A stretch of 61,157 nucleotides of DNA. Origin: Fidelibacterota bacterium. Its GTDB lineage: Bacteria; Fidelibacterota; Marinisomatia; Marinisomatales; UBA1611. The notes beneath the pieces were generated by a model, which did no database searches, was not told the DNA's origin, and saw nothing but the letters and a program-made list of their open reading frames with translations. The stretch is from positions 1 through 61,157 of the forward strand of contig JABHUQ010000115.1 of NCBI GenBank assembly GCA_018658715.1, in the 5' to 3' direction. Made by a program: the position numbers and the translations under genes. Shown one piece after another: positions 1 to 61,157 of the stretch (positions within the stretch are counted from its first letter, which is position 1; each line of letters starts with the position of its first letter).

Positions 1-42
1 ATTTTCCAGAATTTCATGAATCTACACATTTTTTCAAATTAG
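1..42 (+). CDS. possible 3' end of a gene cut by the window start
   Basis: Frame 1 is open from base 1 to a TAG at 40-42, only 13 codons, and the stop is followed at once by an A-tract and a hairpin that looks like a terminator (48-80). That layout is typical for the end of a gene. A competing reading is frame 3, which is open from base 3 to a TAA at 174-176 (57 codons) and would run through the hairpin. The visible residues are too few to name a family in either frame. Confidence 0.3.
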   Translation: MFQNFMNLHIFSN

Positions 43-47
43 ACCCA

Positions 48-84
48 AAAAAAGGGCTGATTGAACGACCAGCCCTTTATTCCA
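48..84. terminator. hairpin terminator, possibly bidirectional
   Basis: Perfect inverted repeat AAGGGCTG / CAGCCCTT with a 10-base loop. On the + strand it is followed by TTTATT and comes six bases after a TAG stop. On the - strand it is followed by a run of seven T, which is the better U-tract. No - strand gene was found immediately to the right, so the + strand use is favoured by context and the - strand use by the tail. Confidence 0.55.
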
Positions 85-260
85 TTCCTGAATGGATACA
101 TATGTGCCGAGAAGTTAAAATATTACAGATAAAATTCCAAAGCCTACCGACAATACTAATTCATTATCAATCTTAAATGACATTATTAATATTATACAAG
201 ATTATTTTGTCTTTTTATTCAATTAACCACTTTATTGTTTAAATATTCTTAACTTATCGT

Positions 261-992
261 ATGGATTTTTCACCTATCATTTTGCCAAAAGATTCTCATA
301 AAATAACACCAGCAATTGCTATTTTCGGTGGAGGTGGAAAAACATCATTATTGTACCGATTTGGCAAAGATTTATCCGCCAAATATCAAAAAATATTACT
401 TACATCGATTGTAAAGGCTGGCCCATCTCCCTATTATCAAATCCATTTTGTTCATCCAAATAAATCCATTCTAAATTTATTTGATAAAGATAATCCTTTA
501 TATATCATGAAAGAAAAAGTAAGAGATGATAAATATATTGGATTTGAATCAGGAGAATTAAAACCATGGTTAAACGAGATTGATATTTGTTTATTTGAAG
601 CTGATGGTGCCCGAGATTTGCCATTAAAAGCTCATCATCAATATGACCCTGCCCTTCCATCATATACAACACAAGCCATCATTGTGATTGGAGCTGATGC
701 TATTAATACTAAATTGTCCGATGGAAAAATACATAGATCCAGTTTATTTAAAGAAATGTGGCATATAAATACTGACACTCTTATTGATATAAAATTAATT
801 ACAAAAGTCACAACATCAAAAAAAGGGTATTTAACTAAAATTCATGATTCAATTGAAAAAACGTATTTCATTAATAAAGCAGATGCATTTCCACACAATG
901 CTCAACAATTGGCAGAATCTATTTCCCACAAAAAATGTGGTTCAGTCTATGTTGGAAGTGTCACTAATAAATGGTGGAAAAAAGTATCATGA
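261..992 (+). CDS. yqeC: YqeC-type accessory protein for selenium-dependent molybdenum hydroxylase
   Basis: The 243-residue protein has a P-loop-like GGGGKTS at residues 23-29 close to the N-terminus, then a 'FEADGA' segment near residue 115 and 'VIGADA' near 142, the layout of the YqeC family. In known genomes YqeC sits beside YqeB and molybdopterin cytidylyltransferases and is linked to selenium-dependent molybdenum hydroxylase maturation; its exact biochemical step is not settled. The next three genes are that same set, which supports the call. The ATG at 261 has no clear Shine-Dalgarno sequence. Its TGA stop overlaps the ATG of the next gene (ATGA), suggesting translational coupling. Cytoplasmic; no membrane segment. 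Confidence 0.85.
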   Translation: MDFSPIILPKDSHKITPAIAIFGGGGKTSLLYRFGKDLSAKYQKILLTSIVKAGPSPYYQIHFVHPNKSILNLFDKDNPLYIMKEKVRDDKYIGFESGELKPWLNEIDICLFEADGARDLPLKAHHQYDPALPSYTTQAIIVIGADAINTKLSDGKIHRSSLFKEMWHINTDTLIDIKLITKVTTSKKGYLTKIHDSIEKTYFINKADAFPHNAQQLAESISHKKCGSVYVGSVTNKWWKKVS

Positions 993-1567
993 AAATTTCT
1001 ATGATTATACCTGCGGCTGGCATGTCCACTCGGCATAAATTCAATAAATTATTGCAACCATTAAATGATTCAACTGTTATTGAAAGAACAATAAATACAT
1101 ATTTAAATCATGAATTTGAAATTATTGTAATTACAGGGTATGAATCGCATAAATTGTTATCAACCATTCCTTTATTCACCAAGGATAAAATAAATATTTA
1201 CCATAATTCCAATTTTGAAGCTGGCTATTCCACATCCATAAAGTTAGGTGTTCAGTCTGTAAATAATGATTGCGATTATTTTGGTTTTGGCCTTGGAGAT
1301 AAACCATTCATTCAGGATAACACCATTCAACTATTAGTGAATATTCTTTCTGAGAATAAACCTAAAATACTAATTCCAACATTTGATGGTATTATGGGAC
1401 ATCCAACATTTTTTTCTAAAGATTATTATATTGAATTCATGCAAATTACAGGTGATTATGGCGGTAAAAAATTGTTAAATACTAATCTTAAAGATTTAAT
1501 GTATTTCCCTGTAAATGACCGAGGAATCATTCTAGACATGGATATGTATTACAATCAAAATGAATAA
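989..1567 (+). CDS. mocA: MobA-like nucleotidyltransferase, molybdenum cofactor cytidylyltransferase type (MocA)
   Basis: A 192-residue Rossmann-like nucleotidyltransferase of the MobA/MocA group. The N-terminal signature 'PAAGMSTR...NKLL' (residues 8-22) is the nucleotide-binding loop seen as LAAGxSxRMGxxK in the family; 'GLGDKP' near residue 107 matches the GDxP metal/substrate motif. Such enzymes add CMP (or GMP) to molybdopterin for xanthine-dehydrogenase-family enzymes. I start it at 989 because this ATG forms an ATGA overlap with yqeC; an in-frame ATG at 971 would give six extra residues before the hydrophobic first strand. Its stop lies 8 bases inside yqeB. The nucleotide specificity (CTP or GTP) cannot be read from the sequence. 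Confidence 0.85.
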   Translation: MKISMIIPAAGMSTRHKFNKLLQPLNDSTVIERTINTYLNHEFEIIVITGYESHKLLSTIPLFTKDKINIYHNSNFEAGYSTSIKLGVQSVNNDCDYFGFGLGDKPFIQDNTIQLLVNILSENKPKILIPTFDGIMGHPTFFSKDYYIEFMQITGDYGGKKLLNTNLKDLMYFPVNDRGIILDMDMYYNQNE

Positions 1568-2366
1568 TAATTTTTCTCACCTTATTTGGATACGTGGTGC
1601 TGGCGAAATTGGTAGTGCCGTTGCTGTTTCTCTCTATAGCTCTGGGTTTAATCTGATCCTTAGTGAAATTGATCCACCATTAGCGATTAGAAGGTCCGTC
1701 ACATTCAGTGATGCGATTCTAGATGGATCGACAAATGTAAAAGGAATTCCAGCAAACCGTATGAATGTATCTGATATCCATAATTTTCATGACAAATCCT
1801 TCATTCCTATTGTACATGATAACCCAGAAAAAATACGTTTTCTAAATCCAAAGATTATTATAGATGCAAGAATGATAAAGTCATACACGACAGATTATAG
1901 AGATTGGGCAAACTTGGTCATTGGATACGGCCCTGGATTCTCCACAGTAAAAAACTGTCATGTTGCGATAGAAACAGCACGTGGTCATAATTTGGGTAAC
2001 CTCATTTATGATGGCGAACCATCGAAAGATACAGGCGTACCTGGGCAACTAGGTGGAGAGTCGAAAAAAAGAGTTTTATATTCTAGCTATGAGGGTAAAC
2101 TCAGTTGGAATTGTTCATTCGGAGATATTGTTAATGAAGGTGAGCAAATTGGAAATATTCATGATTCATATCCTATTCTAGCTCCATTAAAAGGAATCGT
2201 TCGTGGCCTAATCAATCCACGTGTCCACTTGAAACCAGGATTAAAAATTGCAGATATTGATCCGAGAGGTGAAGGCATTGATTTTTATGAATTATCAGAT
2301 AAAGCCAGAAGCCTAGGTCGCGCAAGTTTAGAGGCCGTTCTCTTTTATTTAAAAAATCAAACATAA
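1560..2366 (+). CDS. yqeB: YqeB-type selenium-dependent molybdenum hydroxylase protein
   Basis: 268 residues. The N-terminus carries a dinucleotide-like 'IRGAGEIGSAVA' fold start followed by 'SEIDPPLAIRR.VTFSDAI', which is characteristic of YqeB (EF2563 family). A second half (from about residue 170, 'VLYSSYEGKLSW...GDIV..GEQIG') resembles a short biotinyl/lipoyl-like beta domain that these proteins also have. The family co-occurs with selenophosphate synthase and molybdenum hydroxylases and is thought to help insert or activate the selenium-containing cofactor. It overlaps the mocA-like gene by 8 bases and is followed 12 bases later by the xdhC-like gene, so the four form one operon. Confidence 0.85.
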   Translation: MNNNFSHLIWIRGAGEIGSAVAVSLYSSGFNLILSEIDPPLAIRRSVTFSDAILDGSTNVKGIPANRMNVSDIHNFHDKSFIPIVHDNPEKIRFLNPKIIIDARMIKSYTTDYRDWANLVIGYGPGFSTVKNCHVAIETARGHNLGNLIYDGEPSKDTGVPGQLGGESKKRVLYSSYEGKLSWNCSFGDIVNEGEQIGNIHDSYPILAPLKGIVRGLINPRVHLKPGLKIADIDPRGEGIDFYELSDKARSLGRASLEAVLFYLKNQT

Positions 2367-2378
2367 GTTATTATCCAT

Positions 2379-3365
2379 ATGGAAAAACATTTATTAAAAC
2401 AATTAGTCCAATATGAGTTTAAAGAACCCGTCGCCCTGTGTACTGTTATGGAATGGAAAGGGTCTGTTCCGCGGAAAGATTATCCTATGATGTTAGTAAG
2501 CCAATCTGGGGATATTGTAGGTACAATTGGTGGCGGAACCATGGAAAAGGATGTTATAAAAAGAGCTATTGATGCATTAAATAATCATGAAATATCTTTG
2601 GATTCATTCGACTTCACGAATAACGACTTATCTAAGGATGGTGGACTTTGTGGTGGGACAGTTAAAGTATCTGTTGAGCCTTATACAAAAACCATTCAAT
2701 CCTTTTTTAATGAATTAAAATATTTGAATGAAACACGCGCTTGGATAACTACTTTTGATTTAACATCAAATACTATTTCTCGGAATCATATTGATATTCA
2801 CAGCACGCATCATGATCCTATAATTCAAAACTTTATTGAAGTCAAAAAAAGTAAATCAACCCAATCAAAAAATGCTGTTCAATTATTTCGCTTCATTACC
2901 CCAAAACCGATTCTACATATTTTTGGTGGTGGGCATGTAGGAAAAGCTGTGGGTGAATTGGCTCACTATATTGAATTGGATATTACAATTCATGATGATC
3001 GCAAATCATTTGTAACGAAAAATCGGTTTCCAAATGCATTAGATCGTTCATGGGATGATGTGGATACACATATGCAATCGTTAGTTATTGAATCATCAGA
3101 CCTAGCTCTTGTGGCAACTCGTGGACACCATCATGATTTTGAATTAATGAAATGGCTACTCAAATCCGATATACCTTGGATTGGTTTAGTCAGCAGTCAA
3201 AGGAAATGGAAATTACTTTCCAAAGGATTAATAGAAGAAGGATTTGTAAAAAAGGACCTACATCGCGTATATGCTCCTGTAGGTATTGATATTCATGCGC
3301 AAACTGTTCCTGAAATTGCTGTTAGTATTATGGGTGGTATCATTTCATTTTTACGACAGAAATAA
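2379..3365 (+). CDS. xdhC: XdhC/CoxI family molybdenum hydroxylase maturation factor
   Basis: 328 residues with both parts of XdhC: an N-terminal XdhC/CoxI domain ('GSVPRK' near 30, 'TIGGGTMEKDV' near 50, a conserved 'GLCGGTVKV' near 90) and a C-terminal Rossmann domain opening with 'HIFGGGHVGKAV' near residue 184. XdhC proteins bind molybdenum cofactor and sulfurate/insert it into xanthine-dehydrogenase-type enzymes. Last gene of the yqeC-mocA-yqeB-xdhC operon. No target hydroxylase lies within the window; it may be encoded elsewhere. The convergent gene downstream ends 32 bases away and no clear terminator hairpin is visible between them. Confidence 0.88.
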   Translation: MEKHLLKQLVQYEFKEPVALCTVMEWKGSVPRKDYPMMLVSQSGDIVGTIGGGTMEKDVIKRAIDALNNHEISLDSFDFTNNDLSKDGGLCGGTVKVSVEPYTKTIQSFFNELKYLNETRAWITTFDLTSNTISRNHIDIHSTHHDPIIQNFIEVKKSKSTQSKNAVQLFRFITPKPILHIFGGGHVGKAVGELAHYIELDITIHDDRKSFVTKNRFPNALDRSWDDVDTHMQSLVIESSDLALVATRGHHHDFELMKWLLKSDIPWIGLVSSQRKWKLLSKGLIEEGFVKKDLHRVYAPVGIDIHAQTVPEIAVSIMGGIISFLRQK

Positions 3366-3397
3366 TAATCATAATCTCTTTTGGGTTGATTTTATGT

Positions 3398-4975
3398 CTA
3401 AATTTTTTTCCTACGATAAAGCCAATCAATAACACCCGTTAATGTTATCATAACTAATAGAAGAGACCCTATTGGTAATAATAAAATGTACCATTCATCA
3501 AGAATCCCTTTGAAAAATCGCCCATTATGTATTTCAAATACATAATTCCATAATGGCATTTTATAATGATCGGATACGGATTCAGGCTGTTGAAATCTTC
3601 CTTTTAATTCGAACCCGGGGAGTGATAATACCCCTTGTTCATGGGTAAATATAAATGATTCATTTCCTGACGTTTTTGTAAATCCAGTCACCATAAAGTC
3701 TCCGGGGCGAATTGTACTAAAATCTTTAACCATTTCTCCCGTCATTTTGTCAATTTTACTTTCTGCAACTTCATACAAACCACTGAATGAACCTACAAGG
3801 GTTCTATTATTTTTTAAAGGTTCAAGTATTGTTGCTCCCATAACGAAGATAGGCCAATCAACATCCATGGGTTCAAATACATGAGGTTCATCTTTATTAT
3901 TTTTCCAAATTCCTTCCGAAGTAGCTAATACCATTTCATCTGAATTTGACAAATACATTCCATTTTGTATTTTCACTGCCCAAGATAGATTATGGCGATG
4001 ATTGATCCCATTAGGAAGATGAATCCTTTTATCTACCAGTGCTGCTAAAAAAGGTGGACGCATAAAAAATCCAGTTGCACCAAATATTAAAAGAAATAAT
4101 GCAAACCATATTCCAAGTGATAAATGATACTTCAATAAAAAGTTAAACATTCTTCGCCCAGCAGGATTTGGTTTTGCCCTTTCTAATTGTCTATCTTTTT
4201 TCCTTTTCTTAGGGTAAAGCCACGTGTAGAGAGCCGTGAAGCTTAAATAAAATAATACAAGTCCCGCTAAATCAAATAATAGTTGTCCAAAAAAACCAAA
4301 TAACTTGCCACTATGAAGGTCAAAGAAAAAATCCACTAAGGGCATTTCTTCATTCATATTCGCTTGCTGGATGTGAGTTCTCTCTAGGGAAATTACATGG
4401 GAAGTTGGGGATATTTCCATCGAATAAATATCCGATTCAGAAATGACTAGAATTTGTTCATCTTTTTTAATGAATTTGACAATTTTGATTGGAGAAACAT
4501 CTAATTCTATTGGGTGCCATTTCCCTACGGAAAGGTCTAACTGGTATAATCCATAATCATTCCCTGCAAAGAGTCGAGATGATTCTGCAGATTCTTGTAA
4601 ATATAGATGATTTGTTTTTCGGTAAAATTCTGAATTTGGATATTTGCCATCCATAAATGGGATAAATGTTTTTCCACCATCATTAGACTTCCAAACACCA
4701 CTTTTCCCAGAACCAAATACAAGATCTTTCTGTAATTGAGAATAGACAACATGAGTTAAACTGCTACGATTCCAATTATTTGGTATATAATGAGACGGAA
4801 CAGCCCAACTAGGAATTGAGATAGAACTAATTGCCTTTGGATGGTTCAACAAAATGCCTGAAACACTCATCCATAATAAAAAGGCAACAAGGATCAGTCC
4901 AACATACTTATGAATCCATTTAGAAAACCGAAAAAGAAGACTCTTCTTTTGTCTCTTTCCATTTAACCGAGACAT
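3398..4975 (-). CDS. PepSY-type membrane protein with a sensor-like extracytoplasmic loop
   Basis: 525 residues. The N-terminal helix 'HKYVGLILVAFLLWMSVSG' and the C-terminal 'LLPIGSLLLVMITLTGVIDW' are typical of the PepSY-associated transmembrane family (iron-uptake/reductase-related proteins with membrane histidines). Two further helices lie near residues 225-245 and 285-305. Residues about 75-130 contain a beta-propeller-style 'SGVWKSNDGGKTF' (BNR/sortilin-like) repeat, and a similar soluble segment lies between about 320 and 480. I infer a four-helix protein with two extracytoplasmic domains. It is the last gene of the Rrf2/DUF438 cluster, 20 bases after the DUF1858 gene. Substrate or electron partner unknown. 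Confidence 0.65.
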   Translation of the reverse strand: MSRLNGKRQKKSLLFRFSKWIHKYVGLILVAFLLWMSVSGILLNHPKAISSISIPSWAVPSHYIPNNWNRSSLTHVVYSQLQKDLVFGSGKSGVWKSNDGGKTFIPFMDGKYPNSEFYRKTNHLYLQESAESSRLFAGNDYGLYQLDLSVGKWHPIELDVSPIKIVKFIKKDEQILVISESDIYSMEISPTSHVISLERTHIQQANMNEEMPLVDFFFDLHSGKLFGFFGQLLFDLAGLVLFYLSFTALYTWLYPKKRKKDRQLERAKPNPAGRRMFNFLLKYHLSLGIWFALFLLIFGATGFFMRPPFLAALVDKRIHLPNGINHRHNLSWAVKIQNGMYLSNSDEMVLATSEGIWKNNKDEPHVFEPMDVDWPIFVMGATILEPLKNNRTLVGSFSGLYEVAESKIDKMTGEMVKDFSTIRPGDFMVTGFTKTSGNESFIFTHEQGVLSLPGFELKGRFQQPESVSDHYKMPLWNYVFEIHNGRFFKGILDEWYILLLPIGSLLLVMITLTGVIDWLYRRKKI

Positions 4976-4995
4976 AGTGCAGCTCTCGCTAGTGA

Positions 4996-5505
4996 CTATT
5001 GTTTACATACATACGTTTGGTGCTGATCGCCTTCTGCGAAATGATACACCAAATATTTTTGTTGGCTCATAGCATCATGCATGGGTAAGGGTGGAAAATT
5101 TGTTTTCAATAATACAAATTCCCCAGTCCCTAGTTCAGCCATGAGTTGATTCATATGATTTAATGGGTGTTCTCCTGTATCCAACATTGCAGTTCCATCA
5201 ATAATATGTTTTGGCTCTCCCTTCGCCCATTCTGGTGCTTGAGCCGAAAGGGTTATTTCTGGTGCTTCATTATTTATATCAACAGACTCTAATCCAATTT
5301 CATTTCTTATTTCATTCATAAAATCTCCTACGTCCAAACCGCCGATAGTCGCTACTTTTTCTAATGTAGCTAGTTTACCAACTGTTTTTCTTAAAATGGG
5401 GTTTTTCAAATTTTTAAATGGAGGTGCCAAAGACATAATTTTGTTTTCAATCTCTGGGAATTCATTTAATAAGTCGAGTAATTTTGTTTTTGGAGTAATA
5501 TCCAT
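4996..5505 (-). CDS. DUF1858-DUF2249 protein
   Basis: 169 residues with two small domains. Residues 1-65 match DUF1858 ('LLDLLNEFPEIE...LAPPFKNLKNPILRKTVGK.ATL'). Residues about 90-169 match DUF2249 ('IIDGTAMLDTGEHPL' then 'FVLLKTNFPPLPM'), a domain common in proteins linked to nitrogen-oxide metabolism. The start at 5505 is chosen because a GAGAGG ribosome site lies just upstream; the longer reading to 5535 would begin inside the preceding gene. The gene follows the DUF438 gene by one base, and the pair is often encoded together or fused in other genomes. Cytoplasmic. The ligand is unknown. Confidence 0.8.
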   Translation of the reverse strand: MDITPKTKLLDLLNEFPEIENKIMSLAPPFKNLKNPILRKTVGKLATLEKVATIGGLDVGDFMNEIRNEIGLESVDINNEAPEITLSAQAPEWAKGEPKHIIDGTAMLDTGEHPLNHMNQLMAELGTGEFVLLKTNFPPLPMHDAMSQQKYLVYHFAEGDQHQTYVCKQ

Positions 5506-5506
5506 T

Positions 5507-6760
5507 CTATTTCCTCTCTTTTTGAGCATTCTCATAAGTTAATATTCGTCTCTCACCTTCGATATTCTTTATGTCCGTTAAATCCTGCGTTACTTCTAAA
5601 GTACCAAGATATTCATCGTTTTTTCCTTTTAATGCATAATAAACAATATAAATGAGCTTGGGTCCCATGTTGATCCAAAATCGTGCTTGGGTCTCTTTCC
5701 CCGATTTAAAATCTTCTAATATTTGATTTACAATATTCACACTTGAAGGTGGATGACAATATTGAACTTTTCGTCCTAATATTGCACGAGTTCGATCAAA
5801 GATTCTTTCTGGGCTGTCACTGAAGAATCGCACATTATCATCTTTATCCACAAATGTCATATCGAAAGGTAATGTTTGAAACATACTAATCATTTCTTCC
5901 AGCGTGAATAAACCAGTAGGTAATTGTATCTTGCCATCCATCGATTTAATATCTAATTGGTCCAATTCAATATCCTCTGGCATCCATTCAAATTCTGGGA
6001 CATAAAGACAATAGCCAATTTCTTCTGTTTGCGAATAAATTTCATACCACTCAACATCTGAAAGCAAATCTAATGCGGTTGGTAAAAATACTTTTTCTTC
6101 TTTATAAATCATTTCATCTACTGCTTCCACAGAAGGAATAACCGTAAATAGATTATATGCTTTTGCTTCCGATGCTTCAATGGAATCTATCCCCTGTAAC
6201 CCGGCAATAGTTCCTTTTAATAAGTCACGCACTTCATCGTCTTTTCCCCACATAACCGCGGGAACACCCGGTACACCTTTTTTCTCAAAATATGGGAAAA
6301 TAAGATTTTCCTTGCGACGATAATGTTTATCTGTATCCATGAGTTCATTAAGTTGCAATTGGATTTCTCTCATTTTTGGCAATGCATCGTCATTGTTATC
6401 CATTGATTCAATCTCAGCTACGAGAAGCTTCACTAACCCTGTTCTTTCTGTTAATGCAGCGTTTTCTTGAATGAAAGTATGGACAGGATGCCCTAGGCTC
6501 GTTTCTGGCGTTTCTTGGAGATCTAATTGCTTTCTTAACACATGTGTATGTGTGTCACATAAATCTTGGATACTTTCTTGGGGGACACCTTCTTCAATCA
6601 GTTGAATTTCCATTCGAAAAACATCGGAGTAATCGGCTTCCTTTAACATTGTTTCTAATTGGCTTTTCACTTTACTAGGCGCACTGCCATCGTGTAATTG
6701 GCGAACCAACGTTTTCATAATTTCGATTCGATTTTGTCTATTATTTATTAGTTCACTCAT
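5507..6760 (-). CDS. DUF438 protein with hemerythrin-like and PAS domains
   Basis: 417 residues. Residues about 10-75 form the DUF438 helical domain. About 85-235 form a hemerythrin HHE-like domain with the expected ligands in 'HPVHTFIQEN', 'HYRRKENLIFPYFEK' and 'EEKVFLPTAL', which would hold a di-iron site. About 280-400 form a PAS domain ('FDMTFVDKDDNVRFFSDSPERIF', then 'LEVTQDLTDIK'), typical of this family. Known relatives occur in anaerobes and denitrifiers; a role in sensing oxygen or nitric oxide has been proposed but not proven. It sits between an Rrf2 regulator and the DUF1858-DUF2249 gene. Confidence 0.85.
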   Translation of the reverse strand: MSELINNRQNRIEIMKTLVRQLHDGSAPSKVKSQLETMLKEADYSDVFRMEIQLIEEGVPQESIQDLCDTHTHVLRKQLDLQETPETSLGHPVHTFIQENAALTERTGLVKLLVAEIESMDNNDDALPKMREIQLQLNELMDTDKHYRRKENLIFPYFEKKGVPGVPAVMWGKDDEVRDLLKGTIAGLQGIDSIEASEAKAYNLFTVIPSVEAVDEMIYKEEKVFLPTALDLLSDVEWYEIYSQTEEIGYCLYVPEFEWMPEDIELDQLDIKSMDGKIQLPTGLFTLEEMISMFQTLPFDMTFVDKDDNVRFFSDSPERIFDRTRAILGRKVQYCHPPSSVNIVNQILEDFKSGKETQARFWINMGPKLIYIVYYALKGKNDEYLGTLEVTQDLTDIKNIEGERRILTYENAQKERK

Positions 6761-6791
6761 TTTTCTTTCCTAAGAATATTCGTCATGTGGA

Positions 6792-7202
6792 TTATGTTAA
6801 ATGGACTTCTTTATGTTTGCAGCAGTTTTCTTTATCTAATAAATCCTTTAGAGATGTATTAAAATATGCTTCTGAAAAATGGGAATAATAATGGTTACAC
6901 ACATGACAAAAGTTATCGATTGCACCTGAATTTTCTCCAATGATACATTCATGATCGTACTCCCCGTTGACGCTTTTCATTACATCTCGAACAGTAATTG
7001 CATTACTTGCTCTACCTAGCTTAACACCACCATTACGACCACGCTTTGACTCTAACAATTTCCATTTTGCCAAATCTTGGGCTATTTTTTGTAAAAAGTT
7101 ATCTGGCAATTCTCTTTCAGTTGCAACTTCTTTAACAGTTAATGAATATTCATCTGATTTATTTAGATATTTAGATATTATTTTTAATGAATCGTTACAC
7201 AT
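6792..7202 (-). CDS. Rrf2 family transcriptional regulator, NsrR-like
   Basis: 136 residues with the Rrf2 winged-helix: 'YSLTVKEVATERELPDNFLQKIAQDLAKWKL', then the wing 'ESKRGRNGGVKLGR'. Cysteines at about 91, 105 and 108 ('ECI...FCHVC'), plus CC near 127, could bind an iron-sulfur cluster as in NsrR/IscR. The N-terminus is shorter than usual, but the start is fixed by sequence: the codon two positions upstream of the ATG at 7202 is an in-frame TAA. It overlaps the upstream membrane-protein gene by 8 bases. It likely regulates its own cluster in response to nitric oxide or redox state; that is inferred from its neighbours. Confidence 0.8.
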   Translation of the reverse strand: MCNDSLKIISKYLNKSDEYSLTVKEVATERELPDNFLQKIAQDLAKWKLLESKRGRNGGVKLGRASNAITVRDVMKSVNGEYDHECIIGENSGAIDNFCHVCNHYYSHFSEAYFNTSLKDLLDKENCCKHKEVHLT

Positions 7203-8064
7203 TTTTTATTTTATGTATTTTTTCTGTCTTATTGGAAGAATAAATTGACAATACAGTAACAGAAATAAAGGCAATAACAATCAAAGACATTTCTGTAATA
7301 AAGATTTGTGGTTGAACCCAAATTTCTTCAAAGAAATTCCATCTACCTAATATTTCTACTGTATTCCAAAAAATTATAACGGTCGGTATTGCATATCGTA
7401 TTGCTGGAGCCATTATTTGAAATTTTATTAATTGAATAAACAAATATAATGACCAAACAAGTGAAATAAAAAACATACTATATGTTGCTAATGGATATTG
7501 TCCAAACAACGATTCATCATAGACGAGTAATAAAATAATATAGAAAAACCATGTAATATATATAGTTTCCATTGCAGTGATAGAAGAAATGGTTCTATTT
7601 CTTACAGATGATGGTTTTCCTACTTTTAATTTTAAATGACGATGAAACCATCTGAAAAAATTACATCGAGTATCTTTATTGAAGAAAAAAAATAATACTG
7701 TAGCAAAAAATATTCCGATGGAGGATGGCATCAATAGATATTCTGGTTTAGTGACTACTTCCCCATTCTCTATTAGGGGTGCAATATTTAAATGACTTGC
7801 AAAATACACAAAGGAAAATTCAACCCATCCTGTCCATATAAATATTCCAGAGAAGAATCCTAACAATGTACCCATATTTTCATTCTCACTTTTGGTACCT
7901 ATAAGTAGAAACAACGCTCCAAATAATCCTAATAATGTAGCAGCTGGGTATTTATAATGATGACCAAATATAAATTCAATTAATACCATAACCATATGGC
8001 CTATGGGCATCATAAATAAAACAATTGAAAAAGCCAAAATGCCAACAAAAGGTGCTTTTCTCAT
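7195..8064 (-). CDS. unknown multi-pass membrane protein
   Basis: 289 residues with about seven to eight hydrophobic segments (near 8-30, 42-58, 66-88, 112-128, 165-183, 190-212, 220-238, 255-275). I do not recognise the family. Histidines 23, 35-36 lie near the first helices ('GHMVMV', 'FGHHYKYP'), and a basic loop 'FFRWFHRHLKLK' lies in the middle. It starts one base into the preceding DUF6686-like gene stop (TAATG) and runs 8 bases into the Rrf2 gene, so it is translated as part of the same operon. The context suggests a role in nitrogen-oxide or low-oxygen metabolism; nothing in the sequence shows a specific reaction. Confidence 0.6.
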   Translation of the reverse strand: MRKAPFVGILAFSIVLFMMPIGHMVMVLIEFIFGHHYKYPAATLLGLFGALFLLIGTKSENENMGTLLGFFSGIFIWTGWVEFSFVYFASHLNIAPLIENGEVVTKPEYLLMPSSIGIFFATVLFFFFNKDTRCNFFRWFHRHLKLKVGKPSSVRNRTISSITAMETIYITWFFYIILLLVYDESLFGQYPLATYSMFFISLVWSLYLFIQLIKFQIMAPAIRYAIPTVIIFWNTVEILGRWNFFEEIWVQPQIFITEMSLIVIAFISVTVLSIYSSNKTEKIHKIKNV

Positions 8065-8429
8065 TAGCTTAATACTTTCGTATGTGGTTTAAACCAATAT
8101 GATTCATCCATTGTATGATGGTCTAATAATTCACCAGATGATAATAAATATTCTATCTTCAACAATTGACCAGCTTCAATAACAATTTCTCTTATATCAA
8201 GATAGTGGTTCTCATGTATTTTTAAAAATACATTTTGATGAACAACTGGTATTTCATAAAAGGAAGATTTTTTTCTAATTTTTTGAGAATCTTGGACTAA
8301 TACACTGAATCTCCAGAAATCATTTAGCTCTAAATCCAACGCAATTGATCCATATTCAAAATGAATTCGATGACAATTATTACATTGGAATAGTCGAGCT
8401 GGTCCTTTTGTTAAATTCAATTTATTCAC
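8064..8429 (-). CDS. small DUF6686-like protein
   Basis: 121 residues, soluble. A 'CNNCHRIHFEYGSIALDL' stretch at about 16-33 resembles DUF6686, a short family from Bacteroidetes with a CxxC followed by 'H...F.NI.L.F'. The CxxCH looks like a heme c motif, but there is no signal peptide, so a zinc- or redox-type CxxC is more likely. The start codon is GTG at 8429. First gene of the operon that continues through the Rrf2 regulator to the PepSY protein at 3398. Function unknown. Confidence 0.55.
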   Translation of the reverse strand: MNKLNLTKGPARLFQCNNCHRIHFEYGSIALDLELNDFWRFSVLVQDSQKIRKKSSFYEIPVVHQNVFLKIHENHYLDIREIVIEAGQLLKIEYLLSSGELLDHHTMDESYWFKPHTKVLS

Positions 8430-8777
8430 GATAATTTGATCTAAACTTTCATTGTTGTAAATATATTATTGTTATTGATACTGATTCTCATTACTATAAA
8501 TTACAAATAATAATTTTAATAATTCAACTTTTTTGTGACATAATATTTTTAGAATAAAAGGTGGCTACTCAGAAATGATCAAACCTAGACTACAATATAT
8601 ATATTGAAGTAATAATACAATAGCATCAAATTATATGCGAAGAAAAACTCGTTAATTTATTTATAGGAATGATGTATTTTTTTTAAATAAAAATACCAAT
8701 GGATTAAAATCATAATTTAAGGAACTGAATAATATTATTTTACAATATCAATAGGTTCCCTATTTTTTCATTCTTCT
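8430..8777. other. divergent intergenic region
   Basis: 348 bases between the leftward regulator operon and the rightward reductase-like gene. It is strongly AT-rich. It holds the Fur-box-like sequence at 8477-8495 and a weak imperfect repeat, GGAAC near 8722 and GTTCC near 8754, that I do not consider convincing. No RNA gene or open reading frame of credible length is visible. Promoters for both directions must lie here. Confidence 0.5.
8477..8495. promoter_or_regulatory. Fur-box-like operator candidate
   Basis: GATACTGATTCTCATTACT agrees with the classical 19-base Fur consensus GATAATGATAATCATTATC at 14 positions by my count. It sits about 50 bases upstream of the leftward operon start (8429) and between two iron-related genes, a PepSY-type protein and a ferric-reductase-like protein. 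In such AT-rich DNA a partial match can arise by chance. Confidence 0.35.
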
Positions 8778-9428
8778 ATGCACAAAAAAACTAACACAAT
8801 CATAATTTTGGTCATATCGATTTCAGTTATTTATGCTATTATTCGGTATCATATTTTTAATGGAGTACCCCTTTCTTATATCATTGATGTGTTAAATAAA
8901 GGTATTGCCCTTGCAGCCATATTATTAATTGCACTTTCTTTATCGATTGGCCCATTAGCGCGAAGATTCCCAAAAAAGTTTGGCAGAATTGAAATAGGAA
9001 AAAGATTATTTGGATTGTGGGGATTTACATTATCCTTTTTTCATACATTAATATCATTACTCATTCTTAAACCAAATCATTATAAAATATTCTATTCATT
9101 CCTGAAAATGAATGTATTAGGAGAATTTGTTCTCATTAGCGGATTTATTTCATTATTACTCATTGGGCTAGCATTTATAACATCTTTTCCACATTTATTT
9201 CCATTTAGTCAAAAATCGTTTCGTCTAACCCAATTTGCTGGATATATAGGTTGTGTAGTTGCTGGATTACATGTGTTCCCCATTGGAGTGAATCAATGGA
9301 CACAAATTTCATCTTGGCCTGGGAATATGGTACCAATAACATTTATTTCATTTTTTGCTGTAATTATTACAGTTATCTTAAGAACACAATCATCCTTAAT
9401 GCCATTATTTCAAAAAGAGAAATCATGA
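8778..9428 (+). CDS. ferric-reductase-like transmembrane protein
   Basis: 216 residues, six hydrophobic segments. '[16 protein letters not shown]' (about 91-106) and '[15 protein letters not shown]' (about 156-170) each place a histidine in a helix, the pattern of the ferric-reductase-like / MsrQ (YedZ) heme-b membrane domain. Such proteins pass electrons across the inner membrane to a periplasmic partner or to iron; no NAD- or FAD-binding domain is attached here, as in MsrQ. No msrP neighbour is visible. Its stop overlaps the ATG of the exported phosphatase gene (ATGA), so the two are co-translated although no functional link is obvious. Confidence 0.65.
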
Positions 9429-11752
9429 AAAATATCATTTATATAATACTTTTCATTTCATCTCTATTTGGGCAAGGTATACCCGAATGGGGTAAAGAAC
9501 AAAATCATGAACCACATCCCATTTTAGAGTTAATTGATTGGGATGTTCATCACGGTGAAACAACACTCAATAAAGCGCAGAATTTCAAAATAACAAATGA
9601 ATGGAATCCCTGGACTTTAAATACTAAATGGTGGGATAAATACAAAACGAAATGGTGGAGAAGACATGTAATAATTCCTGAGTCATTTAAAGGAAAAGAC
9701 GTCTTTCTAGAGTTAAAAGTAGATGACAAAGGGACTGTTTATTTGGATGGAAAAAAATTAATGGATGTAACACAACGTTCTGGCAAAATAATGATCATTG
9801 AGAATGCAAGTGGAAATGAATCTTTTTCTCTAATTATTCGTGGTGAACATACAGGCTATTATGGCCAATTCTATCAAGCAGATATAGTGGCTTACCCTCG
9901 TGGATACAGCGACTTTTATTCGGCAATGAATAATGTACAAGCATTAAAACCATCCCTAAATGGAATACGCGTTCAAGATGCAAAGTGGAAAATGATGGCA
10001 AACGATGATGCAAGTCAACCACAATTTGATGATTCGCAATGGAATCAGAGAAAAATATCTGGTTCATGGAAAGGTGAGTATAAACATGCCTGGTATAGAT
10101 TAAATGTTAAATTACCCGCAACAATTGACGGGTTTTCTATCTCCAACAGCCGGCTTTACATTCATGCATATACTAACGATAAAGGGGAATTATGGTACCA
10201 AGGAGAAAAACTTCATGAATTCAGAGATAGTTCAGGAAATATTCTATTTGAAATAAATGCATCAGAACATGATGTTGTCTCTTTCTCTATCAAAGCGATG
10301 AATGAACAAAATGTAGGTGAATTAAAGGATGTTAGAATTCTTTCTGGTCAAGCAATAAAGTTGGCAGAATCATTTGATTTGATGGTAAAAAAACTAGAAC
10401 GATGGGATAGGTATTATCAAAGGCATCCATCACCTAATACAGATTGGTTATCAGAAGCAACGTTAGCATTAAATAAAGCGTTCTCTTCAAAAAAACCACT
10501 TGAAGTAAAATTGAACCAACTAGATATCCAGATGAATTGGCTAAATAAAAAATTAAGTACTGAACCAGTATTTGTAGTTCCACCTTATCTTCAAAATGTT
10601 CAGAATGATGGGATTACAATCATGTGGGAAACGGCACTCCCTTCTTTCGGTGCAATTGTGTATGGTGAAGATGCCCTAAATCATGTAATACATGGTCAAT
10701 ATTCTCATTCGACTATTCATGAAATAACACTCGTCGGACTTGAAAAAAACACTCATTATAATTACCGAGTTGTTTCAGGTACAATGGCCAGTCCACTTCA
10801 AAATTTTCGGACAAAAAAATTAGATAATGCGCCTTTTGCATTTTCTGTCTATGGGGATAATCGGAGTTACCCAAGAGTCGCTGAAAATGTTGTGAAAATG
10901 ATGACACGTGAAAATATCGATTTTATTTGCAGTGTAGGTGATGTAGTCACAACAGGAATTCATTTATCCCAATGGGTAGATGAATATTTATATCCATTAA
11001 GATGGTTAGGCGGTCAAATCCCCTCGTATATTTCAATTGGAAATCATGAATACGGTGGCTATTGGGCATTAGGCAAAGTTTATCCATTTGAAGAACGAGT
11101 GAATCATCCACTAACGGCCACAGGAAGTACAGAATATTGGTATTCATTTGATTATGGAAATGCACATTTTGTTTTTATTGATCCCAATAAAGGAGATGGA
11201 CCAAAAGGACATCGTATTCCACCTGGGAGTCAACAATATGAATGGTTAAAACACGATTTAGAAAAAGCACGAGAAACTGCAAAATGGACTTTTGTCTTTT
11301 TTCATCAACCACCTTACTCTGAATGTTGGTCTGGTGGTTATTATGATGGAGAATATTATTTACGGAAAGAAATCGTTCCTTTAATGGAGCTAAATGGTGT
11401 AGATATCGTTTTTAGTGGTCATACACACGATTATGAACGTGGTCTCCCCCATCCTCCATATGATCCTGAAACAGGATCAGGAAATAATGCTGCCTATATT
11501 GTGACAGGTGGTGCTGGCTCTTTTCTAGACAATCATAAATATAAAGAATGGGAACAGATTGATATTCCTGATCATCCTGCACGTCCTAATAGTAATGAAT
11601 CAGATGAAGGGCAATATTATGAATATCACTATATTGTTATTGATATTAATGGGGATGTTTTAAAAGCAACCACTCAAAAAATGAATGGTGATGGTACTTA
11701 TGGCGGTGTCATAGATTCTTTTGAGTTACATTATAATGACTCAAACAAATAG
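9425..11752 (+). CDS. exported purple-acid-phosphatase-like metallophosphoesterase
   Basis: 775 residues from the ATG at 9425. This start gives a clean signal peptide ([16 protein letters not shown]) and an ATGA overlap with the preceding gene; longer in-frame starts would lie inside that gene. Residues about 30-330 look like two beta-sandwich (galactose-binding-like) domains. A fibronectin-III-like purple acid phosphatase N-domain starts near 381 ('[18 protein letters not shown]'). The calcineurin-like phosphatase domain follows with GDN near 474, GDVV near 502, GNHE near 538, FFHQP near 624 and GHTHDYERG near 664, which supply the two-metal ligands. Likely a periplasmic or surface phosphatase; substrate unknown. 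The N-terminal extension makes it longer than usual. Confidence 0.8.
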
Positions 11753-11768
11753 GTTTTTTAAAATTATA

Positions 11769-13730
11769 CTATTTTAGTAATAATATTTTCTGAACTTCAG
11801 TCTTATTTCTAGAAGTTAATTGAACATAGTATACGCCCGATGCATGTACTGAAGCATTCCATTGTATTTCGTGCATTCCAGCATCCATCGTACCTTCTGA
11901 TAAGGTGTGAACCATTTTTCCAGTAATATCAAAGATATGAATGGAAGTCTCACTCTTTCTATCTATACTAAAACGAATAGTCGTGGTTGGATTAAAAGGA
12001 TTTGGATAAGATGAAAAAAGTGCTAATTGTGATGGCATATTTAACGGTTGTATTTCTAATGGGCCTTGATTTGTATTCACAAAATCATTTTGCCCAGAAA
12101 ATGAACCATTAACAACTTCAAACTCTAACAATGTATTGTCACTATGGTGATAGTCAATTCCATCAATAATTGAATGTACTTCCCAACTATATGAACCGTC
12201 TAAAACAAAAGGAATAGTCCCGGCCCAAATGCCATCATTGGCAAATTCATCACCATTAACTCCATCATCATGTAGATAAAATGGTAAATTACTAGATGCG
12301 TCACCAATAATATAATAATTATCCCAACCACCTAATGAATCAATAACTGAAAATGTAATATCTGTTGCATGTGGCAATTGTTTCGGTAAAAAACTTACAT
12401 CTGTTGAAAATGTAAAATAATAGGGTGAAACGGATGAATATGATGCTTCAATAAATAAGGCAGAATACCCTGAATCAGGTATGGGAATTTCGCCCACATA
12501 AACGCCCGGTTCAATTTCTGTCAAAAGAGAATCTTGCCAGATTGCTCCAACAGAATAATAGCGAAAATCAAATTCATTTGGATTATGTGCAACCCATAAT
12601 TTGACCGACATTGGGTCTGTTTCCGTTTCAAACCGGATAGACCCATTTTCTTCCATCGTCCATGAAAATTCAGGTAAAGAATAATCATTTAACATTGCAC
12701 GGTAAAATGCCATAACACTAACAATGACATCATCAAATTGCTGATCAAGTCCATGACTTGAATTGGCTACATACCGTTGATATTTAATACCCTGTAATTG
12801 ATCAAAATAAAATTGCGAAGATGGAACAAAAAATTCATCGCCTGCAGAATGGATTAAAAATTTGGGCATATCAAGTCTATCTACATAACTCAATGGATCA
12901 ACAATATCCATTAAATCATAAATTTCTGGTTCTATAAATCGATCAAAAATTCCCGCTTCTTCATAATCATTCACAGCTTCCGACCAAAATCCGTATGCTC
13001 CATAATGGTGTTTAAATGATTTTAATAAATTCAAAGCATCAAAAACGGCTGGCATAATAGAATGGACACGATCATCAACAACTGCGGTAAGCCATGTGGT
13101 CCATCCTCTCTTTGAGCCTCCGAAGAGAACAAATTCTTCGACAAGATGTTCTAATTGTAATTCTTCATCAAAAAATTGCTGAATACCATCCATTGCCTTT
13201 ACAACAGATTTTACCATAGGAAGTTGAAGTGGCCAATCTGTATCACCTGTATTTAAGTATTTGTCCCACGTATAAGCAATAATAGCATCTTCGCTACGAG
13301 TGAAAGTTTCATCAGTAAATTGGACAGGTTCATTCGGGATCATACGCAGTTCAATCACTACCGAATTTGATAGTAATGCTAAACTAACTAATGATTCATC
13401 ACTTGTTGAAGGAACAGATCCACCATTACTCCCTCCTGCAATTAATAATAGTGCTTTGTTATTTGTTGCATTATCTGGGACAACAATGTTCACCCAGTGC
13501 TGCCAATGAGCACGATCCACATCAGCTGTTGAACGCCACGTTTGGGAATATAACTCTAAAATGTAAGTATTGAATCCATCTTCATCAATTGTGTAATGAT
13601 GAGTAAGGCTAAAAGTTGAATCTGGCCGATTTACATATTCATCTAGTATAGTTTCTTGAGCTAGGCTAAAAGAAAAGATTATAAAAAAGCTTAAAAAGAT
13701 TTGGAATTTATTTTTAAAAGCATCTTTCAT
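11769..13730 (-). CDS. secreted PhoPQ-activated pathogenicity-related (PqaA-like) protein with sorting domain
   Basis: 653 residues. A signal peptide (about 1-24) precedes a PqaA family alpha/beta-hydrolase-like domain: 'LLLIAGGSNGG' near 95, 'ALLSNSVVIELRMIPNEPVQF' near 118, 'FGGSKRGWTTWLTA' near 207 (nucleophile Ser position) and 'IHSAGDEFFVPSSQFYFD' near 292. The C-terminal 80 residues are a 'SYPNPFNPTTTIRF...' sorting domain ending in 'EVQKILLLK', as used by type IX-type secretion in the FCB group, so the enzyme should be on the cell surface or released. PqaA relatives are alpha/beta-hydrolase-like, of uncertain substrate. It is convergent with the phosphatase gene upstream in the window, 16 bases apart. 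Confidence 0.8.
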   Translation of the reverse strand: MKDAFKNKFQIFLSFFIIFSFSLAQETILDEYVNRPDSTFSLTHHYTIDEDGFNTYILELYSQTWRSTADVDRAHWQHWVNIVVPDNATNNKALLLIAGGSNGGSVPSTSDESLVSLALLSNSVVIELRMIPNEPVQFTDETFTRSEDAIIAYTWDKYLNTGDTDWPLQLPMVKSVVKAMDGIQQFFDEELQLEHLVEEFVLFGGSKRGWTTWLTAVVDDRVHSIMPAVFDALNLLKSFKHHYGAYGFWSEAVNDYEEAGIFDRFIEPEIYDLMDIVDPLSYVDRLDMPKFLIHSAGDEFFVPSSQFYFDQLQGIKYQRYVANSSHGLDQQFDDVIVSVMAFYRAMLNDYSLPEFSWTMEENGSIRFETETDPMSVKLWVAHNPNEFDFRYYSVGAIWQDSLLTEIEPGVYVGEIPIPDSGYSALFIEASYSSVSPYYFTFSTDVSFLPKQLPHATDITFSVIDSLGGWDNYYIIGDASSNLPFYLHDDGVNGDEFANDGIWAGTIPFVLDGSYSWEVHSIIDGIDYHHSDNTLLEFEVVNGSFSGQNDFVNTNQGPLEIQPLNMPSQLALFSSYPNPFNPTTTIRFSIDRKSETSIHIFDITGKMVHTLSEGTMDAGMHEIQWNASVHASGVYYVQLTSRNKTEVQKILLLK

Positions 13731-13828
13731 AGGAATAGTTTAACTGATTATTCTCAAAAGTCAAATAGGCTAATATTTCCATTAGCGGTTATCTTTCGTT
13801 AACTTTCTCTAAGTTGAATAGGACAAAT

Positions 13829-14419
13829 ATGAGTTATAGTATTATCGCAAAATCCTTATTAGAAAAGGAGATTGAATCGTTAACAACCTTAATGGACAAC
13901 TTAGAACACTCCTTTGACGATGCATGCCAAATGATTTCTGATTGTAAAGGCAAAATCATCTTTACAGGACTTGGAAAATCAGGGCTTGTAGCAAAAAAGT
14001 GTGCTGCTACATTCTCAAGCTTAGGAATTCCATCTTTTTTTATCCATAGTACTGAAGCATTACATGGAGATTTAGGAATGGTATCTAATGATGATATTCT
14101 TTTTGCATTTTCTTATAGTGGAGAAACAAACGAAGTTGTGCACATGATGTCAGCACTTTCACAAAGGAATATTCCACTAATTGCCATGACAGGAAATATG
14201 GATTCTGCTATGAGTCAAAAGTGTACTATTCATTTAGATATTCATGTATCTGAAGAGGCAGATCATTTGAAGTGTGCCCCAACATCGTCAACAACGAATA
14301 TGATGGCATTAGGAGATGCAATATCTTCTGCAGTTTCATATAATAATCAATTTACAAAAAATGATTTCCACCAATATCACCCCGGTGGCAATTTAGGCGA
14401 ACATTTGGAGAAGCAATGA
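13829..14419 (+). CDS. SIS-domain sugar-phosphate isomerase, KdsD/GutQ-like without CBS domains
   Basis: 196 residues from ATG 13829, chosen over the TTG at 13814 because AGGA lies five bases upstream. A single SIS domain carries 'FTGLGKSGLVAKKCAATFSSLG', 'STEALHGDLG', 'SYSGETNEV' and the family-specific tail 'HPGGNLG'. These match arabinose-5-phosphate isomerases (KdsD/KpsF/GutQ), which interconvert ribulose-5-P and arabinose-5-P. Usual members are about 320 residues with two C-terminal CBS domains; here the protein stops right after the SIS domain, as some KpsF relatives do. It is coupled (ATGA) to a ribokinase-like gene, which suggests catabolic pentose or keto-sugar use more than LPS Kdo synthesis. 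Confidence 0.75.
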   Translation: MSYSIIAKSLLEKEIESLTTLMDNLEHSFDDACQMISDCKGKIIFTGLGKSGLVAKKCAATFSSLGIPSFFIHSTEALHGDLGMVSNDDILFAFSYSGETNEVVHMMSALSQRNIPLIAMTGNMDSAMSQKCTIHLDIHVSEEADHLKCAPTSSTTNMMALGDAISSAVSYNNQFTKNDFHQYHPGGNLGEHLEKQ

Positions 14420-15336
14420 AAGGAAAAGTAGTCGTTGTTGGTAGCTTCATGATGGATTTAGTTGTAAAGGCGGAAAGACGGCCCAAAACAGGCGAAACAC
14501 TTGTGGGGGAATCCTTTGGTATGTATATCGGTGGAAAAGGTAATAATCAAGCCATTGCAGCTGCCCGATTTGGTAGCCAAGTACATATGATAGGTAAACT
14601 CGGTCAAGATTCATTTGCGGATCAATTTTTAGATAATCATAAACTTGAAGGCATTAATTCTGACTTTATCATTCAAGATCCAAATGTGGGGACAGGTGTA
14701 GCCAACCCATTCATTGATGTAAATGCAGATAATAGTATAATCATAATCCCTCGTGCAAATATGACATTAACACCCAATGCCGTTTCTCTTGCCGAAAAAC
14801 CTATCGCTGAAGCAGATGTATTGCTTCTACAATTAGAAATTCCAATTGAAGCTTCAAAACGAGCTGCAGAAATAGCAAAGGCAAATGGTACTATTATAAT
14901 TCTTAACCCTGCTCCTGCTCAAGAAATTCCAAATGATTTTATACAATTAGCCGATATTTTAACCCCAAATGAAGTGGAGACAGAAATGCTGACTGGTATT
15001 CCTGTCACGGATGAAAAAAGTGCAAAAAAAGCATCTCAATCTTTAATCGAAAAAGGAGTAAAAATAGTCATTCTAACACTCGGTGGCCGAGGCGCATTTG
15101 TTGCCGCTGAAGGAAAGTCACAGATGATTCCAGCTTTTAATGTGACTCCTGTAGATACAACGGCAGCAGGTGATTCATTTTGTGGTGTACTTGCCGCTTC
15201 ATTGGCAGAAGGTTTAGATTTAGACATTGCGGTGAAATATGCTAATGCAGCAGGTGGGCTAGCTGTTACTAAAATGGGAGCCGAACCATCGCTACCATTA
15301 TTAAAGGATATCTTAAAACTATCCAATGGTTCTTAA
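14416..15336 (+). CDS. rbsK: ribokinase-like PfkB carbohydrate kinase
   Basis: 306 residues, close to the ribokinase norm. The substrate motif GGKGNNQA is at 39-46; the anion-hole and catalytic base motif 'DTTAAGD' is at 247-253 with Asp253 as likely base. The N-terminal 'VVGSFMMDLVVKAERRPKTGETLVG' start matches ribokinases well. It phosphorylates a sugar, probably ribose or a related ketose/pentose, with ATP in the cytoplasm. Its ATG overlaps the SIS isomerase stop and its own stop overlaps the convergent DapA-family gene by 4 bases. The gene symbol is tentative because substrate choice inside PfkB is hard to read. Confidence 0.8.
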   Translation: MKGKVVVVGSFMMDLVVKAERRPKTGETLVGESFGMYIGGKGNNQAIAAARFGSQVHMIGKLGQDSFADQFLDNHKLEGINSDFIIQDPNVGTGVANPFIDVNADNSIIIIPRANMTLTPNAVSLAEKPIAEADVLLLQLEIPIEASKRAAEIAKANGTIIILNPAPAQEIPNDFIQLADILTPNEVETEMLTGIPVTDEKSAKKASQSLIEKGVKIVILTLGGRGAFVAAEGKSQMIPAFNVTPVDTTAAGDSFCGVLAASLAEGLDLDIAVKYANAAGGLAVTKMGAEPSLPLLKDILKLSNGS

Positions 15337-16235
15337 CTTATTTCTGTAATTGCCGTTAAGTTTTGCCTCAGTTTCATTACATCTTTAGAGTCATATTTCA
15401 CATAAGGTAAAGCTACATAATCATTACATATTCCTAATTGAAATAATGCACATTTTAGTCCACGAATAAATGTCCCTTCTCCGGTGCCAATATGATAGAG
15501 AGATTCACTAACTTTCAATATTTTGTTTTGATATTCCTGAACCAATAAATCATTTTTATGGTGGTATGCTTCATACAGATCAACATATAATTTTGGGAAC
15601 AGGTTTGCTCCCCCACTCACTCCACCATTCCCGCCTAAATTCAAAGAATCTGCAAGTAATTCTTCCGGACCATTAAATACAGGGTAATCTGCTACACTTT
15701 CACAAAGTTGTTTATAATAATCCATATTCCCCGAACTATCTTTTATGCCAACAACATTCTTTAATTTTAATAATGAAACAACTGTATTAACATCTATTTG
15801 AAGCCTAGTTAATCCAGGCATGTTATATAAAAAGATTGGTAATGGGCAATGATTCGATAAGTGCTTAATATAGTCAATAAACTCTTTCTGACCCATATTG
15901 AAATAATAGGGTGGCGCCACTACAACTGCATTCGCACCATTTAATTTTGAAATATTAGCAAGATCAATAGATTCATCTATACTTGTATCAGTTATTCCTA
16001 CTAAGAGTGGAACTCTTTTTTTCATCAGGACAGATGTTTTTGCAATCATGCTCCGACGTAAATCGTAACTTAAACTTGGGCCTTCACCTGTTGTACCTAA
16101 TATAAATATTCCATGAACCCCACCATTGATTACATGTTCAATGAGTCGTTCTAACCCATAGTTATCAAGATGTCCATCATCTGTCATAGGCGTCACAAGT
16201 GGCGGAATAATGCCATGTAAATCTTGAATAGTCAT
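15333..16235 (-). CDS. DapA/NanA-family class I aldolase (dihydrodipicolinate synthase-like)
   Basis: 300 residues with the full family signature: 'TTGEG' at 48-52, Tyr137 in 'YNMPG', and the Schiff-base Lys165 in 'GIKDSSGN'. The family includes dihydrodipicolinate synthase, N-acetylneuraminate lyase and keto-deoxy sugar acid aldolases; all use a lysine imine with pyruvate. Placement beside a sugar kinase and sugar-phosphate isomerase favours a sugar-acid or sialic-acid-type lyase over lysine biosynthesis, but no residue I can see decides it. It is convergent with the kinase gene (4-base overlap) and divergent from the small-peptide/glycosyltransferase pair. Confidence 0.75.
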   Translation of the reverse strand: MTIQDLHGIIPPLVTPMTDDGHLDNYGLERLIEHVINGGVHGIFILGTTGEGPSLSYDLRRSMIAKTSVLMKKRVPLLVGITDTSIDESIDLANISKLNGANAVVVAPPYYFNMGQKEFIDYIKHLSNHCPLPIFLYNMPGLTRLQIDVNTVVSLLKLKNVVGIKDSSGNMDYYKQLCESVADYPVFNGPEELLADSLNLGGNGGVSGGANLFPKLYVDLYEAYHHKNDLLVQEYQNKILKVSESLYHIGTGEGTFIRGLKCALFQLGICNDYVALPYVKYDSKDVMKLRQNLTAITEIS

Positions 16236-16295
16236 TGGTGTTTTATATCATCTTTATTATTATCACCCACCAAATTAAAAGCGATTGGAGAAAAG

Positions 16296-16460
16296 GTGAA
16301 CTTTTTTATTACTCTTATATTTTTATTTCAAGGCTTTAGTGTTCCTTCTCCTATTGAAACGACACAAATTACTATTGGGAATTATAATCATAGCTTAGAT
16401 AATAAGGATGATAAAGATGTAACACTCACTTGTATGTTGTCAGAACAAGAAAATCGGTAA
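16296..16460 (+). CDS. small putative secreted peptide
   Basis: 54 residues starting at GTG 16296, which has GGAG five bases upstream. The first 20 residues are a hydrophobic leader (FFITLIFLFQGFSVP), followed by a short polar segment with many Asn/Asp. The TAA stop touches the ATG of the glycosyltransferase gene, so it sits in a tight two-gene unit. No known family recognised. It could be a real exported peptide or a translated leader that couples the next gene. Confidence 0.4.
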   Translation: MNFFITLIFLFQGFSVPSPIETTQITIGNYNHSLDNKDDKDVTLTCMLSEQENR

Positions 16461-17177
16461 ATGGGTTTTTCTTTATCTATAGTAATTCCCGTTTATAATG
16501 AAGCGGGGAAAATTAGGAATGATATTACAAATCTCTCTGCCTATTTAACCAAAAACCGAATTAGTAGTGAAATCATTATTTCCGATGATGGCAGTACGGA
16601 TGATACGATTAAAATTGCTTCTGGAACTTCTATAGATGAATCCATTCCATTATCTGTCATTTCAACAGGCGAACATAGTGGAAAAGGACATGCTATTCGA
16701 CAAGGGATAATTCAATCCATAGGTGATGTGGTTTTATGTATGGACAGTGGAAATACAGTAAAGCTGGACGCCATATCTAAAGGATTAGAAATGATACTAA
16801 ATGGTGATTATCAAATCGTTTTAGGATCGCGACACCTTCCGAAAAGCATTATTAATATTCCACTAGCATTTCATCGGCGTTTAGTTTCTATTTTATTTAG
16901 AATTTTTATTAAACTGCTTTTTCCATCTATGTGGATCTTCAGTGATACTCAATGCGGATTTAAAATGTACGAAGGAAATATTGCCAGAAAATTATACGAT
17001 GAAAGCAAAATTGATGGATTTCTATTTGATATTGAAATATTAAAGAAAGTAAAAAAACAAAAGATCACTATATATGAATTGCCTATTGAATGGACCTGCG
17101 ATCGGGATAGCCGGCTAACAATTTCGTCAACAATATGGGAAGTGTTACGAGATAGTTTGAAGTTGAAAATTAATTAA
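16461..17177 (+). CDS. family 2 glycosyltransferase, dolichyl-phosphate-glucose-synthase type
   Basis: 238 residues, GT-A fold. 'SIVIPVYNEAGKI' at the start, 'SDDGSTDDT' at 41-49 and 'CMDSGNTV' at 93-100 (the metal-binding DxD/DxG position) are followed by 'LGSRHL' and 'SDTQCGFKMY', the latter typical of the polyprenyl-phosphate glucose/ALG5-like branch. It probably transfers a sugar from a nucleotide donor to a polyprenyl phosphate at the inner face of the membrane; it lacks the long membrane tail of DPMS-III types. An Agl23-like GT39 relative that could use a lipid-linked sugar is encoded nearby (19640-18120). Confidence 0.8.
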   Translation: MGFSLSIVIPVYNEAGKIRNDITNLSAYLTKNRISSEIIISDDGSTDDTIKIASGTSIDESIPLSVISTGEHSGKGHAIRQGIIQSIGDVVLCMDSGNTVKLDAISKGLEMILNGDYQIVLGSRHLPKSIINIPLAFHRRLVSILFRIFIKLLFPSMWIFSDTQCGFKMYEGNIARKLYDESKIDGFLFDIEILKKVKKQKITIYELPIEWTCDRDSRLTISSTIWEVLRDSLKLKIN

Positions 17178-17221
17178 GCAGAGAATAAAATACTTATTTG
17201 ATTTTTGTGACTATTAAAATC

Positions 17222-18127
17222 TTAATCCCAATTACCAATCATTAAAACACTACCCTTTTCATCAACTACCATTCCGCCAAAATCTGAATTGTTCTTAACA
17301 AATTTCTGAATATCCGCTTCATCCATTATCATAAAAGATGTGGAAAGCGCATCTGCATCTGCTCCCGTCTTTGCCATGGACCAAGCTCCTAACCGATGTT
17401 GAACTGGCTTATAATTCGTAGGGGAAATAATGTGTTTTCCCTTTCCCATCCCTGAACCTGCCATGGCATTATGTTTTAAATTAACCTGCTTAATGTGCTC
17501 ATTGGTTTTTGGATGGTAAATGGTCATGGGCCAACCGGCTTCACCTTTTGGGGCTTGTTTGGCTAAAAAGGTACTTTTTCCACTATTGAGTAAAACGATT
17601 TCAATACCCCATTCCAAAAAAGTTCCCATGAGTTTATCTATAGCAAATCCTTTCCCAATGCCACCCAAGTCAATGGAAATGGGGTTATCCATCAACGTGA
17701 CTGTAAATGATTCTGCCTCCAAAAATAAACTGCCAATATTCTCTTGCTTATATAATTTAAATTCCGTCTCGTCTTTCCAATGGGTGATGATTTTTCCTAT
17801 AGTGGGATTAAAAGCACCATTTGTTTTGGCTTGAAGTTTTTGAGCAATGACCAAACATTCCATAGTATCTGTGCCGATGATGGTGGATTCACCAGGCTTT
17901 AAATGGTTGATTCTGGAGATATCACTATTTTCAACAAACCGACTTAAATCCTGCTCCAATAGATCCAATTGAATAAATGCTTCAGTGCTCGCTTGGGAAG
18001 CATAGGTTTTATCTGAATGCTGAATAAATACATCAAATACAGTTGCCATGGCTTTATGGGAAAACGAATGAATGCAATGTTTCTTCAGCCATTCTGAATC
18101 CATGTAGCACGATGGCTGATCATTCAT
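17222..18127 (-). CDS. apbE: ApbE-family FAD:protein FMN transferase
   Basis: 301 residues. ApbE motifs: 'MATVFDVFI' near 27-35, 'FNPTIGKI' near 106-113, 'SIDLGGIGKGFAID' at 151-164 and 'GADADALSTSF' near 251-261. The enzyme attaches FMN through a phosphoester bond to Ser/Thr of partner proteins. Many Gram-negative ApbE proteins are periplasmic lipoproteins; no signal peptide or lipobox is seen here, so this copy may act in the cytoplasm or have a mis-set start. It overlaps the Agl23-like gene by 8 bases and ends the long leftward locus that includes a multiheme cytochrome. No obvious flavinylation target motif was found in the neighbours. Confidence 0.85.
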   Translation of the reverse strand: MNDQPSCYMDSEWLKKHCIHSFSHKAMATVFDVFIQHSDKTYASQASTEAFIQLDLLEQDLSRFVENSDISRINHLKPGESTIIGTDTMECLVIAQKLQAKTNGAFNPTIGKIITHWKDETEFKLYKQENIGSLFLEAESFTVTLMDNPISIDLGGIGKGFAIDKLMGTFLEWGIEIVLLNSGKSTFLAKQAPKGEAGWPMTIYHPKTNEHIKQVNLKHNAMAGSGMGKGKHIISPTNYKPVQHRLGAWSMAKTGADADALSTSFMIMDEADIQKFVKNNSDFGGMVVDEKGSVLMIGNWD

Positions 18128-19640
18128 TGTTAATCCTATTCATATATGTATCATAAATATCTTTTTTGATATAACACAAAATTTCGACACTATGGCGCAA
18201 TTCCATTGGTTCGTCGAATAACGGAAGAAATAAAGATAACTCTCCCGGTCCTGCTTCTTCATAAAGTACATTTACTAATTCTTTTTCTAAATCTGGGGAA
18301 ATCAAAATGATAGATGCGTTTCTAGCATTCTGCGGTACATGATTCCAATAGCCAACATTGTCCAAATGGCGTAAATACCAGGGGAATGGCCAATAATCGT
18401 CGTCCATCGCAATAATAAATACAGACACGTCCACTTGATCCGCAACATCATAGATCTTTGATTCTATGGTGAGAATATCTTTTGTGGGATGCGCATACAC
18501 ATGTGGATTATTCTGGTCTGCTTCATTCATAATATTATAGGAAAAAGCTTGTAAAAAGATCAATCCAGATAAGACTCCAATGACACCATATCGGAGAATA
18601 GGATTTTCAAATACATGATAAATGGTATAGGTCGCCACCAATATAACACCCGGCATCACACCCAAAAGATTCCATGGTGTTTTGTAGGGTATGATAGATA
18701 AAATCACTAAAAGGATCAATGAATACCAAAATAGGAAATTTACAATTAACGGCTGATTCTTGATCCGAAGGTTAAGTAAAAAAGCGATAAATAGTATTCC
18801 TTCTGCCCAGTGTAAACTATTCCATGAATAACCAAATGGAAATAAAATATTCAAATAATAATACCAGGGTTGGTTGTGGATACCTTCATCTGCAACTCGG
18901 TACATATACGGTGAAAAGGCAGAAAAGAAATCGGTGCTATTGGGTATGTCCTGAAGAAAATCAGAGAAAAAGAGAAAGACCAACCCAAATGCAATTCCTA
19001 TGACAAAAAGAATTTTCTTCAATGGAATTTTAATCCTTAATCCATTTTTATAATGGAGAATTGCATAGGCACCTAACATAGATGACACAATGATCGGCCA
19101 TGTCTCCTTTGTAGCCATAATTCCACCCAAGACAAGCCCGGATAGTATGAGCCATGATTGTTTTTTTGTTTTAAGATATTGATAGATTCCAACCATGAAT
19201 TCAAATGTCATCGTGACTACAAATATTTCATGTATAAAATATCGACTATAAAAAATTAATGATGGTGAAATGGCCATGAGTCCCGCCGCAAAAAGTACAA
19301 CATCATTTTTCAGTGATTTCCAGAATCCAAAGGTAAGCCAAATTAGAATCAACCCAACGAACGCTGTAATACCCCGGAGAAAGAATTCATTAAACTCTTG
19401 GATATCCCATAATAACCCACGAACAACTGCAAAAAGAGCAGATGTATAATAAAATATGGGGCCGTGATGCTGGTGTGGATTGTAGTCGAAACGACCTGCT
19501 TCCATCACTTCAGCAAGTTTCATTGCATTGATGGCTTCATCCCCATGCATGGGACGATCAGATAATTGTGAAAAACGGAAAAGTACCGCTATTATAATAA
19601 TCGACAGAACAAGAGCTGTTCTGGTACGATTCAAGGTCAT
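18120..19640 (-). CDS. Agl23-like membrane glycosyltransferase (GT39 relative)
   Basis: 506 residues with about ten to eleven transmembrane segments. The first luminal/periplasmic loop has 'DRPMHGDEAINAMKLAEV' (about 27-44) with the catalytic-type Asp-Glu pair and 'HHGPIFYY', which is the start of the TIGR03663 family (flippase-activity-associated protein Agl23), related to protein O-mannosyltransferases and ArnT. Such enzymes use polyprenyl-linked sugars on the outer face of the membrane. It overlaps its upstream neighbour by four bases (ATGA). The family call is good; the acceptor is unknown, though the exported proteins encoded just upstream are candidates. Confidence 0.75.
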   Translation of the reverse strand: MTLNRTRTALVLSIIIIAVLFRFSQLSDRPMHGDEAINAMKLAEVMEAGRFDYNPHQHHGPIFYYTSALFAVVRGLLWDIQEFNEFFLRGITAFVGLILIWLTFGFWKSLKNDVVLFAAGLMAISPSLIFYSRYFIHEIFVVTMTFEFMVGIYQYLKTKKQSWLILSGLVLGGIMATKETWPIIVSSMLGAYAILHYKNGLRIKIPLKKILFVIGIAFGLVFLFFSDFLQDIPNSTDFFSAFSPYMYRVADEGIHNQPWYYYLNILFPFGYSWNSLHWAEGILFIAFLLNLRIKNQPLIVNFLFWYSLILLVILSIIPYKTPWNLLGVMPGVILVATYTIYHVFENPILRYGVIGVLSGLIFLQAFSYNIMNEADQNNPHVYAHPTKDILTIESKIYDVADQVDVSVFIIAMDDDYWPFPWYLRHLDNVGYWNHVPQNARNASIILISPDLEKELVNVLYEEAGPGELSLFLPLFDEPMELRHSVEILCYIKKDIYDTYMNRINNE

Positions 19641-20314
19641 TTCAATGGAAGTCCGTATACGGCTACTTCAATATAATGATTCAAATCGTTATTAGTATTT
19701 CCCCTACTGTAAAATTTAACATAGCGACCTGTGACACCCTTTGCATCAATAAGCTTCCCTTCGGACGTTTCTACATAATGCATATCCTTTCCAATGCCAA
19801 ATCCGGAAGAATTATCTATATCGTTATTGAAAAGTGTTGTCACATTTTCTGTCATATCTTTGTCATCTGCAGCTTGCACCACAACATCAAAATAGACACG
19901 TGCCTGTTTATGGAAATGCCAAAAAACAATGGCATACATTTTATAATGTGCACCAAGATCAACAGTTACATCCTGAAGAAAAGGGCCTAATTCCACAAAG
20001 CTACCTTCAGCTGCATTCTTATCTCCATCCGTGATCATTTCAATTTCTCCAATGACAGGAAAATCATCCGAACTGTATACTGTTTTTCCTAATGCAACAT
20101 TTTCTGTTCCAGTAGGCACTAAAAAGGCTGGGCGTGGCTTTCCCAATGGTTTTTGGAGATTCTTCACATTCAAATTTTGGGGCGTACCAATAAACATAGG
20201 TTTCGGTAATTCCAATTTAATTGGAACCAATTTTATATCCTGTGAAAATAATATTGATACCAATCCAAGAGTGGCGATAATGATCATTCTTAAAGATTTT
20301 GTAATGTGTTTCAT
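19637..20314 (-). CDS. exported discoidin (F5/8 type C)-like protein
   Basis: 225 residues. Signal peptide at about 1-25 (cut after ILFSQ). From about residue 70 the sequence 'GTENVALGKTVYSSDDFPVIGEIEMITDGDKNA' and then 'QDVTVDLGAHYKMYAIVFWHFH', 'GRYVKFYSRG' and 'NHYIEVAVYG' follow the jelly-roll F5/8 type C fold used for carbohydrate or surface binding. There is no catalytic domain. It lies between a b-type-looking membrane protein and the Agl23-like gene (ATGA overlap), so it is probably a periplasmic partner of the cytochrome set. Confidence 0.6.
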   Translation of the reverse strand: MKHITKSLRMIIIATLGLVSILFSQDIKLVPIKLELPKPMFIGTPQNLNVKNLQKPLGKPRPAFLVPTGTENVALGKTVYSSDDFPVIGEIEMITDGDKNAAEGSFVELGPFLQDVTVDLGAHYKMYAIVFWHFHKQARVYFDVVVQAADDKDMTENVTTLFNNDIDNSSGFGIGKDMHYVETSEGKLIDAKGVTGRYVKFYSRGNTNNDLNHYIEVAVYGLPLK

Positions 20315-20328
20315 AAATGTATTCCTAA

Positions 20329-20748
20329 TTATCCTTTATCCTGTCGTGAAAAATTTAAGTAAAGTAGAGCCAATAAAAACATTCCGATTGCAGTATAAAA
20401 ATGGACTTGTAAGAGAAAATGCTGTATGGAAGATGGAAACCATGTATTCATACTGAAAAGAATAGATAATGCGTTGGGAATAAAAAATATTAAATAGACC
20501 CAGACGATTTTTTTGGCGCATTTATTTTGTGACGAATCCTTGAACCCAATTCCCACAGATTTTACCCACAAAAAAGCTCCGATAGCCACTAGTATTGAAA
20601 ATATGGGCGCAATAGTAGCGTGAGAAATCATCCACCATCCGGTTTGCACATTTTCTCCATACAATAGTGGGAGAAATCCTGTTATAACCAAGAGTATAAA
20701 TGCGCCAAGTCCTAACTTGAAGATTAAACTTTGTATACTCTGATTCAT
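20329..20748 (-). CDS. small four-helix membrane protein, possible b-type cytochrome anchor
   Basis: 139 residues from ATG 20748, which overlaps the stop of the multiheme cytochrome gene by one base (TGATG); the longer reading would start inside that gene. Four hydrophobic helices. Histidines in helix 2 ('MISHATIAPIF') and helix 4 ('LLQVHFYTAIG') are placed as in membrane proteins that hold heme b. With the adjacent c-type cytochrome this suggests a quinone-oxidising or -reducing membrane module. I know of no exact family match; the heme proposal is inference from the histidines and the context. Confidence 0.55.
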   Translation of the reverse strand: MNQSIQSLIFKLGLGAFILLVITGFLPLLYGENVQTGWWMISHATIAPIFSILVAIGAFLWVKSVGIGFKDSSQNKCAKKIVWVYLIFFIPNALSILFSMNTWFPSSIQHFLLQVHFYTAIGMFLLALLYLNFSRQDKG

Positions 20749-22601
20749 CAGTGTTCTTCCCTTTGGGATGAACCAAGCCAGCATTGCAATTTATGAAAGA
20801 AAAATAATATCACTAATGACACGACCGAAAAGACTGACATATAAATGATCCCTTTCAACCAGGGACGAAAAATAAATGCATTGGCAAATAGTTGAGCCGC
20901 AACTAATTCCTGACTCTGAAAATCAACCATTATAGCATTATCTGTTTTTAGGGGAGAATCCACAGAAATTAGACTGGTATAAAATGGAGCATCAACGCCG
21001 TGACAATCGGTACATCCATTTCTTCCCAACGCCATGGAAACAGGACGTACATTATGGGCAATAGGCCAAGTATATGGATTTGCTATTTCATTTTCTTCCG
21101 ATATTAAGCCATTCGTACGGTTAAAATATATTTTGCCACCACTGACATAAACGGGTACCCCTTCCGACCTTTGTCCTGATAATTGATCTAAAATAGTCTT
21201 AATGTGTGACTCATTTATAGATGGCCAAGATCCTTCATTATTCAATGCCAAGGTTAACAAAATATCCGAGACGATAAATTCATAATTATCTCTGTTGATT
21301 GGAGAAATATCATTTCCATTTTTCCATCCCCAATAGGATGGCCAAACCATATTCACAGGTTCGATTATACCATCACCATTTTCTTCAAAAACAGGCGTTA
21401 TAATATGGGGTAATGTATTATCTGCTTTATTGATGCCATGAGTGCCTAATCCATGTCCCATGGATGTTTTCGCCAGCATTGAATTATCTTTAGGCATTTC
21501 TCCCGAATGACAGGAAGTACAAGATAGCTTTTCTAAATGAAGGGGCGGCAATCCGTTATGCGTTGGAACAGGTCCTTTATTATTATGGGAAACGGTTGAC
21601 CCATTTTCATCAATTGAATGGCAGCCTGCACAAGTGAAGTCTGCTAATTCTGGCGAATTTTCTTCCGCACTTTCATTGTCATAACCACGAATCATATTAT
21701 GATCCAAACCGTTTCGATGGCAATCCACACAATTCATTCCACGTTGAAGATGAATATCTTGACCGTGCTGCCAGAATTCTGAACGCTCTTTATCCACTAC
21801 CATAGTTGAATGGCAGAAATAACAATTCTTGTTTGGGATATTTCGCGTTACATCAAAAAAGACTTCATCTTTTTCATTAAAAGCTATTCTATCATAATTG
21901 ACTTGAGGCGGAAGGGCTTTTGATTCATCCGGTGCCAATCCATAATATATGTCATAATGGTCCGGCATATCTTTGGCTGATCCACTTACATCTGCAAATG
22001 ACGACATACTCGCAGAAGCCCAGCGGAAATTTTCTTTTTTGAATTGTTTGGCTACATGAGACCGATCTGCTGCTGAATTCACATCATGACAAACCAAACA
22101 ATTCACTTCCACCTTTCCTGATATATTCCAGCGAAAGGAATTTTCCTTTTCCCAGCGTTCGTCCTGTTCACCGACACTTCCACCGGGATGATGGCGACCA
22201 AATATTTTAATAAATTCAAATGGGGACATACCAAAATCATCCGGATGGATGGCGCTATTCCAATAGCGATAACTTAAAGGAATTTGAGTTAATGTTTTCG
22301 GATTAGCGTAGATCCAGGGTTGTCCATTTCGCCCAGATTCAATATTGCTCCCTGCATTGAAATGCCAACCAGAACGCACCGTTTGGTAATCATGACAGGT
22401 ACCACAGGTCATTTCTGTAGAAAATGGTAACTGTAATTCTTGATACATGCGAATGGCAGAACTATCATGATCCATCAATTTGATGCGATGAACCGCTGGT
22501 GAACGGCTGCCGTCAGGTGAATCCCCTAATTTTGTTTGTCCCAACAATATTTGTCCGAATAGGATACAACTGAACAAGGTAAAAATAGAACGATTATTCA
22601 T
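20748..22601 (-). CDS. seven-heme c-type cytochrome, membrane-anchored
   Basis: 617 residues. A signal peptide (about 1-21) and seven CxxCH heme c motifs starting at residues 66, 168, 260, 291, 324, 361 and 530, plus many other histidines for axial ligation. A single transmembrane helix near 583-603 anchors the C-terminus, with a short cytoplasmic tail. The spacing, with long heme-free stretches between motifs 1-3 and 6-7, resembles tetrathionate-reductase/hydroxylamine-type multiheme proteins, but I cannot assign one. It is followed directly by the small membrane protein, with which it probably forms a complex. It starts 19 bases after the last oxidoreductase gene of the sugar locus on the same strand. 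Confidence 0.8.
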   Translation of the reverse strand: MNNRSIFTLFSCILFGQILLGQTKLGDSPDGSRSPAVHRIKLMDHDSSAIRMYQELQLPFSTEMTCGTCHDYQTVRSGWHFNAGSNIESGRNGQPWIYANPKTLTQIPLSYRYWNSAIHPDDFGMSPFEFIKIFGRHHPGGSVGEQDERWEKENSFRWNISGKVEVNCLVCHDVNSAADRSHVAKQFKKENFRWASASMSSFADVSGSAKDMPDHYDIYYGLAPDESKALPPQVNYDRIAFNEKDEVFFDVTRNIPNKNCYFCHSTMVVDKERSEFWQHGQDIHLQRGMNCVDCHRNGLDHNMIRGYDNESAEENSPELADFTCAGCHSIDENGSTVSHNNKGPVPTHNGLPPLHLEKLSCTSCHSGEMPKDNSMLAKTSMGHGLGTHGINKADNTLPHIITPVFEENGDGIIEPVNMVWPSYWGWKNGNDISPINRDNYEFIVSDILLTLALNNEGSWPSINESHIKTILDQLSGQRSEGVPVYVSGGKIYFNRTNGLISEENEIANPYTWPIAHNVRPVSMALGRNGCTDCHGVDAPFYTSLISVDSPLKTDNAIMVDFQSQELVAAQLFANAFIFRPWLKGIIYMSVFSVVSLVILFFFHKLQCWLGSSQREEH

Positions 22602-22620
22602 GATTTAATTCGTATATAGA

Positions 22621-23961
22621 TTAAATGACAAATTCACTTTTATTATATTTTACCGGTGATGCATTTTCAACTGCTTCATTCACTTTTAGAACAGCCACCG
22701 CTGTTTCATAGCCCACTTCAGCCGGACAATTCAGTGTTTCTGTACCACGAATGGAATTAAAGAAATTTTCCAAATGTGGTTTATGATAGGGATCATTGAA
22801 GGTAATGGGTAATTCATATTTCGGTGGAGCCACTGTTTCCCGCACGTCCAATACAGCACCATTGGTTGGTGACGGTGCATCTTCCACTGGTGAGTTGATA
22901 AATCCTTTATCTACCCATTTGTCCCATAAAGGTGCAGATTGTTCTCTATAGATACCTGCCCGCCCTGCGGATTCAGAGATTTGCAATGTTCCTTTATCGC
23001 CCATGAAATTTTCAAAATAACCTAAATTGCTGTTGGTGGTAATCGTTTGGTATGATGCTCGGACTTTTCCTTCCGGTGTATCAAATTCAAATAACGCCAT
23101 AACTGTATCATACCATTCATGCGTTTTCTTATCATAATAATCGGTTCCACCGGATGCCATGACTGATGATGGTACTGCATCCAAAAACCAGCTATAGATA
23201 TCAATTTGGTGCGACCCAAGATCAACGACCGGTCCACCACCTAATCCTTTATACCAACGCCAATTCCGGAATTGTGCCATTGATTTAAATCCATACTTTT
23301 CTAATCTTTCATGGGGGATAGCATATTTATCCGGCCAACCTAAATCAGGCTGTATCGCACGATTCCATTGACCATTAATGGTGGTAATGCGACCCAGCAT
23401 TTTGGATTCTTTAATAATATTTTCGTAACAGTGGATGTAACGTGGATTACTCCGACGCTGATGGCCCACTTGTAACAGTTTCCCACTTATCTGGGTCGCT
23501 TCAACAATTTGCCGCGCACCCTCCAATGTATTGGACATTTCTTTTTCACAATACACATGTAGCCCAGCTTCCAAACATGCTGTGGCATGTTCTGCATGCC
23601 AAAAATCTGGTGTAGCTATGATGACTGCATCCAAATCTTTTTCTATTGCCAGCATTTCTTTATAATCTTCATACTTATTCAATTCATGACCATATTTTCT
23701 CAATAGGCGATATACACGCTTTTGGCTGTATTCTGACCAAATATCGCACACAGCTTTAAATCGAATTCCAGGGATTTTCAAACAGGCATTCATGAGCACC
23801 TGACCTTCTGCGCCAGCGCCCAATAAAGCTACATTTATATCACTCACTCCAAAGGTCTTTCCACCTTTAAGTACATGGGGCACCAAAATGAGACTGGCGC
23901 CTACTGCTGCACTTGATTTAATAAATTGTCGTCTATCTATATTTTTGTTATTATTACTCAT
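22621..23961 (-). CDS. Tat-exported Gfo/Idh/MocA-family oxidoreductase
   Basis: 446 residues. The N-terminus has a Tat signal ('NIDRRQFIKSSAAVGASLILVP'), so the folded protein with its bound cofactor should be exported. A Rossmann motif follows ('VALLGAGAEGQV' near 43-54), then 'EKEMSN' in place of the usual EKP (near 141-146), and a C-terminal alpha/beta domain with 'VVDLGSHQIDIYSWFL'. The glutamate-lysine is kept but the following proline is replaced. Family members oxidise sugar hydroxyls with a tightly held NAD(P). The gene is nine bases downstream of another member and 20 upstream of the cytochrome gene. Confidence 0.85.
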   Translation of the reverse strand: MSNNNKNIDRRQFIKSSAAVGASLILVPHVLKGGKTFGVSDINVALLGAGAEGQVLMNACLKIPGIRFKAVCDIWSEYSQKRVYRLLRKYGHELNKYEDYKEMLAIEKDLDAVIIATPDFWHAEHATACLEAGLHVYCEKEMSNTLEGARQIVEATQISGKLLQVGHQRRSNPRYIHCYENIIKESKMLGRITTINGQWNRAIQPDLGWPDKYAIPHERLEKYGFKSMAQFRNWRWYKGLGGGPVVDLGSHQIDIYSWFLDAVPSSVMASGGTDYYDKKTHEWYDTVMALFEFDTPEGKVRASYQTITTNSNLGYFENFMGDKGTLQISESAGRAGIYREQSAPLWDKWVDKGFINSPVEDAPSPTNGAVLDVRETVAPPKYELPITFNDPYHKPHLENFFNSIRGTETLNCPAEVGYETAVAVLKVNEAVENASPVKYNKSEFVI

Positions 23962-23969
23962 TGGTTTCC

Positions 23970-25307
23970 TTACAATGTCCAGCCATCACGATATTCTTTA
24001 TGAATAAAAGCATTAGCTTCATCATGATTAGTGAATTGACCTTTTTTGCCATCCCAGTCCAAAACCATATTATTGTCTTTTACACGCAATGCAATACAAC
24101 CCAACAACATAGTTTCTGTCAATTTAGAAGCATATTCAAAATGCGATGTTGTAGCAGGTCCACCTTTGATGGCTTGGATCCATTCTTCACGAATTCCAGG
24201 TGATCTTGGAATGGATTTTTTCGGACGTTTATAGGTTTGCATAGCCGTTTCTGGAATAATGCGTGGACTATTTCCATAGGTAGAACACATCAATTTTCCT
24301 TCGGTACCATAGAATAGTACACCGCCACCGCCATCGCCCATTTTACGGCCCGGTTCCAATTCTTTTGGTCTCGGTGGCATAAGTCCACCATCATACCAAA
24401 CCATTTTTACAGGGACCATGCCTTCCCGAGCTGGGAATTCATACGTTACCATGGAAGCATGAGGGTAGGTTTCATCATTAATCGAACTCGAACTTGCCTG
24501 AACAGTATCTGGATATTCCATTTTCAATGCCCAGTACGGGTGATCAATTAAGTGAGCGCCCATATCACCCAAAGCTCCTGTACCATAATCCCACCAACCA
24601 CGCCATGCAAATGGCACATATGCTGGATGATAAGGTCGCCATTTTGCTGGTCCCAACCATTGATTCCAATCCAACGTTTCCGGAACAGATGGCAATGTTT
24701 CCGGTCTTCCAATGCCTTGGGGCCAAACAGGACGATTCGTCCATACATGAACTTCTGTTACATCACCAATAGCGCCATCCCAAATCCATTCATTGATTAA
24801 ACGTCCACCTTCTCCTGCGTGTCCTTGGTTGCCCATTTGAGTAACCACATTCATTTCTTTTGCTTTTTTCGCCAACATCCGTGCTTCATAAACCGTGTGG
24901 GTCAATGGTTTTTGAACATAAACATGTTTCCCTAAATCCATTGCTGCCATGGCAACGACTGCATGATTGTGATCTGGCGTTGTAACCGTTACAGCATCAA
25001 TACCTTTTTCTTTTTCCAACAAAACGCGAAAATCAGTGTAGCGATTTGCATTAGGGAAATCATTAAATGTTTTAGCTGCTTTCAATTCGTCCACATCACA
25101 TAATGCAACAATATTTTCAGAAGCCACACCATGCGTATCAGAATATCCTTTTCCACCTACACCCACACAAGCAATATTCAATTTATCGCTGGGTGCCGTA
25201 TATCCTGTTCCACCCAACACATATCGCGGTACGATGGTAAATGCCGCAGCTACAGTAGTGGATTTTTTAATAAAATCTCTCCGGTTCAATGGTTTTTGAT
25301 TTTTCAT
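23970..25307 (-). CDS. Tat-exported Gfo/Idh/MocA-family oxidoreductase
   Basis: 445 residues with a Tat signal ('LNRRDFIKKSTTVAAAFTIVP'), Rossmann motif 'ACVGVGGKGYSD' near 45-56, 'VQKPLTH' as the EKP equivalent near 132-138, and 'GTGALGDMGAHLIDHPYWAL' in the C-terminal domain. It is clearly a paralogue of the protein at 26083-27480, sharing 'VLGG.GYT.PSDKLNIA' and 'QMGNQGHAGEG' almost word for word. Such proteins are common beside DUF1080 proteins in glycoside-keto-sugar pathways. AAGAGA precedes the ATG. Substrate unknown. Confidence 0.88.
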   Translation of the reverse strand: MKNQKPLNRRDFIKKSTTVAAAFTIVPRYVLGGTGYTAPSDKLNIACVGVGGKGYSDTHGVASENIVALCDVDELKAAKTFNDFPNANRYTDFRVLLEKEKGIDAVTVTTPDHNHAVVAMAAMDLGKHVYVQKPLTHTVYEARMLAKKAKEMNVVTQMGNQGHAGEGGRLINEWIWDGAIGDVTEVHVWTNRPVWPQGIGRPETLPSVPETLDWNQWLGPAKWRPYHPAYVPFAWRGWWDYGTGALGDMGAHLIDHPYWALKMEYPDTVQASSSSINDETYPHASMVTYEFPAREGMVPVKMVWYDGGLMPPRPKELEPGRKMGDGGGGVLFYGTEGKLMCSTYGNSPRIIPETAMQTYKRPKKSIPRSPGIREEWIQAIKGGPATTSHFEYASKLTETMLLGCIALRVKDNNMVLDWDGKKGQFTNHDEANAFIHKEYRDGWTL

Positions 25308-25319
25308 ATTAATCTCTTG

Positions 25320-25440
25320 TTATTTTTCAATGATCCAAATATTTCTATATTGCACAGGATTTCCATGATCTTGCAACAAAAAAACCCTGGTTTTTGCGTG
25401 CGTAAATCTATAGTGTCACAGGTGGGTTTTGGCACAGCAA
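25320..25440 (-). pseudogene. remnant of a DUF1080 protein (C-terminal end only)
   Basis: Reading leftward, the last 18 codons before a TAA at 25322-25320 give 'LQDHGNPVQYRNIWIIEK', the unmistakable C-terminal strand pair of DUF1080 proteins. Upstream of that the frame is broken: a run of seven T (- strand) appears to carry a frameshift, and no start or N-terminal part is left between here and the intact DUF1080 gene at 25453. So this is a truncated, decayed copy. A recombination between DUF1080 copies that removed most of one of them would explain it. Confidence 0.65.
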
Positions 25441-25452
25441 TATTTTGATGAA

Positions 25453-26061
25453 TTAATCTAGTTCTTTAACCATGATATTTCTGTAGCGAACCACACTTTT
25501 TGGGTCGTGGGCTTGAATGGCGAAAGACCCTTTGTCAATCCGTCTTCCACCGGTCACGCCTTCTAATTCATTATAATCCACCACCACTTTGCCATTTACC
25601 TTGGTGACCACATGTTTTCCATCCACTGTCACTTCCAAGGTGAACCATTCATTGTCATTGGCCATTGGATCAAATGAACGAACCACACCCCAGAGACTGC
25701 CATTCTTCACTGGATCGCCATGAGATGTATTTACTTGCACTTCATATCCACGGCTGGGCCAGGATTCTTCATATTGAGTATGAAAATACAATCCGGAGTT
25801 ACTTCCGGGGCTTGTCATAATTTCACATTTGAATTCAAAATTCTTGAATTCTCGATCTGAAAATAAATGGGCGCGGTTTCCCCGAACAACTATGGCGCTA
25901 TTTTCTACGCGAAAATCACCATTTTCACTGGCACGCCAGCCGGTAAGGTCTTGACCATTGAACAGGGGTGTCAATCCTTCATCTGAAGATGTTTTCATCA
26001 TAATGGCGGCGAATACGATGCCAAATATTGTAATCACGCTGATCATTATTTTTTTATTCAT
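25453..26061 (-). CDS. exported DUF1080 protein (3-keto-glycoside hydrolase/lyase-like)
   Basis: 202 residues from ATG 26061, chosen because AAAGGA lies eight bases upstream; the longer reading begins at a TTG. A hydrophobic N-terminus (about 4-22) serves as signal or anchor. The DUF1080 concanavalin-like domain shows 'LFNGQDLTGWRA', 'NSGLYFHTQ', 'YEVQV' and 'VRYRNIMVKEL'. DUF1080 members have been linked to hydrolysis or lyase cleavage of 3-keto-disaccharides made by Gfo/Idh/MocA dehydrogenases; that is family knowledge and fits the flanking oxidoreductase genes. Location is inferred to be periplasmic. Confidence 0.85.
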   Translation of the reverse strand: MNKKIMISVITIFGIVFAAIMMKTSSDEGLTPLFNGQDLTGWRASENGDFRVENSAIVVRGNRAHLFSDREFKNFEFKCEIMTSPGSNSGLYFHTQYEESWPSRGYEVQVNTSHGDPVKNGSLWGVVRSFDPMANDNEWFTLEVTVDGKHVVTKVNGKVVVDYNELEGVTGGRRIDKGSFAIQAHDPKSVVRYRNIMVKELD

Positions 26062-26082
26062 AATTTGTTCCTTTGTCAAGAT

Positions 26083-27480
26083 TTATAGACTATATCCTTT
26101 GCGATATTCTCTACCGAGATATTCATTGGCTTCATCCATATTGGTAAATTTACCTTCTTTCCCATCCCATTCTAATTTGGTACTTCTGGGCGCCATGCGA
26201 ATGGCAATATTTCCCAACAACATAGTGCTGGTGAGTTTGGCAGCATAGTCAAAATTGGATGTAGCTTGTTTACCTTCTTTAATACATTGAACCCATTCTT
26301 GATGAATCCCAGGTGACCGTTCTAATGTTTTGGGTGGTCGCTTGTATTCCTTCATAGATGTTTCTGGCACCAATCTTGGATTCCGTCCATAACATCCACA
26401 CATGATCATACCTTTATCTCCATAAAACATGATACCACCATCACCATCACCCATACGTCTGCCTGGTTCTATTCCTTCCGGACGTGGTGGCATAATGCCC
26501 CCATCAAACCAAGTCAATTTAACAGGTGGAAGTTTTCCCCGTTGTGGGAACTCATAATAAATGGTGGATGCAACAGGCCAAGATTCTCCATTAAATTTGG
26601 ATGAACTTGCAAAAACGGATGTAGGTTGATCCATTTTTAATGTATGGTAAGGAATGTCAAAAATATGTGCACCCATATCACCTAATGCACCGGTTCCAAA
26701 ATCACACCAAGCTCGCCAGTTCCAAGGTGCATAGGCAGGATGATAGGGTCTATAAGGTGCAGGACCAACCCATAAGTTCCAATCCAATGTGGGTGGAACG
26801 GATGGGATCTCCAATGGACGACTCATCCCTGTTTCCCATATGGGTCTATTGGTCCAGCAATGGACTTCGCGGACGTCACCTATGGCATCGTCTGCCAACC
26901 ATTCGCTGATTAACCGGATACCTTCCCCGGCATGGCCTTGGTTTCCCATTTGTGTGACAACACCAGCTTTATTGGCGGCGGCACTTAATTTCCTTGCTTC
27001 ATCCACAGAATGGGTGAGTGGTTTTTGGACAAAAGCATGCTTTCCTTTTTTAATAGCTGTGATAGCAGCAATGGCATGAAAGTGATCCGGTGTACTGACG
27101 GTAACAGCATCAATGTCTTTTTGTCTATCCAGCATGACTCGAAAATCTTTATATCTCGGCACTTTTGCCAAAGGATTTTCTGGTAAACCTTGCTCTTCAG
27201 CCCACTCACCTGCTTTTTTGATAGTTTCAAACATGTTTACATCGTCTACGTCACATAAGGCTACTATATTTTCTGTGGCAACACCAGCAATATCTGAGCG
27301 ACCTTTTCCACCCACGCCAATGGCAGCAATATTCAATTTATCGCTTGGAGATGTATAACCCACACCACCTAAAACATGTCTCGGAACAATTATAAATGCA
27401 GCAGCTGCTATAGAAGAATTTGCAATAAAATCTCTTCTTGAGATTGTTTTCTTCACTCCTTTTTTGATAGGTTCTTTCAT
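26083..27480 (-). CDS. Tat-exported Gfo/Idh/MocA-family oxidoreductase
   Basis: 465 residues from ATG 27480, set by a strong AAAGGAG ribosome site eight bases upstream. Tat signal 'TISRRDFIANSSIAAAAFIIVP', Rossmann motif 'AAIGVGGKGRSDI', 'VQKPLTH' as the EKP equivalent, and 'GTGALGDMGAHIFDIPYHTL' in the C-terminal domain. Closest relative in the window is the protein at 23970-25307. It is separated from the DUF1080 gene by 21 bases. Predicted to oxidise a sugar or glycoside hydroxyl in the periplasm with a bound nicotinamide cofactor. Confidence 0.88.
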   Translation of the reverse strand: MKEPIKKGVKKTISRRDFIANSSIAAAAFIIVPRHVLGGVGYTSPSDKLNIAAIGVGGKGRSDIAGVATENIVALCDVDDVNMFETIKKAGEWAEEQGLPENPLAKVPRYKDFRVMLDRQKDIDAVTVSTPDHFHAIAAITAIKKGKHAFVQKPLTHSVDEARKLSAAANKAGVVTQMGNQGHAGEGIRLISEWLADDAIGDVREVHCWTNRPIWETGMSRPLEIPSVPPTLDWNLWVGPAPYRPYHPAYAPWNWRAWCDFGTGALGDMGAHIFDIPYHTLKMDQPTSVFASSSKFNGESWPVASTIYYEFPQRGKLPPVKLTWFDGGIMPPRPEGIEPGRRMGDGDGGIMFYGDKGMIMCGCYGRNPRLVPETSMKEYKRPPKTLERSPGIHQEWVQCIKEGKQATSNFDYAAKLTSTMLLGNIAIRMAPRSTKLEWDGKEGKFTNMDEANEYLGREYRKGYSL

Positions 27481-27534
27481 AATTACTCCTTTAAAGTTGC
27501 CGGCATCTAAAAACCGAACCATCCCTTACGCCTG

Positions 27535-27939
27535 TTACCAAAATTCTTTTTTGGTTTCGGTTACGTCTCCATCTCGTTCGCCTTCTACATACAAGCCACC
27601 ATTCACTCATTCAATCTGCACCCCTAACTGTACCTAATTCAACATTCGCAATGGGTGCCCAGTCTTGAGCAAACATGGAAATGCCTGTCCCTGTTTCAGA
27701 ATGAATCATTTTATCAAAGATCAATTGATTAATCTCATATTATCGATTATTTGATTTTGGGAAAAATCATATAATCAATTGGCTTCCGTTTTTGGTGTTT
27801 TCACTCCAAGTTAATAAAGCATATTCTGATAAGTCATAGATCAAGAATGCATGACCAAAAATGACTTTATTATTGTCTATGATAAAACTATCCTCACAAT
27901 AAATTGAGCTTTCGTTTTATTCCAATCTTTTTTAATCAT
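27535..27939 (-). pseudogene. decayed gene of unknown family
   Basis: A leftward reading frame starts at ATG 27939, six bases after the stop of the isomerase/DUF1080 gene, exactly where an operon member would start. It shifts frame after about 15 codons, runs open with protein-like sequence ('NNKVIFGHAFLIYDLSEYALLTW' in part), meets a TGA, and then continues in other frames ('SETGTGISMFAQDWAP', later 'GLYVEGERDGDVTETKKEFW') to a TAA at 27537-27535. The amino-acid texture is coding-like throughout but at least three disruptions are present. I do not recognise the ancestral family. Confidence 0.55.
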
Positions 27940-27944
27940 GATTT

Positions 27945-29375
27945 TTAATCTAATTCCTTTAGAAAAATATTTCGATAAAATACTGCTGTCTCCCAATCAT
28001 GGTTTTGTAAGCCGATAAATCCTTTTTCTGCAAAATCACTGATTTTACCACGGGGTTCTGCCTTCCAATCTTGCACCTTAACGCCATTCAAATAAACAAT
28101 AATCTTGTCTCCTTTAAATGTGATAGAATAATGGTTCCATTCTCCAGCTCCTTTTGTAGCATTGGTGATTGGTGGTTCAGCATCATAGATAGCGCCAGTG
28201 CGATGAATACCGTCGCCGGGGTGATAAATTTGTACTTCGAATGAATGACCTACATAATAATTGTCATGGGGCATACTTGGAATCCTTAGAAAGATCCCAG
28301 AATTAGATCTTTCCTGATCCACCATAAATTCCAAGTCTAATGTAAAATTTCCGAGCATTTTCTTTGCATACCAAAATAAGCCCATTCCTAATTTTGATTT
28401 TAAAACACCGGTTTTATGATCTAATTCAAAATATCCAGGACCGTAATGATTCCAACCATGTTTATTAAATCGACCATTCCCACCTTGAACCAATATTTCT
28501 TCCCAATCTTTATAATGGGTTATTTCATCAATATATTTTTTCCCATCACGAATTGTTGGGACAGGATCTTTTGCAACTTCACCTTGCTCTAATTCTATTG
28601 CTAACATACCGTAATAATTTTGACGCGACAATTCTGCGAGTACATCATGCATATTTGCTTTTCCCTGACCAAATGGAACTGTGTTTGCTTTCTTATTACC
28701 GATCTCATCTAAATCTTCTAGATGGATATCTAAAATTCGCCCTTCCAATAATCGTAATCCTTCCACTACATTTAGTCCTGTGCGCATCCAATGGCCAATA
28801 TCAGCACAAGCACCAATTCGTTCGTCTAAACCGCGAATATGATCTAAAACCGTCTGTGGATGGGCATATTTTGAAGGGTATGGATGGTTGTGGATGGCTA
28901 CCTGAATATTGAATTTCTTGACCATTTTTTCAATGATGGAATAATCATCATATTTCGGTTCGGTAATAACAGTTCGAATTCCCATTTTTTTCGCAAATTC
29001 GAAAACAACTTTCACACTTTCTTCATTATTATTAAAGCCCACCACGCCATAGGCTATAAGTTTAATATCGTGATCTTTAAGTGCTTGTTTTACTTCTGCT
29101 ATTTGATCGTTAGACATATTGTGGCCAAACCGTCCATTCGAATTTTTTTTATCTAATACTTGTCCTGGATATGCTTGTAAATAATGAAGATCAAGGTCTT
29201 GCATCATGTCCAACATTTCATAGAAAGAAAACTTCCGAAATGTCCATGCTTGAGAACCCAATTTCAAATCTTGAATCCTAGCTTCAGAATAATCGGTGGT
29301 AACCGAAGCAGATTCAGCACTAAGTGGCAACACAAAAAGCACAGCCATTAAGATTAATAATATTTTTTTTTTCAT
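27945..29375 (-). CDS. exported fusion of sugar isomerase/epimerase-type TIM barrel and DUF1080
   Basis: 476 residues. Signal peptide (about 1-22). Residues about 30-285 are a xylose-isomerase-like/AP-endonuclease-2 TIM barrel: 'LKLGSQAWTFRKFSFYEML', 'QVAIHNHPYPSKYAHP', 'GACADIGHWMRTG' and 'DIHLEDLDEIG', with His/Asp/Glu positions able to hold a metal. Residues about 290-476 are a DUF1080 domain with 'SGIFLRIPS', 'GHSFEVQIYHP' and 'FYRNIFLKELD' at the end. Joining an isomerase/epimerase barrel and a keto-sugar hydrolase on one exported chain suggests consecutive steps on one substrate. It follows a Gfo/Idh/MocA gene by 43 bases. Confidence 0.85.
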   Translation of the reverse strand: MKKKILLILMAVLFVLPLSAESASVTTDYSEARIQDLKLGSQAWTFRKFSFYEMLDMMQDLDLHYLQAYPGQVLDKKNSNGRFGHNMSNDQIAEVKQALKDHDIKLIAYGVVGFNNNEESVKVVFEFAKKMGIRTVITEPKYDDYSIIEKMVKKFNIQVAIHNHPYPSKYAHPQTVLDHIRGLDERIGACADIGHWMRTGLNVVEGLRLLEGRILDIHLEDLDEIGNKKANTVPFGQGKANMHDVLAELSRQNYYGMLAIELEQGEVAKDPVPTIRDGKKYIDEITHYKDWEEILVQGGNGRFNKHGWNHYGPGYFELDHKTGVLKSKLGMGLFWYAKKMLGNFTLDLEFMVDQERSNSGIFLRIPSMPHDNYYVGHSFEVQIYHPGDGIHRTGAIYDAEPPITNATKGAGEWNHYSITFKGDKIIVYLNGVKVQDWKAEPRGKISDFAEKGFIGLQNHDWETAVFYRNIFLKELD

Positions 29376-29418
29376 TTCTTTACCTTTGGGTTTGCATTAC
29401 TTCTATGAATGTTTTGAA

Positions 29419-30666
29419 TCATTTTTTTGGGTTCCACTCACCTTTAGCAACAGCCGGAATAAATGTATCCAGATTATCTGGTGGGAATTTGATAGTTTTC
29501 CCTTGTTCTGCACTCATATAAGCCGTCATTAATAATTCTGTTACATTTACACCATCGCTGAAATTTTCTTCTGGACGTTTCCCAGCCAAAAAGGATTCCA
29601 CCATGTGACGGTTTTCTGCTGTATATCCATAAACTTCCTCTTCGCTAGAGACAACGGGCATGACACCAGATTCGGCGTTTTGTTTCTCCACCATATCTTC
29701 ACCTTGATTTCCCGAAACTTCACGGCTAAAAAACAATTTTAAGTCTGTATCCAACGTATTCATAAACATGGAATATTCTGGTCCGAATAATTCCATGCTC
29801 AAACGAAGACCTGCTCCCACAAAACACCAAGATGTGGTCGTTTCTACCACAAGCTTTTGTCCATCTTCTGTTTCATATTCGATTAATGAACGAGCAAAAT
29901 CTTCAGACGGACGATTTCGATAATCTAACTTACCACCACTGGATTTGGCTAATTGATCCGCATATTTTTCCTGCTGCCATTTCAGGCATGATGCATACGC
30001 TTGAACGCTAATAGGTTTAAGTGACTCCCTTGGTGCACCCGGTTCGGTAAGTACAAATCGTGCTTCTTCGACTGAATGGCACATCATATCATTTAATACA
30101 CCACCACCTTGCAATTCACCTTCCCAAAACCATGGCATATGTGGCCCACTATGTTCTTCGGCTGTTCTGGCCAAATAAGGTCGTCCTGTTGCTTTTGCCG
30201 CACGCTCCCAGATGATTTCTTTTCCACGGGTCACCGGTGGTGAGAAAACTTGATTTTCTAAATAGCCATCCAACAGATTCGCTCTTTGAGCAAGTTCTAA
30301 CACTTTTTTAGCTTCGGCTACATTACGTCCCAAGGGCTTTTCGCAAGCAATACCAATGAGTTCACCCACACCACTTTCAATGGCATTAACAATTTCTTCC
30401 ATTGTATCAATTCGGGTAAAATTAGGAGAGCAAATCCAAAGTGCATGAATATTGGGATCTGCAATCATATCCGTAATTGTATTGTATGCTTTGGCATTAC
30501 CTACACCAAGTTTTTGAGCCAAAGCAGCTGATTCTTCCGCGGAAGCTTTCGTCCGAGACATGACGCCCAAAATATCTGCATTCCGCACGGCAACAAATGA
30601 TTGAATATGAAATTTGGTAATAAAACCTCCTCCAATAAATCCAATGCCAATTCGATTTTTATTCAC
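29419..30666 (-). CDS. cytoplasmic Gfo/Idh/MocA-family oxidoreductase
   Basis: 415 residues starting at GTG 30666. It has no signal peptide, unlike the other three in the locus. Rossmann motif 'GIGFIGGGFITKFH' at about 5-18; 'ACEKPLGRN' keeps the canonical EKP near 108; 'GGGVLNDMMCHSVEEARFVL' is the C-terminal sheet motif. NAD(P)-dependent oxidation or reduction of a sugar or inositol-like substrate in the cytoplasm is the family role. Immediately after the transporter gene (53 bases), so it may act on the imported product. Confidence 0.85.
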   Translation of the reverse strand: MNKNRIGIGFIGGGFITKFHIQSFVAVRNADILGVMSRTKASAEESAALAQKLGVGNAKAYNTITDMIADPNIHALWICSPNFTRIDTMEEIVNAIESGVGELIGIACEKPLGRNVAEAKKVLELAQRANLLDGYLENQVFSPPVTRGKEIIWERAAKATGRPYLARTAEEHSGPHMPWFWEGELQGGGVLNDMMCHSVEEARFVLTEPGAPRESLKPISVQAYASCLKWQQEKYADQLAKSSGGKLDYRNRPSEDFARSLIEYETEDGQKLVVETTTSWCFVGAGLRLSMELFGPEYSMFMNTLDTDLKLFFSREVSGNQGEDMVEKQNAESGVMPVVSSEEEVYGYTAENRHMVESFLAGKRPEENFSDGVNVTELLMTAYMSAEQGKTIKFPPDNLDTFIPAVAKGEWNPKK

Positions 30667-30719
30667 TATTAATATTCCTTTATCTTTTTCAATATTATTC
30701 CTACTAATAATAATTCTCT

Positions 30720-31997
30720 TTAATTATTTTGAAATAGTGTTTTTTGCACTTCTGATTCTTCTCGAAATGATGTGTAAAAATATATAGTTGTTAGAATGCT
30801 CAATCCTGCAATCGTATACCAGAAATTAGAAAAATCAAATACACCATTTACGGTATAGTATTCTTGCAAAAACCCAGATAGCCAACCGCCGATAACTGGC
30901 CCTCCTCCTAAAATAATAATTCCAAATACCGTTTGGGCAGAATGACGAATATCTTTATCCGTAATACGGTCCACATACATAAATGCGGTCGCAAAGAAAA
31001 AGGCAAAACAAATGCCGTGTAATGCTTGACTGATAACGATTAGCCAAACGGGCAATGATTCTGTACCAAATACGGCGTATCGGGAAAAATAGGCTATGGT
31101 ACCGATGGTAATCACCTTACGAAACCCTAAATTTTTTAGAAAATATCCCAAATAGACCATTGTAAGAATTTCAGCAAATTGACCAATCGTCATAGCCGGA
31201 CCTATTTGACTATCTTTCAATCCAATGTGAGACAGAAATGGTCCAGCTTGGATAAAGTAAATCTGATGTACAATACTTATCGCTAAGCTAGCAATAACCA
31301 ATGTTGTGAATGATGGTTTATTAAATAATTGAAATGCTTTTTTGAATGCCAGTTTTTCCACAGCATCCGCTTTGGGTGGTGTGTGTGGAAGAAGGAAACA
31401 ATAAGCCGCATAAAAAATGGAAATCCCGCCAGAAAATTTTAATGCATCTGCCAATCGTGCTGTTACATCTGGTACTTCTGATCCCACAAAAAAAGGTGGC
31501 ATCCATTGAAAGGATAATCCTGTTTGTAGCCATATCATGGGAAAGGCCCAACTGGCGACAATCCAACCAATAGTTCCCCAAACACGAATCTTAGGGAAAT
31601 CATTATCTTGATCATCAATATGGAAAAATGTGATTGAATTAGTTAATGCAATAGTTGGCATATAAACAATGCTGTAAGCAATAGAAAGAATTAGCCAAGC
31701 AGAATATGTCGTTTGCAAAGATGTATACCACTTTAACACACCACCAACTAACATAAGTACTGCCAAGAATTTTTCTGTACTAAAATAACGATCCGCCAAT
31801 TGTCCAGCAATGAATGGAGCAAATGCAGCGCCCAGCGACCCTGCCAAGCCCAAGATCATACCAATTTGTGTCCCAGTGAATCCCAATCCACCTTCTGCAA
31901 CACCCGCTGATAAATATCGTGCTGTTAAAGGAAGCCAAGCTCCCCATAATGCATATTGGAGGAACATCATTCCGCTTAATCGTGTGGATTTATTCAT
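30720..31997 (-). CDS. MFS transporter, nucleoside/sugar:H+ symporter family
   Basis: 425 residues with about twelve transmembrane segments. 'MMFLQYALWGAWLPLTARYL' at the start and 'PTIALTNSITFFH', 'FPKIRVWGTIGWI' in the first half are typical of the NupG/XapB-like MFS branch, which also contains many uncharacterised sugar carriers of the FCB group. A strong AAGGAGA ribosome site lies five bases before ATG 31997. First gene of the leftward sugar locus, so it probably imports the sugar or keto-sugar produced in the periplasm. Confidence 0.8.
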   Translation of the reverse strand: MNKSTRLSGMMFLQYALWGAWLPLTARYLSAGVAEGGLGFTGTQIGMILGLAGSLGAAFAPFIAGQLADRYFSTEKFLAVLMLVGGVLKWYTSLQTTYSAWLILSIAYSIVYMPTIALTNSITFFHIDDQDNDFPKIRVWGTIGWIVASWAFPMIWLQTGLSFQWMPPFFVGSEVPDVTARLADALKFSGGISIFYAAYCFLLPHTPPKADAVEKLAFKKAFQLFNKPSFTTLVIASLAISIVHQIYFIQAGPFLSHIGLKDSQIGPAMTIGQFAEILTMVYLGYFLKNLGFRKVITIGTIAYFSRYAVFGTESLPVWLIVISQALHGICFAFFFATAFMYVDRITDKDIRHSAQTVFGIIILGGGPVIGGWLSGFLQEYYTVNGVFDFSNFWYTIAGLSILTTIYFYTSFREESEVQKTLFQNN

Positions 31998-32234
31998 TAC
32001 ATCTCCTTATTTAATTACATATTTCAGCCACAGATGACCAGTATGGATTAGTGATTATGGAAATACTTTCATAAAGAAAATGCCAACTGGCCAGGATTCG
32101 AATTGTAATTAATCCATATAACTGAAAAGAATTATAATTGATAAAGTTGTTGGGTGATTTTTCCATGATTTATTTAGTCGCGTTTTTAAAATTGATCACT
32201 AAAGATACAAAGTACGATTCTATTTATGTAGATT

Positions 32235-33350
32235 TTATTTTCGTTTATCAATTGTAATAGTATCAATTTGATCTCCTTTAATATCAATCACATTTAGTAT
32301 AGCTGTATTCATATTTACATCGGTTAGGATATAGTGTTCTGTTTTAATAGCTTTTACTGTTTCGGGTTGAATTGCATCTATATCATATAAACTTGCGCCG
32401 CCACCTGCAGTTGTAATATAATGTGTCCCTCCACTCAAAGCATGATGATAATGGTGATCATGACCACTAAATACAACTTGGACACCATGTCGTTCAAAAA
32501 TATCACCCCAAAATTTTCGTCTCATTTTCGTGCCCTCGACCCGACTTTTCTTTACACTAATAAGTGGTTTATGAAAATAGACAAATATAAATCCTGCATC
32601 ATCGTGAAGATTGAGTGTGCGCTCTAACCATTCTTTTTGTTTTTTGAAATAAGCGATTTCATGATTACCCCAAAAATACCTGCGGTTTTGCTTTTTCAAA
32701 TATTTCGGTGTTTGATATTGAATTCCTTCTAAATCGAGAGAAATGAATAACGCATCACCCACACTAAAACTATAATATCGTTCATTATTTGGTAGATTAA
32801 AAAAATCATAATAATATGGAGAATCTTTTTCATGATTTCCTAAAGCCGGGAAATATGGAATAGATTGCATCAAATTTTTAGTCACATCAAAAAATGTTTC
32901 CCAATGATGTATATCAAGTCCATTCCCAACCATGTCACCAGTGTTTAAAACAAATAATGGTTTATTTTTAAGAATACGACCTACATGTTTACTGTGAACA
33001 TCATGGCGAGACCGTGTATCTCCTAAAACAGCGAATTGGAACGGTTTTATTTCTTTAGGAAATGTTGTAAATGTTCCCATTTGTTCAGGTATACCTTTTC
33101 CCCCTATATCATAGGAATATTCCGTATCTGGTTTCAAGCTAGATAAAATCATTTCATGATTTTCATATTGAGGGATTATTTGGTTTTTCCCGGATTTTTG
33201 AATCATAAACGAATTGGATTTTAATGTTGCCCAACAAACTACAGCAGAATGATTAGTCACATTTTGAATATATGGTCCAATTGCAATTGTTGATTTTGCC
33301 TGTCCAAATAGATGCATAGACAGAAAGATGTTCAATAGTAAATATTTCAT
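32235..33350 (-). CDS. exported purple-acid-phosphatase-like metallophosphoesterase
   Basis: 371 residues. Signal peptide about 1-17. A short fibronectin-III-like N-domain (about 22-96; 'IGPYIQNVTNHSAVVCWAT') precedes the phosphatase domain with GDTR at 110-113, TGDMV at 137-141, GNHE at 171-174, 'YFHKP' near 259 and 'SGHDHHYHH' near 296-304: the five blocks that bind the two metals. It lacks the long N-terminal sandwich domains of the homologue at 9425-11752. Single gene on the - strand; its 5' region is shared with the divergent + strand outer-membrane module. Confidence 0.82.
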   Translation of the reverse strand: MKYLLLNIFLSMHLFGQAKSTIAIGPYIQNVTNHSAVVCWATLKSNSFMIQKSGKNQIIPQYENHEMILSSLKPDTEYSYDIGGKGIPEQMGTFTTFPKEIKPFQFAVLGDTRSRHDVHSKHVGRILKNKPLFVLNTGDMVGNGLDIHHWETFFDVTKNLMQSIPYFPALGNHEKDSPYYYDFFNLPNNERYYSFSVGDALFISLDLEGIQYQTPKYLKKQNRRYFWGNHEIAYFKKQKEWLERTLNLHDDAGFIFVYFHKPLISVKKSRVEGTKMRRKFWGDIFERHGVQVVFSGHDHHYHHALSGGTHYITTAGGGASLYDIDAIQPETVKAIKTEHYILTDVNMNTAILNVIDIKGDQIDTITIDKRK

Positions 33351-33664
33351 ATAATCCTTATTTTATTACTAATTATTGTTATCATATTTAAAATAAATAT
33401 TATTGATATCTATTTTGAAAATTGAATTATTGAATCGGGAATCTATTAATATTACTTTGAAGAGTCGAGTCAATAAGTGATTTTTTTCTCGAATTTTTCT
33501 ATCTCTTCCTTCTCTCAATTTAGTATTATACTTCTATTATTTGCTTAACCTAACTCCTAATAGACACCCCCTAAATTATTAGAGCCATCATACCAATTAA
33601 TAAGTTATTGACATAAATTATTAATTAAAGGTACATTGTCAGACTAAGGAGTGTAGAAAATCTA
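33351..33664. other. divergent intergenic region
   Basis: 314 bases, very AT-rich, between the leftward phosphatase and the rightward beta-barrel gene. It contains the promoter candidate at 33608-33637. No RNA gene, repeat or credible open reading frame is seen in the rest. Confidence 0.5.
33608..33637 (+). promoter_or_regulatory. sigma-70-type promoter candidate
   Basis: TTGACA at 33608-33613 and TACATT at 33632-33637 with an 18-base spacer. A start point near 33644 would give a short leader before ATG 33665, with AGGAG in between. It would drive the outer-membrane module that begins at 33665. Bacteroidetes-type promoters differ from this consensus, so use of this one depends on the phylum. 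Confidence 0.4.
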
Positions 33665-34357
33665 ATGAATAATAAACTAAGGTCAGTTTACCTTGTATTA
33701 ATTATATTGATTACTTGCGTAAGCAACCTATTGATTGCGAAAGGGGGATTTTCTGGAGGTATAGGTATTGGTATGCCGGTAGGCGGTCTAAGCAATTGGT
33801 ATTCTATAACGCCTAAGCTAACCCTCACTTATTATAACAATCCAAACCCTGATACTCGCGTTTTGGTTGAAACACATTTTCAAAAATTTACAGATGGTTT
33901 TATAGAGGATCGTGATTTCCAATGGCTCATTGATTATCAATATTATCCCAGTCCCGAAGCGAAAGCAAACATGACCTGGAATGATTTTATTTTAAAGATT
34001 CAACAAAAATGGCATCGTTACGATGGATTAAGTTCATCTTTTTCGCCATTCTTCTCTTATGGATTTGGCCTTTATAATTATACTCAGAAAGTGAGTGGCC
34101 TTGTTTACCCTGGGCAATCCACCACACCATTGGATCAAACTTTTTTACTTAACACCATAAAAGATAGACGAGTTGCTTGGGGTGCATTAGCCGGTATAGG
34201 TGGTGATTTAAATATCGGAAATAAAATGACTTTAATCATAAACCTAGAATATCATGCTGCAATTGGGTATTTACGTGCATTTGAAGACTGGGGTCTATAT
34301 GAAGTATTTCCAATTCAATTTTTATCTTTTGATATTGGGGTTGGTTACGATTTATAA
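33665..34357 (+). CDS. putative outer-membrane beta-barrel protein
   Basis: 230 residues. A signal peptide (about 1-26) precedes alternating hydrophobic/aromatic strands ('ITPKLTLTYYNN', 'TRVLVETHFQKF', 'FSPFFSYGFGLYNY', 'MTLIINLEYHAAIGY') and a terminal 'FLSFDIGVGYDL', the pattern of small eight-strand porin-like barrels. No family recognised. AGGAG lies 13 bases upstream of the ATG, which is a long spacing. The next gene follows after 28 bases. Confidence 0.55.
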   Translation: MNNKLRSVYLVLIILITCVSNLLIAKGGFSGGIGIGMPVGGLSNWYSITPKLTLTYYNNPNPDTRVLVETHFQKFTDGFIEDRDFQWLIDYQYYPSPEAKANMTWNDFILKIQQKWHRYDGLSSSFSPFFSYGFGLYNYTQKVSGLVYPGQSTTPLDQTFLLNTIKDRRVAWGALAGIGGDLNIGNKMTLIINLEYHAAIGYLRAFEDWGLYEVFPIQFLSFDIGVGYDL

Positions 34358-34385
34358 ATTTCTAAAATAAAAAAAAGGAGGACAT

Positions 34386-35372
34386 ATGAAAAAAGTGATA
34401 ACTGCTTTACTCTTTGTGTCTATGACAATGGCGCAGGGTTGGCACGAAACTTTCGACACGGATGCAACACCCAGTGACGAAGGTGTTTTCACATGTGATT
34501 ATACATGGGCCTGGTGGGCAGGTTGGGGCAATGCTCAAATATCAGATGGCACCTTAACACTATGGGCAACTGATGATCCATTTGGTGAGGTAACTTGCTG
34601 GATTCAGATTGATGAAACCATGAATGCTGAGACAGTCATTACGCCTGAAGATTTCACTGCTTATGTCAAAATGAAATTTGAGTCACCTGAACCAGATTTA
34701 GAAGGTGGAGGCGATGGCCTACACCTTGTTGTTGCTGCAAGTGAAACATTCATAAGTGACGTTAATCTTTATACGGCTGTTGTAAGTCCAACTGGAATTA
34801 CAGGTTCCTTCCATTTCGCCACTGGCGCTTTTGGAGGACCTGTTGAAGGACCTGGCGCAGCCTATGATGTATGGTTCTGGATGAAAGTTCAAGCCCTTGG
34901 AAATGATGTGTCAGTTTGGACATTCGCTGATGGTTCAGCTCCAAGTGATGAGCCTCAATGGACATATGGGACAGATGAGGTTGATGCTCCATTACCATCT
35001 CTAATCATGGCTTTTACAGGTGATCATGCAGACGCAACTGTTAGTATTGATGATGTTTATTACAACATGGAGCCTGAATTAGATGTTAATGACTATGTTG
35101 CTACTCCAGGACAATTTCATTTAGCTCAAAACTATCCAAACCCATTCAACCCTGAAACAAATATTCAATTTACAGTACCAAATAACAATCATGTTCGTAT
35201 AACTGTATTTGATATTTTAGGGAATGAAGTGTCCACACTTATTGATGCTAATATTCAAGCTGGTACACATACGGTGAGTTGGAATGCATCACATATGCCT
35301 TCCGGTATTTACTTCTATCACATAGAAGCAACGGGTTTTAACCAAACTCGGAAACTTACTCTCATTAAATAA
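34386..35372 (+). CDS. secreted protein with C-terminal sorting domain
   Basis: 328 residues. Signal peptide about 1-16 (cut after TMAQ). Residues about 20-235 look like a concanavalin/laminin-G-like beta-sandwich, rich in Trp, Asp and Gly ('TWAWWAGWGNAQISDGTL', 'GDGLHLVVAAS', 'VDAPLPSLIMAFTGDH'). Residues about 245-328 are a type IX-type sorting domain: 'FHLAQNYPNPFNPETNIQF', 'GNEVSTLID', 'PSGIYFYHIEA', ending 'TRKLTLIK'. A strong AAGGAGG ribosome site precedes the ATG. A strong terminator lies right after the stop. Binding or structural role at the surface; function unknown. Confidence 0.75.
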   Translation: MKKVITALLFVSMTMAQGWHETFDTDATPSDEGVFTCDYTWAWWAGWGNAQISDGTLTLWATDDPFGEVTCWIQIDETMNAETVITPEDFTAYVKMKFESPEPDLEGGGDGLHLVVAASETFISDVNLYTAVVSPTGITGSFHFATGAFGGPVEGPGAAYDVWFWMKVQALGNDVSVWTFADGSAPSDEPQWTYGTDEVDAPLPSLIMAFTGDHADATVSIDDVYYNMEPELDVNDYVATPGQFHLAQNYPNPFNPETNIQFTVPNNNHVRITVFDILGNEVSTLIDANIQAGTHTVSWNASHMPSGIYFYHIEATGFNQTRKLTLIK

Positions 35373-35376
35373 TCTT

Positions 35377-35413
35377 TAAGAGCCCACCGACAGTGCCGGT
35401 GGGCTCTTTTTGT
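35377..35413 (+). terminator. rho-independent terminator
   Basis: Eleven-base-pair GC-rich stem AGAGCCCACCG / CGGTGGGCTCT with a short loop, followed by TTTTTG, beginning seven bases after the stop of the sorting-domain gene. It separates that gene from the TonB receptor gene, whose ATG lies 24 bases later, so the receptor may have a promoter within or after the hairpin or depend on read-through. Confidence 0.85.
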
Positions 35414-35436
35414 AAAATCTATTTATTGGATATTCG

Positions 35437-38421
35437 ATGAAAAATCTATTCACTTACATACTAATCTTTTTTGCACTAAATGCTTCAATATTTGGAGGTG
35501 TAACAGGCAAAATTCAAGGAAAAGTAACCGACACAGATGGAGTAGCACTTCCTGGCGCAAATGTGATGTTAGATGGAACGAATCGTGGTATGTCATCTGA
35601 TCTCAATGGTGAATATATATTTTTATCCGTTTCTCCTAGTACTTATTCAGTTTCGGTCAATGTAATAGGCTTTGAAAAAGTAACAAAAACGAATATTAAG
35701 GTGAGCCCTGACCGAACTGTCATAGTAGATTTTGAGCTTAGCCAAGAAGTTATCGGTATGAAAGAAGTGCAAGTTGTTGCTGAAAAATCCATCATTGAGC
35801 TCGACCGAACTTCTAGTGAATATATAATTACTTCAGAAGAAATTTCCCGTTCGGTCATGGTAAAAAGTGTTTCAGACTTGATTTCTCTGGAACCAGGAAT
35901 GGATATCCATGGAAGTGGACGTATTCGTGGTGGCGATATGAATAGTATTTCTGCCGATGTTGTCTATTATGTTGATGGTGTAAAAATGATTTCCAATGAT
36001 GGATTAAGTCTTAATAATTACACAGGTGTTGGGAAATACGATATTGAATCTATTTCAATTATTACCGGTGGTTTAAGTGCAGAATATGGAAATGCACAAG
36101 CTGGTGTTGTGAATATTATTACTCGTGAAGGTGAAGATACTTTTCATGGTAATTTTGAAATGACAAATCAATTTCCTGGCAACCATCACTGGGGGCCAAA
36201 CTACTATGAATCACCTACTCACAGAGATCATATGGAATGGGATAACCCTACATGGGTCAATGAGATTGATAGCTTAACAGGAGAACAAATCCATGTAATT
36301 GTACCCTATTGGGAAAATAGCGGGCAAACTTATCAATGGAACTTTTCTGGCCCTGTCATAAAAAAGAAAGTTTCTTTTTATACTGGTGGTAGAACAAGTC
36401 GAGCAGCTGTTTATGGTATTAGTCCATTAACGCATTCTACAGATAATTTTGAAGGAACATGGAAACTTGCCTTTAATCTTCATCCAAAAATTAGTTTTAA
36501 GCTAGGTGGTGTTTATTCTAATGGGTGGAGTTTTAACTCTGGTGCTGGTGTTGGTGGTATCCGTGGTATGGGAGACTCAGGAAAAAATGTTTTTCTCCCT
36601 ATGAATGAATCATCTGCTGGAAAAACAGTTACGACAAATAGAATGGAATATTTATCCTTAAACCACTTAATTACACCCACGACCTTTTACGAATTAAGAA
36701 TATCTAAATCTTTAACTTCGGAATCTCCTGAAGGCATCCCGGATTCAACAACTGACATTAGAAAAGATGCGGATGGGTGGTTCAATTTACCCAGGAATGT
36801 TATATCATATAGAGAAGGCCAGCGCGAACGTTTAGGCGTAAAGTTTGATTTTTCAACACAAATCACTAGCCATAATTTGATTAAGACTGGTTTTGACTAT
36901 ACGGATTATAACGTGTGGTCATTTGTGTATAGTGATTACCAAAATAATCGCCGGTTAGAATATATTGGTAAAGATCACACAGTTAAATCGCCAATTCAAC
37001 CAAAAAGTTTAGCTTGGTATATCCAAGACAAAATGGAATATAAGGGCCTTGTCCTAAATGCAGGAATACGAATGGATAAATTTGATCCAAATACTGATTG
37101 GCCCATTACAAATGCATTTACTGCATCAGATCATTTCCTTAACTCATTTACTCGATTTAACCTTGATACTTTAAGATCTTTTGGATTAATGGAAACTATT
37201 GAACCAAAAACAGTTTGGAGTCCTCGAATTGGTGTCGCTCACCCTATTACAGAACGATCCATGATTCACTTTTTTTATGGGCATATTTATCAGCAACCTA
37301 GTTTTTATACATTATTCACGGAAGCTTGGGATAATTATGGTAACAAAGATGTGGACTTAAATGGAAATGATACCATTGATGCTTCTGAAATATATAACCA
37401 AATGGAAGATAACTACTTTGGCACCCCTTCTCTTGGATTTGAGAAAACAATTAGTTTTGAGTTAGGGTTTGATTGGAATTTTTATCAAGATTATGTGATG
37501 TCTCTATCTACTTTTTATAAGAGTTCAAACAATCAAGTCTCGAGTCCTGGAGCAGTTCAATTACAATGGTGGGACCCTGCAAAAAATATGTTTGATTTTC
37601 AATTTACCCATCGGGCAGGAAACGGTATTCATGAAGATGTACAGGGGTTTGAATTTAGTCTCAAAAAACAATTCCAAAAATATTTAGGATTCAATATATC
37701 CTATAATCTTCAATGGGCAAAGCAAGGTGCTGCAGGAGCTGGAAGCCAATTCTGGGTGCCAGACTCTCAATTTGTTATGGATAGTAAATGGTGGATGGAT
37801 TATAGTGTAAACGACGATGGAACTGAATCTCCTAAATCTATCTTTTCTTTCTTAAGAAAGGGATATGCCGCTAAAGCAAATCAATTTATTGATTCTCTTA
37901 TTACACTCGGTCTTGATTTACAGCAATATGATTCTACAGGTTTGTATTATGTTGAATTTTGGGATGGCACTGAGGAAGAGCCTAAACCAGATTCTGATAT
38001 TAGAAGTTATGGAAAAGCACGTGTCTTTGTTGTTTCTCCTGAGAAACTTGGCCCATATAATATATTTGGTAATATAACATTAAATTTGATTTATCGAATG
38101 TCAACTGGATCCGCATTCGAATATTCACCAATTGGTAAACCATTTGAATGGCGACATAATCCCATGGTATCTCGAACAGATTTTAGTATTGAAAAACAAA
38201 TTTTAAGCAAGGGAAATGCAACAACTACTCTCTATGCAGAAATAGAAAACGTATTTAATCAGAAGGATATAACAAGTGCTTCAAGCGATTTTCTGAGATG
38301 GGGGCTTGAAACACCTAGACCCGATAATGAAGAATATTTATTATATGGTGACTCTGGCGTGAATTCTAGATATTATGGTAAGCCTAGAGAAATGAGAATT
38401 GGGATACGAGCTTCATTTTAG
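35437..38421 (+). CDS. TonB-dependent receptor with carboxypeptidase-regulatory-like domain
   Basis: 994 residues. Signal peptide about 1-20; carboxypeptidase-regulatory-like/CNA-B sandwich at about 25-110 ('GKIQGKVTDTDGVALPGANVMLDGT'); plug at about 125-235 ('IISEEI'-type start, 'YYVDGVKM', 'ISIITGGLSAEYGNAQAGVVNIITR'); beta-barrel to the C-terminal aromatic 'RIGIRASF'. An extracellular loop near 645-660 has an EF-hand-like 'DLNGNDTIDASE'. No classical TonB box was recognised. It should take up a large or scarce nutrient across the outer membrane. Next gene is a sorting-domain protein eight bases downstream, and a PorV-like protein follows. Confidence 0.88.
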   Translation: MKNLFTYILIFFALNASIFGGVTGKIQGKVTDTDGVALPGANVMLDGTNRGMSSDLNGEYIFLSVSPSTYSVSVNVIGFEKVTKTNIKVSPDRTVIVDFELSQEVIGMKEVQVVAEKSIIELDRTSSEYIITSEEISRSVMVKSVSDLISLEPGMDIHGSGRIRGGDMNSISADVVYYVDGVKMISNDGLSLNNYTGVGKYDIESISIITGGLSAEYGNAQAGVVNIITREGEDTFHGNFEMTNQFPGNHHWGPNYYESPTHRDHMEWDNPTWVNEIDSLTGEQIHVIVPYWENSGQTYQWNFSGPVIKKKVSFYTGGRTSRAAVYGISPLTHSTDNFEGTWKLAFNLHPKISFKLGGVYSNGWSFNSGAGVGGIRGMGDSGKNVFLPMNESSAGKTVTTNRMEYLSLNHLITPTTFYELRISKSLTSESPEGIPDSTTDIRKDADGWFNLPRNVISYREGQRERLGVKFDFSTQITSHNLIKTGFDYTDYNVWSFVYSDYQNNRRLEYIGKDHTVKSPIQPKSLAWYIQDKMEYKGLVLNAGIRMDKFDPNTDWPITNAFTASDHFLNSFTRFNLDTLRSFGLMETIEPKTVWSPRIGVAHPITERSMIHFFYGHIYQQPSFYTLFTEAWDNYGNKDVDLNGNDTIDASEIYNQMEDNYFGTPSLGFEKTISFELGFDWNFYQDYVMSLSTFYKSSNNQVSSPGAVQLQWWDPAKNMFDFQFTHRAGNGIHEDVQGFEFSLKKQFQKYLGFNISYNLQWAKQGAAGAGSQFWVPDSQFVMDSKWWMDYSVNDDGTESPKSIFSFLRKGYAAKANQFIDSLITLGLDLQQYDSTGLYYVEFWDGTEEEPKPDSDIRSYGKARVFVVSPEKLGPYNIFGNITLNLIYRMSTGSAFEYSPIGKPFEWRHNPMVSRTDFSIEKQILSKGNATTTLYAEIENVFNQKDITSASSDFLRWGLETPRPDNEEYLLYGDSGVNSRYYGKPREMRIGIRASF

Positions 38422-38429
38422 AGGATTTA

Positions 38430-40727
38430 ATGAGAAATAATAAAAACATACTTTTATTTGTTGCCCTAGCAAGTATCATGATTGGGCAGGATATGATTTC
38501 GAGCTATCAACCTCGATTTTTAACTCGTGGTAAACTGTGGACAACATACAGAAGTAATGGACTCATGGGCGGTGGAAACCGAGCTCATTATTCTAATCAC
38601 GATCAAGTGGGACTAGAATATCCTGGAAATGCTGCCCGTGCTATGAATGATTTCATGGAATATTGGTTAGATATAGAAGCTTATTTAAATGGCGACCCTA
38701 ACTTAGTTGATGTTTCTCGTGTAACAAATTCACAAAATTCTAAAGGGAGTGGTGTTTGGGTTTTAACTGTTGTTGACGGAGACACCCTTGTATCTCACAG
38801 TGGGCCAAGAGGCGTTACAGATGATATTGACGATGACCGCTATCCTATTACTTCGCCTGATGTCCCTGAGCATTTTTTAGGGGATACAACTGGGCCCAAT
38901 ATGCAACAAAGTAATTATTCATACTATCATACCAATATTTCAGGCAGCGAAGCGGTTGAAATTCATAATTACAGATACGGTAAGTATATCCCAAATGATG
39001 AGTATCCTGAAGAAATCATTATTTCCCAATGGGAAACAGGTATGGATGTTACGGTTACAAAAAAAGCTTATGCTTGGAGTTACCAAGATTATGATGATTT
39101 TATTATTGAAGAAATTATTTTTGAAAACACAGGTAGTAATAACCTAGAAGAAACCTATTTTGCTATCATGAATAGTTTTAGTATTAATAGTATGGGTGCC
39201 CAATGGGCATCTGGTTATGGTCAAGGTTGGAGCGATTGGAGAGTGAATGATCTGTCAACACAAGATGACTGGTTCCTATATACAAAAGCTTCAAACTATG
39301 TGGCTGATAATCCTGAAAGTACCATGGTTTATAAAGGTATGAATTTAGCTTATCAACGAGATGATGATTGGTTAACCACTCCTTGGGATGATACAGGGGC
39401 ACCTTTTAAAGAAGAAAGTGCTCGTATGAATGCATACAATGAATATCAAGGACAGCATCAAAACCAATTAATGGCTTTCCCCTATATTGCATGTGGACAA
39501 ATTGATGTAATGCCACCTTTTGTTAATGACCCTGATCAAATATATGTTTCTCCAGAATCTGGCGATGAACCATACGCATTTCGATGGTGGTTTAACGGCA
39601 ATTTAGATGAATTTGAGTATGATGAACCTGCTCATGAAAAACATACACCTCAAGAAATGTTTGATATGATGATTCATAGTAATGAAGGATCTATTAGTGA
39701 TAATCCTGATTCATCAACACTTGGTTCTCATGCTTTTGTTTATGGCCCCTATTCCTTATCTCCGGGAGAAAAAGCAAAAATAGTTATGGCATATGTGGGT
39801 GGTTCGGGTGCCGACTGGCAAAATGAAGATGAATTTACGTGGTCAAATACGGAAGAAGCCCAAGGCGAACTTAAATTGGGTGAACATTCTGTCGTTAGAA
39901 ATTTTAAGAAAGCTCAACAAGCTTATGAATTAGGATATGATTTACCAGATCCTCCACCTGATGTAGAATTTTCATTTAGCAATAGCCAACTCGGGGAGAT
40001 GATAATTAATTGGGATGCTGTTGCAGATACCGCTCGGGATCCAGATTATGAAGGTGATGAAGCACAAGATGTAGTGGCCTATAAAGTATATAGATCATGG
40101 CCACCTTCTTTTGATTGGCATTGGGGTCCTTGGGAGTATATAGCCGAAATATCAGTAGGTGATACCACTTATTTTGACTCGGAAAAAGGGCGATATTCAT
40201 ATACAGATACTGAATCCTTTGCTGGATATAATTATTATTATAGTGTCCGGACAGTTGATTCTGGTCATGATGACTGGGTGGACCGTTTTGGTGTGTCCCA
40301 TGGACCTGTTCCACCATTAGAAAGTGGGATGGCAGCTCCTGAACAAAAGAATATGATTGCAAAATCACCTTACCAACCTTCTCATGTAGCTTTTGATGAA
40401 ATGATGGAAAAAATTATGGTAGTCCCAAATCCATTTAGAATGGATTTTAAAGATCCATTGCACATGTATCCTGATGTGGCTGACCCTTATAAATTAAGAT
40501 TTATTAATCTCCCGCGTCATTGTATCATCCGAGTATATAGTGCTTCGGGCGATTTAGTTTTAGAAAAAGAGCATAATAAAGATTTTGCTGCAGAAACATC
40601 TTGGCGACAGGAAACTGTTACTTTTTCTGGCCGGATTGTAAGTGGAATATATTTTTGGGTTGTTGAATCAATGACTTCTGAAAGTATGGGACAAATTCAA
40701 AAAGGAACTTTAGCAGTTGTAAAGTAA
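38430..40727 (+). CDS. large secreted sorting-domain protein, paralogue 1
   Basis: 765 residues. Signal peptide about 1-19, then a conserved opening 'SYQPRFLTRGKLW..YRSNGLMGGG'. No catalytic family recognised; the middle is rich in aromatic and acidic residues with 'YAWSYQDYDDFI' near 216 and 'GSGADWQNEDE' near 455. A fibronectin-III-like stretch lies near 515-615 ('DVVAYKVYRSWPP'). The C-terminal 90 residues resemble a sorting domain ('VVPNPFRMDF', 'ASGDLVLEKEH', 'SGIYFWVVES', ending 'KGTLAVVK'). Very similar throughout to the protein at 44727-46994. Located between a TonB receptor and a PorV-like protein, so a surface partner of uptake is likely. Confidence 0.75.
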   Translation: MRNNKNILLFVALASIMIGQDMISSYQPRFLTRGKLWTTYRSNGLMGGGNRAHYSNHDQVGLEYPGNAARAMNDFMEYWLDIEAYLNGDPNLVDVSRVTNSQNSKGSGVWVLTVVDGDTLVSHSGPRGVTDDIDDDRYPITSPDVPEHFLGDTTGPNMQQSNYSYYHTNISGSEAVEIHNYRYGKYIPNDEYPEEIIISQWETGMDVTVTKKAYAWSYQDYDDFIIEEIIFENTGSNNLEETYFAIMNSFSINSMGAQWASGYGQGWSDWRVNDLSTQDDWFLYTKASNYVADNPESTMVYKGMNLAYQRDDDWLTTPWDDTGAPFKEESARMNAYNEYQGQHQNQLMAFPYIACGQIDVMPPFVNDPDQIYVSPESGDEPYAFRWWFNGNLDEFEYDEPAHEKHTPQEMFDMMIHSNEGSISDNPDSSTLGSHAFVYGPYSLSPGEKAKIVMAYVGGSGADWQNEDEFTWSNTEEAQGELKLGEHSVVRNFKKAQQAYELGYDLPDPPPDVEFSFSNSQLGEMIINWDAVADTARDPDYEGDEAQDVVAYKVYRSWPPSFDWHWGPWEYIAEISVGDTTYFDSEKGRYSYTDTESFAGYNYYYSVRTVDSGHDDWVDRFGVSHGPVPPLESGMAAPEQKNMIAKSPYQPSHVAFDEMMEKIMVVPNPFRMDFKDPLHMYPDVADPYKLRFINLPRHCIIRVYSASGDLVLEKEHNKDFAAETSWRQETVTFSGRIVSGIYFWVVESMTSESMGQIQKGTLAVVK

Positions 40728-40733
40728 ATCATT

Positions 40734-41681
40734 ATGAAAATAAGACTCTATTTGACAATCATTCTTCTCTGTTCTTTCACAACTCAAAATGTTCAAGGGC
40801 AAGAAAAAGAGTTTAAACGCGTTGGGAAATCTGGGTTTTCTTTCTTAAAAATAAGCCCATCCGCTAGAGCTGCTGGAATGGGCGATGCATTTACAGCTGT
40901 TGCAAATGATATTTCTGCGATTTTTTATAATCCAGCAGGTTTAACACATATTGATCAATTCGATTTTACATTCGGCGTTACTAATTGGATTGTTGGCTCC
41001 AAGTTATATTCTGGAGCTATTGCTCGGCCATATGGGAAACGATCTGTCCTGGGCTTAAGCATTGTGCAGTTTTCACCCGAAGAATTTGAAGAAACGACTG
41101 TTTTAGAGCCTACGGGTACAGGAAGGCTTATATCTGTGGGAGATGTTTCAATTGGGTTAGCTTATGCCATAAAACTTACAGATCAATTGTCTTTTGGATT
41201 TAAAGGGAAATGGATCGAAGAATGGATTGATTCTGACAAAGCACACGGTATTGCTCTTGATTTTGCAACTTATTATTATTCAGGTTTTAAAGATTTATCC
41301 ATTGCAATGATTATGAAAAACTTTGGGCCAGAAGCAGAATATTTGTCAGATAAATTTAAATTACCTTTATACTTTAATGTAAATACTGCAATGAGCATTA
41401 TCGGTGAACAAGGATCACCTATTCGGTTACTTATTTCAGCTGAAAGTGCTTTTGCAACCGATTATCGGGATAGATATCATGTTGGTTCTGAATTACAACT
41501 TCTAAATATTCTTTCAATCCGAGGTGGGTATAAATTCTTTTATGATACTGAAGATTGGACTGCCGGAATCGGATTAAATGTTAAAACCGGCAGAAAAAAA
41601 ATATTCGTTGATATTGCCTATTCAAATTTTTCAGAATATTTTGAACCTCCCTTCCGATTATCTGTCGGTGGTTCGTTTTAA
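40734..41681 (+). CDS. PorV/PorQ-family outer-membrane protein
   Basis: 315 residues. Signal peptide about 1-22, then the family hallmark 'GFSFLKISPSARAAGMGDAFTAVANDISAIFYNPAGL' region (about 33-70; quoted in part by its key residues SARAAGMG and YNPAG). The rest is a FadL-like beta-barrel with terminal 'FRLSVGGSF'. PorV shuttles type IX cargo from the translocon to the attachment complex; other family members are dedicated to one cargo. It comes directly after a sorting-domain protein (six bases), which supports a cargo-specific role. Confidence 0.8.
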   Translation: MKIRLYLTIILLCSFTTQNVQGQEKEFKRVGKSGFSFLKISPSARAAGMGDAFTAVANDISAIFYNPAGLTHIDQFDFTFGVTNWIVGSKLYSGAIARPYGKRSVLGLSIVQFSPEEFEETTVLEPTGTGRLISVGDVSIGLAYAIKLTDQLSFGFKGKWIEEWIDSDKAHGIALDFATYYYSGFKDLSIAMIMKNFGPEAEYLSDKFKLPLYFNVNTAMSIIGEQGSPIRLLISAESAFATDYRDRYHVGSELQLLNILSIRGGYKFFYDTEDWTAGIGLNVKTGRKKIFVDIAYSNFSEYFEPPFRLSVGGSF

Positions 41682-41780
41682 ATATTTAATAAGTAAATAT
41701 TTAATTGTATCCTAATGATGTACTATCAAATTCAGCTATAATTGATCTAGATGATTTATTAAATAAGTAGACTACTTTTC

Positions 41781-43334
41781 ATGACACTCCATTGGATTGA
41801 TTTAACTGTTTTAATAGGATATTTATCTCTCGTTGCAGGAATGGGCTATTATTTTTCAAAGAAAAATATTTCAACAGAAGAATATTTTGTTGGCGGACGA
41901 TCTTTTTCTGGAGTTATTGTTGGACTAAGCCTTGTTGGAACATCCATTAGTTCTGTCACTTTCCTTTCTTATCCTGCAGATGCCTATAAAACAACCTGGA
42001 TACGATTTATTACAACATGGTCCATGCCATTAGGTGTTCTTATTGCTGCCTATTACTTTCTCCCTTTCTTTCGTCGTGGGCAAATCACATCTGCATATGA
42101 ATATCTTGAAGATCGATTTGGGCCGTCCGTAAGAGTTTACGGCGGAGTTACATTTATCGTGGCCCAACTTGTTCGAATAAGTTTAATTCTATATCTCGTT
42201 TCATTACTAATGCATGAAATAACTGGATTCTCAATTGTAACAAGTATTTTAATTAGTGGCATTTTTGTTGCCTTCTATACCATTATTGGTGGTATTAATG
42301 CTGTGATTTGGACAGATGTGATTCAAACGATCGTCCTAGTATTAGGAGGGTTTTTAACTCTTAGTGTAATTATTAATCATTTGCCCGGTGGTTTGGACCA
42401 AATCTTTTCTGTAGCAATTACTGATGGAAAATTATCCTTATCTGAAATGACTTCATCAGGATTTCGATCAATTGGATGGGGATTTTCCTTAACGGCTAAA
42501 ACAGGGACCATGCTTTTTTTAGTAGGGCTCACTAGTTGGCTAACAGAATATAGTGCAAATCAAAATACTGTCCAGCGTTATGCAGCTGCTAAAAGTACCC
42601 TTGAAGCAAGAAAAGCGATGCTTGTTTGTGTAGTGTCAAGTTTACCAATCTGGGCATTCTATATGTTTATCGGGACATCACTTTATGTGTTTTTCCAAGA
42701 ATTTCCAACCATTGAAGCCACTGAAATGCTTAGTGGCGTTCGTAAAGCAGAACAAGTTTTTCCATATTTTATTCTAAACTTCCTCCCTCCTGGCTTAACT
42801 GGGTTAGTGATTGCGGCAGCACTCGCAGCTGCTATGTCTTCCTTAGATTCTAGTATTAACGCGATTTCTACCGTAGGCATTGTTGACATATATCGCCGTC
42901 ATATCAAACCAGGAGAGAATGATAAACATTATTTGCAAATGGCATGGATAATTGCGGGAGGAGCAGCTCTCTTTATGATGGGTGGGGCTTTTATACTAAA
43001 TGCATCAAAGACAAAAACACTTCAAGATACAGTAACTATATTGTCGTCTATTACAGGTGGCGGTTTATTAGGCCTCTATTTACTTGGATTTTTTACAAAA
43101 AAAGGAAATGCAAAATCAGTTTGGATTGGACTAATTTTAACAACCCTATTTACAATTTGGACTATCCTCGCAAAACGTGGGATGGTTCCCGACTGGATGA
43201 ATGTACCTTTTGATTTATATTATACCGGACTCATTGGTAATATAATTATGTTTTCCGTCGCATTTATGGTTGCTGTTTTTTTAATGGATCAGAAAAAGAA
43301 TTTGAAAAATTTGACCATTTGGGATATGGACTAA
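41781..43334 (+). CDS. sodium/solute symporter (SSS family)
   Basis: 517 residues, about thirteen transmembrane segments. 'STEEYFVGGRSFSGVIVGLSLVGTSISSVTF' at about 31-61 includes the sodium-site region; 'YTIIGGINAVIWTDVIQT' near 167-184 and 'AAALAAAMSSLDSSINAIST' near 343-362 are the classical SSS signatures. It imports a sugar, sialic acid or similar solute with sodium. It is followed after 52 bases by the ceramidase-family gene, and a second symporter gene lies at 54720-56492. Confidence 0.88.
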   Translation: MTLHWIDLTVLIGYLSLVAGMGYYFSKKNISTEEYFVGGRSFSGVIVGLSLVGTSISSVTFLSYPADAYKTTWIRFITTWSMPLGVLIAAYYFLPFFRRGQITSAYEYLEDRFGPSVRVYGGVTFIVAQLVRISLILYLVSLLMHEITGFSIVTSILISGIFVAFYTIIGGINAVIWTDVIQTIVLVLGGFLTLSVIINHLPGGLDQIFSVAITDGKLSLSEMTSSGFRSIGWGFSLTAKTGTMLFLVGLTSWLTEYSANQNTVQRYAAAKSTLEARKAMLVCVVSSLPIWAFYMFIGTSLYVFFQEFPTIEATEMLSGVRKAEQVFPYFILNFLPPGLTGLVIAAALAAAMSSLDSSINAISTVGIVDIYRRHIKPGENDKHYLQMAWIIAGGAALFMMGGAFILNASKTKTLQDTVTILSSITGGGLLGLYLLGFFTKKGNAKSVWIGLILTTLFTIWTILAKRGMVPDWMNVPFDLYYTGLIGNIIMFSVAFMVAVFLMDQKKNLKNLTIWDMD

Positions 43335-43386
43335 AATGTCATCAATCTATGAAGCTTGTTGAGTATATTATTTATTGAGGATATTA

Positions 43387-44730
43387 ATGAATGTAATAAT
43401 AAAATGGATTTTAGCTCTTTTTGGTGTAATAATTTTTCTTGCAAGTATAACCATTCAACCGGTTGATAGAACACATTTCCTTGAATCTGACTATTATCAA
43501 ATCGCCAGTTCAAGATTGGATAGCATAAAAACAAATTTTAATTCAATTACTAATTCACACCTGAATGTTGGCTGGGCAAAAGTAAATATTACGCCAAAAT
43601 CACCTACCCCACTTTCTGGTTATGGAAATCGTAAAGGTGCAATATCCATTGGTGTTCACGATTCTCTTTTTGCGCGATGCTTTGTTTTTAATAATAATAA
43701 CGAGAGTATAGCATTTATCACGCTGGATGCTCTCTTGGTCCCTCCTGCAGTTACACTTCAATTATTAGAAAGACTCCCTTCCATTGGATATGATTTAAAT
43801 CATGTGTATTTAACTGCAACCCATACACATTCTTCAATGGGTGCATGGGGAAACAGTTATATAGGAGAACTTTTTGCTGGGGAGTTTGATCAAAATATTG
43901 TTAATCAACTTTCAACCAACATTATTAATGCCATACAAAAAGCAGAAAAAAATATAAGTCATGCATCCATTGGGTATGCTAAATACGAAGCATCAGAATT
44001 AGTTACAAATCGACTCGTTGGTAATAAAGGGATTATTGATTCATGGTTTCGAGTAGTGAAAATTCAAAAGCAAAATGGTGAGACCGCACTTCTTACGACA
44101 TTTGCTGCTCATGCTACGTGTTTATCAAGTGATGAAATGAAATATGCTAGAGACTATCCAGGACAGTTAGTTGATTCACTTGAATCATTAAGTGGAATTA
44201 ATTTTGCTGCATTTGCTGCGGGTGGTGTGGGAAGTCATAGACCCGAAAGTGGCGGATTTGGGCAACACGATCGTACCCGTTGGTTAGCATCATCTCTTAA
44301 ACAAAAAGTTAATCATGAGTCCATTCCCCTAAATCAAACAAACCCGATTAATATGTCCTTGATGGATGTCCCCCTTCGAAACGCCCATTGGCGGTTTTCA
44401 GAAAGTTGGAGATTTAGGCCTTGGGTATTTAATTGGCTGTCAGAAGAATCATTTCATTTTATAACTGCTCTTAGAATTGGAAATATTGTTTTTACTGGTA
44501 CTCCCTGTGATTTTTCTGGTGAATTAATATCTGAAATAGAAAATGGGGTTGATAAGAATGTAAACCTTCTAGTAACTAGCTTTAATGGGGGATATATTGG
44601 CTATATCACAAAAGATTGTTGGTATGACTTAAAGGAATACGAAACATTTATGATGAATTGGTTCGGTCCAAATAATGGTCAATATTTCGTGCAATTAATT
44701 CAAGAGCTAGTTAACATTATTGTACGATGA
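43387..44730 (+). CDS. neutral ceramidase-family amidase, short form
   Basis: 447 residues from ATG 43387, which has GAGG six bases upstream; the longer reading starts at a TTG. A single N-terminal hydrophobic helix (about 5-20) anchors or exports it. 'VGWAKVNITPKSPTPLSGYGNRKG' opens the neutral/alkaline non-lysosomal ceramidase domain; 'TATHTHSSMG' and 'FAAHATCLSSDE' give the zinc histidines. It is shorter than typical ceramidases (650 or more residues) and has no C-terminal immunoglobulin-like domain. The region of the nucleophile reads 'GGVGSHRPESG'. It likely cleaves an amide, not necessarily ceramide. Confidence 0.75.
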   Translation: MNVIIKWILALFGVIIFLASITIQPVDRTHFLESDYYQIASSRLDSIKTNFNSITNSHLNVGWAKVNITPKSPTPLSGYGNRKGAISIGVHDSLFARCFVFNNNNESIAFITLDALLVPPAVTLQLLERLPSIGYDLNHVYLTATHTHSSMGAWGNSYIGELFAGEFDQNIVNQLSTNIINAIQKAEKNISHASIGYAKYEASELVTNRLVGNKGIIDSWFRVVKIQKQNGETALLTTFAAHATCLSSDEMKYARDYPGQLVDSLESLSGINFAAFAAGGVGSHRPESGGFGQHDRTRWLASSLKQKVNHESIPLNQTNPINMSLMDVPLRNAHWRFSESWRFRPWVFNWLSEESFHFITALRIGNIVFTGTPCDFSGELISEIENGVDKNVNLLVTSFNGGYIGYITKDCWYDLKEYETFMMNWFGPNNGQYFVQLIQELVNIIVR

Positions 44731-46994
44731 AGCCTTTTATTTTTATTCTATCTATTCATATGACTCTAGTTGCGCAACTGGACATGATAGGTGGTTATCG
44801 TCCCAGAATAATCACACGTGGAAAAATGTGGTCTGCTTTTCGAAACAATGGATTAGACGGGGGGGGTGATAGGAACAATTCTTCAAGCCATAGCCAAGAA
44901 AGTCTCTCATATCCAGGAAACATTGCTCGTTCTTTTACTGATTTTGTGGAATATTTTGCAGATGTAGAAGCTTATCTTAATGGAGATCCTCACATTATAG
45001 ACCCGCCCCGAGTTACCATTTCACAAAATTCTAAAGGACAAGGAATTTGGGTTTTAGCCATTAATCAAGATTTGGATACACTCGTGTCTTGCTCAGGCCC
45101 AAGAGGTTTATCCTATGACATTGAATCAGAAACATATGATATTTATAATGCATTAGAATCCACGTTAGGTGATTCATCTTGGCCTAATTCACAGCGTAGC
45201 AATTATTCCCCAGATCATCAAAGTATTATTGGGAATGAACCTATTGAAATACATAATTATCGGTATCACGATTATATTATAAATGATGAATATCCTGAAG
45301 AAATTATTATCAGTCAATGGACCACAAAAACGGGGATTCAAGGTACACGAAAAGCGTATGCTTGGAGCTATCCTGATTATGATGATTTCATTTTACAAGA
45401 AATCATATTTGAGAATAAAGGCAATGATGTTTTAGATCCAGTATATTTTGCATTTAAGACTGGACTAAATGTTAATTCTGCAGCTCATGGTTGGGCAGAT
45501 GGATACCAAATGGGTTGGAGTGATTGGCGCATAAACAGAAAGCAGACTCAAGATGATGTATTCTTTTATACCCAATCAGATACTTTCAATCCTGACCTAC
45601 CAGAATATAAATCAGATTATCAAAATCATATTATGGCCTACCAAAGAGACGGTGATTGGCTTGGAACAAATTGGGATGATACGGCACAACCTTATAAATT
45701 AGAAGTGGCAAATGCTCATGAAAATGAATTTCAAGGTCAAGTGGAAAATCAACTTCTTGCATATCAATATATAGGATTAGGCATAATTGACTATCTCCCC
45801 GAAGGGGATTTTGTTCATCCAGAATCTGTTGATCAACCTATTATAACAAAATGGTGGCAATCGGGAAATATAGATGAATTAGATTATAAAGATCCTAACC
45901 CTTTACAACATAATGATAGAGAAATGTTTGAAGCAATGATAAACCAAGATGAAAGTGATATTACTCATACTCCCATCGTTGATGATTTAGGAGAACATGC
46001 CTTGGTATTTGGTCCCTATCATCTCGAGCCAGGACAAAAGGCAAAAATCGTCATTGCATTTGTGGGTGGTTCTGGAGCCGATTGGCTCAATGAAGATGAA
46101 ATAACATGGTCATTAACATCTGATGCTATTTCTGAACATACCCTTGGGGAAAGATCACTATTCAGAAATTTTGAACGGGCTAAATTTGCTTACGAAAATT
46201 CGTTTGATATACCTGATGCACCGCCTGATGTAGATATTTGGTTTGGCAATTCTAGACTTGGAGAAGTGGTTGTTAATTGGAAAGATGATGCAGAAGATGC
46301 TTTGGACCCTGACTATGAAGGTGATGAAGCAAAAGATGTTCGGGGGTATCGCATTTATAAATCGTGGCCTCCATCTCATTTTTGGCATAATGGTCCATGG
46401 GAATTCATCGTAGATATTCCCGTAGGTGATTCAACCTTTTATGATACATCAAAAGGCATTTATTCATTTACAGATACGACTTCATTTTCTGGGTATAATT
46501 ATTATTATAGTGTTCATACGTATGATTCGGGACATGAGCATTGGTACGATAAAGAAGGAAATGATTTAGGTCCAATTCCATCATTAGAAAGTGGAATGTC
46601 ATCTCCAGAACAAAAAAATGTGATAGCAATTACTCCATTCCAAGCATCAAATTCGGTATTTGATCAAATGACAGAACCAATTCGAGTTGTACCAAATCCT
46701 TATCGATTAGATTTTTCTGATCCACTTCACATGTACCCAGATGCAGGTGATCCTTATAAATTGAGATTTATCAATTTACCTCGTAAATGTATCATTCGTG
46801 TCTTCACAGCTTCGGGAGATTTAGTGCTCGAACGAAAACATCTAAAAGAATCTTCTGCCGAATCTGCATGGAGACAAGAAAGTATTACATTTTCAGGGAA
46901 TGTGGTAAGTGGTATCTATTTTTGGATGGTAGAATCATTGGCTGATGAAAGTTTAGGCCAAGTCCAAAAAGGGACACTTGCAATAGTGAAATAA
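44727..46994 (+). CDS. large secreted sorting-domain protein, paralogue 2
   Basis: 755 residues. Signal peptide about 1-16. Shares with the protein at 38430-40727 the opening 'GGYRPRIITRGKMW', 'EAYLNGDP', 'NDEYPEEIIISQW', 'YAWSYPDYDDFI', 'GGSGADWLNEDE' and the whole C-terminal sorting-like domain ('VVPNPYRLDF', 'ASGDLVLERKH', 'SGIYFWMVES', ending 'KGTLAIVK'). The ATG overlaps the ceramidase-family stop (ATGA), so the two are expressed together. Unlike paralogue 1 it has no adjacent TonB receptor or PorV-like gene. Function unknown; probably surface-exposed. Confidence 0.75.
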   Translation: MKPFIFILSIHMTLVAQLDMIGGYRPRIITRGKMWSAFRNNGLDGGGDRNNSSSHSQESLSYPGNIARSFTDFVEYFADVEAYLNGDPHIIDPPRVTISQNSKGQGIWVLAINQDLDTLVSCSGPRGLSYDIESETYDIYNALESTLGDSSWPNSQRSNYSPDHQSIIGNEPIEIHNYRYHDYIINDEYPEEIIISQWTTKTGIQGTRKAYAWSYPDYDDFILQEIIFENKGNDVLDPVYFAFKTGLNVNSAAHGWADGYQMGWSDWRINRKQTQDDVFFYTQSDTFNPDLPEYKSDYQNHIMAYQRDGDWLGTNWDDTAQPYKLEVANAHENEFQGQVENQLLAYQYIGLGIIDYLPEGDFVHPESVDQPIITKWWQSGNIDELDYKDPNPLQHNDREMFEAMINQDESDITHTPIVDDLGEHALVFGPYHLEPGQKAKIVIAFVGGSGADWLNEDEITWSLTSDAISEHTLGERSLFRNFERAKFAYENSFDIPDAPPDVDIWFGNSRLGEVVVNWKDDAEDALDPDYEGDEAKDVRGYRIYKSWPPSHFWHNGPWEFIVDIPVGDSTFYDTSKGIYSFTDTTSFSGYNYYYSVHTYDSGHEHWYDKEGNDLGPIPSLESGMSSPEQKNVIAITPFQASNSVFDQMTEPIRVVPNPYRLDFSDPLHMYPDAGDPYKLRFINLPRKCIIRVFTASGDLVLERKHLKESSAESAWRQESITFSGNVVSGIYFWMVESLADESLGQVQKGTLAIVK

Positions 46995-47031
46995 TAGTTT
47001 TCCCTTAAAATTAATCTAAAGATAAATTTTC

Positions 47032-47670
47032 TTATTCCTGAGTTAAAAACCAACCCATCGTCATATACCAAAATACATTTAGATTGAAAACTATTTTCTG
47101 TATAATGGTAATAGGCAAGCCTCGAACATTCATAATCCCTTGATACATATGATAGGCAAGTAATACCATAAAAATTGCAGATATGACTGTTAACCAATCA
47201 GGTATAATTTTTTTATTGAACACGAGAGTAATAATTAAGGCTATAAGTAATCCTAAAGCCCACATATAAACACCAAATAAATGAATATCTTTTAATATAT
47301 TACTTGGTGTTGCTCCAACGATGATAAGACCAATACTGGAAAAAATGCCCAAACTAGACGCCAACCAACCCATCCATCTTCTCGTTGTGAAGGATGAATA
47401 ATTCAGGAAAAATATACATAAAGAAATTCCAAAAATAATGAGAGAACTATTCATTATAATCATAGATGATAAATTAGGTTCACCATTTTTGGCGACGGTT
47501 TCCCCCAAATCACTTAAAAAGTTTTGCCAATAATGATATCCAGACGTTGTTCTATCCCAAGGTGTGCCACCCGGATAAAAGAAAATCGAAATGTGAGACA
47601 TAATAAAATAAACCACACTCCCATATATGGCTGCCATACCACTAAATCTTCTTGTAGGAATTAAATTCAT
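47032..47670 (-). CDS. DUF998-like six-helix membrane protein
   Basis: 212 residues, six transmembrane segments. 'YHYWQNFLSDLGET' after the first helix matches the 'N.iSdLg' motif of DUF998 membrane proteins, and 'HLFGVYMWALGLLIALI' fits helix 5. Role unknown. The ATG overlaps the stop of the ceramidase-family gene upstream (ATGA), so it is the last member of the leftward unit 51868-47032. Confidence 0.6.
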   Translation of the reverse strand: MNLIPTRRFSGMAAIYGSVVYFIMSHISIFFYPGGTPWDRTTSGYHYWQNFLSDLGETVAKNGEPNLSSMIIMNSSLIIFGISLCIFFLNYSSFTTRRWMGWLASSLGIFSSIGLIIVGATPSNILKDIHLFGVYMWALGLLIALIITLVFNKKIIPDWLTVISAIFMVLLAYHMYQGIMNVRGLPITIIQKIVFNLNVFWYMTMGWFLTQE

Positions 47671-49220
47671 TTTAAGTCTTTAATTAAACTCACTAAATGT
47701 TTGTAAATCAACGGACCGGTCTCTGGTCCAATTGAATTTTCTTCCCCATATGGAGAATCATCCAAATGATATAAATAGGGTGGTTTTTCATCCCATTCAC
47801 TTTTTGGAATAATATAACCAATTTCATCATTGGCTAACCCAAAAATAAATTTGAATTCACCATCCATGATTGATCTTAAACTTGGAACTTCAATTGGGGA
47901 AATTTTATAATCTTGGCCTTGAGGTGACACCACTCCCCCATTAACAATTTCAGGATATATTTCACCAGGGATAGTAAGGAAACTTGCTGGTCCAATATTA
48001 AAAGCAGCAACTTCTGTTCTCACCTGCATCCAACTAGTAGTCCCATGTTTGATGACACCTAAAGCAAAACCCAGTTTGAAATTATTATTATCCAAGGGTA
48101 AAGAAATTGTTTTAGCCATAATTGAAATAGAACATTCCGTAATATCAATTGCTTGTTTTCCATTGAGAGCATTTAATAATAAATAGCCAATATTTTGCCC
48201 CTGAGCTTCTGTTTTTTCAAATGTTGCCCCTGTTAGCATTTCACCTGTAAACATGTCAGGAATCGCAAAAGACGGGCGTGTAGTCATTAATCCTCCGACA
48301 GAACTACTCATATAGACAGCCGTACCTCCAATACCTTCAGCCAATGTTTTTCCATTTCGATGAATCCCATTTTCAACCGATTCTCTGATGTAATGTGGGA
48401 AATCGGAACTGATTTGCAAATTCCCACTCCATAAAGTTTCAGGATGATTCCCCCATGAAATGAGTGAGCCCAACGTTGTATCTGCATCTATATCAATTGC
48501 TTGGATAATTCGAAGCCCGGCATCTAATTCTTCTGGTTTACGTGTATCCATTACAAAAGTGGCTCCATTCACTAAATCTTGAGCAAACCTAAGTTTCGCT
48601 GGACGCAATTGATTAACTGCAGTTTCGATGGCAAATTTGGTTTTGGCTTTTACATCAGCCATAAATTCTGGATTGACGCCAGAAGATAAAAAACTTTCGC
48701 CCCATATTCCCACCAAATCCGGACCTTCATGATTATGTGTGCTTGCTATGATACAATAATCTAATTGAAGAGATTTTGATAATGATTTTCTAATATCAAC
48801 AACTTCGTCGTGTAGAAATCCCACCGCATCTAACCCAACAATGGCTAATCGAGTGTCTCCAATTTCCAAAACCATCACTCTAGCCCAGATATCATCATGG
48901 ATGCCTTGCGCTGGTCTTTTGTTATGGAATCCTGCAATCCAAACTGGGTCAAAGGTTCCATTCCCATTTAAATCATTGTAGGTATCACCTTTATTGGGTT
49001 CATATCGTGCATTATTATCAATATCATTCCACGTATCAAATCCTGAAGGCGTAATAGGCACTTTTGCAAATCCAGCTTTAATAGGATGAGATTGATCATC
49101 TTTTATGGATAAATTAATTGAATAATCTGGGTGTCTATCTGACAAATTATTTATGATAAATCCATATCCAAATAGAAGAAAGATTCCAAAAAATAATATA
49201 ATTCTTTTAAGAATGTTCAT
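47667..49220 (-). CDS. neutral ceramidase-family amidase with EF-hand-like insert
   Basis: 517 residues from ATG 49220, chosen because it makes an ATGA overlap with the YdjC-like gene and gives an N-terminal signal anchor (about 5-24). The ceramidase domain starts at 'KAGFAKVPITPSG'. An acidic insert 'NDLNGNGTFDP' and the preceding 'DIDNNARYEPNKGD' look like calcium loops. Zinc ligands are expected in 'ASTHNHEGPD' and 'SWGNHPETLWSG'. 'YMSSSVGGLMT' may hold the nucleophile serine. It is shorter than true ceramidases. It lies with a YdjC-type deacetylase and an esterase, which suggests removal of N- or O-acyl groups from a glycan or glycolipid. Confidence 0.78.
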   Translation of the reverse strand: MNILKRIILFFGIFLLFGYGFIINNLSDRHPDYSINLSIKDDQSHPIKAGFAKVPITPSGFDTWNDIDNNARYEPNKGDTYNDLNGNGTFDPVWIAGFHNKRPAQGIHDDIWARVMVLEIGDTRLAIVGLDAVGFLHDEVVDIRKSLSKSLQLDYCIIASTHNHEGPDLVGIWGESFLSSGVNPEFMADVKAKTKFAIETAVNQLRPAKLRFAQDLVNGATFVMDTRKPEELDAGLRIIQAIDIDADTTLGSLISWGNHPETLWSGNLQISSDFPHYIRESVENGIHRNGKTLAEGIGGTAVYMSSSVGGLMTTRPSFAIPDMFTGEMLTGATFEKTEAQGQNIGYLLLNALNGKQAIDITECSISIMAKTISLPLDNNNFKLGFALGVIKHGTTSWMQVRTEVAAFNIGPASFLTIPGEIYPEIVNGGVVSPQGQDYKISPIEVPSLRSIMDGEFKFIFGLANDEIGYIIPKSEWDEKPPYLYHLDDSPYGEENSIGPETGPLIYKHLVSLIKDLK

Positions 49221-50203
49221 GATTTTACTTTTTCCTCGAATCGATTCATTATTTCTTTCCAATTTGTAAAAACAATACCTTCATCCTCCATAAATTGAAT
49301 TATATCAGGATCGGAAAACATCTTAGCTTCCCATACACGTTGTTGCCAGGAGTTGGTAATTTTTTTCAATCCTTCTGTTTCAACTGAAGGGTGAAATATT
49401 ATTTCTGATAACCCAGGTTTAAGAGATTGAATTAATTGGTAAAAATTATTCTTTTTATCATTATAACTTTTACCAGTAGGCACAGAATAAAAGTCATCTA
49501 ACTTTGGTAACGTATAATCTTGACCATAAGAAACCATTTCATCAGAAATTGGATAACCTTGTTTCCTAAATTTCTTAACAATTTCTGGCGTAAAGTTGAT
49601 CACATTTGCCGGAATATTATACTCCATGGCTACTTTAAAAAATGCTTTTGCATATTTTGCAGATCCATAAAGTGTCCCCATATGTGTATCTATATGGTCC
49701 GGTGTCATTCCACTTTCAATTGCTCGATCAATTTGAGCTCTTATTTCGGTTTCAACTTCTTCCGCTGAAGCATGCATAACGACTCCCGGTACTTCGTGAT
49801 AGAAATAACCATCATCATCAATTAATCCAGGTACATCTCTTACATTTGATATAGGTCCCCAACGGTATGTTTTCCATTCTGCCGTTAATGTTAAATGTAG
49901 GCCAACATCAAATGATGCATGTTTGATAGACCATTCTGAAAAATCATTAAACCATGGACACGGAACCATCACTGCCGCAGATTGGATCTGATTATTCAAT
50001 AAATAAGACTCAGCTGATTGATTCGCTTCTTGGCACATTCCTATATCATCTGCATGTAAAATAACAACTCGGCTTCCTTTTGGGAATCCTAATTTTTCTG
50101 CCCAGTTTGCTCCGTCGATATTCATCGTATTCTTTGTTCTCTCTTTATTAGAGCAAGAAATAACTCCTATGAATAAAATAAGTAAAATCCGTGATAATTT
50201 CAT
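49217..50203 (-). CDS. YdjC/ChbG-family carbohydrate deacetylase-like lipoprotein
   Basis: 328 residues from ATG 50203, favoured because AAAGGA lies five bases upstream; ATG 50215, four codons earlier, gives an ATGA overlap with the esterase gene and is the alternative. A lipoprotein signal ends in 'VISC' (Cys17). Family motifs: 'ILHADDIGM' (metal Asp, about 48-56), 'GLHLTL' near 101-106 and 'DHIDTHMGT' near 169-177, then 'IIFHPSVE'. ChbG/YdjC enzymes remove acetyl groups from chitooligosaccharides. An exported lipoprotein form is less usual and fits action on glycans in the periplasm or at the surface. Confidence 0.78.
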   Translation of the reverse strand: MKLSRILLILFIGVISCSNKERTKNTMNIDGANWAEKLGFPKGSRVVILHADDIGMCQEANQSAESYLLNNQIQSAAVMVPCPWFNDFSEWSIKHASFDVGLHLTLTAEWKTYRWGPISNVRDVPGLIDDDGYFYHEVPGVVMHASAEEVETEIRAQIDRAIESGMTPDHIDTHMGTLYGSAKYAKAFFKVAMEYNIPANVINFTPEIVKKFRKQGYPISDEMVSYGQDYTLPKLDDFYSVPTGKSYNDKKNNFYQLIQSLKPGLSEIIFHPSVETEGLKKITNSWQQRVWEAKMFSDPDIIQFMEDEGIVFTNWKEIMNRFEEKVKS

Positions 50204-50211
50204 AAGTCCTT

Positions 50212-51171
50212 TCATTCATTGTTAAATGGTACAACTTTTTCAAAAAATTTTGCCATATAAAATTGCATATATTCATTGACAGGGACGGCTAAATCCATGG
50301 TGTGCGGCCACCCTTTTAATCTATGATATTCATGAGATACGCCTAATCGTTTTAATCTTTGATCCAAAGTGTCTGCTTGGCTTATAGGAACTATTTTATC
50401 AATGGTCCCATGAAACGTAATCGTTGGTGGATCATCACCAGAAATATAGCTTAATGGAGAAGCATCTTGAAATAGAGTAGGATTCTGTGCATAGTCAATA
50501 CCAATGAATTCAGTAAGCGCAGAATTACTTAATGCAAAGTCAGTTGTTAAATCAACGGGACCATATATGTTTACGATTCCTTGTACCTTACCAATAGAAC
50601 CACAAGTTTCATAGGCATTAGTATATCCAATCATCATAGCCAAATGAGCCCCAGCCGAGCCACCAATTACAACTACTTTATTAGTATCAATACCATAATC
50701 ACCACCATTTTGTTTTATCCACTGAACTCCGCAGGTCACGTCTTCAACTGCAGCTGGAAATTTAGCTTCACTGGAAAGACGATAAGATAGTGTAGCTGTG
50801 ACGTATCCTTTTTTTGCAAATTCAATTAAATAAAATAAATAATCTTCTTTTTCCCCATATTTCCAACTCCCTCCATGGATAAATATAAGAGTAGGCACAA
50901 ACCCAGAATGATCCTTTTTTCTAAAGATATCTAACTTGAGTGGTCGACTCGAAGTTTCCTTAAATGGGATGTCCGAAATAACTTCAATAGACGGTGGAAT
51001 CTCTGGCGCTCTATTAATCAAGTCTATAAAGCCTAATCCGGCAGACCACTCTAATAATGTATAATTAAAATATCCGACTGGTGGGATAGGATCTTTTAGC
51101 TCATCATTATTGACACACGATATCAATGCAAAAAGTAAAAATGGTATGAATATTTTTATAATTTTAATCAA
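50212..51171 (-). CDS. alpha/beta-hydrolase (esterase, BD-FAE/lipase-3 type) lipoprotein
   Basis: 319 residues, start TTG 51171 (no in-frame ATG at the N-terminus). Lipoprotein signal with lipobox 'LISC' at about 16-19. The oxyanion motif HGGSW is at 99-103; nucleophile Ser172 in GGSAGAH; Asp258 in 'GTIDKIVP'; His290 in 'GWPHTMD': a complete triad. Such enzymes deacylate carbohydrates or short-chain esters. It overlaps the PAP2 gene stop by 8 bases and the YdjC-like gene start when that is read from 50215. Confidence 0.8.
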   Translation of the reverse strand: MIKIIKIFIPFLLFALISCVNNDELKDPIPPVGYFNYTLLEWSAGLGFIDLINRAPEIPPSIEVISDIPFKETSSRPLKLDIFRKKDHSGFVPTLIFIHGGSWKYGEKEDYLFYLIEFAKKGYVTATLSYRLSSEAKFPAAVEDVTCGVQWIKQNGGDYGIDTNKVVVIGGSAGAHLAMMIGYTNAYETCGSIGKVQGIVNIYGPVDLTTDFALSNSALTEFIGIDYAQNPTLFQDASPLSYISGDDPPTITFHGTIDKIVPISQADTLDQRLKRLGVSHEYHRLKGWPHTMDLAVPVNEYMQFYMAKFFEKVVPFNNE

Positions 51172-51868
51172 GAAGAAAAGATATCCTTAAATCCATCTGT
51201 GGTGTGATACTCACATGAACTTTACCAAACATATTTTTATGATATTTATAGGAAAATGCTCTACCAACAGTTGTGCCTAATGCCGCTCCAAAAATCACAT
51301 CACTTAAATAATGTTTATCTTCATGTATACGGCTTAAACCTGTGATACATGCCAACATATAGGCAGGTACTCCGACCTTACTTCCATAAGTTTCTTGTGC
51401 AATCGTTGCAGTTAAAAAACTATTCGATGTATGGGCAGATGGGAATGATCGATTATTCGATTTGTCCGGTCTTTCTTTCCCAATTGCAAATTTCAATCCA
51501 TATGTAATTAAACCATTGGCTACAAATGCGTTCATCGCATATACTAATCGTTCATTTTTATCTTTTTTATTAATGAACGACCCCCATAATAATAGTTGTC
51601 CTCCTATCCCCCAATAATCTGCTACATTTGCCATGCCATTGGATATGAGTCCTTTTGATTGGATATAGTTTTGTGCCTTTACGTCAATCTGAGTTAATGC
51701 TAAGGTCGTAATAGCTGCACCTCCTAATAACTGTTGATTGGATTGATCCATGATAAACCTTTTTCCGGACTCAGTCCAATAAGTTGCACAATGAAGATTT
51801 AATTCTTTTGCTAATACAGAGCTCATGAACAAAGATGATATAATAATATATTGTTTAATATTTTTCAT
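51164..51868 (-). CDS. PAP2-family phosphatase
   Basis: 234 residues from ATG 51868, which begins a signal peptide; the longer reading to 51913 adds 15 polar residues before it. The three-part acid phosphatase signature is complete: 'KFAIGKERPD' (126-135), 'SFPSAHTS' (141-148) and 'SRIHEDKHYLSD' (179-190). Family members dephosphorylate lipid phosphates or undecaprenyl pyrophosphate. The protein has few strong helices, so it may be periplasmic with an outer-membrane barrel-like tail ('VHVSITPQMDLRISFLLD'). Divergent from the oxidoreductase gene, whose ATG is 62 bases away. Confidence 0.82.
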   Translation of the reverse strand: MKNIKQYIIISSLFMSSVLAKELNLHCATYWTESGKRFIMDQSNQQLLGGAAITTLALTQIDVKAQNYIQSKGLISNGMANVADYWGIGGQLLLWGSFINKKDKNERLVYAMNAFVANGLITYGLKFAIGKERPDKSNNRSFPSAHTSNSFLTATIAQETYGSKVGVPAYMLACITGLSRIHEDKHYLSDVIFGAALGTTVGRAFSYKYHKNMFGKVHVSITPQMDLRISFLLD

Positions 51869-51930
51869 AAACGATGTGGATTGTTCATCTAAAAGTTCAC
51901 AATTTCTTATCATCTATAAAAGAGATAAAA

Positions 51931-53172
51931 ATGAAACAAAAAAGTGCAATTATCATTGGGGCAGGGAATCGTGGAACCACCTATGCGAACTATAGTTTAT
52001 CATTTCCAAATGAAATGAAAATTGTAGGAGTTGCGGACCCTAATCCAGAAAAACGAGAAAATTTTATAGAACTTTTCAATCTCACAGATTTACAATGTTA
52101 TGATTCATGGGAATCCATTTTTGAACAACCAAAATTAGCGGATATTGCGATTATTACAACTCAAGATCAGATGCATATAGAGCCCGCTTTGGCTGCCATA
52201 GAAAAAGGATATCATATTTTATTAGAAAAACCATTGGCAACAACTGAAAATGAGTGTATCACTTTTAATCAGAAAGCTCAAGGTTACAATAAAATTATTG
52301 GGTTATGTCATGTACTTAGGTTTACATCCCATTATTTAAAAATGAAGGAAGTGATTGATTCAGGTGTGATTGGTCAAGTTGTTAATATCGAACATTTGGA
52401 ACCTGTTAATTATTGGCATATGGCTCACTCTTATGTTCGGGGAAATTGGCGACGGTTAGATGAATCATCACCAATGATTATTGCAAAATCTATTCATGAT
52501 ATTGATTTGATAAGTTGGTTTGCAAATTCTGCCTATAAAAGTATTTATTCCATTGGATCGCTCCACCATTTCAAAATAGAAAATGCACCAGAAGGAAGCA
52601 CCAACCGATGTATTTCTGATTGTGTTGTGGAAAGTGAATGTCCTTATTCTGCATTAAAATTATATATGAATATGGATTTAAGCGGATGGCCTGTTTCTGT
52701 TATATCCCGTGATTTATCAAAAGGAGGACGAGAAAAAGCATTAGAAGAAGGTCCGTATGGCCGCTGTGTATATCGATCTGACAATGATGTTGTCGATCAT
52801 CAAGTAGTGAGTATTGAATTCGAGAATGATATAAAAGCATCATTTACTATGTCAGCTTTTACTGATGGTGAAAGACGCACTAGAATCATGGGAACGATGG
52901 GTGAAATTATTGGAGATTTCAATACCATTACATTGAGCAACTTTAGAAATCAGTCTAAGGAAATTGTATGGGAAAAATCTGACGAAGATGAAATGGGACA
53001 TGGAGGTGGTGATTTTGGGCTTATGAAACAATTTCTATTAGCAGTACGAGCCAATGACCCCACCTTATTCAGCTCTTCATTAGAAGCCGCTATGGAAAGT
53101 CACTTAATGTCGTTTGATGCAGAGAGAAGCCGATTAGATAAAAGAGTAATACTCTCTAATCAAGAATTATGA
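51931..53172 (+). CDS. Gfo/Idh/MocA-family oxidoreductase with cysteine cluster
   Basis: 413 residues from ATG 51931 (AGAGA upstream; longer readings overlap the divergent promoter). Rossmann 'IIIGAGNRGTTYA' at 7-19; canonical EKP at 99-101; 'KSIHDIDLISWF' near 186-197. A Cys227-x3-Cys231-x5-Cys237 group in 'CISDCVVESECPYSA' is typical of a sub-group of this family found in glycan-utilisation loci and could bind zinc. No signal peptide, so cytoplasmic. It is convergent with the GH84 gene (overlap of 13 bases). Probably converts a sugar released from the imported glycan. Confidence 0.85.
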   Translation: MKQKSAIIIGAGNRGTTYANYSLSFPNEMKIVGVADPNPEKRENFIELFNLTDLQCYDSWESIFEQPKLADIAIITTQDQMHIEPALAAIEKGYHILLEKPLATTENECITFNQKAQGYNKIIGLCHVLRFTSHYLKMKEVIDSGVIGQVVNIEHLEPVNYWHMAHSYVRGNWRRLDESSPMIIAKSIHDIDLISWFANSAYKSIYSIGSLHHFKIENAPEGSTNRCISDCVVESECPYSALKLYMNMDLSGWPVSVISRDLSKGGREKALEEGPYGRCVYRSDNDVVDHQVVSIEFENDIKASFTMSAFTDGERRTRIMGTMGEIIGDFNTITLSNFRNQSKEIVWEKSDEDEMGHGGGDFGLMKQFLLAVRANDPTLFSSSLEAAMESHLMSFDAERSRLDKRVILSNQEL

Positions 53173-54452
53173 ACAATATTTTGAATATCATATAAAATCC
53201 CTTGCCTTCGTGGGACCAATCCAGGTGCTTGAAATTCTCCTGTTCCAGACTGCTTCCATTCTATCCACTTTGAAACATATTCTATTTCTTCTCTTAACTC
53301 AATTAGCGGGAAATATAAATCATACATTAAATCACGATTGGTTGTTGCCATCAATTTTGTGCACAAGGAATTCAATCTATATTCGAATGATTTAAACGTA
53401 ACTAAATGGGATGCACATTCTTCGGGTGGATGATTTAATATAAAATTAATACTTTCAATTATTTGATTTCCCATTTCCCCCATTGTCCCCGGCACATAAA
53501 AACAATCACCTAACAATTGAATTTCTTCATTGTATATATCTGCATTCCAAAAATATTGGATCCATTCATTAGATGAATCTTTGAAAGCTTGTCTCGGGTC
53601 CCACTCTGTTTTAGCCACTTGATACTGGCTCAATGTTCGTAATGGATTATAATTTGCCCAAAATTGACAATTCGGATTACTCAGAATACCATCTATTTCA
53701 TTCTTTAGTTCTAATGTTCTACCTACATATGGGCCAAAATATATTTGTCGAATATCGTAATCATTTGCATGAAGATTATCCCATAAGATAGGTTTTCTTT
53801 TTATTACATTACGAAGTTCCTGAATCGACTCAACAGAAATATCATTTGAAACAACTTCTGGACCCGTCCAGAAAAAGCCAATGTTAGGATTTAACTTTGT
53901 GCCTAACTCTAATAAATATTCATTCCCTAAAACATTATAGTTTGCCATTTCTCCACAATATACGGTTGGACAGAATAGCAGTTTTGAATTTGGGAAATGG
54001 TCAAATAATCGGTTAGTAATATTGGCCTGAGCTTCAGCAAAGGATGAATAAGCCTTTTTGTCCTTTTCCGATAACTTTAAAGGAATATCGTCAAATAGTA
54101 TTGCAAATTGTTTGCATCCAATATTTTGAATTTGTTCAATTTTTTCTATTAATAGATTCCATTCATCTTCACTGGAATAAGTAATATCTAGACCAGGTGC
54201 TATACTATAAATAAATCCCAATTCCTTTTTATGGCATGATTGAATTAATTCTTTTAATTCCTTTAGACTATTATCTGGATATAATTCGCGCCAATTACTT
54301 CGATGGTATAAATCATCTTTGGGTGCATACATATAGGTATTCATGCCTTCCCAGTCTTCCAACCACTGGAATAATTGAAGGCGCTGATCTTGCCGCCAAG
54401 GGCGACCGTAAAACCCTTCTAACGCACCGGAAATAAATGGATGTGCTGCCAT
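53160..54452 (-). CDS. GH84 beta-N-acetylglucosaminidase
   Basis: 430 residues. 'GALEGFYGRPW' at 9-19, 'MNTYMYAPKDD' at 37-47 and the catalytic aspartate pair in 'FDDI' at 120-123 are the GH84 (O-GlcNAcase/NagJ) signatures; the family uses substrate-assisted catalysis through the N-acetyl group. It lacks a signal peptide and the carbohydrate-binding and cohesin-like modules of clostridial NagJ, so it seems to be a cytoplasmic catalytic domain plus a helical tail, like the catalytic half of animal O-GlcNAcase. The ATG overlaps the stop of a small membrane protein gene (TAATG). It likely removes beta-GlcNAc from imported oligosaccharides. Confidence 0.88.
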   Translation of the reverse strand: MAAHPFISGALEGFYGRPWRQDQRLQLFQWLEDWEGMNTYMYAPKDDLYHRSNWRELYPDNSLKELKELIQSCHKKELGFIYSIAPGLDITYSSEDEWNLLIEKIEQIQNIGCKQFAILFDDIPLKLSEKDKKAYSSFAEAQANITNRLFDHFPNSKLLFCPTVYCGEMANYNVLGNEYLLELGTKLNPNIGFFWTGPEVVSNDISVESIQELRNVIKRKPILWDNLHANDYDIRQIYFGPYVGRTLELKNEIDGILSNPNCQFWANYNPLRTLSQYQVAKTEWDPRQAFKDSSNEWIQYFWNADIYNEEIQLLGDCFYVPGTMGEMGNQIIESINFILNHPPEECASHLVTFKSFEYRLNSLCTKLMATTNRDLMYDLYFPLIELREEIEYVSKWIEWKQSGTGEFQAPGLVPRRQGILYDIQNIVHNS

Positions 54453-54727
54453 TAAAAAACCAAATAAATCACAACAATTGTACCTAATGAAAAAAGAGCA
54501 AATGGTCGTAAATGGATTACTTTACCGTTGTCCAAAGCTAAAGTCACTTCATTTTCTGGTAACTTAATGACCCAATAAATCAGTATTAGGAAGTAAACAA
54601 TAAAGACACCTTTTGCAACACTCATAGGAATGGCTAACATCCATCCCCGCATTATATCACCCACACCTCGAAAAAGATTTGCTATCGTATCTGCTAAAGC
54701 GGTTGAAGTTAAAAGGACATTATTCAT
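54452..54727 (-). CDS. small two-helix membrane protein linked to a symporter
   Basis: 91 residues with helices at about 27-53 and 72-91. The sequence 'GVFIVYFLILIYWVIKLPENEV' gives the first, with a short loop after it. It overlaps the symporter gene by 8 bases and the GH84 gene by one, so it is a co-translated partner. Small proteins of this kind often sit after SSS symporters in these bacteria; whether it is a subunit is not shown. Confidence 0.65.
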   Translation of the reverse strand: MNNVLLTSTALADTIANLFRGVGDIMRGWMLAIPMSVAKGVFIVYFLILIYWVIKLPENEVTLALDNGKVIHLRPFALFSLGTIVVIYLVF

Positions 54728-56492
54728 AACGATATACCAAACCTTTCAATTTTGATTCCGGCTCTGGTGGCGTATTTAAACTCACTACAATTAAAATAAC
54801 TACTGATAATACAAAGGACCACCATGCAACATACAGAAATGGCTCTGAAACTTGGAATAAGGGAACGGATGCATTATTGTTGACCCACATGAGCATTCCA
54901 GCAAAAGCAACGCCTGATAGTAAAGAAACTAATGCCGCTTTTCCTGTCGCTCGTTTCCATAGCATGCCTATAGCAATGATAGCCAAACTTGGTCCTTGGA
55001 ATAAAGATAATATGGTTTGGCTCAAATCATATATACTTTCAAATCGTGTAGCGAATTGAGCAAAGAAAATAGCAATCGCAAGCATGGCTCCAGTGATCCA
55101 TCTTCCAATAATGAGCAAGTCTGCTGGTGTTGCATTTGGTTTAACAAACTTTTGATATACATCTTTTGTCCAAATTGTGGCTCCAGAGTTTAATGCAGAA
55201 TCCACTGAAGACATGAGTCCTGCTAAGAATGCAGCAAAAAATATTCCTAATAATCCTGTGGGTAGAATGTCTTTGACCAATGTAGCCATAGCCTTATCTG
55301 CATCCGTAATATTGGGATTATGAGCTAATGCGATAATACCAGGAATAACCATGGCAAAAGGAATCAATATTTTTAAAATGGAACCAAATACATAGGAAGC
55401 CTTCGCATCTGCTTCAGACCGTGCGCCTAATGTTCTTTGAACCATATTTTGATTCCCAAACCAATAGGCATTTGCTAAGACTAACCCCAACCCTAAAAAG
55501 ATGCCTGACCAGGGATGAGGCGTTGCTGTATCAACGGATAGAATGAGTTCAAAATGATCTTGTGCTCTTGGCCCTAATGATTGAATTATAGATACAAATT
55601 CGCTTATTCCACCCAATCGATATATTCCAAAAAAGAGAACAAATAATGATCCACCTAACATAACAACGCATTGAAGTACATCTGTATATACAACTGCTTT
55701 TAATCCACCAAACAACGTATAAGTCCCAATCAAGATACTCATAATTATGATTGAATACATCAGTGTCCATGTTGGAGGCCTTGCCTTATTCATCATGGCT
55801 TCCCCCCAATCAGATGTAATCTCATTTTCATCAAATGAAATAATGGCACTTTCGCTTGATAAAGCACCACTCCAATCTTGATCGATTAATACTAAATTCG
55901 GATCTTTATCATCAATAACCTGTTGAATCTGGCTATAATCAGACAGGAAAATAAAATCATGTGATTTCCCCGCCCCCGTTGCATCAACGACTTTTTCTCT
56001 CACAGGTTGAGATTCAGTTACAACAACTACTTTTGGATTCAAGTCAAGTAGAAGATTAAACATCAATGCTGTTGCATAAAGAGTTACACCTAAACCAAAT
56101 GCTGTTACAATTCCCCAAATCACAGCAGAAATAGTACGTACACTTTGATTATACCTAGCACCTAGCCATTCTGGGATTGTACTTACTTTTGATTTCCAAA
56201 ACATGGGTATAAACAAAAAGGCACCTACAATCATAACAGGCACACTGCCCAGCCAATCATAATTGCCTAAAACGATTCCATATAAATAAGCCGCTCCAGC
56301 AATTCCGACCATATCCACAGCTCCAATGTCTGTTACAACCAATGACATACCAATGGCCCACCATGGCAAAGATCGCCCTGCAAGAAAATAATCGTCCCCA
56401 GACTTCATTTTTCGACCGATATACATTCCAAATAGAACAGTACCAATCAAATATATAATAATAATAAAATAATCAATTCCACCAAGTGCCAT
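54720..56492 (-). CDS. sodium/solute symporter (SSS family) with a soluble insert
   Basis: 590 residues, longer than the usual 500-550. Core signatures: 'SGDDYFLAGRSLPWWAIGMSLVVTDIGA' near 31-58, 'YTLFGGLKAVVYTDVLQ' near 258-274, 'AAFLAGLMSSVDSALNSGATIW' near 419-440. Residues about 151-240 form a polar, soluble insertion between two helices, containing 'GAGKSHDFIFLSD' and 'NLVLIDQDW', that I have not seen as a standard SSS part. AAAGGA lies five bases before the ATG. Upstream of GH84 and downstream of a TonB receptor gene, so it likely imports the GlcNAc-type oligosaccharide or monosaccharide. Confidence 0.85.
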   Translation of the reverse strand: MALGGIDYFIIIIYLIGTVLFGMYIGRKMKSGDDYFLAGRSLPWWAIGMSLVVTDIGAVDMVGIAGAAYLYGIVLGNYDWLGSVPVMIVGAFLFIPMFWKSKVSTIPEWLGARYNQSVRTISAVIWGIVTAFGLGVTLYATALMFNLLLDLNPKVVVVTESQPVREKVVDATGAGKSHDFIFLSDYSQIQQVIDDKDPNLVLIDQDWSGALSSESAIISFDENEITSDWGEAMMNKARPPTWTLMYSIIIMSILIGTYTLFGGLKAVVYTDVLQCVVMLGGSLFVLFFGIYRLGGISEFVSIIQSLGPRAQDHFELILSVDTATPHPWSGIFLGLGLVLANAYWFGNQNMVQRTLGARSEADAKASYVFGSILKILIPFAMVIPGIIALAHNPNITDADKAMATLVKDILPTGLLGIFFAAFLAGLMSSVDSALNSGATIWTKDVYQKFVKPNATPADLLIIGRWITGAMLAIAIFFAQFATRFESIYDLSQTILSLFQGPSLAIIAIGMLWKRATGKAALVSLLSGVAFAGMLMWVNNNASVPLFQVSEPFLYVAWWSFVLSVVILIVVSLNTPPEPESKLKGLVYRYE

Positions 56493-56545
56493 GATAATCC
56501 TTTGCTAAGTAATTATGAATAAAATATTTGTTATTTATAAGGAAT

Positions 56546-59125
56546 TTATATTCGATATGAAATGCGAAGTCCAAGTAATCTAGGTTGTCCCCATAATTGT
56601 TCTATAAATCCCATGTAACCATTTATTCCCTGTTCAACAATATATTCTGTATTGAATAAATTTTCTCCCCAAAGAGAAATATCCCATTTTTCTGCCGCAA
56701 TACCAATGTGCCCGTTTACTAATGTTCTTGCATCATCCCTTAATAAGTTTGCATCTTTATCAATTGTGAGTTGAGATAATTTTTCATCTATAAAATCACT
56801 ACGTAATTGCGATACAAACATCAAATTCGCATTAATTGGAACTCTAAAATCGGCAACAATGCTCCATGTACGTTTAGGATACATACTTATATGTTCACCA
56901 GAAAAGTTATTATCTTGATCGATAAATTCTTCTCCCGAATCATATTCGCCATTTCCATTTTCATCAGTGAATAATTCCCCATCATCCCAATCCCCGTTGA
57001 AATATCCATCATGAAATTCATTAAAAATTGCTTCCGTTTGACCATACCCTCCTGTTAGGGTAAGTGCTTTTCTAAGTAATCGCGATGAAAAATCAATTTC
57101 AAATCCGGTAATAGTTGATGATCCTGCATTACTAATGGAATATCCTTCAAATAAATCTTGGAATTGACTGACTTGCATATCTTTGTATTCCATCCGATAA
57201 AGTGCTGAATTGATAAATAATGTATTGGATTCATTCCCTAATTTGAATCCAGCTTCATAATTAATAATTTGTTCAGGCTTAAAGGGTTCAGTAACTGATT
57301 CGATGCTTGAAATATAATCCGCATTAAAACCACCACTTTTATATCCTTTTGAAATGGTACCAAACATATTGAATTCTGGTGAATATGCATATCTGACATT
57401 TAACGTTGGCGTAAATGCACTCCATGTTTTAGTACTATCAAAATAACTGTCAGGAACACCATCTCCTGATGTGTCTTCAGGGAAAGTGATATATCCAAAT
57501 GAAGGGATTCCTATTTGTCTATATTTAAATCGCATTTTATCAGTTGAATATCTTGCACCTAATGTGAATGATAATTTTTCGGAAACTTGTATATCTGCAG
57601 AGCCATAAAGACCAACACTTGCGGTATTTCCTCCACCTTCAGGAGCAACAATTTGATCCGTATAATTTTTTGCAATAAACATAGGAATGCCTGTTGCATA
57701 ATGGAAAAAATAAGGTTGAGGATACACAGGACCATTTAAGTAATGATATAAATTGTAATAAAAAAGTCCAGAAAGCCATGTTATTTTTTTATTTTGGTTA
57801 GACATTAACTTTAATTCAACCATGGTTTGATCCCCTTGGTTATCCCAGTAGCCATTTAACATTTTAATACCAGTATGATCTTCATCATTAAACCAAGAAA
57901 CATCGGATTTCCGCCAAGACACTAAACCTACAATATTCAACCTATTCTTGATTTCATAATTCATATTAAAAGTCGCACCTAATAAAAGTCGATTCAAAAC
58001 TCCAGTTGTATCGTTATTAAAGGAATATATTCCATCATCTGTTATATCTATTGAATCCAAAGAATAATAAAGTGAATCTAATGGTAATCCATCATAGCCT
58101 GGACTTCTACTAGTGTATCTCCAATCAGAAATATGGCCTGCAATCTTATTTAGATCTTCTTTATAATAGTCTAAACTAAAGTCTAAAGTTAATTTGGATG
58201 AAGGAATTGCTCGAATCGCCCAACGGACGCCCGTATTATTTTTAAATTTTTCTTGGCTATTATTAAATGCATTTTTTAAGTAGCCATCCCATTTGAAGTC
58301 GTATATGGAAAACCGTGTAAAAACTTTTTCATTAAGACGGCTATTAATGGCCAATCTTATTTTTTGGTACCCATTTTGTCCAATCTCAAATAAAGCACTT
58401 TTTGAATGAGTCGGACCTGGCTTTGTAGATATCATATTGATAGCTCCAGAAACTGTATTTCTACCAAATAAGGTTCCTTGTGGTCCTCGTAAAAATTCAA
58501 CACTTTTAATATCTACCATATCCGTTGCAATAAATTCTGGTCTCCCCATTATTACACCATCCAAATAAACACCTTCAGCAGAGGACATACCAGGATTTCT
58601 AGCTCCACCTGTAATACCACGTATATTGAATGATGTTGACGTTTGCTCTTCGTACGTAAATACATTTGGAACAACGGATGTTAAATCTTCTAAAGATGAT
58701 GCCCCCATTTCACGTATCATATTTTCACTTATGGCTACCATTGATACAGGGACATCTTTAATCGACTCTTCTCTTCTGCGCGCTAAAACAGTTACTTCTT
58801 TACCAAATAAATGTTTTCGCAATAAAGTAAATGATATGTCTGTTAAAATATCACCTGAAGCGAAATGTAGTGTTTTTGATTTATACCCAATATAACTGGC
58901 CATAATTTGCAAATCCTTATTAGACGTTTTTTCAAATGAAAAAGTCCCGTTTTCATCCGTAGCCATTCCCATTTCTTCTCCAAGAATAATGACATTCGCT
59001 CCAATAAGTGGATTACCATCACTATCTTGAACAATACCTGAAATTTCTTGAGACAACAATTGTGAACTCAATAATATGAAAATTGTAATAAATGATTGAG
59101 ATACTCCTAAGGGGGTATTTTTCAT
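56546..59125 (-). CDS. TonB-dependent receptor with carboxypeptidase-regulatory-like domain
   Basis: 859 residues. Signal peptide about 1-25; carboxypeptidase-regulatory-like sandwich about 27-105 ('ISGIVQDSDGNPLIGANVII'); plug about 112-235 ('ESIKDVPVSMVAISENMI', 'VEFLRGPQGTLFGRNTVSGAINMIST'); barrel ending 'LGLRISYRI'. The plug is of the ferric/catechol or oligosaccharide receptor style (related to FecA/BtuB-like proteins), different in style from the receptor at 35437. A loop near 740-770 has two EF-hand-like motifs ('DENGNGEYDSGEE', 'DQDNNFSGE'). AGGA precedes the ATG. Head gene of the leftward symporter/GH84 unit, 53 bases apart from it. Confidence 0.88.
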   Translation of the reverse strand: MKNTPLGVSQSFITIFILLSSQLLSQEISGIVQDSDGNPLIGANVIILGEEMGMATDENGTFSFEKTSNKDLQIMASYIGYKSKTLHFASGDILTDISFTLLRKHLFGKEVTVLARRREESIKDVPVSMVAISENMIREMGASSLEDLTSVVPNVFTYEEQTSTSFNIRGITGGARNPGMSSAEGVYLDGVIMGRPEFIATDMVDIKSVEFLRGPQGTLFGRNTVSGAINMISTKPGPTHSKSALFEIGQNGYQKIRLAINSRLNEKVFTRFSIYDFKWDGYLKNAFNNSQEKFKNNTGVRWAIRAIPSSKLTLDFSLDYYKEDLNKIAGHISDWRYTSRSPGYDGLPLDSLYYSLDSIDITDDGIYSFNNDTTGVLNRLLLGATFNMNYEIKNRLNIVGLVSWRKSDVSWFNDEDHTGIKMLNGYWDNQGDQTMVELKLMSNQNKKITWLSGLFYYNLYHYLNGPVYPQPYFFHYATGIPMFIAKNYTDQIVAPEGGGNTASVGLYGSADIQVSEKLSFTLGARYSTDKMRFKYRQIGIPSFGYITFPEDTSGDGVPDSYFDSTKTWSAFTPTLNVRYAYSPEFNMFGTISKGYKSGGFNADYISSIESVTEPFKPEQIINYEAGFKLGNESNTLFINSALYRMEYKDMQVSQFQDLFEGYSISNAGSSTITGFEIDFSSRLLRKALTLTGGYGQTEAIFNEFHDGYFNGDWDDGELFTDENGNGEYDSGEEFIDQDNNFSGEHISMYPKRTWSIVADFRVPINANLMFVSQLRSDFIDEKLSQLTIDKDANLLRDDARTLVNGHIGIAAEKWDISLWGENLFNTEYIVEQGINGYMGFIEQLWGQPRLLGLRISYRI

Positions 59126-59282
59126 ATTCTATATCCTGACTCTGATTTTTGGTTAAGTCTAATAAGAGAAAAATAGACAAATTTATAATACACCTTCAAC
59201 CTTATTTTCTTATTTGTTGTTAATACAAGCATTTATTAAAATTGAATCCTATCTAACACCCAATTAAAGGTACTAAAAAAAG

Positions 59283-61157
59283 ATGACTTATTTATTTCCA
59301 CTCATTTTACTTTTTTCTTCCACACTCCTTGGAAAGGAAGTAGTGCATATTCCACATTATTTTCAAGAAAAGAAAAATTTTGAATTAACAGACCAAGTTG
59401 TGTATTCTGTTTCAACAAATTATCGTGGTACTGTATTTGCTGGGACAAATTCAGGGCTTTTTATTCGTTCAAATCTATCGGATGATTGGGTGCTATTACC
59501 TTTAGATAAACTTCCTGTTATATTAGTTTCTGCAAAAGGAACAAAAGTTGTAGCAATCACTGGCGAAATAGAAGATAATCTATTAATCAATGGAGTGGCC
59601 TACTTAATAAAGAATAAAGTCGTTGCCCAGGCTACACAACTTCCAGAATCTATGCTCCTAGATGTACTAGAGACAGATTTTGTTTTTAACAATCAATTAT
59701 ATATTGGGGGTAAAAATGATATTTATTTTGGAAAAATAAAAAGAAACAATAAAGTATTATCTTTAGAATCTATGAAAATTCCAAAAGGGTATGTTAGGCA
59801 AATTGCAGTTCAAACAAATAACAATGTATTTGTTTCTTCGGATGAAGGATTATTTAAGAAAACTAGGACAGGCTGGGCTTCAATCCATCCCAATGATGGC
59901 ATGAGAAGTTGGGCATTAGCTGATTGTCGTTCTGTTGCGATGGATTCTAAAAATAGACTTTGGTTTGCCAGTCCACAAGGTGTGGGTGTATTAGAAAATA
60001 ATGAATGGACACTATACGAAGGTAAAGATGGGCTTCCCTATAATGATTTCACAAAAATGGCTGCTGGAAAAAAGGGAGATGTTTGGTTTGGTACTAAAAA
60101 AGGTGCCATCCATTTTGATGGTAATATCTGGGAATATCGCCAAGGGAAACGATGGCTACCAGATGATTATGTAAATGATATTGCTGTAGCAAAAGATGGT
60201 TCTGTTTGGATTGCAACATCTAAAGGGTTGAGTCATATTTATAAAGAAAAAATGACATTAGCAGAAAAAGCAAAATTTTATGAAAATGAAATAGATAAAT
60301 ATCATAGAAGGACTCCATATGAATATGTATTAGATGTAACTCTTCCAAAAGCTGGAAATAAGTCTGAATGGATTCAACATGATAGTGATAATGATGGCCT
60401 TTGGACTGGGATGTATGGTGCAGCAGAATGTTTTGCTTATGCTGCTACAAAAGACCCAATAGCCAAAGTTCGAGCAAAAAAGGCATTTGAAGCATTAAAA
60501 TTTTTAGGAGATGTAACACAAGATGCACCAATATCTCCTCCTCCAGGATTTGTAGCTCGGACAATCCTCCCCACAAGTGGACATGATCCTAATTTAGGAC
60601 GTGTTGAAGATGATATAAGAAAACAAAAAAATGATGATAGACTATGGAAAGTCTATGAAAATAGGTGGCCAAAGGATAAAACGGGTAAGTGGTATTACAA
60701 GACAGATACAAGTTCAGATGAATTAGACGGACATTATTTCTTATATGGATTATACTATGATCTAGTGGCGGATACAGAAGAAGAAAAAACAAGAGTACGC
60801 ACTCATGTAAAAAAATTGACAGATCATCTAATTGATCATGATTTTCAATTGGTTGATCATGACGGGAAACCTACTCGATGGTCTCGTTTCAATCCCTATG
60901 AATTGAATCATGATAAAAATTGGTTTGTTGAACGTGGGCTGAACTCTTTAAGTATGTTATCCTATTTATCTATTACCCATCATATTACAGGTGATGATCG
61001 ATATCGTGAATTATCCAATATGCTTATTGAAGATCATGGATATGCACAAAATATGACAGACCAAAAATTCAACCGCGGTGTGGGTACGGGAAACCATTCC
61101 GATGATGAAATGGCATTTATGTCTTACTATCATTTAATAAACTATGAAACAGACCCA
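59283..61157 (+). CDS. secreted propeller protein, 3' end cut by the window
   Basis: Open from ATG 59283 to the last base (625 codons, no stop). Signal peptide about 1-18 ('LFPLILLFSSTLLG'). Residues about 40-330 are a beta-propeller of the two-component-regulator type, with repeats such as 'GTVFAGTNSGLFIR', 'NRLWFASPQGVGVL', 'GDVWFGTKKGAIHF' and 'GSVWIATSKGLSHI'. From about 345 on, a helical domain follows ('DGLWTGMYGAAECFAYAAT', 'DELDGHYFLYGLYYDLV', 'NWFVERGLNSLSMLSYLSI') reminiscent of alpha/alpha-toroid carbohydrate enzymes. No membrane helix or kinase seen in the visible part. Function unknown; probably binds or cleaves a polymer. Confidence 0.65.
   Translation, partial: MTYLFPLILLFSSTLLGKEVVHIPHYFQEKKNFELTDQVVYSVSTNYRGTVFAGTNSGLFIRSNLSDDWVLLPLDKLPVILVSAKGTKVVAITGEIEDNLLINGVAYLIKNKVVAQATQLPESMLLDVLETDFVFNNQLYIGGKNDIYFGKIKRNNKVLSLESMKIPKGYVRQIAVQTNNNVFVSSDEGLFKKTRTGWASIHPNDGMRSWALADCRSVAMDSKNRLWFASPQGVGVLENNEWTLYEGKDGLPYNDFTKMAAGKKGDVWFGTKKGAIHFDGNIWEYRQGKRWLPDDYVNDIAVAKDGSVWIATSKGLSHIYKEKMTLAEKAKFYENEIDKYHRRTPYEYVLDVTLPKAGNKSEWIQHDSDNDGLWTGMYGAAECFAYAATKDPIAKVRAKKAFEALKFLGDVTQDAPISPPPGFVARTILPTSGHDPNLGRVEDDIRKQKNDDRLWKVYENRWPKDKTGKWYYKTDTSSDELDGHYFLYGLYYDLVADTEEEKTRVRTHVKKLTDHLIDHDFQLVDHDGKPTRWSRFNPYELNHDKNWFVERGLNSLSMLSYLSITHHITGDDRYRELSNMLIEDHGYAQNMTDQKFNRGVGTGNHSDDEMAFMSYYHLINYETDP

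Follow-up and report, generated by a model that had tools for sequence, protein, structure and literature searches.

Two ceramidase-fold amidases in a co-inherited gene cluster of Ca. Neomarinimicrobiota, a candidate catabolic locus for an acylated amino-sugar conjugate

Results

The two amidase genes of the analyzed window (the whole stretch of 61,157 nucleotides, which is one entire contig of a 2.46 Mb Fidelibacterota genome) and the genes around them are one real, conserved, co-inherited unit that reaches from about 35.4 to 59.1 kb, contains overlapping genes and has a pair each of TonB receptors and Na+ symporters. At about even confidence we read it as serving the catabolism of an amino-sugar conjugate that is acylated and bears phosphate, leaning towards a phospho- or glycolipid fragment. 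The grouping is more than a chance one, because co-occurrence of its genes is nearly all-or-none and several of them overlap from stop to start. An earlier sequence-only reading had set the limits at 43387-54452, which is too narrow, and left Gfo5, TM212 and sTM unnamed. All six enzymes that it did name (two amidases, a YdjC-type deacetylase, an esterase, a PAP2 phosphatase and a GH84 enzyme) are present as open frames, and the symporters and TonB receptor said to flank them were found (SSS1, SSS2 and TonB2), as was a further receptor, TonB1, which it had not named.

The unit is prolonged upstream, on the forward strand, by TonB1 (35437..38421; Plug domain 32.9 bits, cut-off 23.9) and P765a (38430..40727; 765 aa, a paralogue of P765b with no Pfam match at E 0.01), both conserved in relatives, and by a PorV-like outer-membrane protein (40734..41681; PF19572 28.7 bits, cut-off 27). 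On the same strand follow the sodium/solute symporter SSS1 (41781..43334; TIGR00813 244 bits, cut-off 184), amidase 1 or CER1 (to 44730, from a TTG at 43375 or an ATG at 43387) and P765b (44727..46994; 755 aa, without a Pfam family). The reverse strand carries the membrane protein TM212 (47032..47670; a weak Frag1-like match of 20.1 bits, below the cut-off of 30.3), amidase 2 or CER2 (47667..49220, or to 49262 with the TTG start of the open reading frame list), the YdjC-family deacetylase (49217..50215) and the BD-FAE-type alpha/beta esterase EST (50212..51171; PF20434 182.7 bits), the last two with lipoprotein-type N termini, and the PAP2 phosphatase (51164..51913; PF01569 54 bits, cut-off 27.2). 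The Gfo/Idh/MocA oxidoreductase Gfo5 (51931..53172; PF01408 69.6 bits) lies on the forward strand, and beyond it, again on the reverse strand, are the O-GlcNAcase-like GH84 (53160..54452), the 91-aa membrane protein sTM (54452..54727; without a Pfam family, adjoining SSS2 in relatives too), the symporter SSS2 (54720..56492; TIGR00813 285 bits, cut-off 184) and TonB2 (56546..59125; barrel 99.6 bits, Plug 53.4 bits). ATGA overlaps join CER1 to P765b, EST to YdjC, YdjC to CER2 and CER2 to TM212, while PAP2/EST and SSS2/sTM share 8 bases and sTM/GH84 a single base. The promoter scan was uninformative: the actual sequence has 65 promoter-like and 17 terminator-like sites, where shuffled sequences gave 83.2 and 10.8 (sd 4.0).

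A contig of 3,056 bases from the same genome (C70) holds genes for a GDPD, a BNR protein (cut) and an acetyltransferase. We infer that it is part of the same locus because its gene order is that found past TonB2 in a relative (G001). Among the genes of the neighborhood are those for a GDPD phosphodiesterase and for a protein related to the C-terminal domain of O-GlcNAcase. The best matches of GDPD are ordinary glycerophosphodiesterases, and its gene directly adjoins CER1 in six relatives (G039, G051, G092, G094, G095 and G096). Literature searches, judged by titles and abstract openings, gave no description of this unit. Searches of plasmids found distant GH84 genes in 88 records and distant ceramidase-like genes in 10, none of them reaching 60% identity; Enterococcus was among the matches.

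Gene content was compared in 130 genomes of the order (Ca. Neomarinimicrobiota), the window's own included, with presence limits of E <=1e-100 for CER2, E <=1e-40 for YdjC and E <=1e-60 for CER1. CER2 was found in 15 genomes, which belong to eight genera in four families. YdjC has exactly this distribution, and CER1 was present in 13 of these 15 and in 0 of the other 115; the two CER2 genomes lacking it are 75% and 70% complete. Hypergeometric p values, which ignore relatedness, are 6e-20 for CER2 with YdjC and 4e-16 for CER2 with CER1. In a sister species from the window's own genus (G002, 92% complete) none of CER2, CER1, YdjC, GH84 and the acetyltransferase had a match within the limits applied. 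By these counts the block is gained or lost together, and since it is absent from 115 of the 130 genomes, including that sister species, it is not a housekeeping one.

The AlphaFold model of CER1 (pLDDT 87.5) superposes on the Pseudomonas ceramidase 2zws with Z 36.3 and an rmsd of 2.7 across 388 residues, that of CER2 (pLDDT 90.1) with Z 32.4 and an rmsd of 2.6 across 380 residues; the nearest unrelated folds reach only Z 4.0 and 3.8. Both predicted structures are complete neutral-ceramidase catalytic domains. They cover target residues 2-488 and 2-487 of 630, hence the C-terminal domain is absent in both, as the sequence-only reading had said of these short amidases. At the sequence level CER1 exceeds the PF04734 cut-off of 32.1 bits (84.5) and CER2 falls below it (19.9), so that CER2 is recognised through its fold; the PDB sequence search with CER2 alone gave no meaningful match, a profile search does reach ceramidases, and the curated neutral ceramidase equivalog NF041649 (cut-off 1200) scores 34.7 bits with CER1 and has no match with CER2. 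Neutral ceramidases bind zinc through His, His, Glu and Tyr, and the corresponding positions are His150, His246, Asp379 and Tyr410 in CER1 and His176, His273, Glu434 and Tyr483 in CER2. Inactive zinc sites, which the sequence-only reading had named as a finding that would speak against it, were not seen: the ligand positions are conserved in 41/41 CER1 sequences (His, His, Asp or Glu, Tyr; all 40 listed proteins plus the window's) and in 69/69 CER2 sequences (68 of 78 listed plus the window's), the CER2 Tyr and hexapeptide position being mapped by motif and not by a printed alignment. The serine of a GDVSPN-type hexapeptide is a further feature of neutral ceramidases. It is replaced by Arg289 in the window's CER1, with Ser kept in 32 of the 41 sequences, and its place is taken by Met326 in the window's CER2 and by Met in all 69. 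The earlier doubt about ceramide therefore holds: it is not established as the substrate of CER1 or CER2, because the C-terminal domain is absent and the ceramidase serine is Arg or Met. N-terminal helices in the models (residues 2-26 in CER1 and, counted from its TTG start, 2-40 in CER2) resemble membrane anchors.

The YdjC protein carries the PF04794 domain (181 bits, cut-off 29.7) and matches 8jqe at 155 bits, and its alignment shows that the Asp and His motifs are conserved; it stays below the cut-offs of both curated deacetylase equivalogs, with 121.4 bits against 400 (NF052308) and 59.6 against 227 (chitin disaccharide deacetylase). The best PDB match of PAP2 is LpxE, a weak one of 25.1 bits (E 1.4e-4) over residues 154-227 only.

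GH84 scores 335 bits with the Protein O-GlcNAcase chain, 281 with 2xsa (OgOGA) and 154.5 with BT_4395, and so appears closest to O-GlcNAcase rather than to other bacterial GH84 enzymes, as judged by bit scores and not by a tree. Its PF07555 score is 280.5 bits and Asp121-Asp122 aligns with the catalytic Asp pair of the solved chains; the curated equivalog NF041654 is reached with 191 bits only, against a cut-off of 1000. No signal peptide was seen when its N terminus was read by eye, so it is probably cytosolic and would work on imported material rather than on the intact glycolipid. GH84 was found in 9 of the 130 genomes, 6 of them with CER2; as only 6 of the 15 CER2 genomes have it, it is ruled out as a fixed member of the pathway. 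The proposal that all these enzymes jointly degrade a glycolipid is supported as far as the co-inherited unit is concerned and, as worded, is not supported for GH84 as the enzyme cleaving the intact molecule. In genomes lacking GH84 (G051, G092, G094) SSS2-sTM runs directly into PAP2-EST-YdjC-CER2; the best reading of GH84 with Gfo5 is therefore that they were inserted in a single group. A genome without CER2 (G124) has another GH84 gene beside GH3, an AmiA-like amidase and a NagB-like protein (matches below cut-off), which would fit general amino-sugar salvage.

The acetyltransferase, as represented in G018, matches 3zj0 (155 bits), 4bmh (124) and the C-terminal part of Protein O-GlcNAcase (81); the first two are OgpAT and SsAT. 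It is present in 23 of the 130 genomes, namely in 14 of the 15 with CER2 and 9 of the 115 without, several times beside unrelated metabolic genes, and a tight link to the amidases is thus ruled out.

A scan with the CER2 alignment gave 449 relatives, of which the best 80 were kept, and 69 of these lie outside Neomarinimicrobiota, in Bacteroidota, KSB1, Acidobacteriota and Calditrichota. Comparison of gene order, which had been suggested earlier for the phylum, gave the co-inherited unit within the order and core partners beside CER2 in Bacteroidota. At least one of CER1, EST and YdjC accompanies CER2 in 46 of the 69 outside loci among the best 80 of 449 (CER1 in 31, EST in 35, YdjC in 23); when Arenibacter, with 13 of the 69, is excluded, the counts are 18, 24 and 14 of 56. 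In this same set of the best 80, CER1 immediately precedes CER2, in the same orientation, in 23 of 65 cases, and EST is its immediate downstream neighbor in 21 of 67. The 23 of the 69 loci (best 80 of 449) with none of the three indicate that CER2 can work alone; all loci from KSB1 (two), Acidobacteriota (two) and Calditrichota (one) are among them, and the core of CER1, CER2, EST and YdjC is therefore seen in Bacteroidota only. Other neighbors in the 69 loci of the best 80 of 449 are BNR (27), CehA/PHP-like (16), GH92 (14), GDPD (10) and PF04185 (7) proteins, with SusC- and SusD-type genes in 16 and 13 and at least one of GDPD, CehA/PHP-like and PF04185 in 24; PAP2 was found in 0 of them, as were, by BLAST label, GH84 and the acetyltransferase. 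These counts are not independent, since the genomes of the order and the Bacteroidota loci are related, and absences are upper bounds because contig ends cut some loci. Neighbor labels come from BLAST clusters, with representatives checked for GH92, PhoPQ-related, GDPD, BNR, SusC-type receptor, SusD (found in L087), PKD and PF04185 proteins; CehA/PHP-like representatives score below curated cut-offs. In a five-member fusion cluster with four long proteins, two were checked (L086 and L116) and Pfam confirmed a BNR-YdjC fusion in both, while L113 is BNR only. The BNR proteins are not demonstrated sialidases: their Pfam family is BNR_2, and the L116 fusion, the only one scanned with NCBIfam, matches deacetylase models only.

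Discussion

The kind of system to which this locus belongs, a catabolic gene cluster with TonB uptake, is already known as a type. In the pathway that we propose the TonB receptors would carry the conjugate across the outer membrane. In the periplasm the anchored zinc amidases CER1 and CER2 and the lipoproteins EST and YdjC would strip N- and O-acyl groups, and PAP2 and GDPD would take off a phosphate or phosphodiester head; SSS2 with sTM would then import the small sugar, and in this lineage GH84 and Gfo5 would complete breakdown in the cytosol. The compartments are predicted from N termini read by eye, and the order of steps and the substrate class are inferred. The lean towards a lipid comes from the recurrence of phosphodiester and phosphate enzymes with the amidases and esterases. 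This reading is in accordance with the co-inheritance, the overlaps, GDPD beside CER1, the partners outside the phylum, the fold and the zinc positions; the partnerless CER2 loci, the relatedness of the samples, GH84 in only 6 of 15 genomes, the lack of PAP2 in the 69 outside loci (best 80 of 449) and the glycan-type neighbors count against it.

Those neighbors (SusC and SusD types, GH92, and BNR in 27 of 69 loci among the best 80 of 449) favor a glycan rather than a lipid. A possible alternative, which we entertain tentatively, is that the target is a non-lipid glycan with O- and N-acyl groups, e.g. a sialic-acid-like or amino-sugar polymer, and that CER1 and CER2 are short-chain amidases that release no fatty acid. 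The BNR-YdjC fusion, the BD-FAE type of the esterase and the replaced hexapeptide serine in both window amidases point in the same direction, but only ceramidases share the fold of the amidases, and phosphoesterases, GDPD and PAP2 among them, are met with repeatedly. The complete catalytic fold, GDPD beside CER1 and PAP2 in the CER2 operon could also suggest true sphingolipids (inositol-phospho-ceramides or glycosphingolipids), from which GDPD would free ceramide phosphate, PAP2 would dephosphorylate it and the amidases would hydrolyse the ceramide. This is unlikely, as the curated ceramidase model is far from being reached, the serine and the C-terminal domain are missing and GDPD is nearest to ordinary glycerophosphodiesterases.

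Recycling or remodelling of the envelope, with lipid A or peptidoglycan amino sugars of the bacterium itself or its neighbors as the target, would suit the weak LpxE match of PAP2 and the G124 surroundings of GH84; it is very unlikely given that the block is missing from 115 of 130 genomes, the same-genus sister species among them, and that TonB receptors and symporters indicate uptake. The distribution over several strands and transcription units, with GH84 and PAP2 not universal, could even be taken for chance neighbors from unrelated pathways, an explanation that all-or-none co-inheritance and the gene overlaps make hardly credible.

Among known systems, neutral ceramidases (PF04734; Pseudomonas 2zws, human 4wgk) have the whole catalytic fold and the zinc-ligand positions in common with CER1 and CER2, which differ in the absent C-terminal domain, the replaced serine, the anchor-like helix and the presence of two linked paralogues. 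SusC/SusD polysaccharide utilization loci of Bacteroidota likewise combine a TonB receptor, surface and periplasmic hydrolases and an inner-membrane symporter; here, by contrast, no SusD was found in the subset of window proteins scanned with Pfam, and the core consists of amidases and esterases and not chiefly of glycosidases. The locus YdjC has PF04794 and the conserved motifs in common with YdjC/ChbG deacetylases (8jqe, 2e67) but differs in its lipoprotein-type N terminus, its tie to CER2 within the order and its BNR fusion in some Bacteroidota. According to passages of PMC3814719, OgOGA and OgpAT are neighbors in Oceanicola granulosus, with a function reported there as unknown, and OgpAT binds AcCoA, while a passage of PMC3919268 suggests a small-molecule acceptor for SsAT. 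As far as those passages of PMC3814719 describe the pair, our genome likewise has a GH84 and a GNAT protein, in one neighborhood by comparison with G001; here the two are not immediate neighbors and lie within a cluster of transporters, amidases and phosphoesterases.

It is speculative, and on balance quite unlikely, that O-GlcNAcase-type GH84 and acetyltransferase serve glycoconjugate scavenging in bacteria, a route in which the amine is exposed and the sugar imported, re-acetylated and then cleaved. Periplasmic amidases and YdjC would free the hexosamine amine, the symporter would import the sugar, the cytosolic acetyltransferase would restore the acetyl group, and GH84, which needs this group for catalysis, would cleave the sugar. 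If true, this would give the OgOGA/OgpAT pair a function and the two-part animal enzyme a source.

Regardless of the exact substrate, two uncharacterised ceramidase-fold families can now be placed in a defined, co-inherited unit, and the core of this unit is found again in Bacteroidota. The substrate is testable, for the Bacteroidota carriers include the cultured genera Arenibacter, Maribacter and Mariniphaga. One genome contains both an O-GlcNAcase-like enzyme and a protein related to the C-terminal domain of O-GlcNAcase, and their metabolic role there can be guessed.

Results and Discussion

The counterpart of the window's second amidase gene, CER2, whose product has the neutral-ceramidase catalytic fold, lies in two Bacteroidota loci directly downstream of a gene in which a BNR-repeat protein is fused to a YdjC deacetylase domain (L116, 1187-3331; L086, 7596-9743). 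Two paralogous proteins of about 760 amino acids, P765a (38430-40727) and P765b (44727-46994), both remain with the locus in relatives, and neither has a Pfam family. The 91-residue membrane protein at 54452-54727 likewise has no Pfam family; it adjoins the sodium/solute symporter SSS2 in relatives and could be a small symporter subunit.

The gene for the O-GlcNAcase-like GH84 enzyme is broken into at least two frames in relatives G039 (L022/L023) and G103 (L051), as are the oxidoreductase Gfo5 and the symporter SSS1 in G039; these split frames reflect either decay or assembly error. At L050 (3030-10469) of G124, a relative without CER2, another GH84 gene stands in a single row with a GH3 enzyme carrying a beta-lactamase-type domain, an AmiA-like amidase and a NagB-like protein, for which salvage of murein amino sugars is a possible role.

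Adjoining acetyltransferase and GDPD genes are located on contig C70 of the window's own genome (L032, 791-2428), in the order seen past the receptor TonB2 in relative G001.

Elsewhere in the window, the genes at 22621-31997 look like a 3-keto-glycoside pathway: they encode an MFS permease and four Gfo/Idh oxidoreductases, along with a xylose-isomerase-like barrel and two 3-keto-disaccharide hydrolase (DUF1080) domains.
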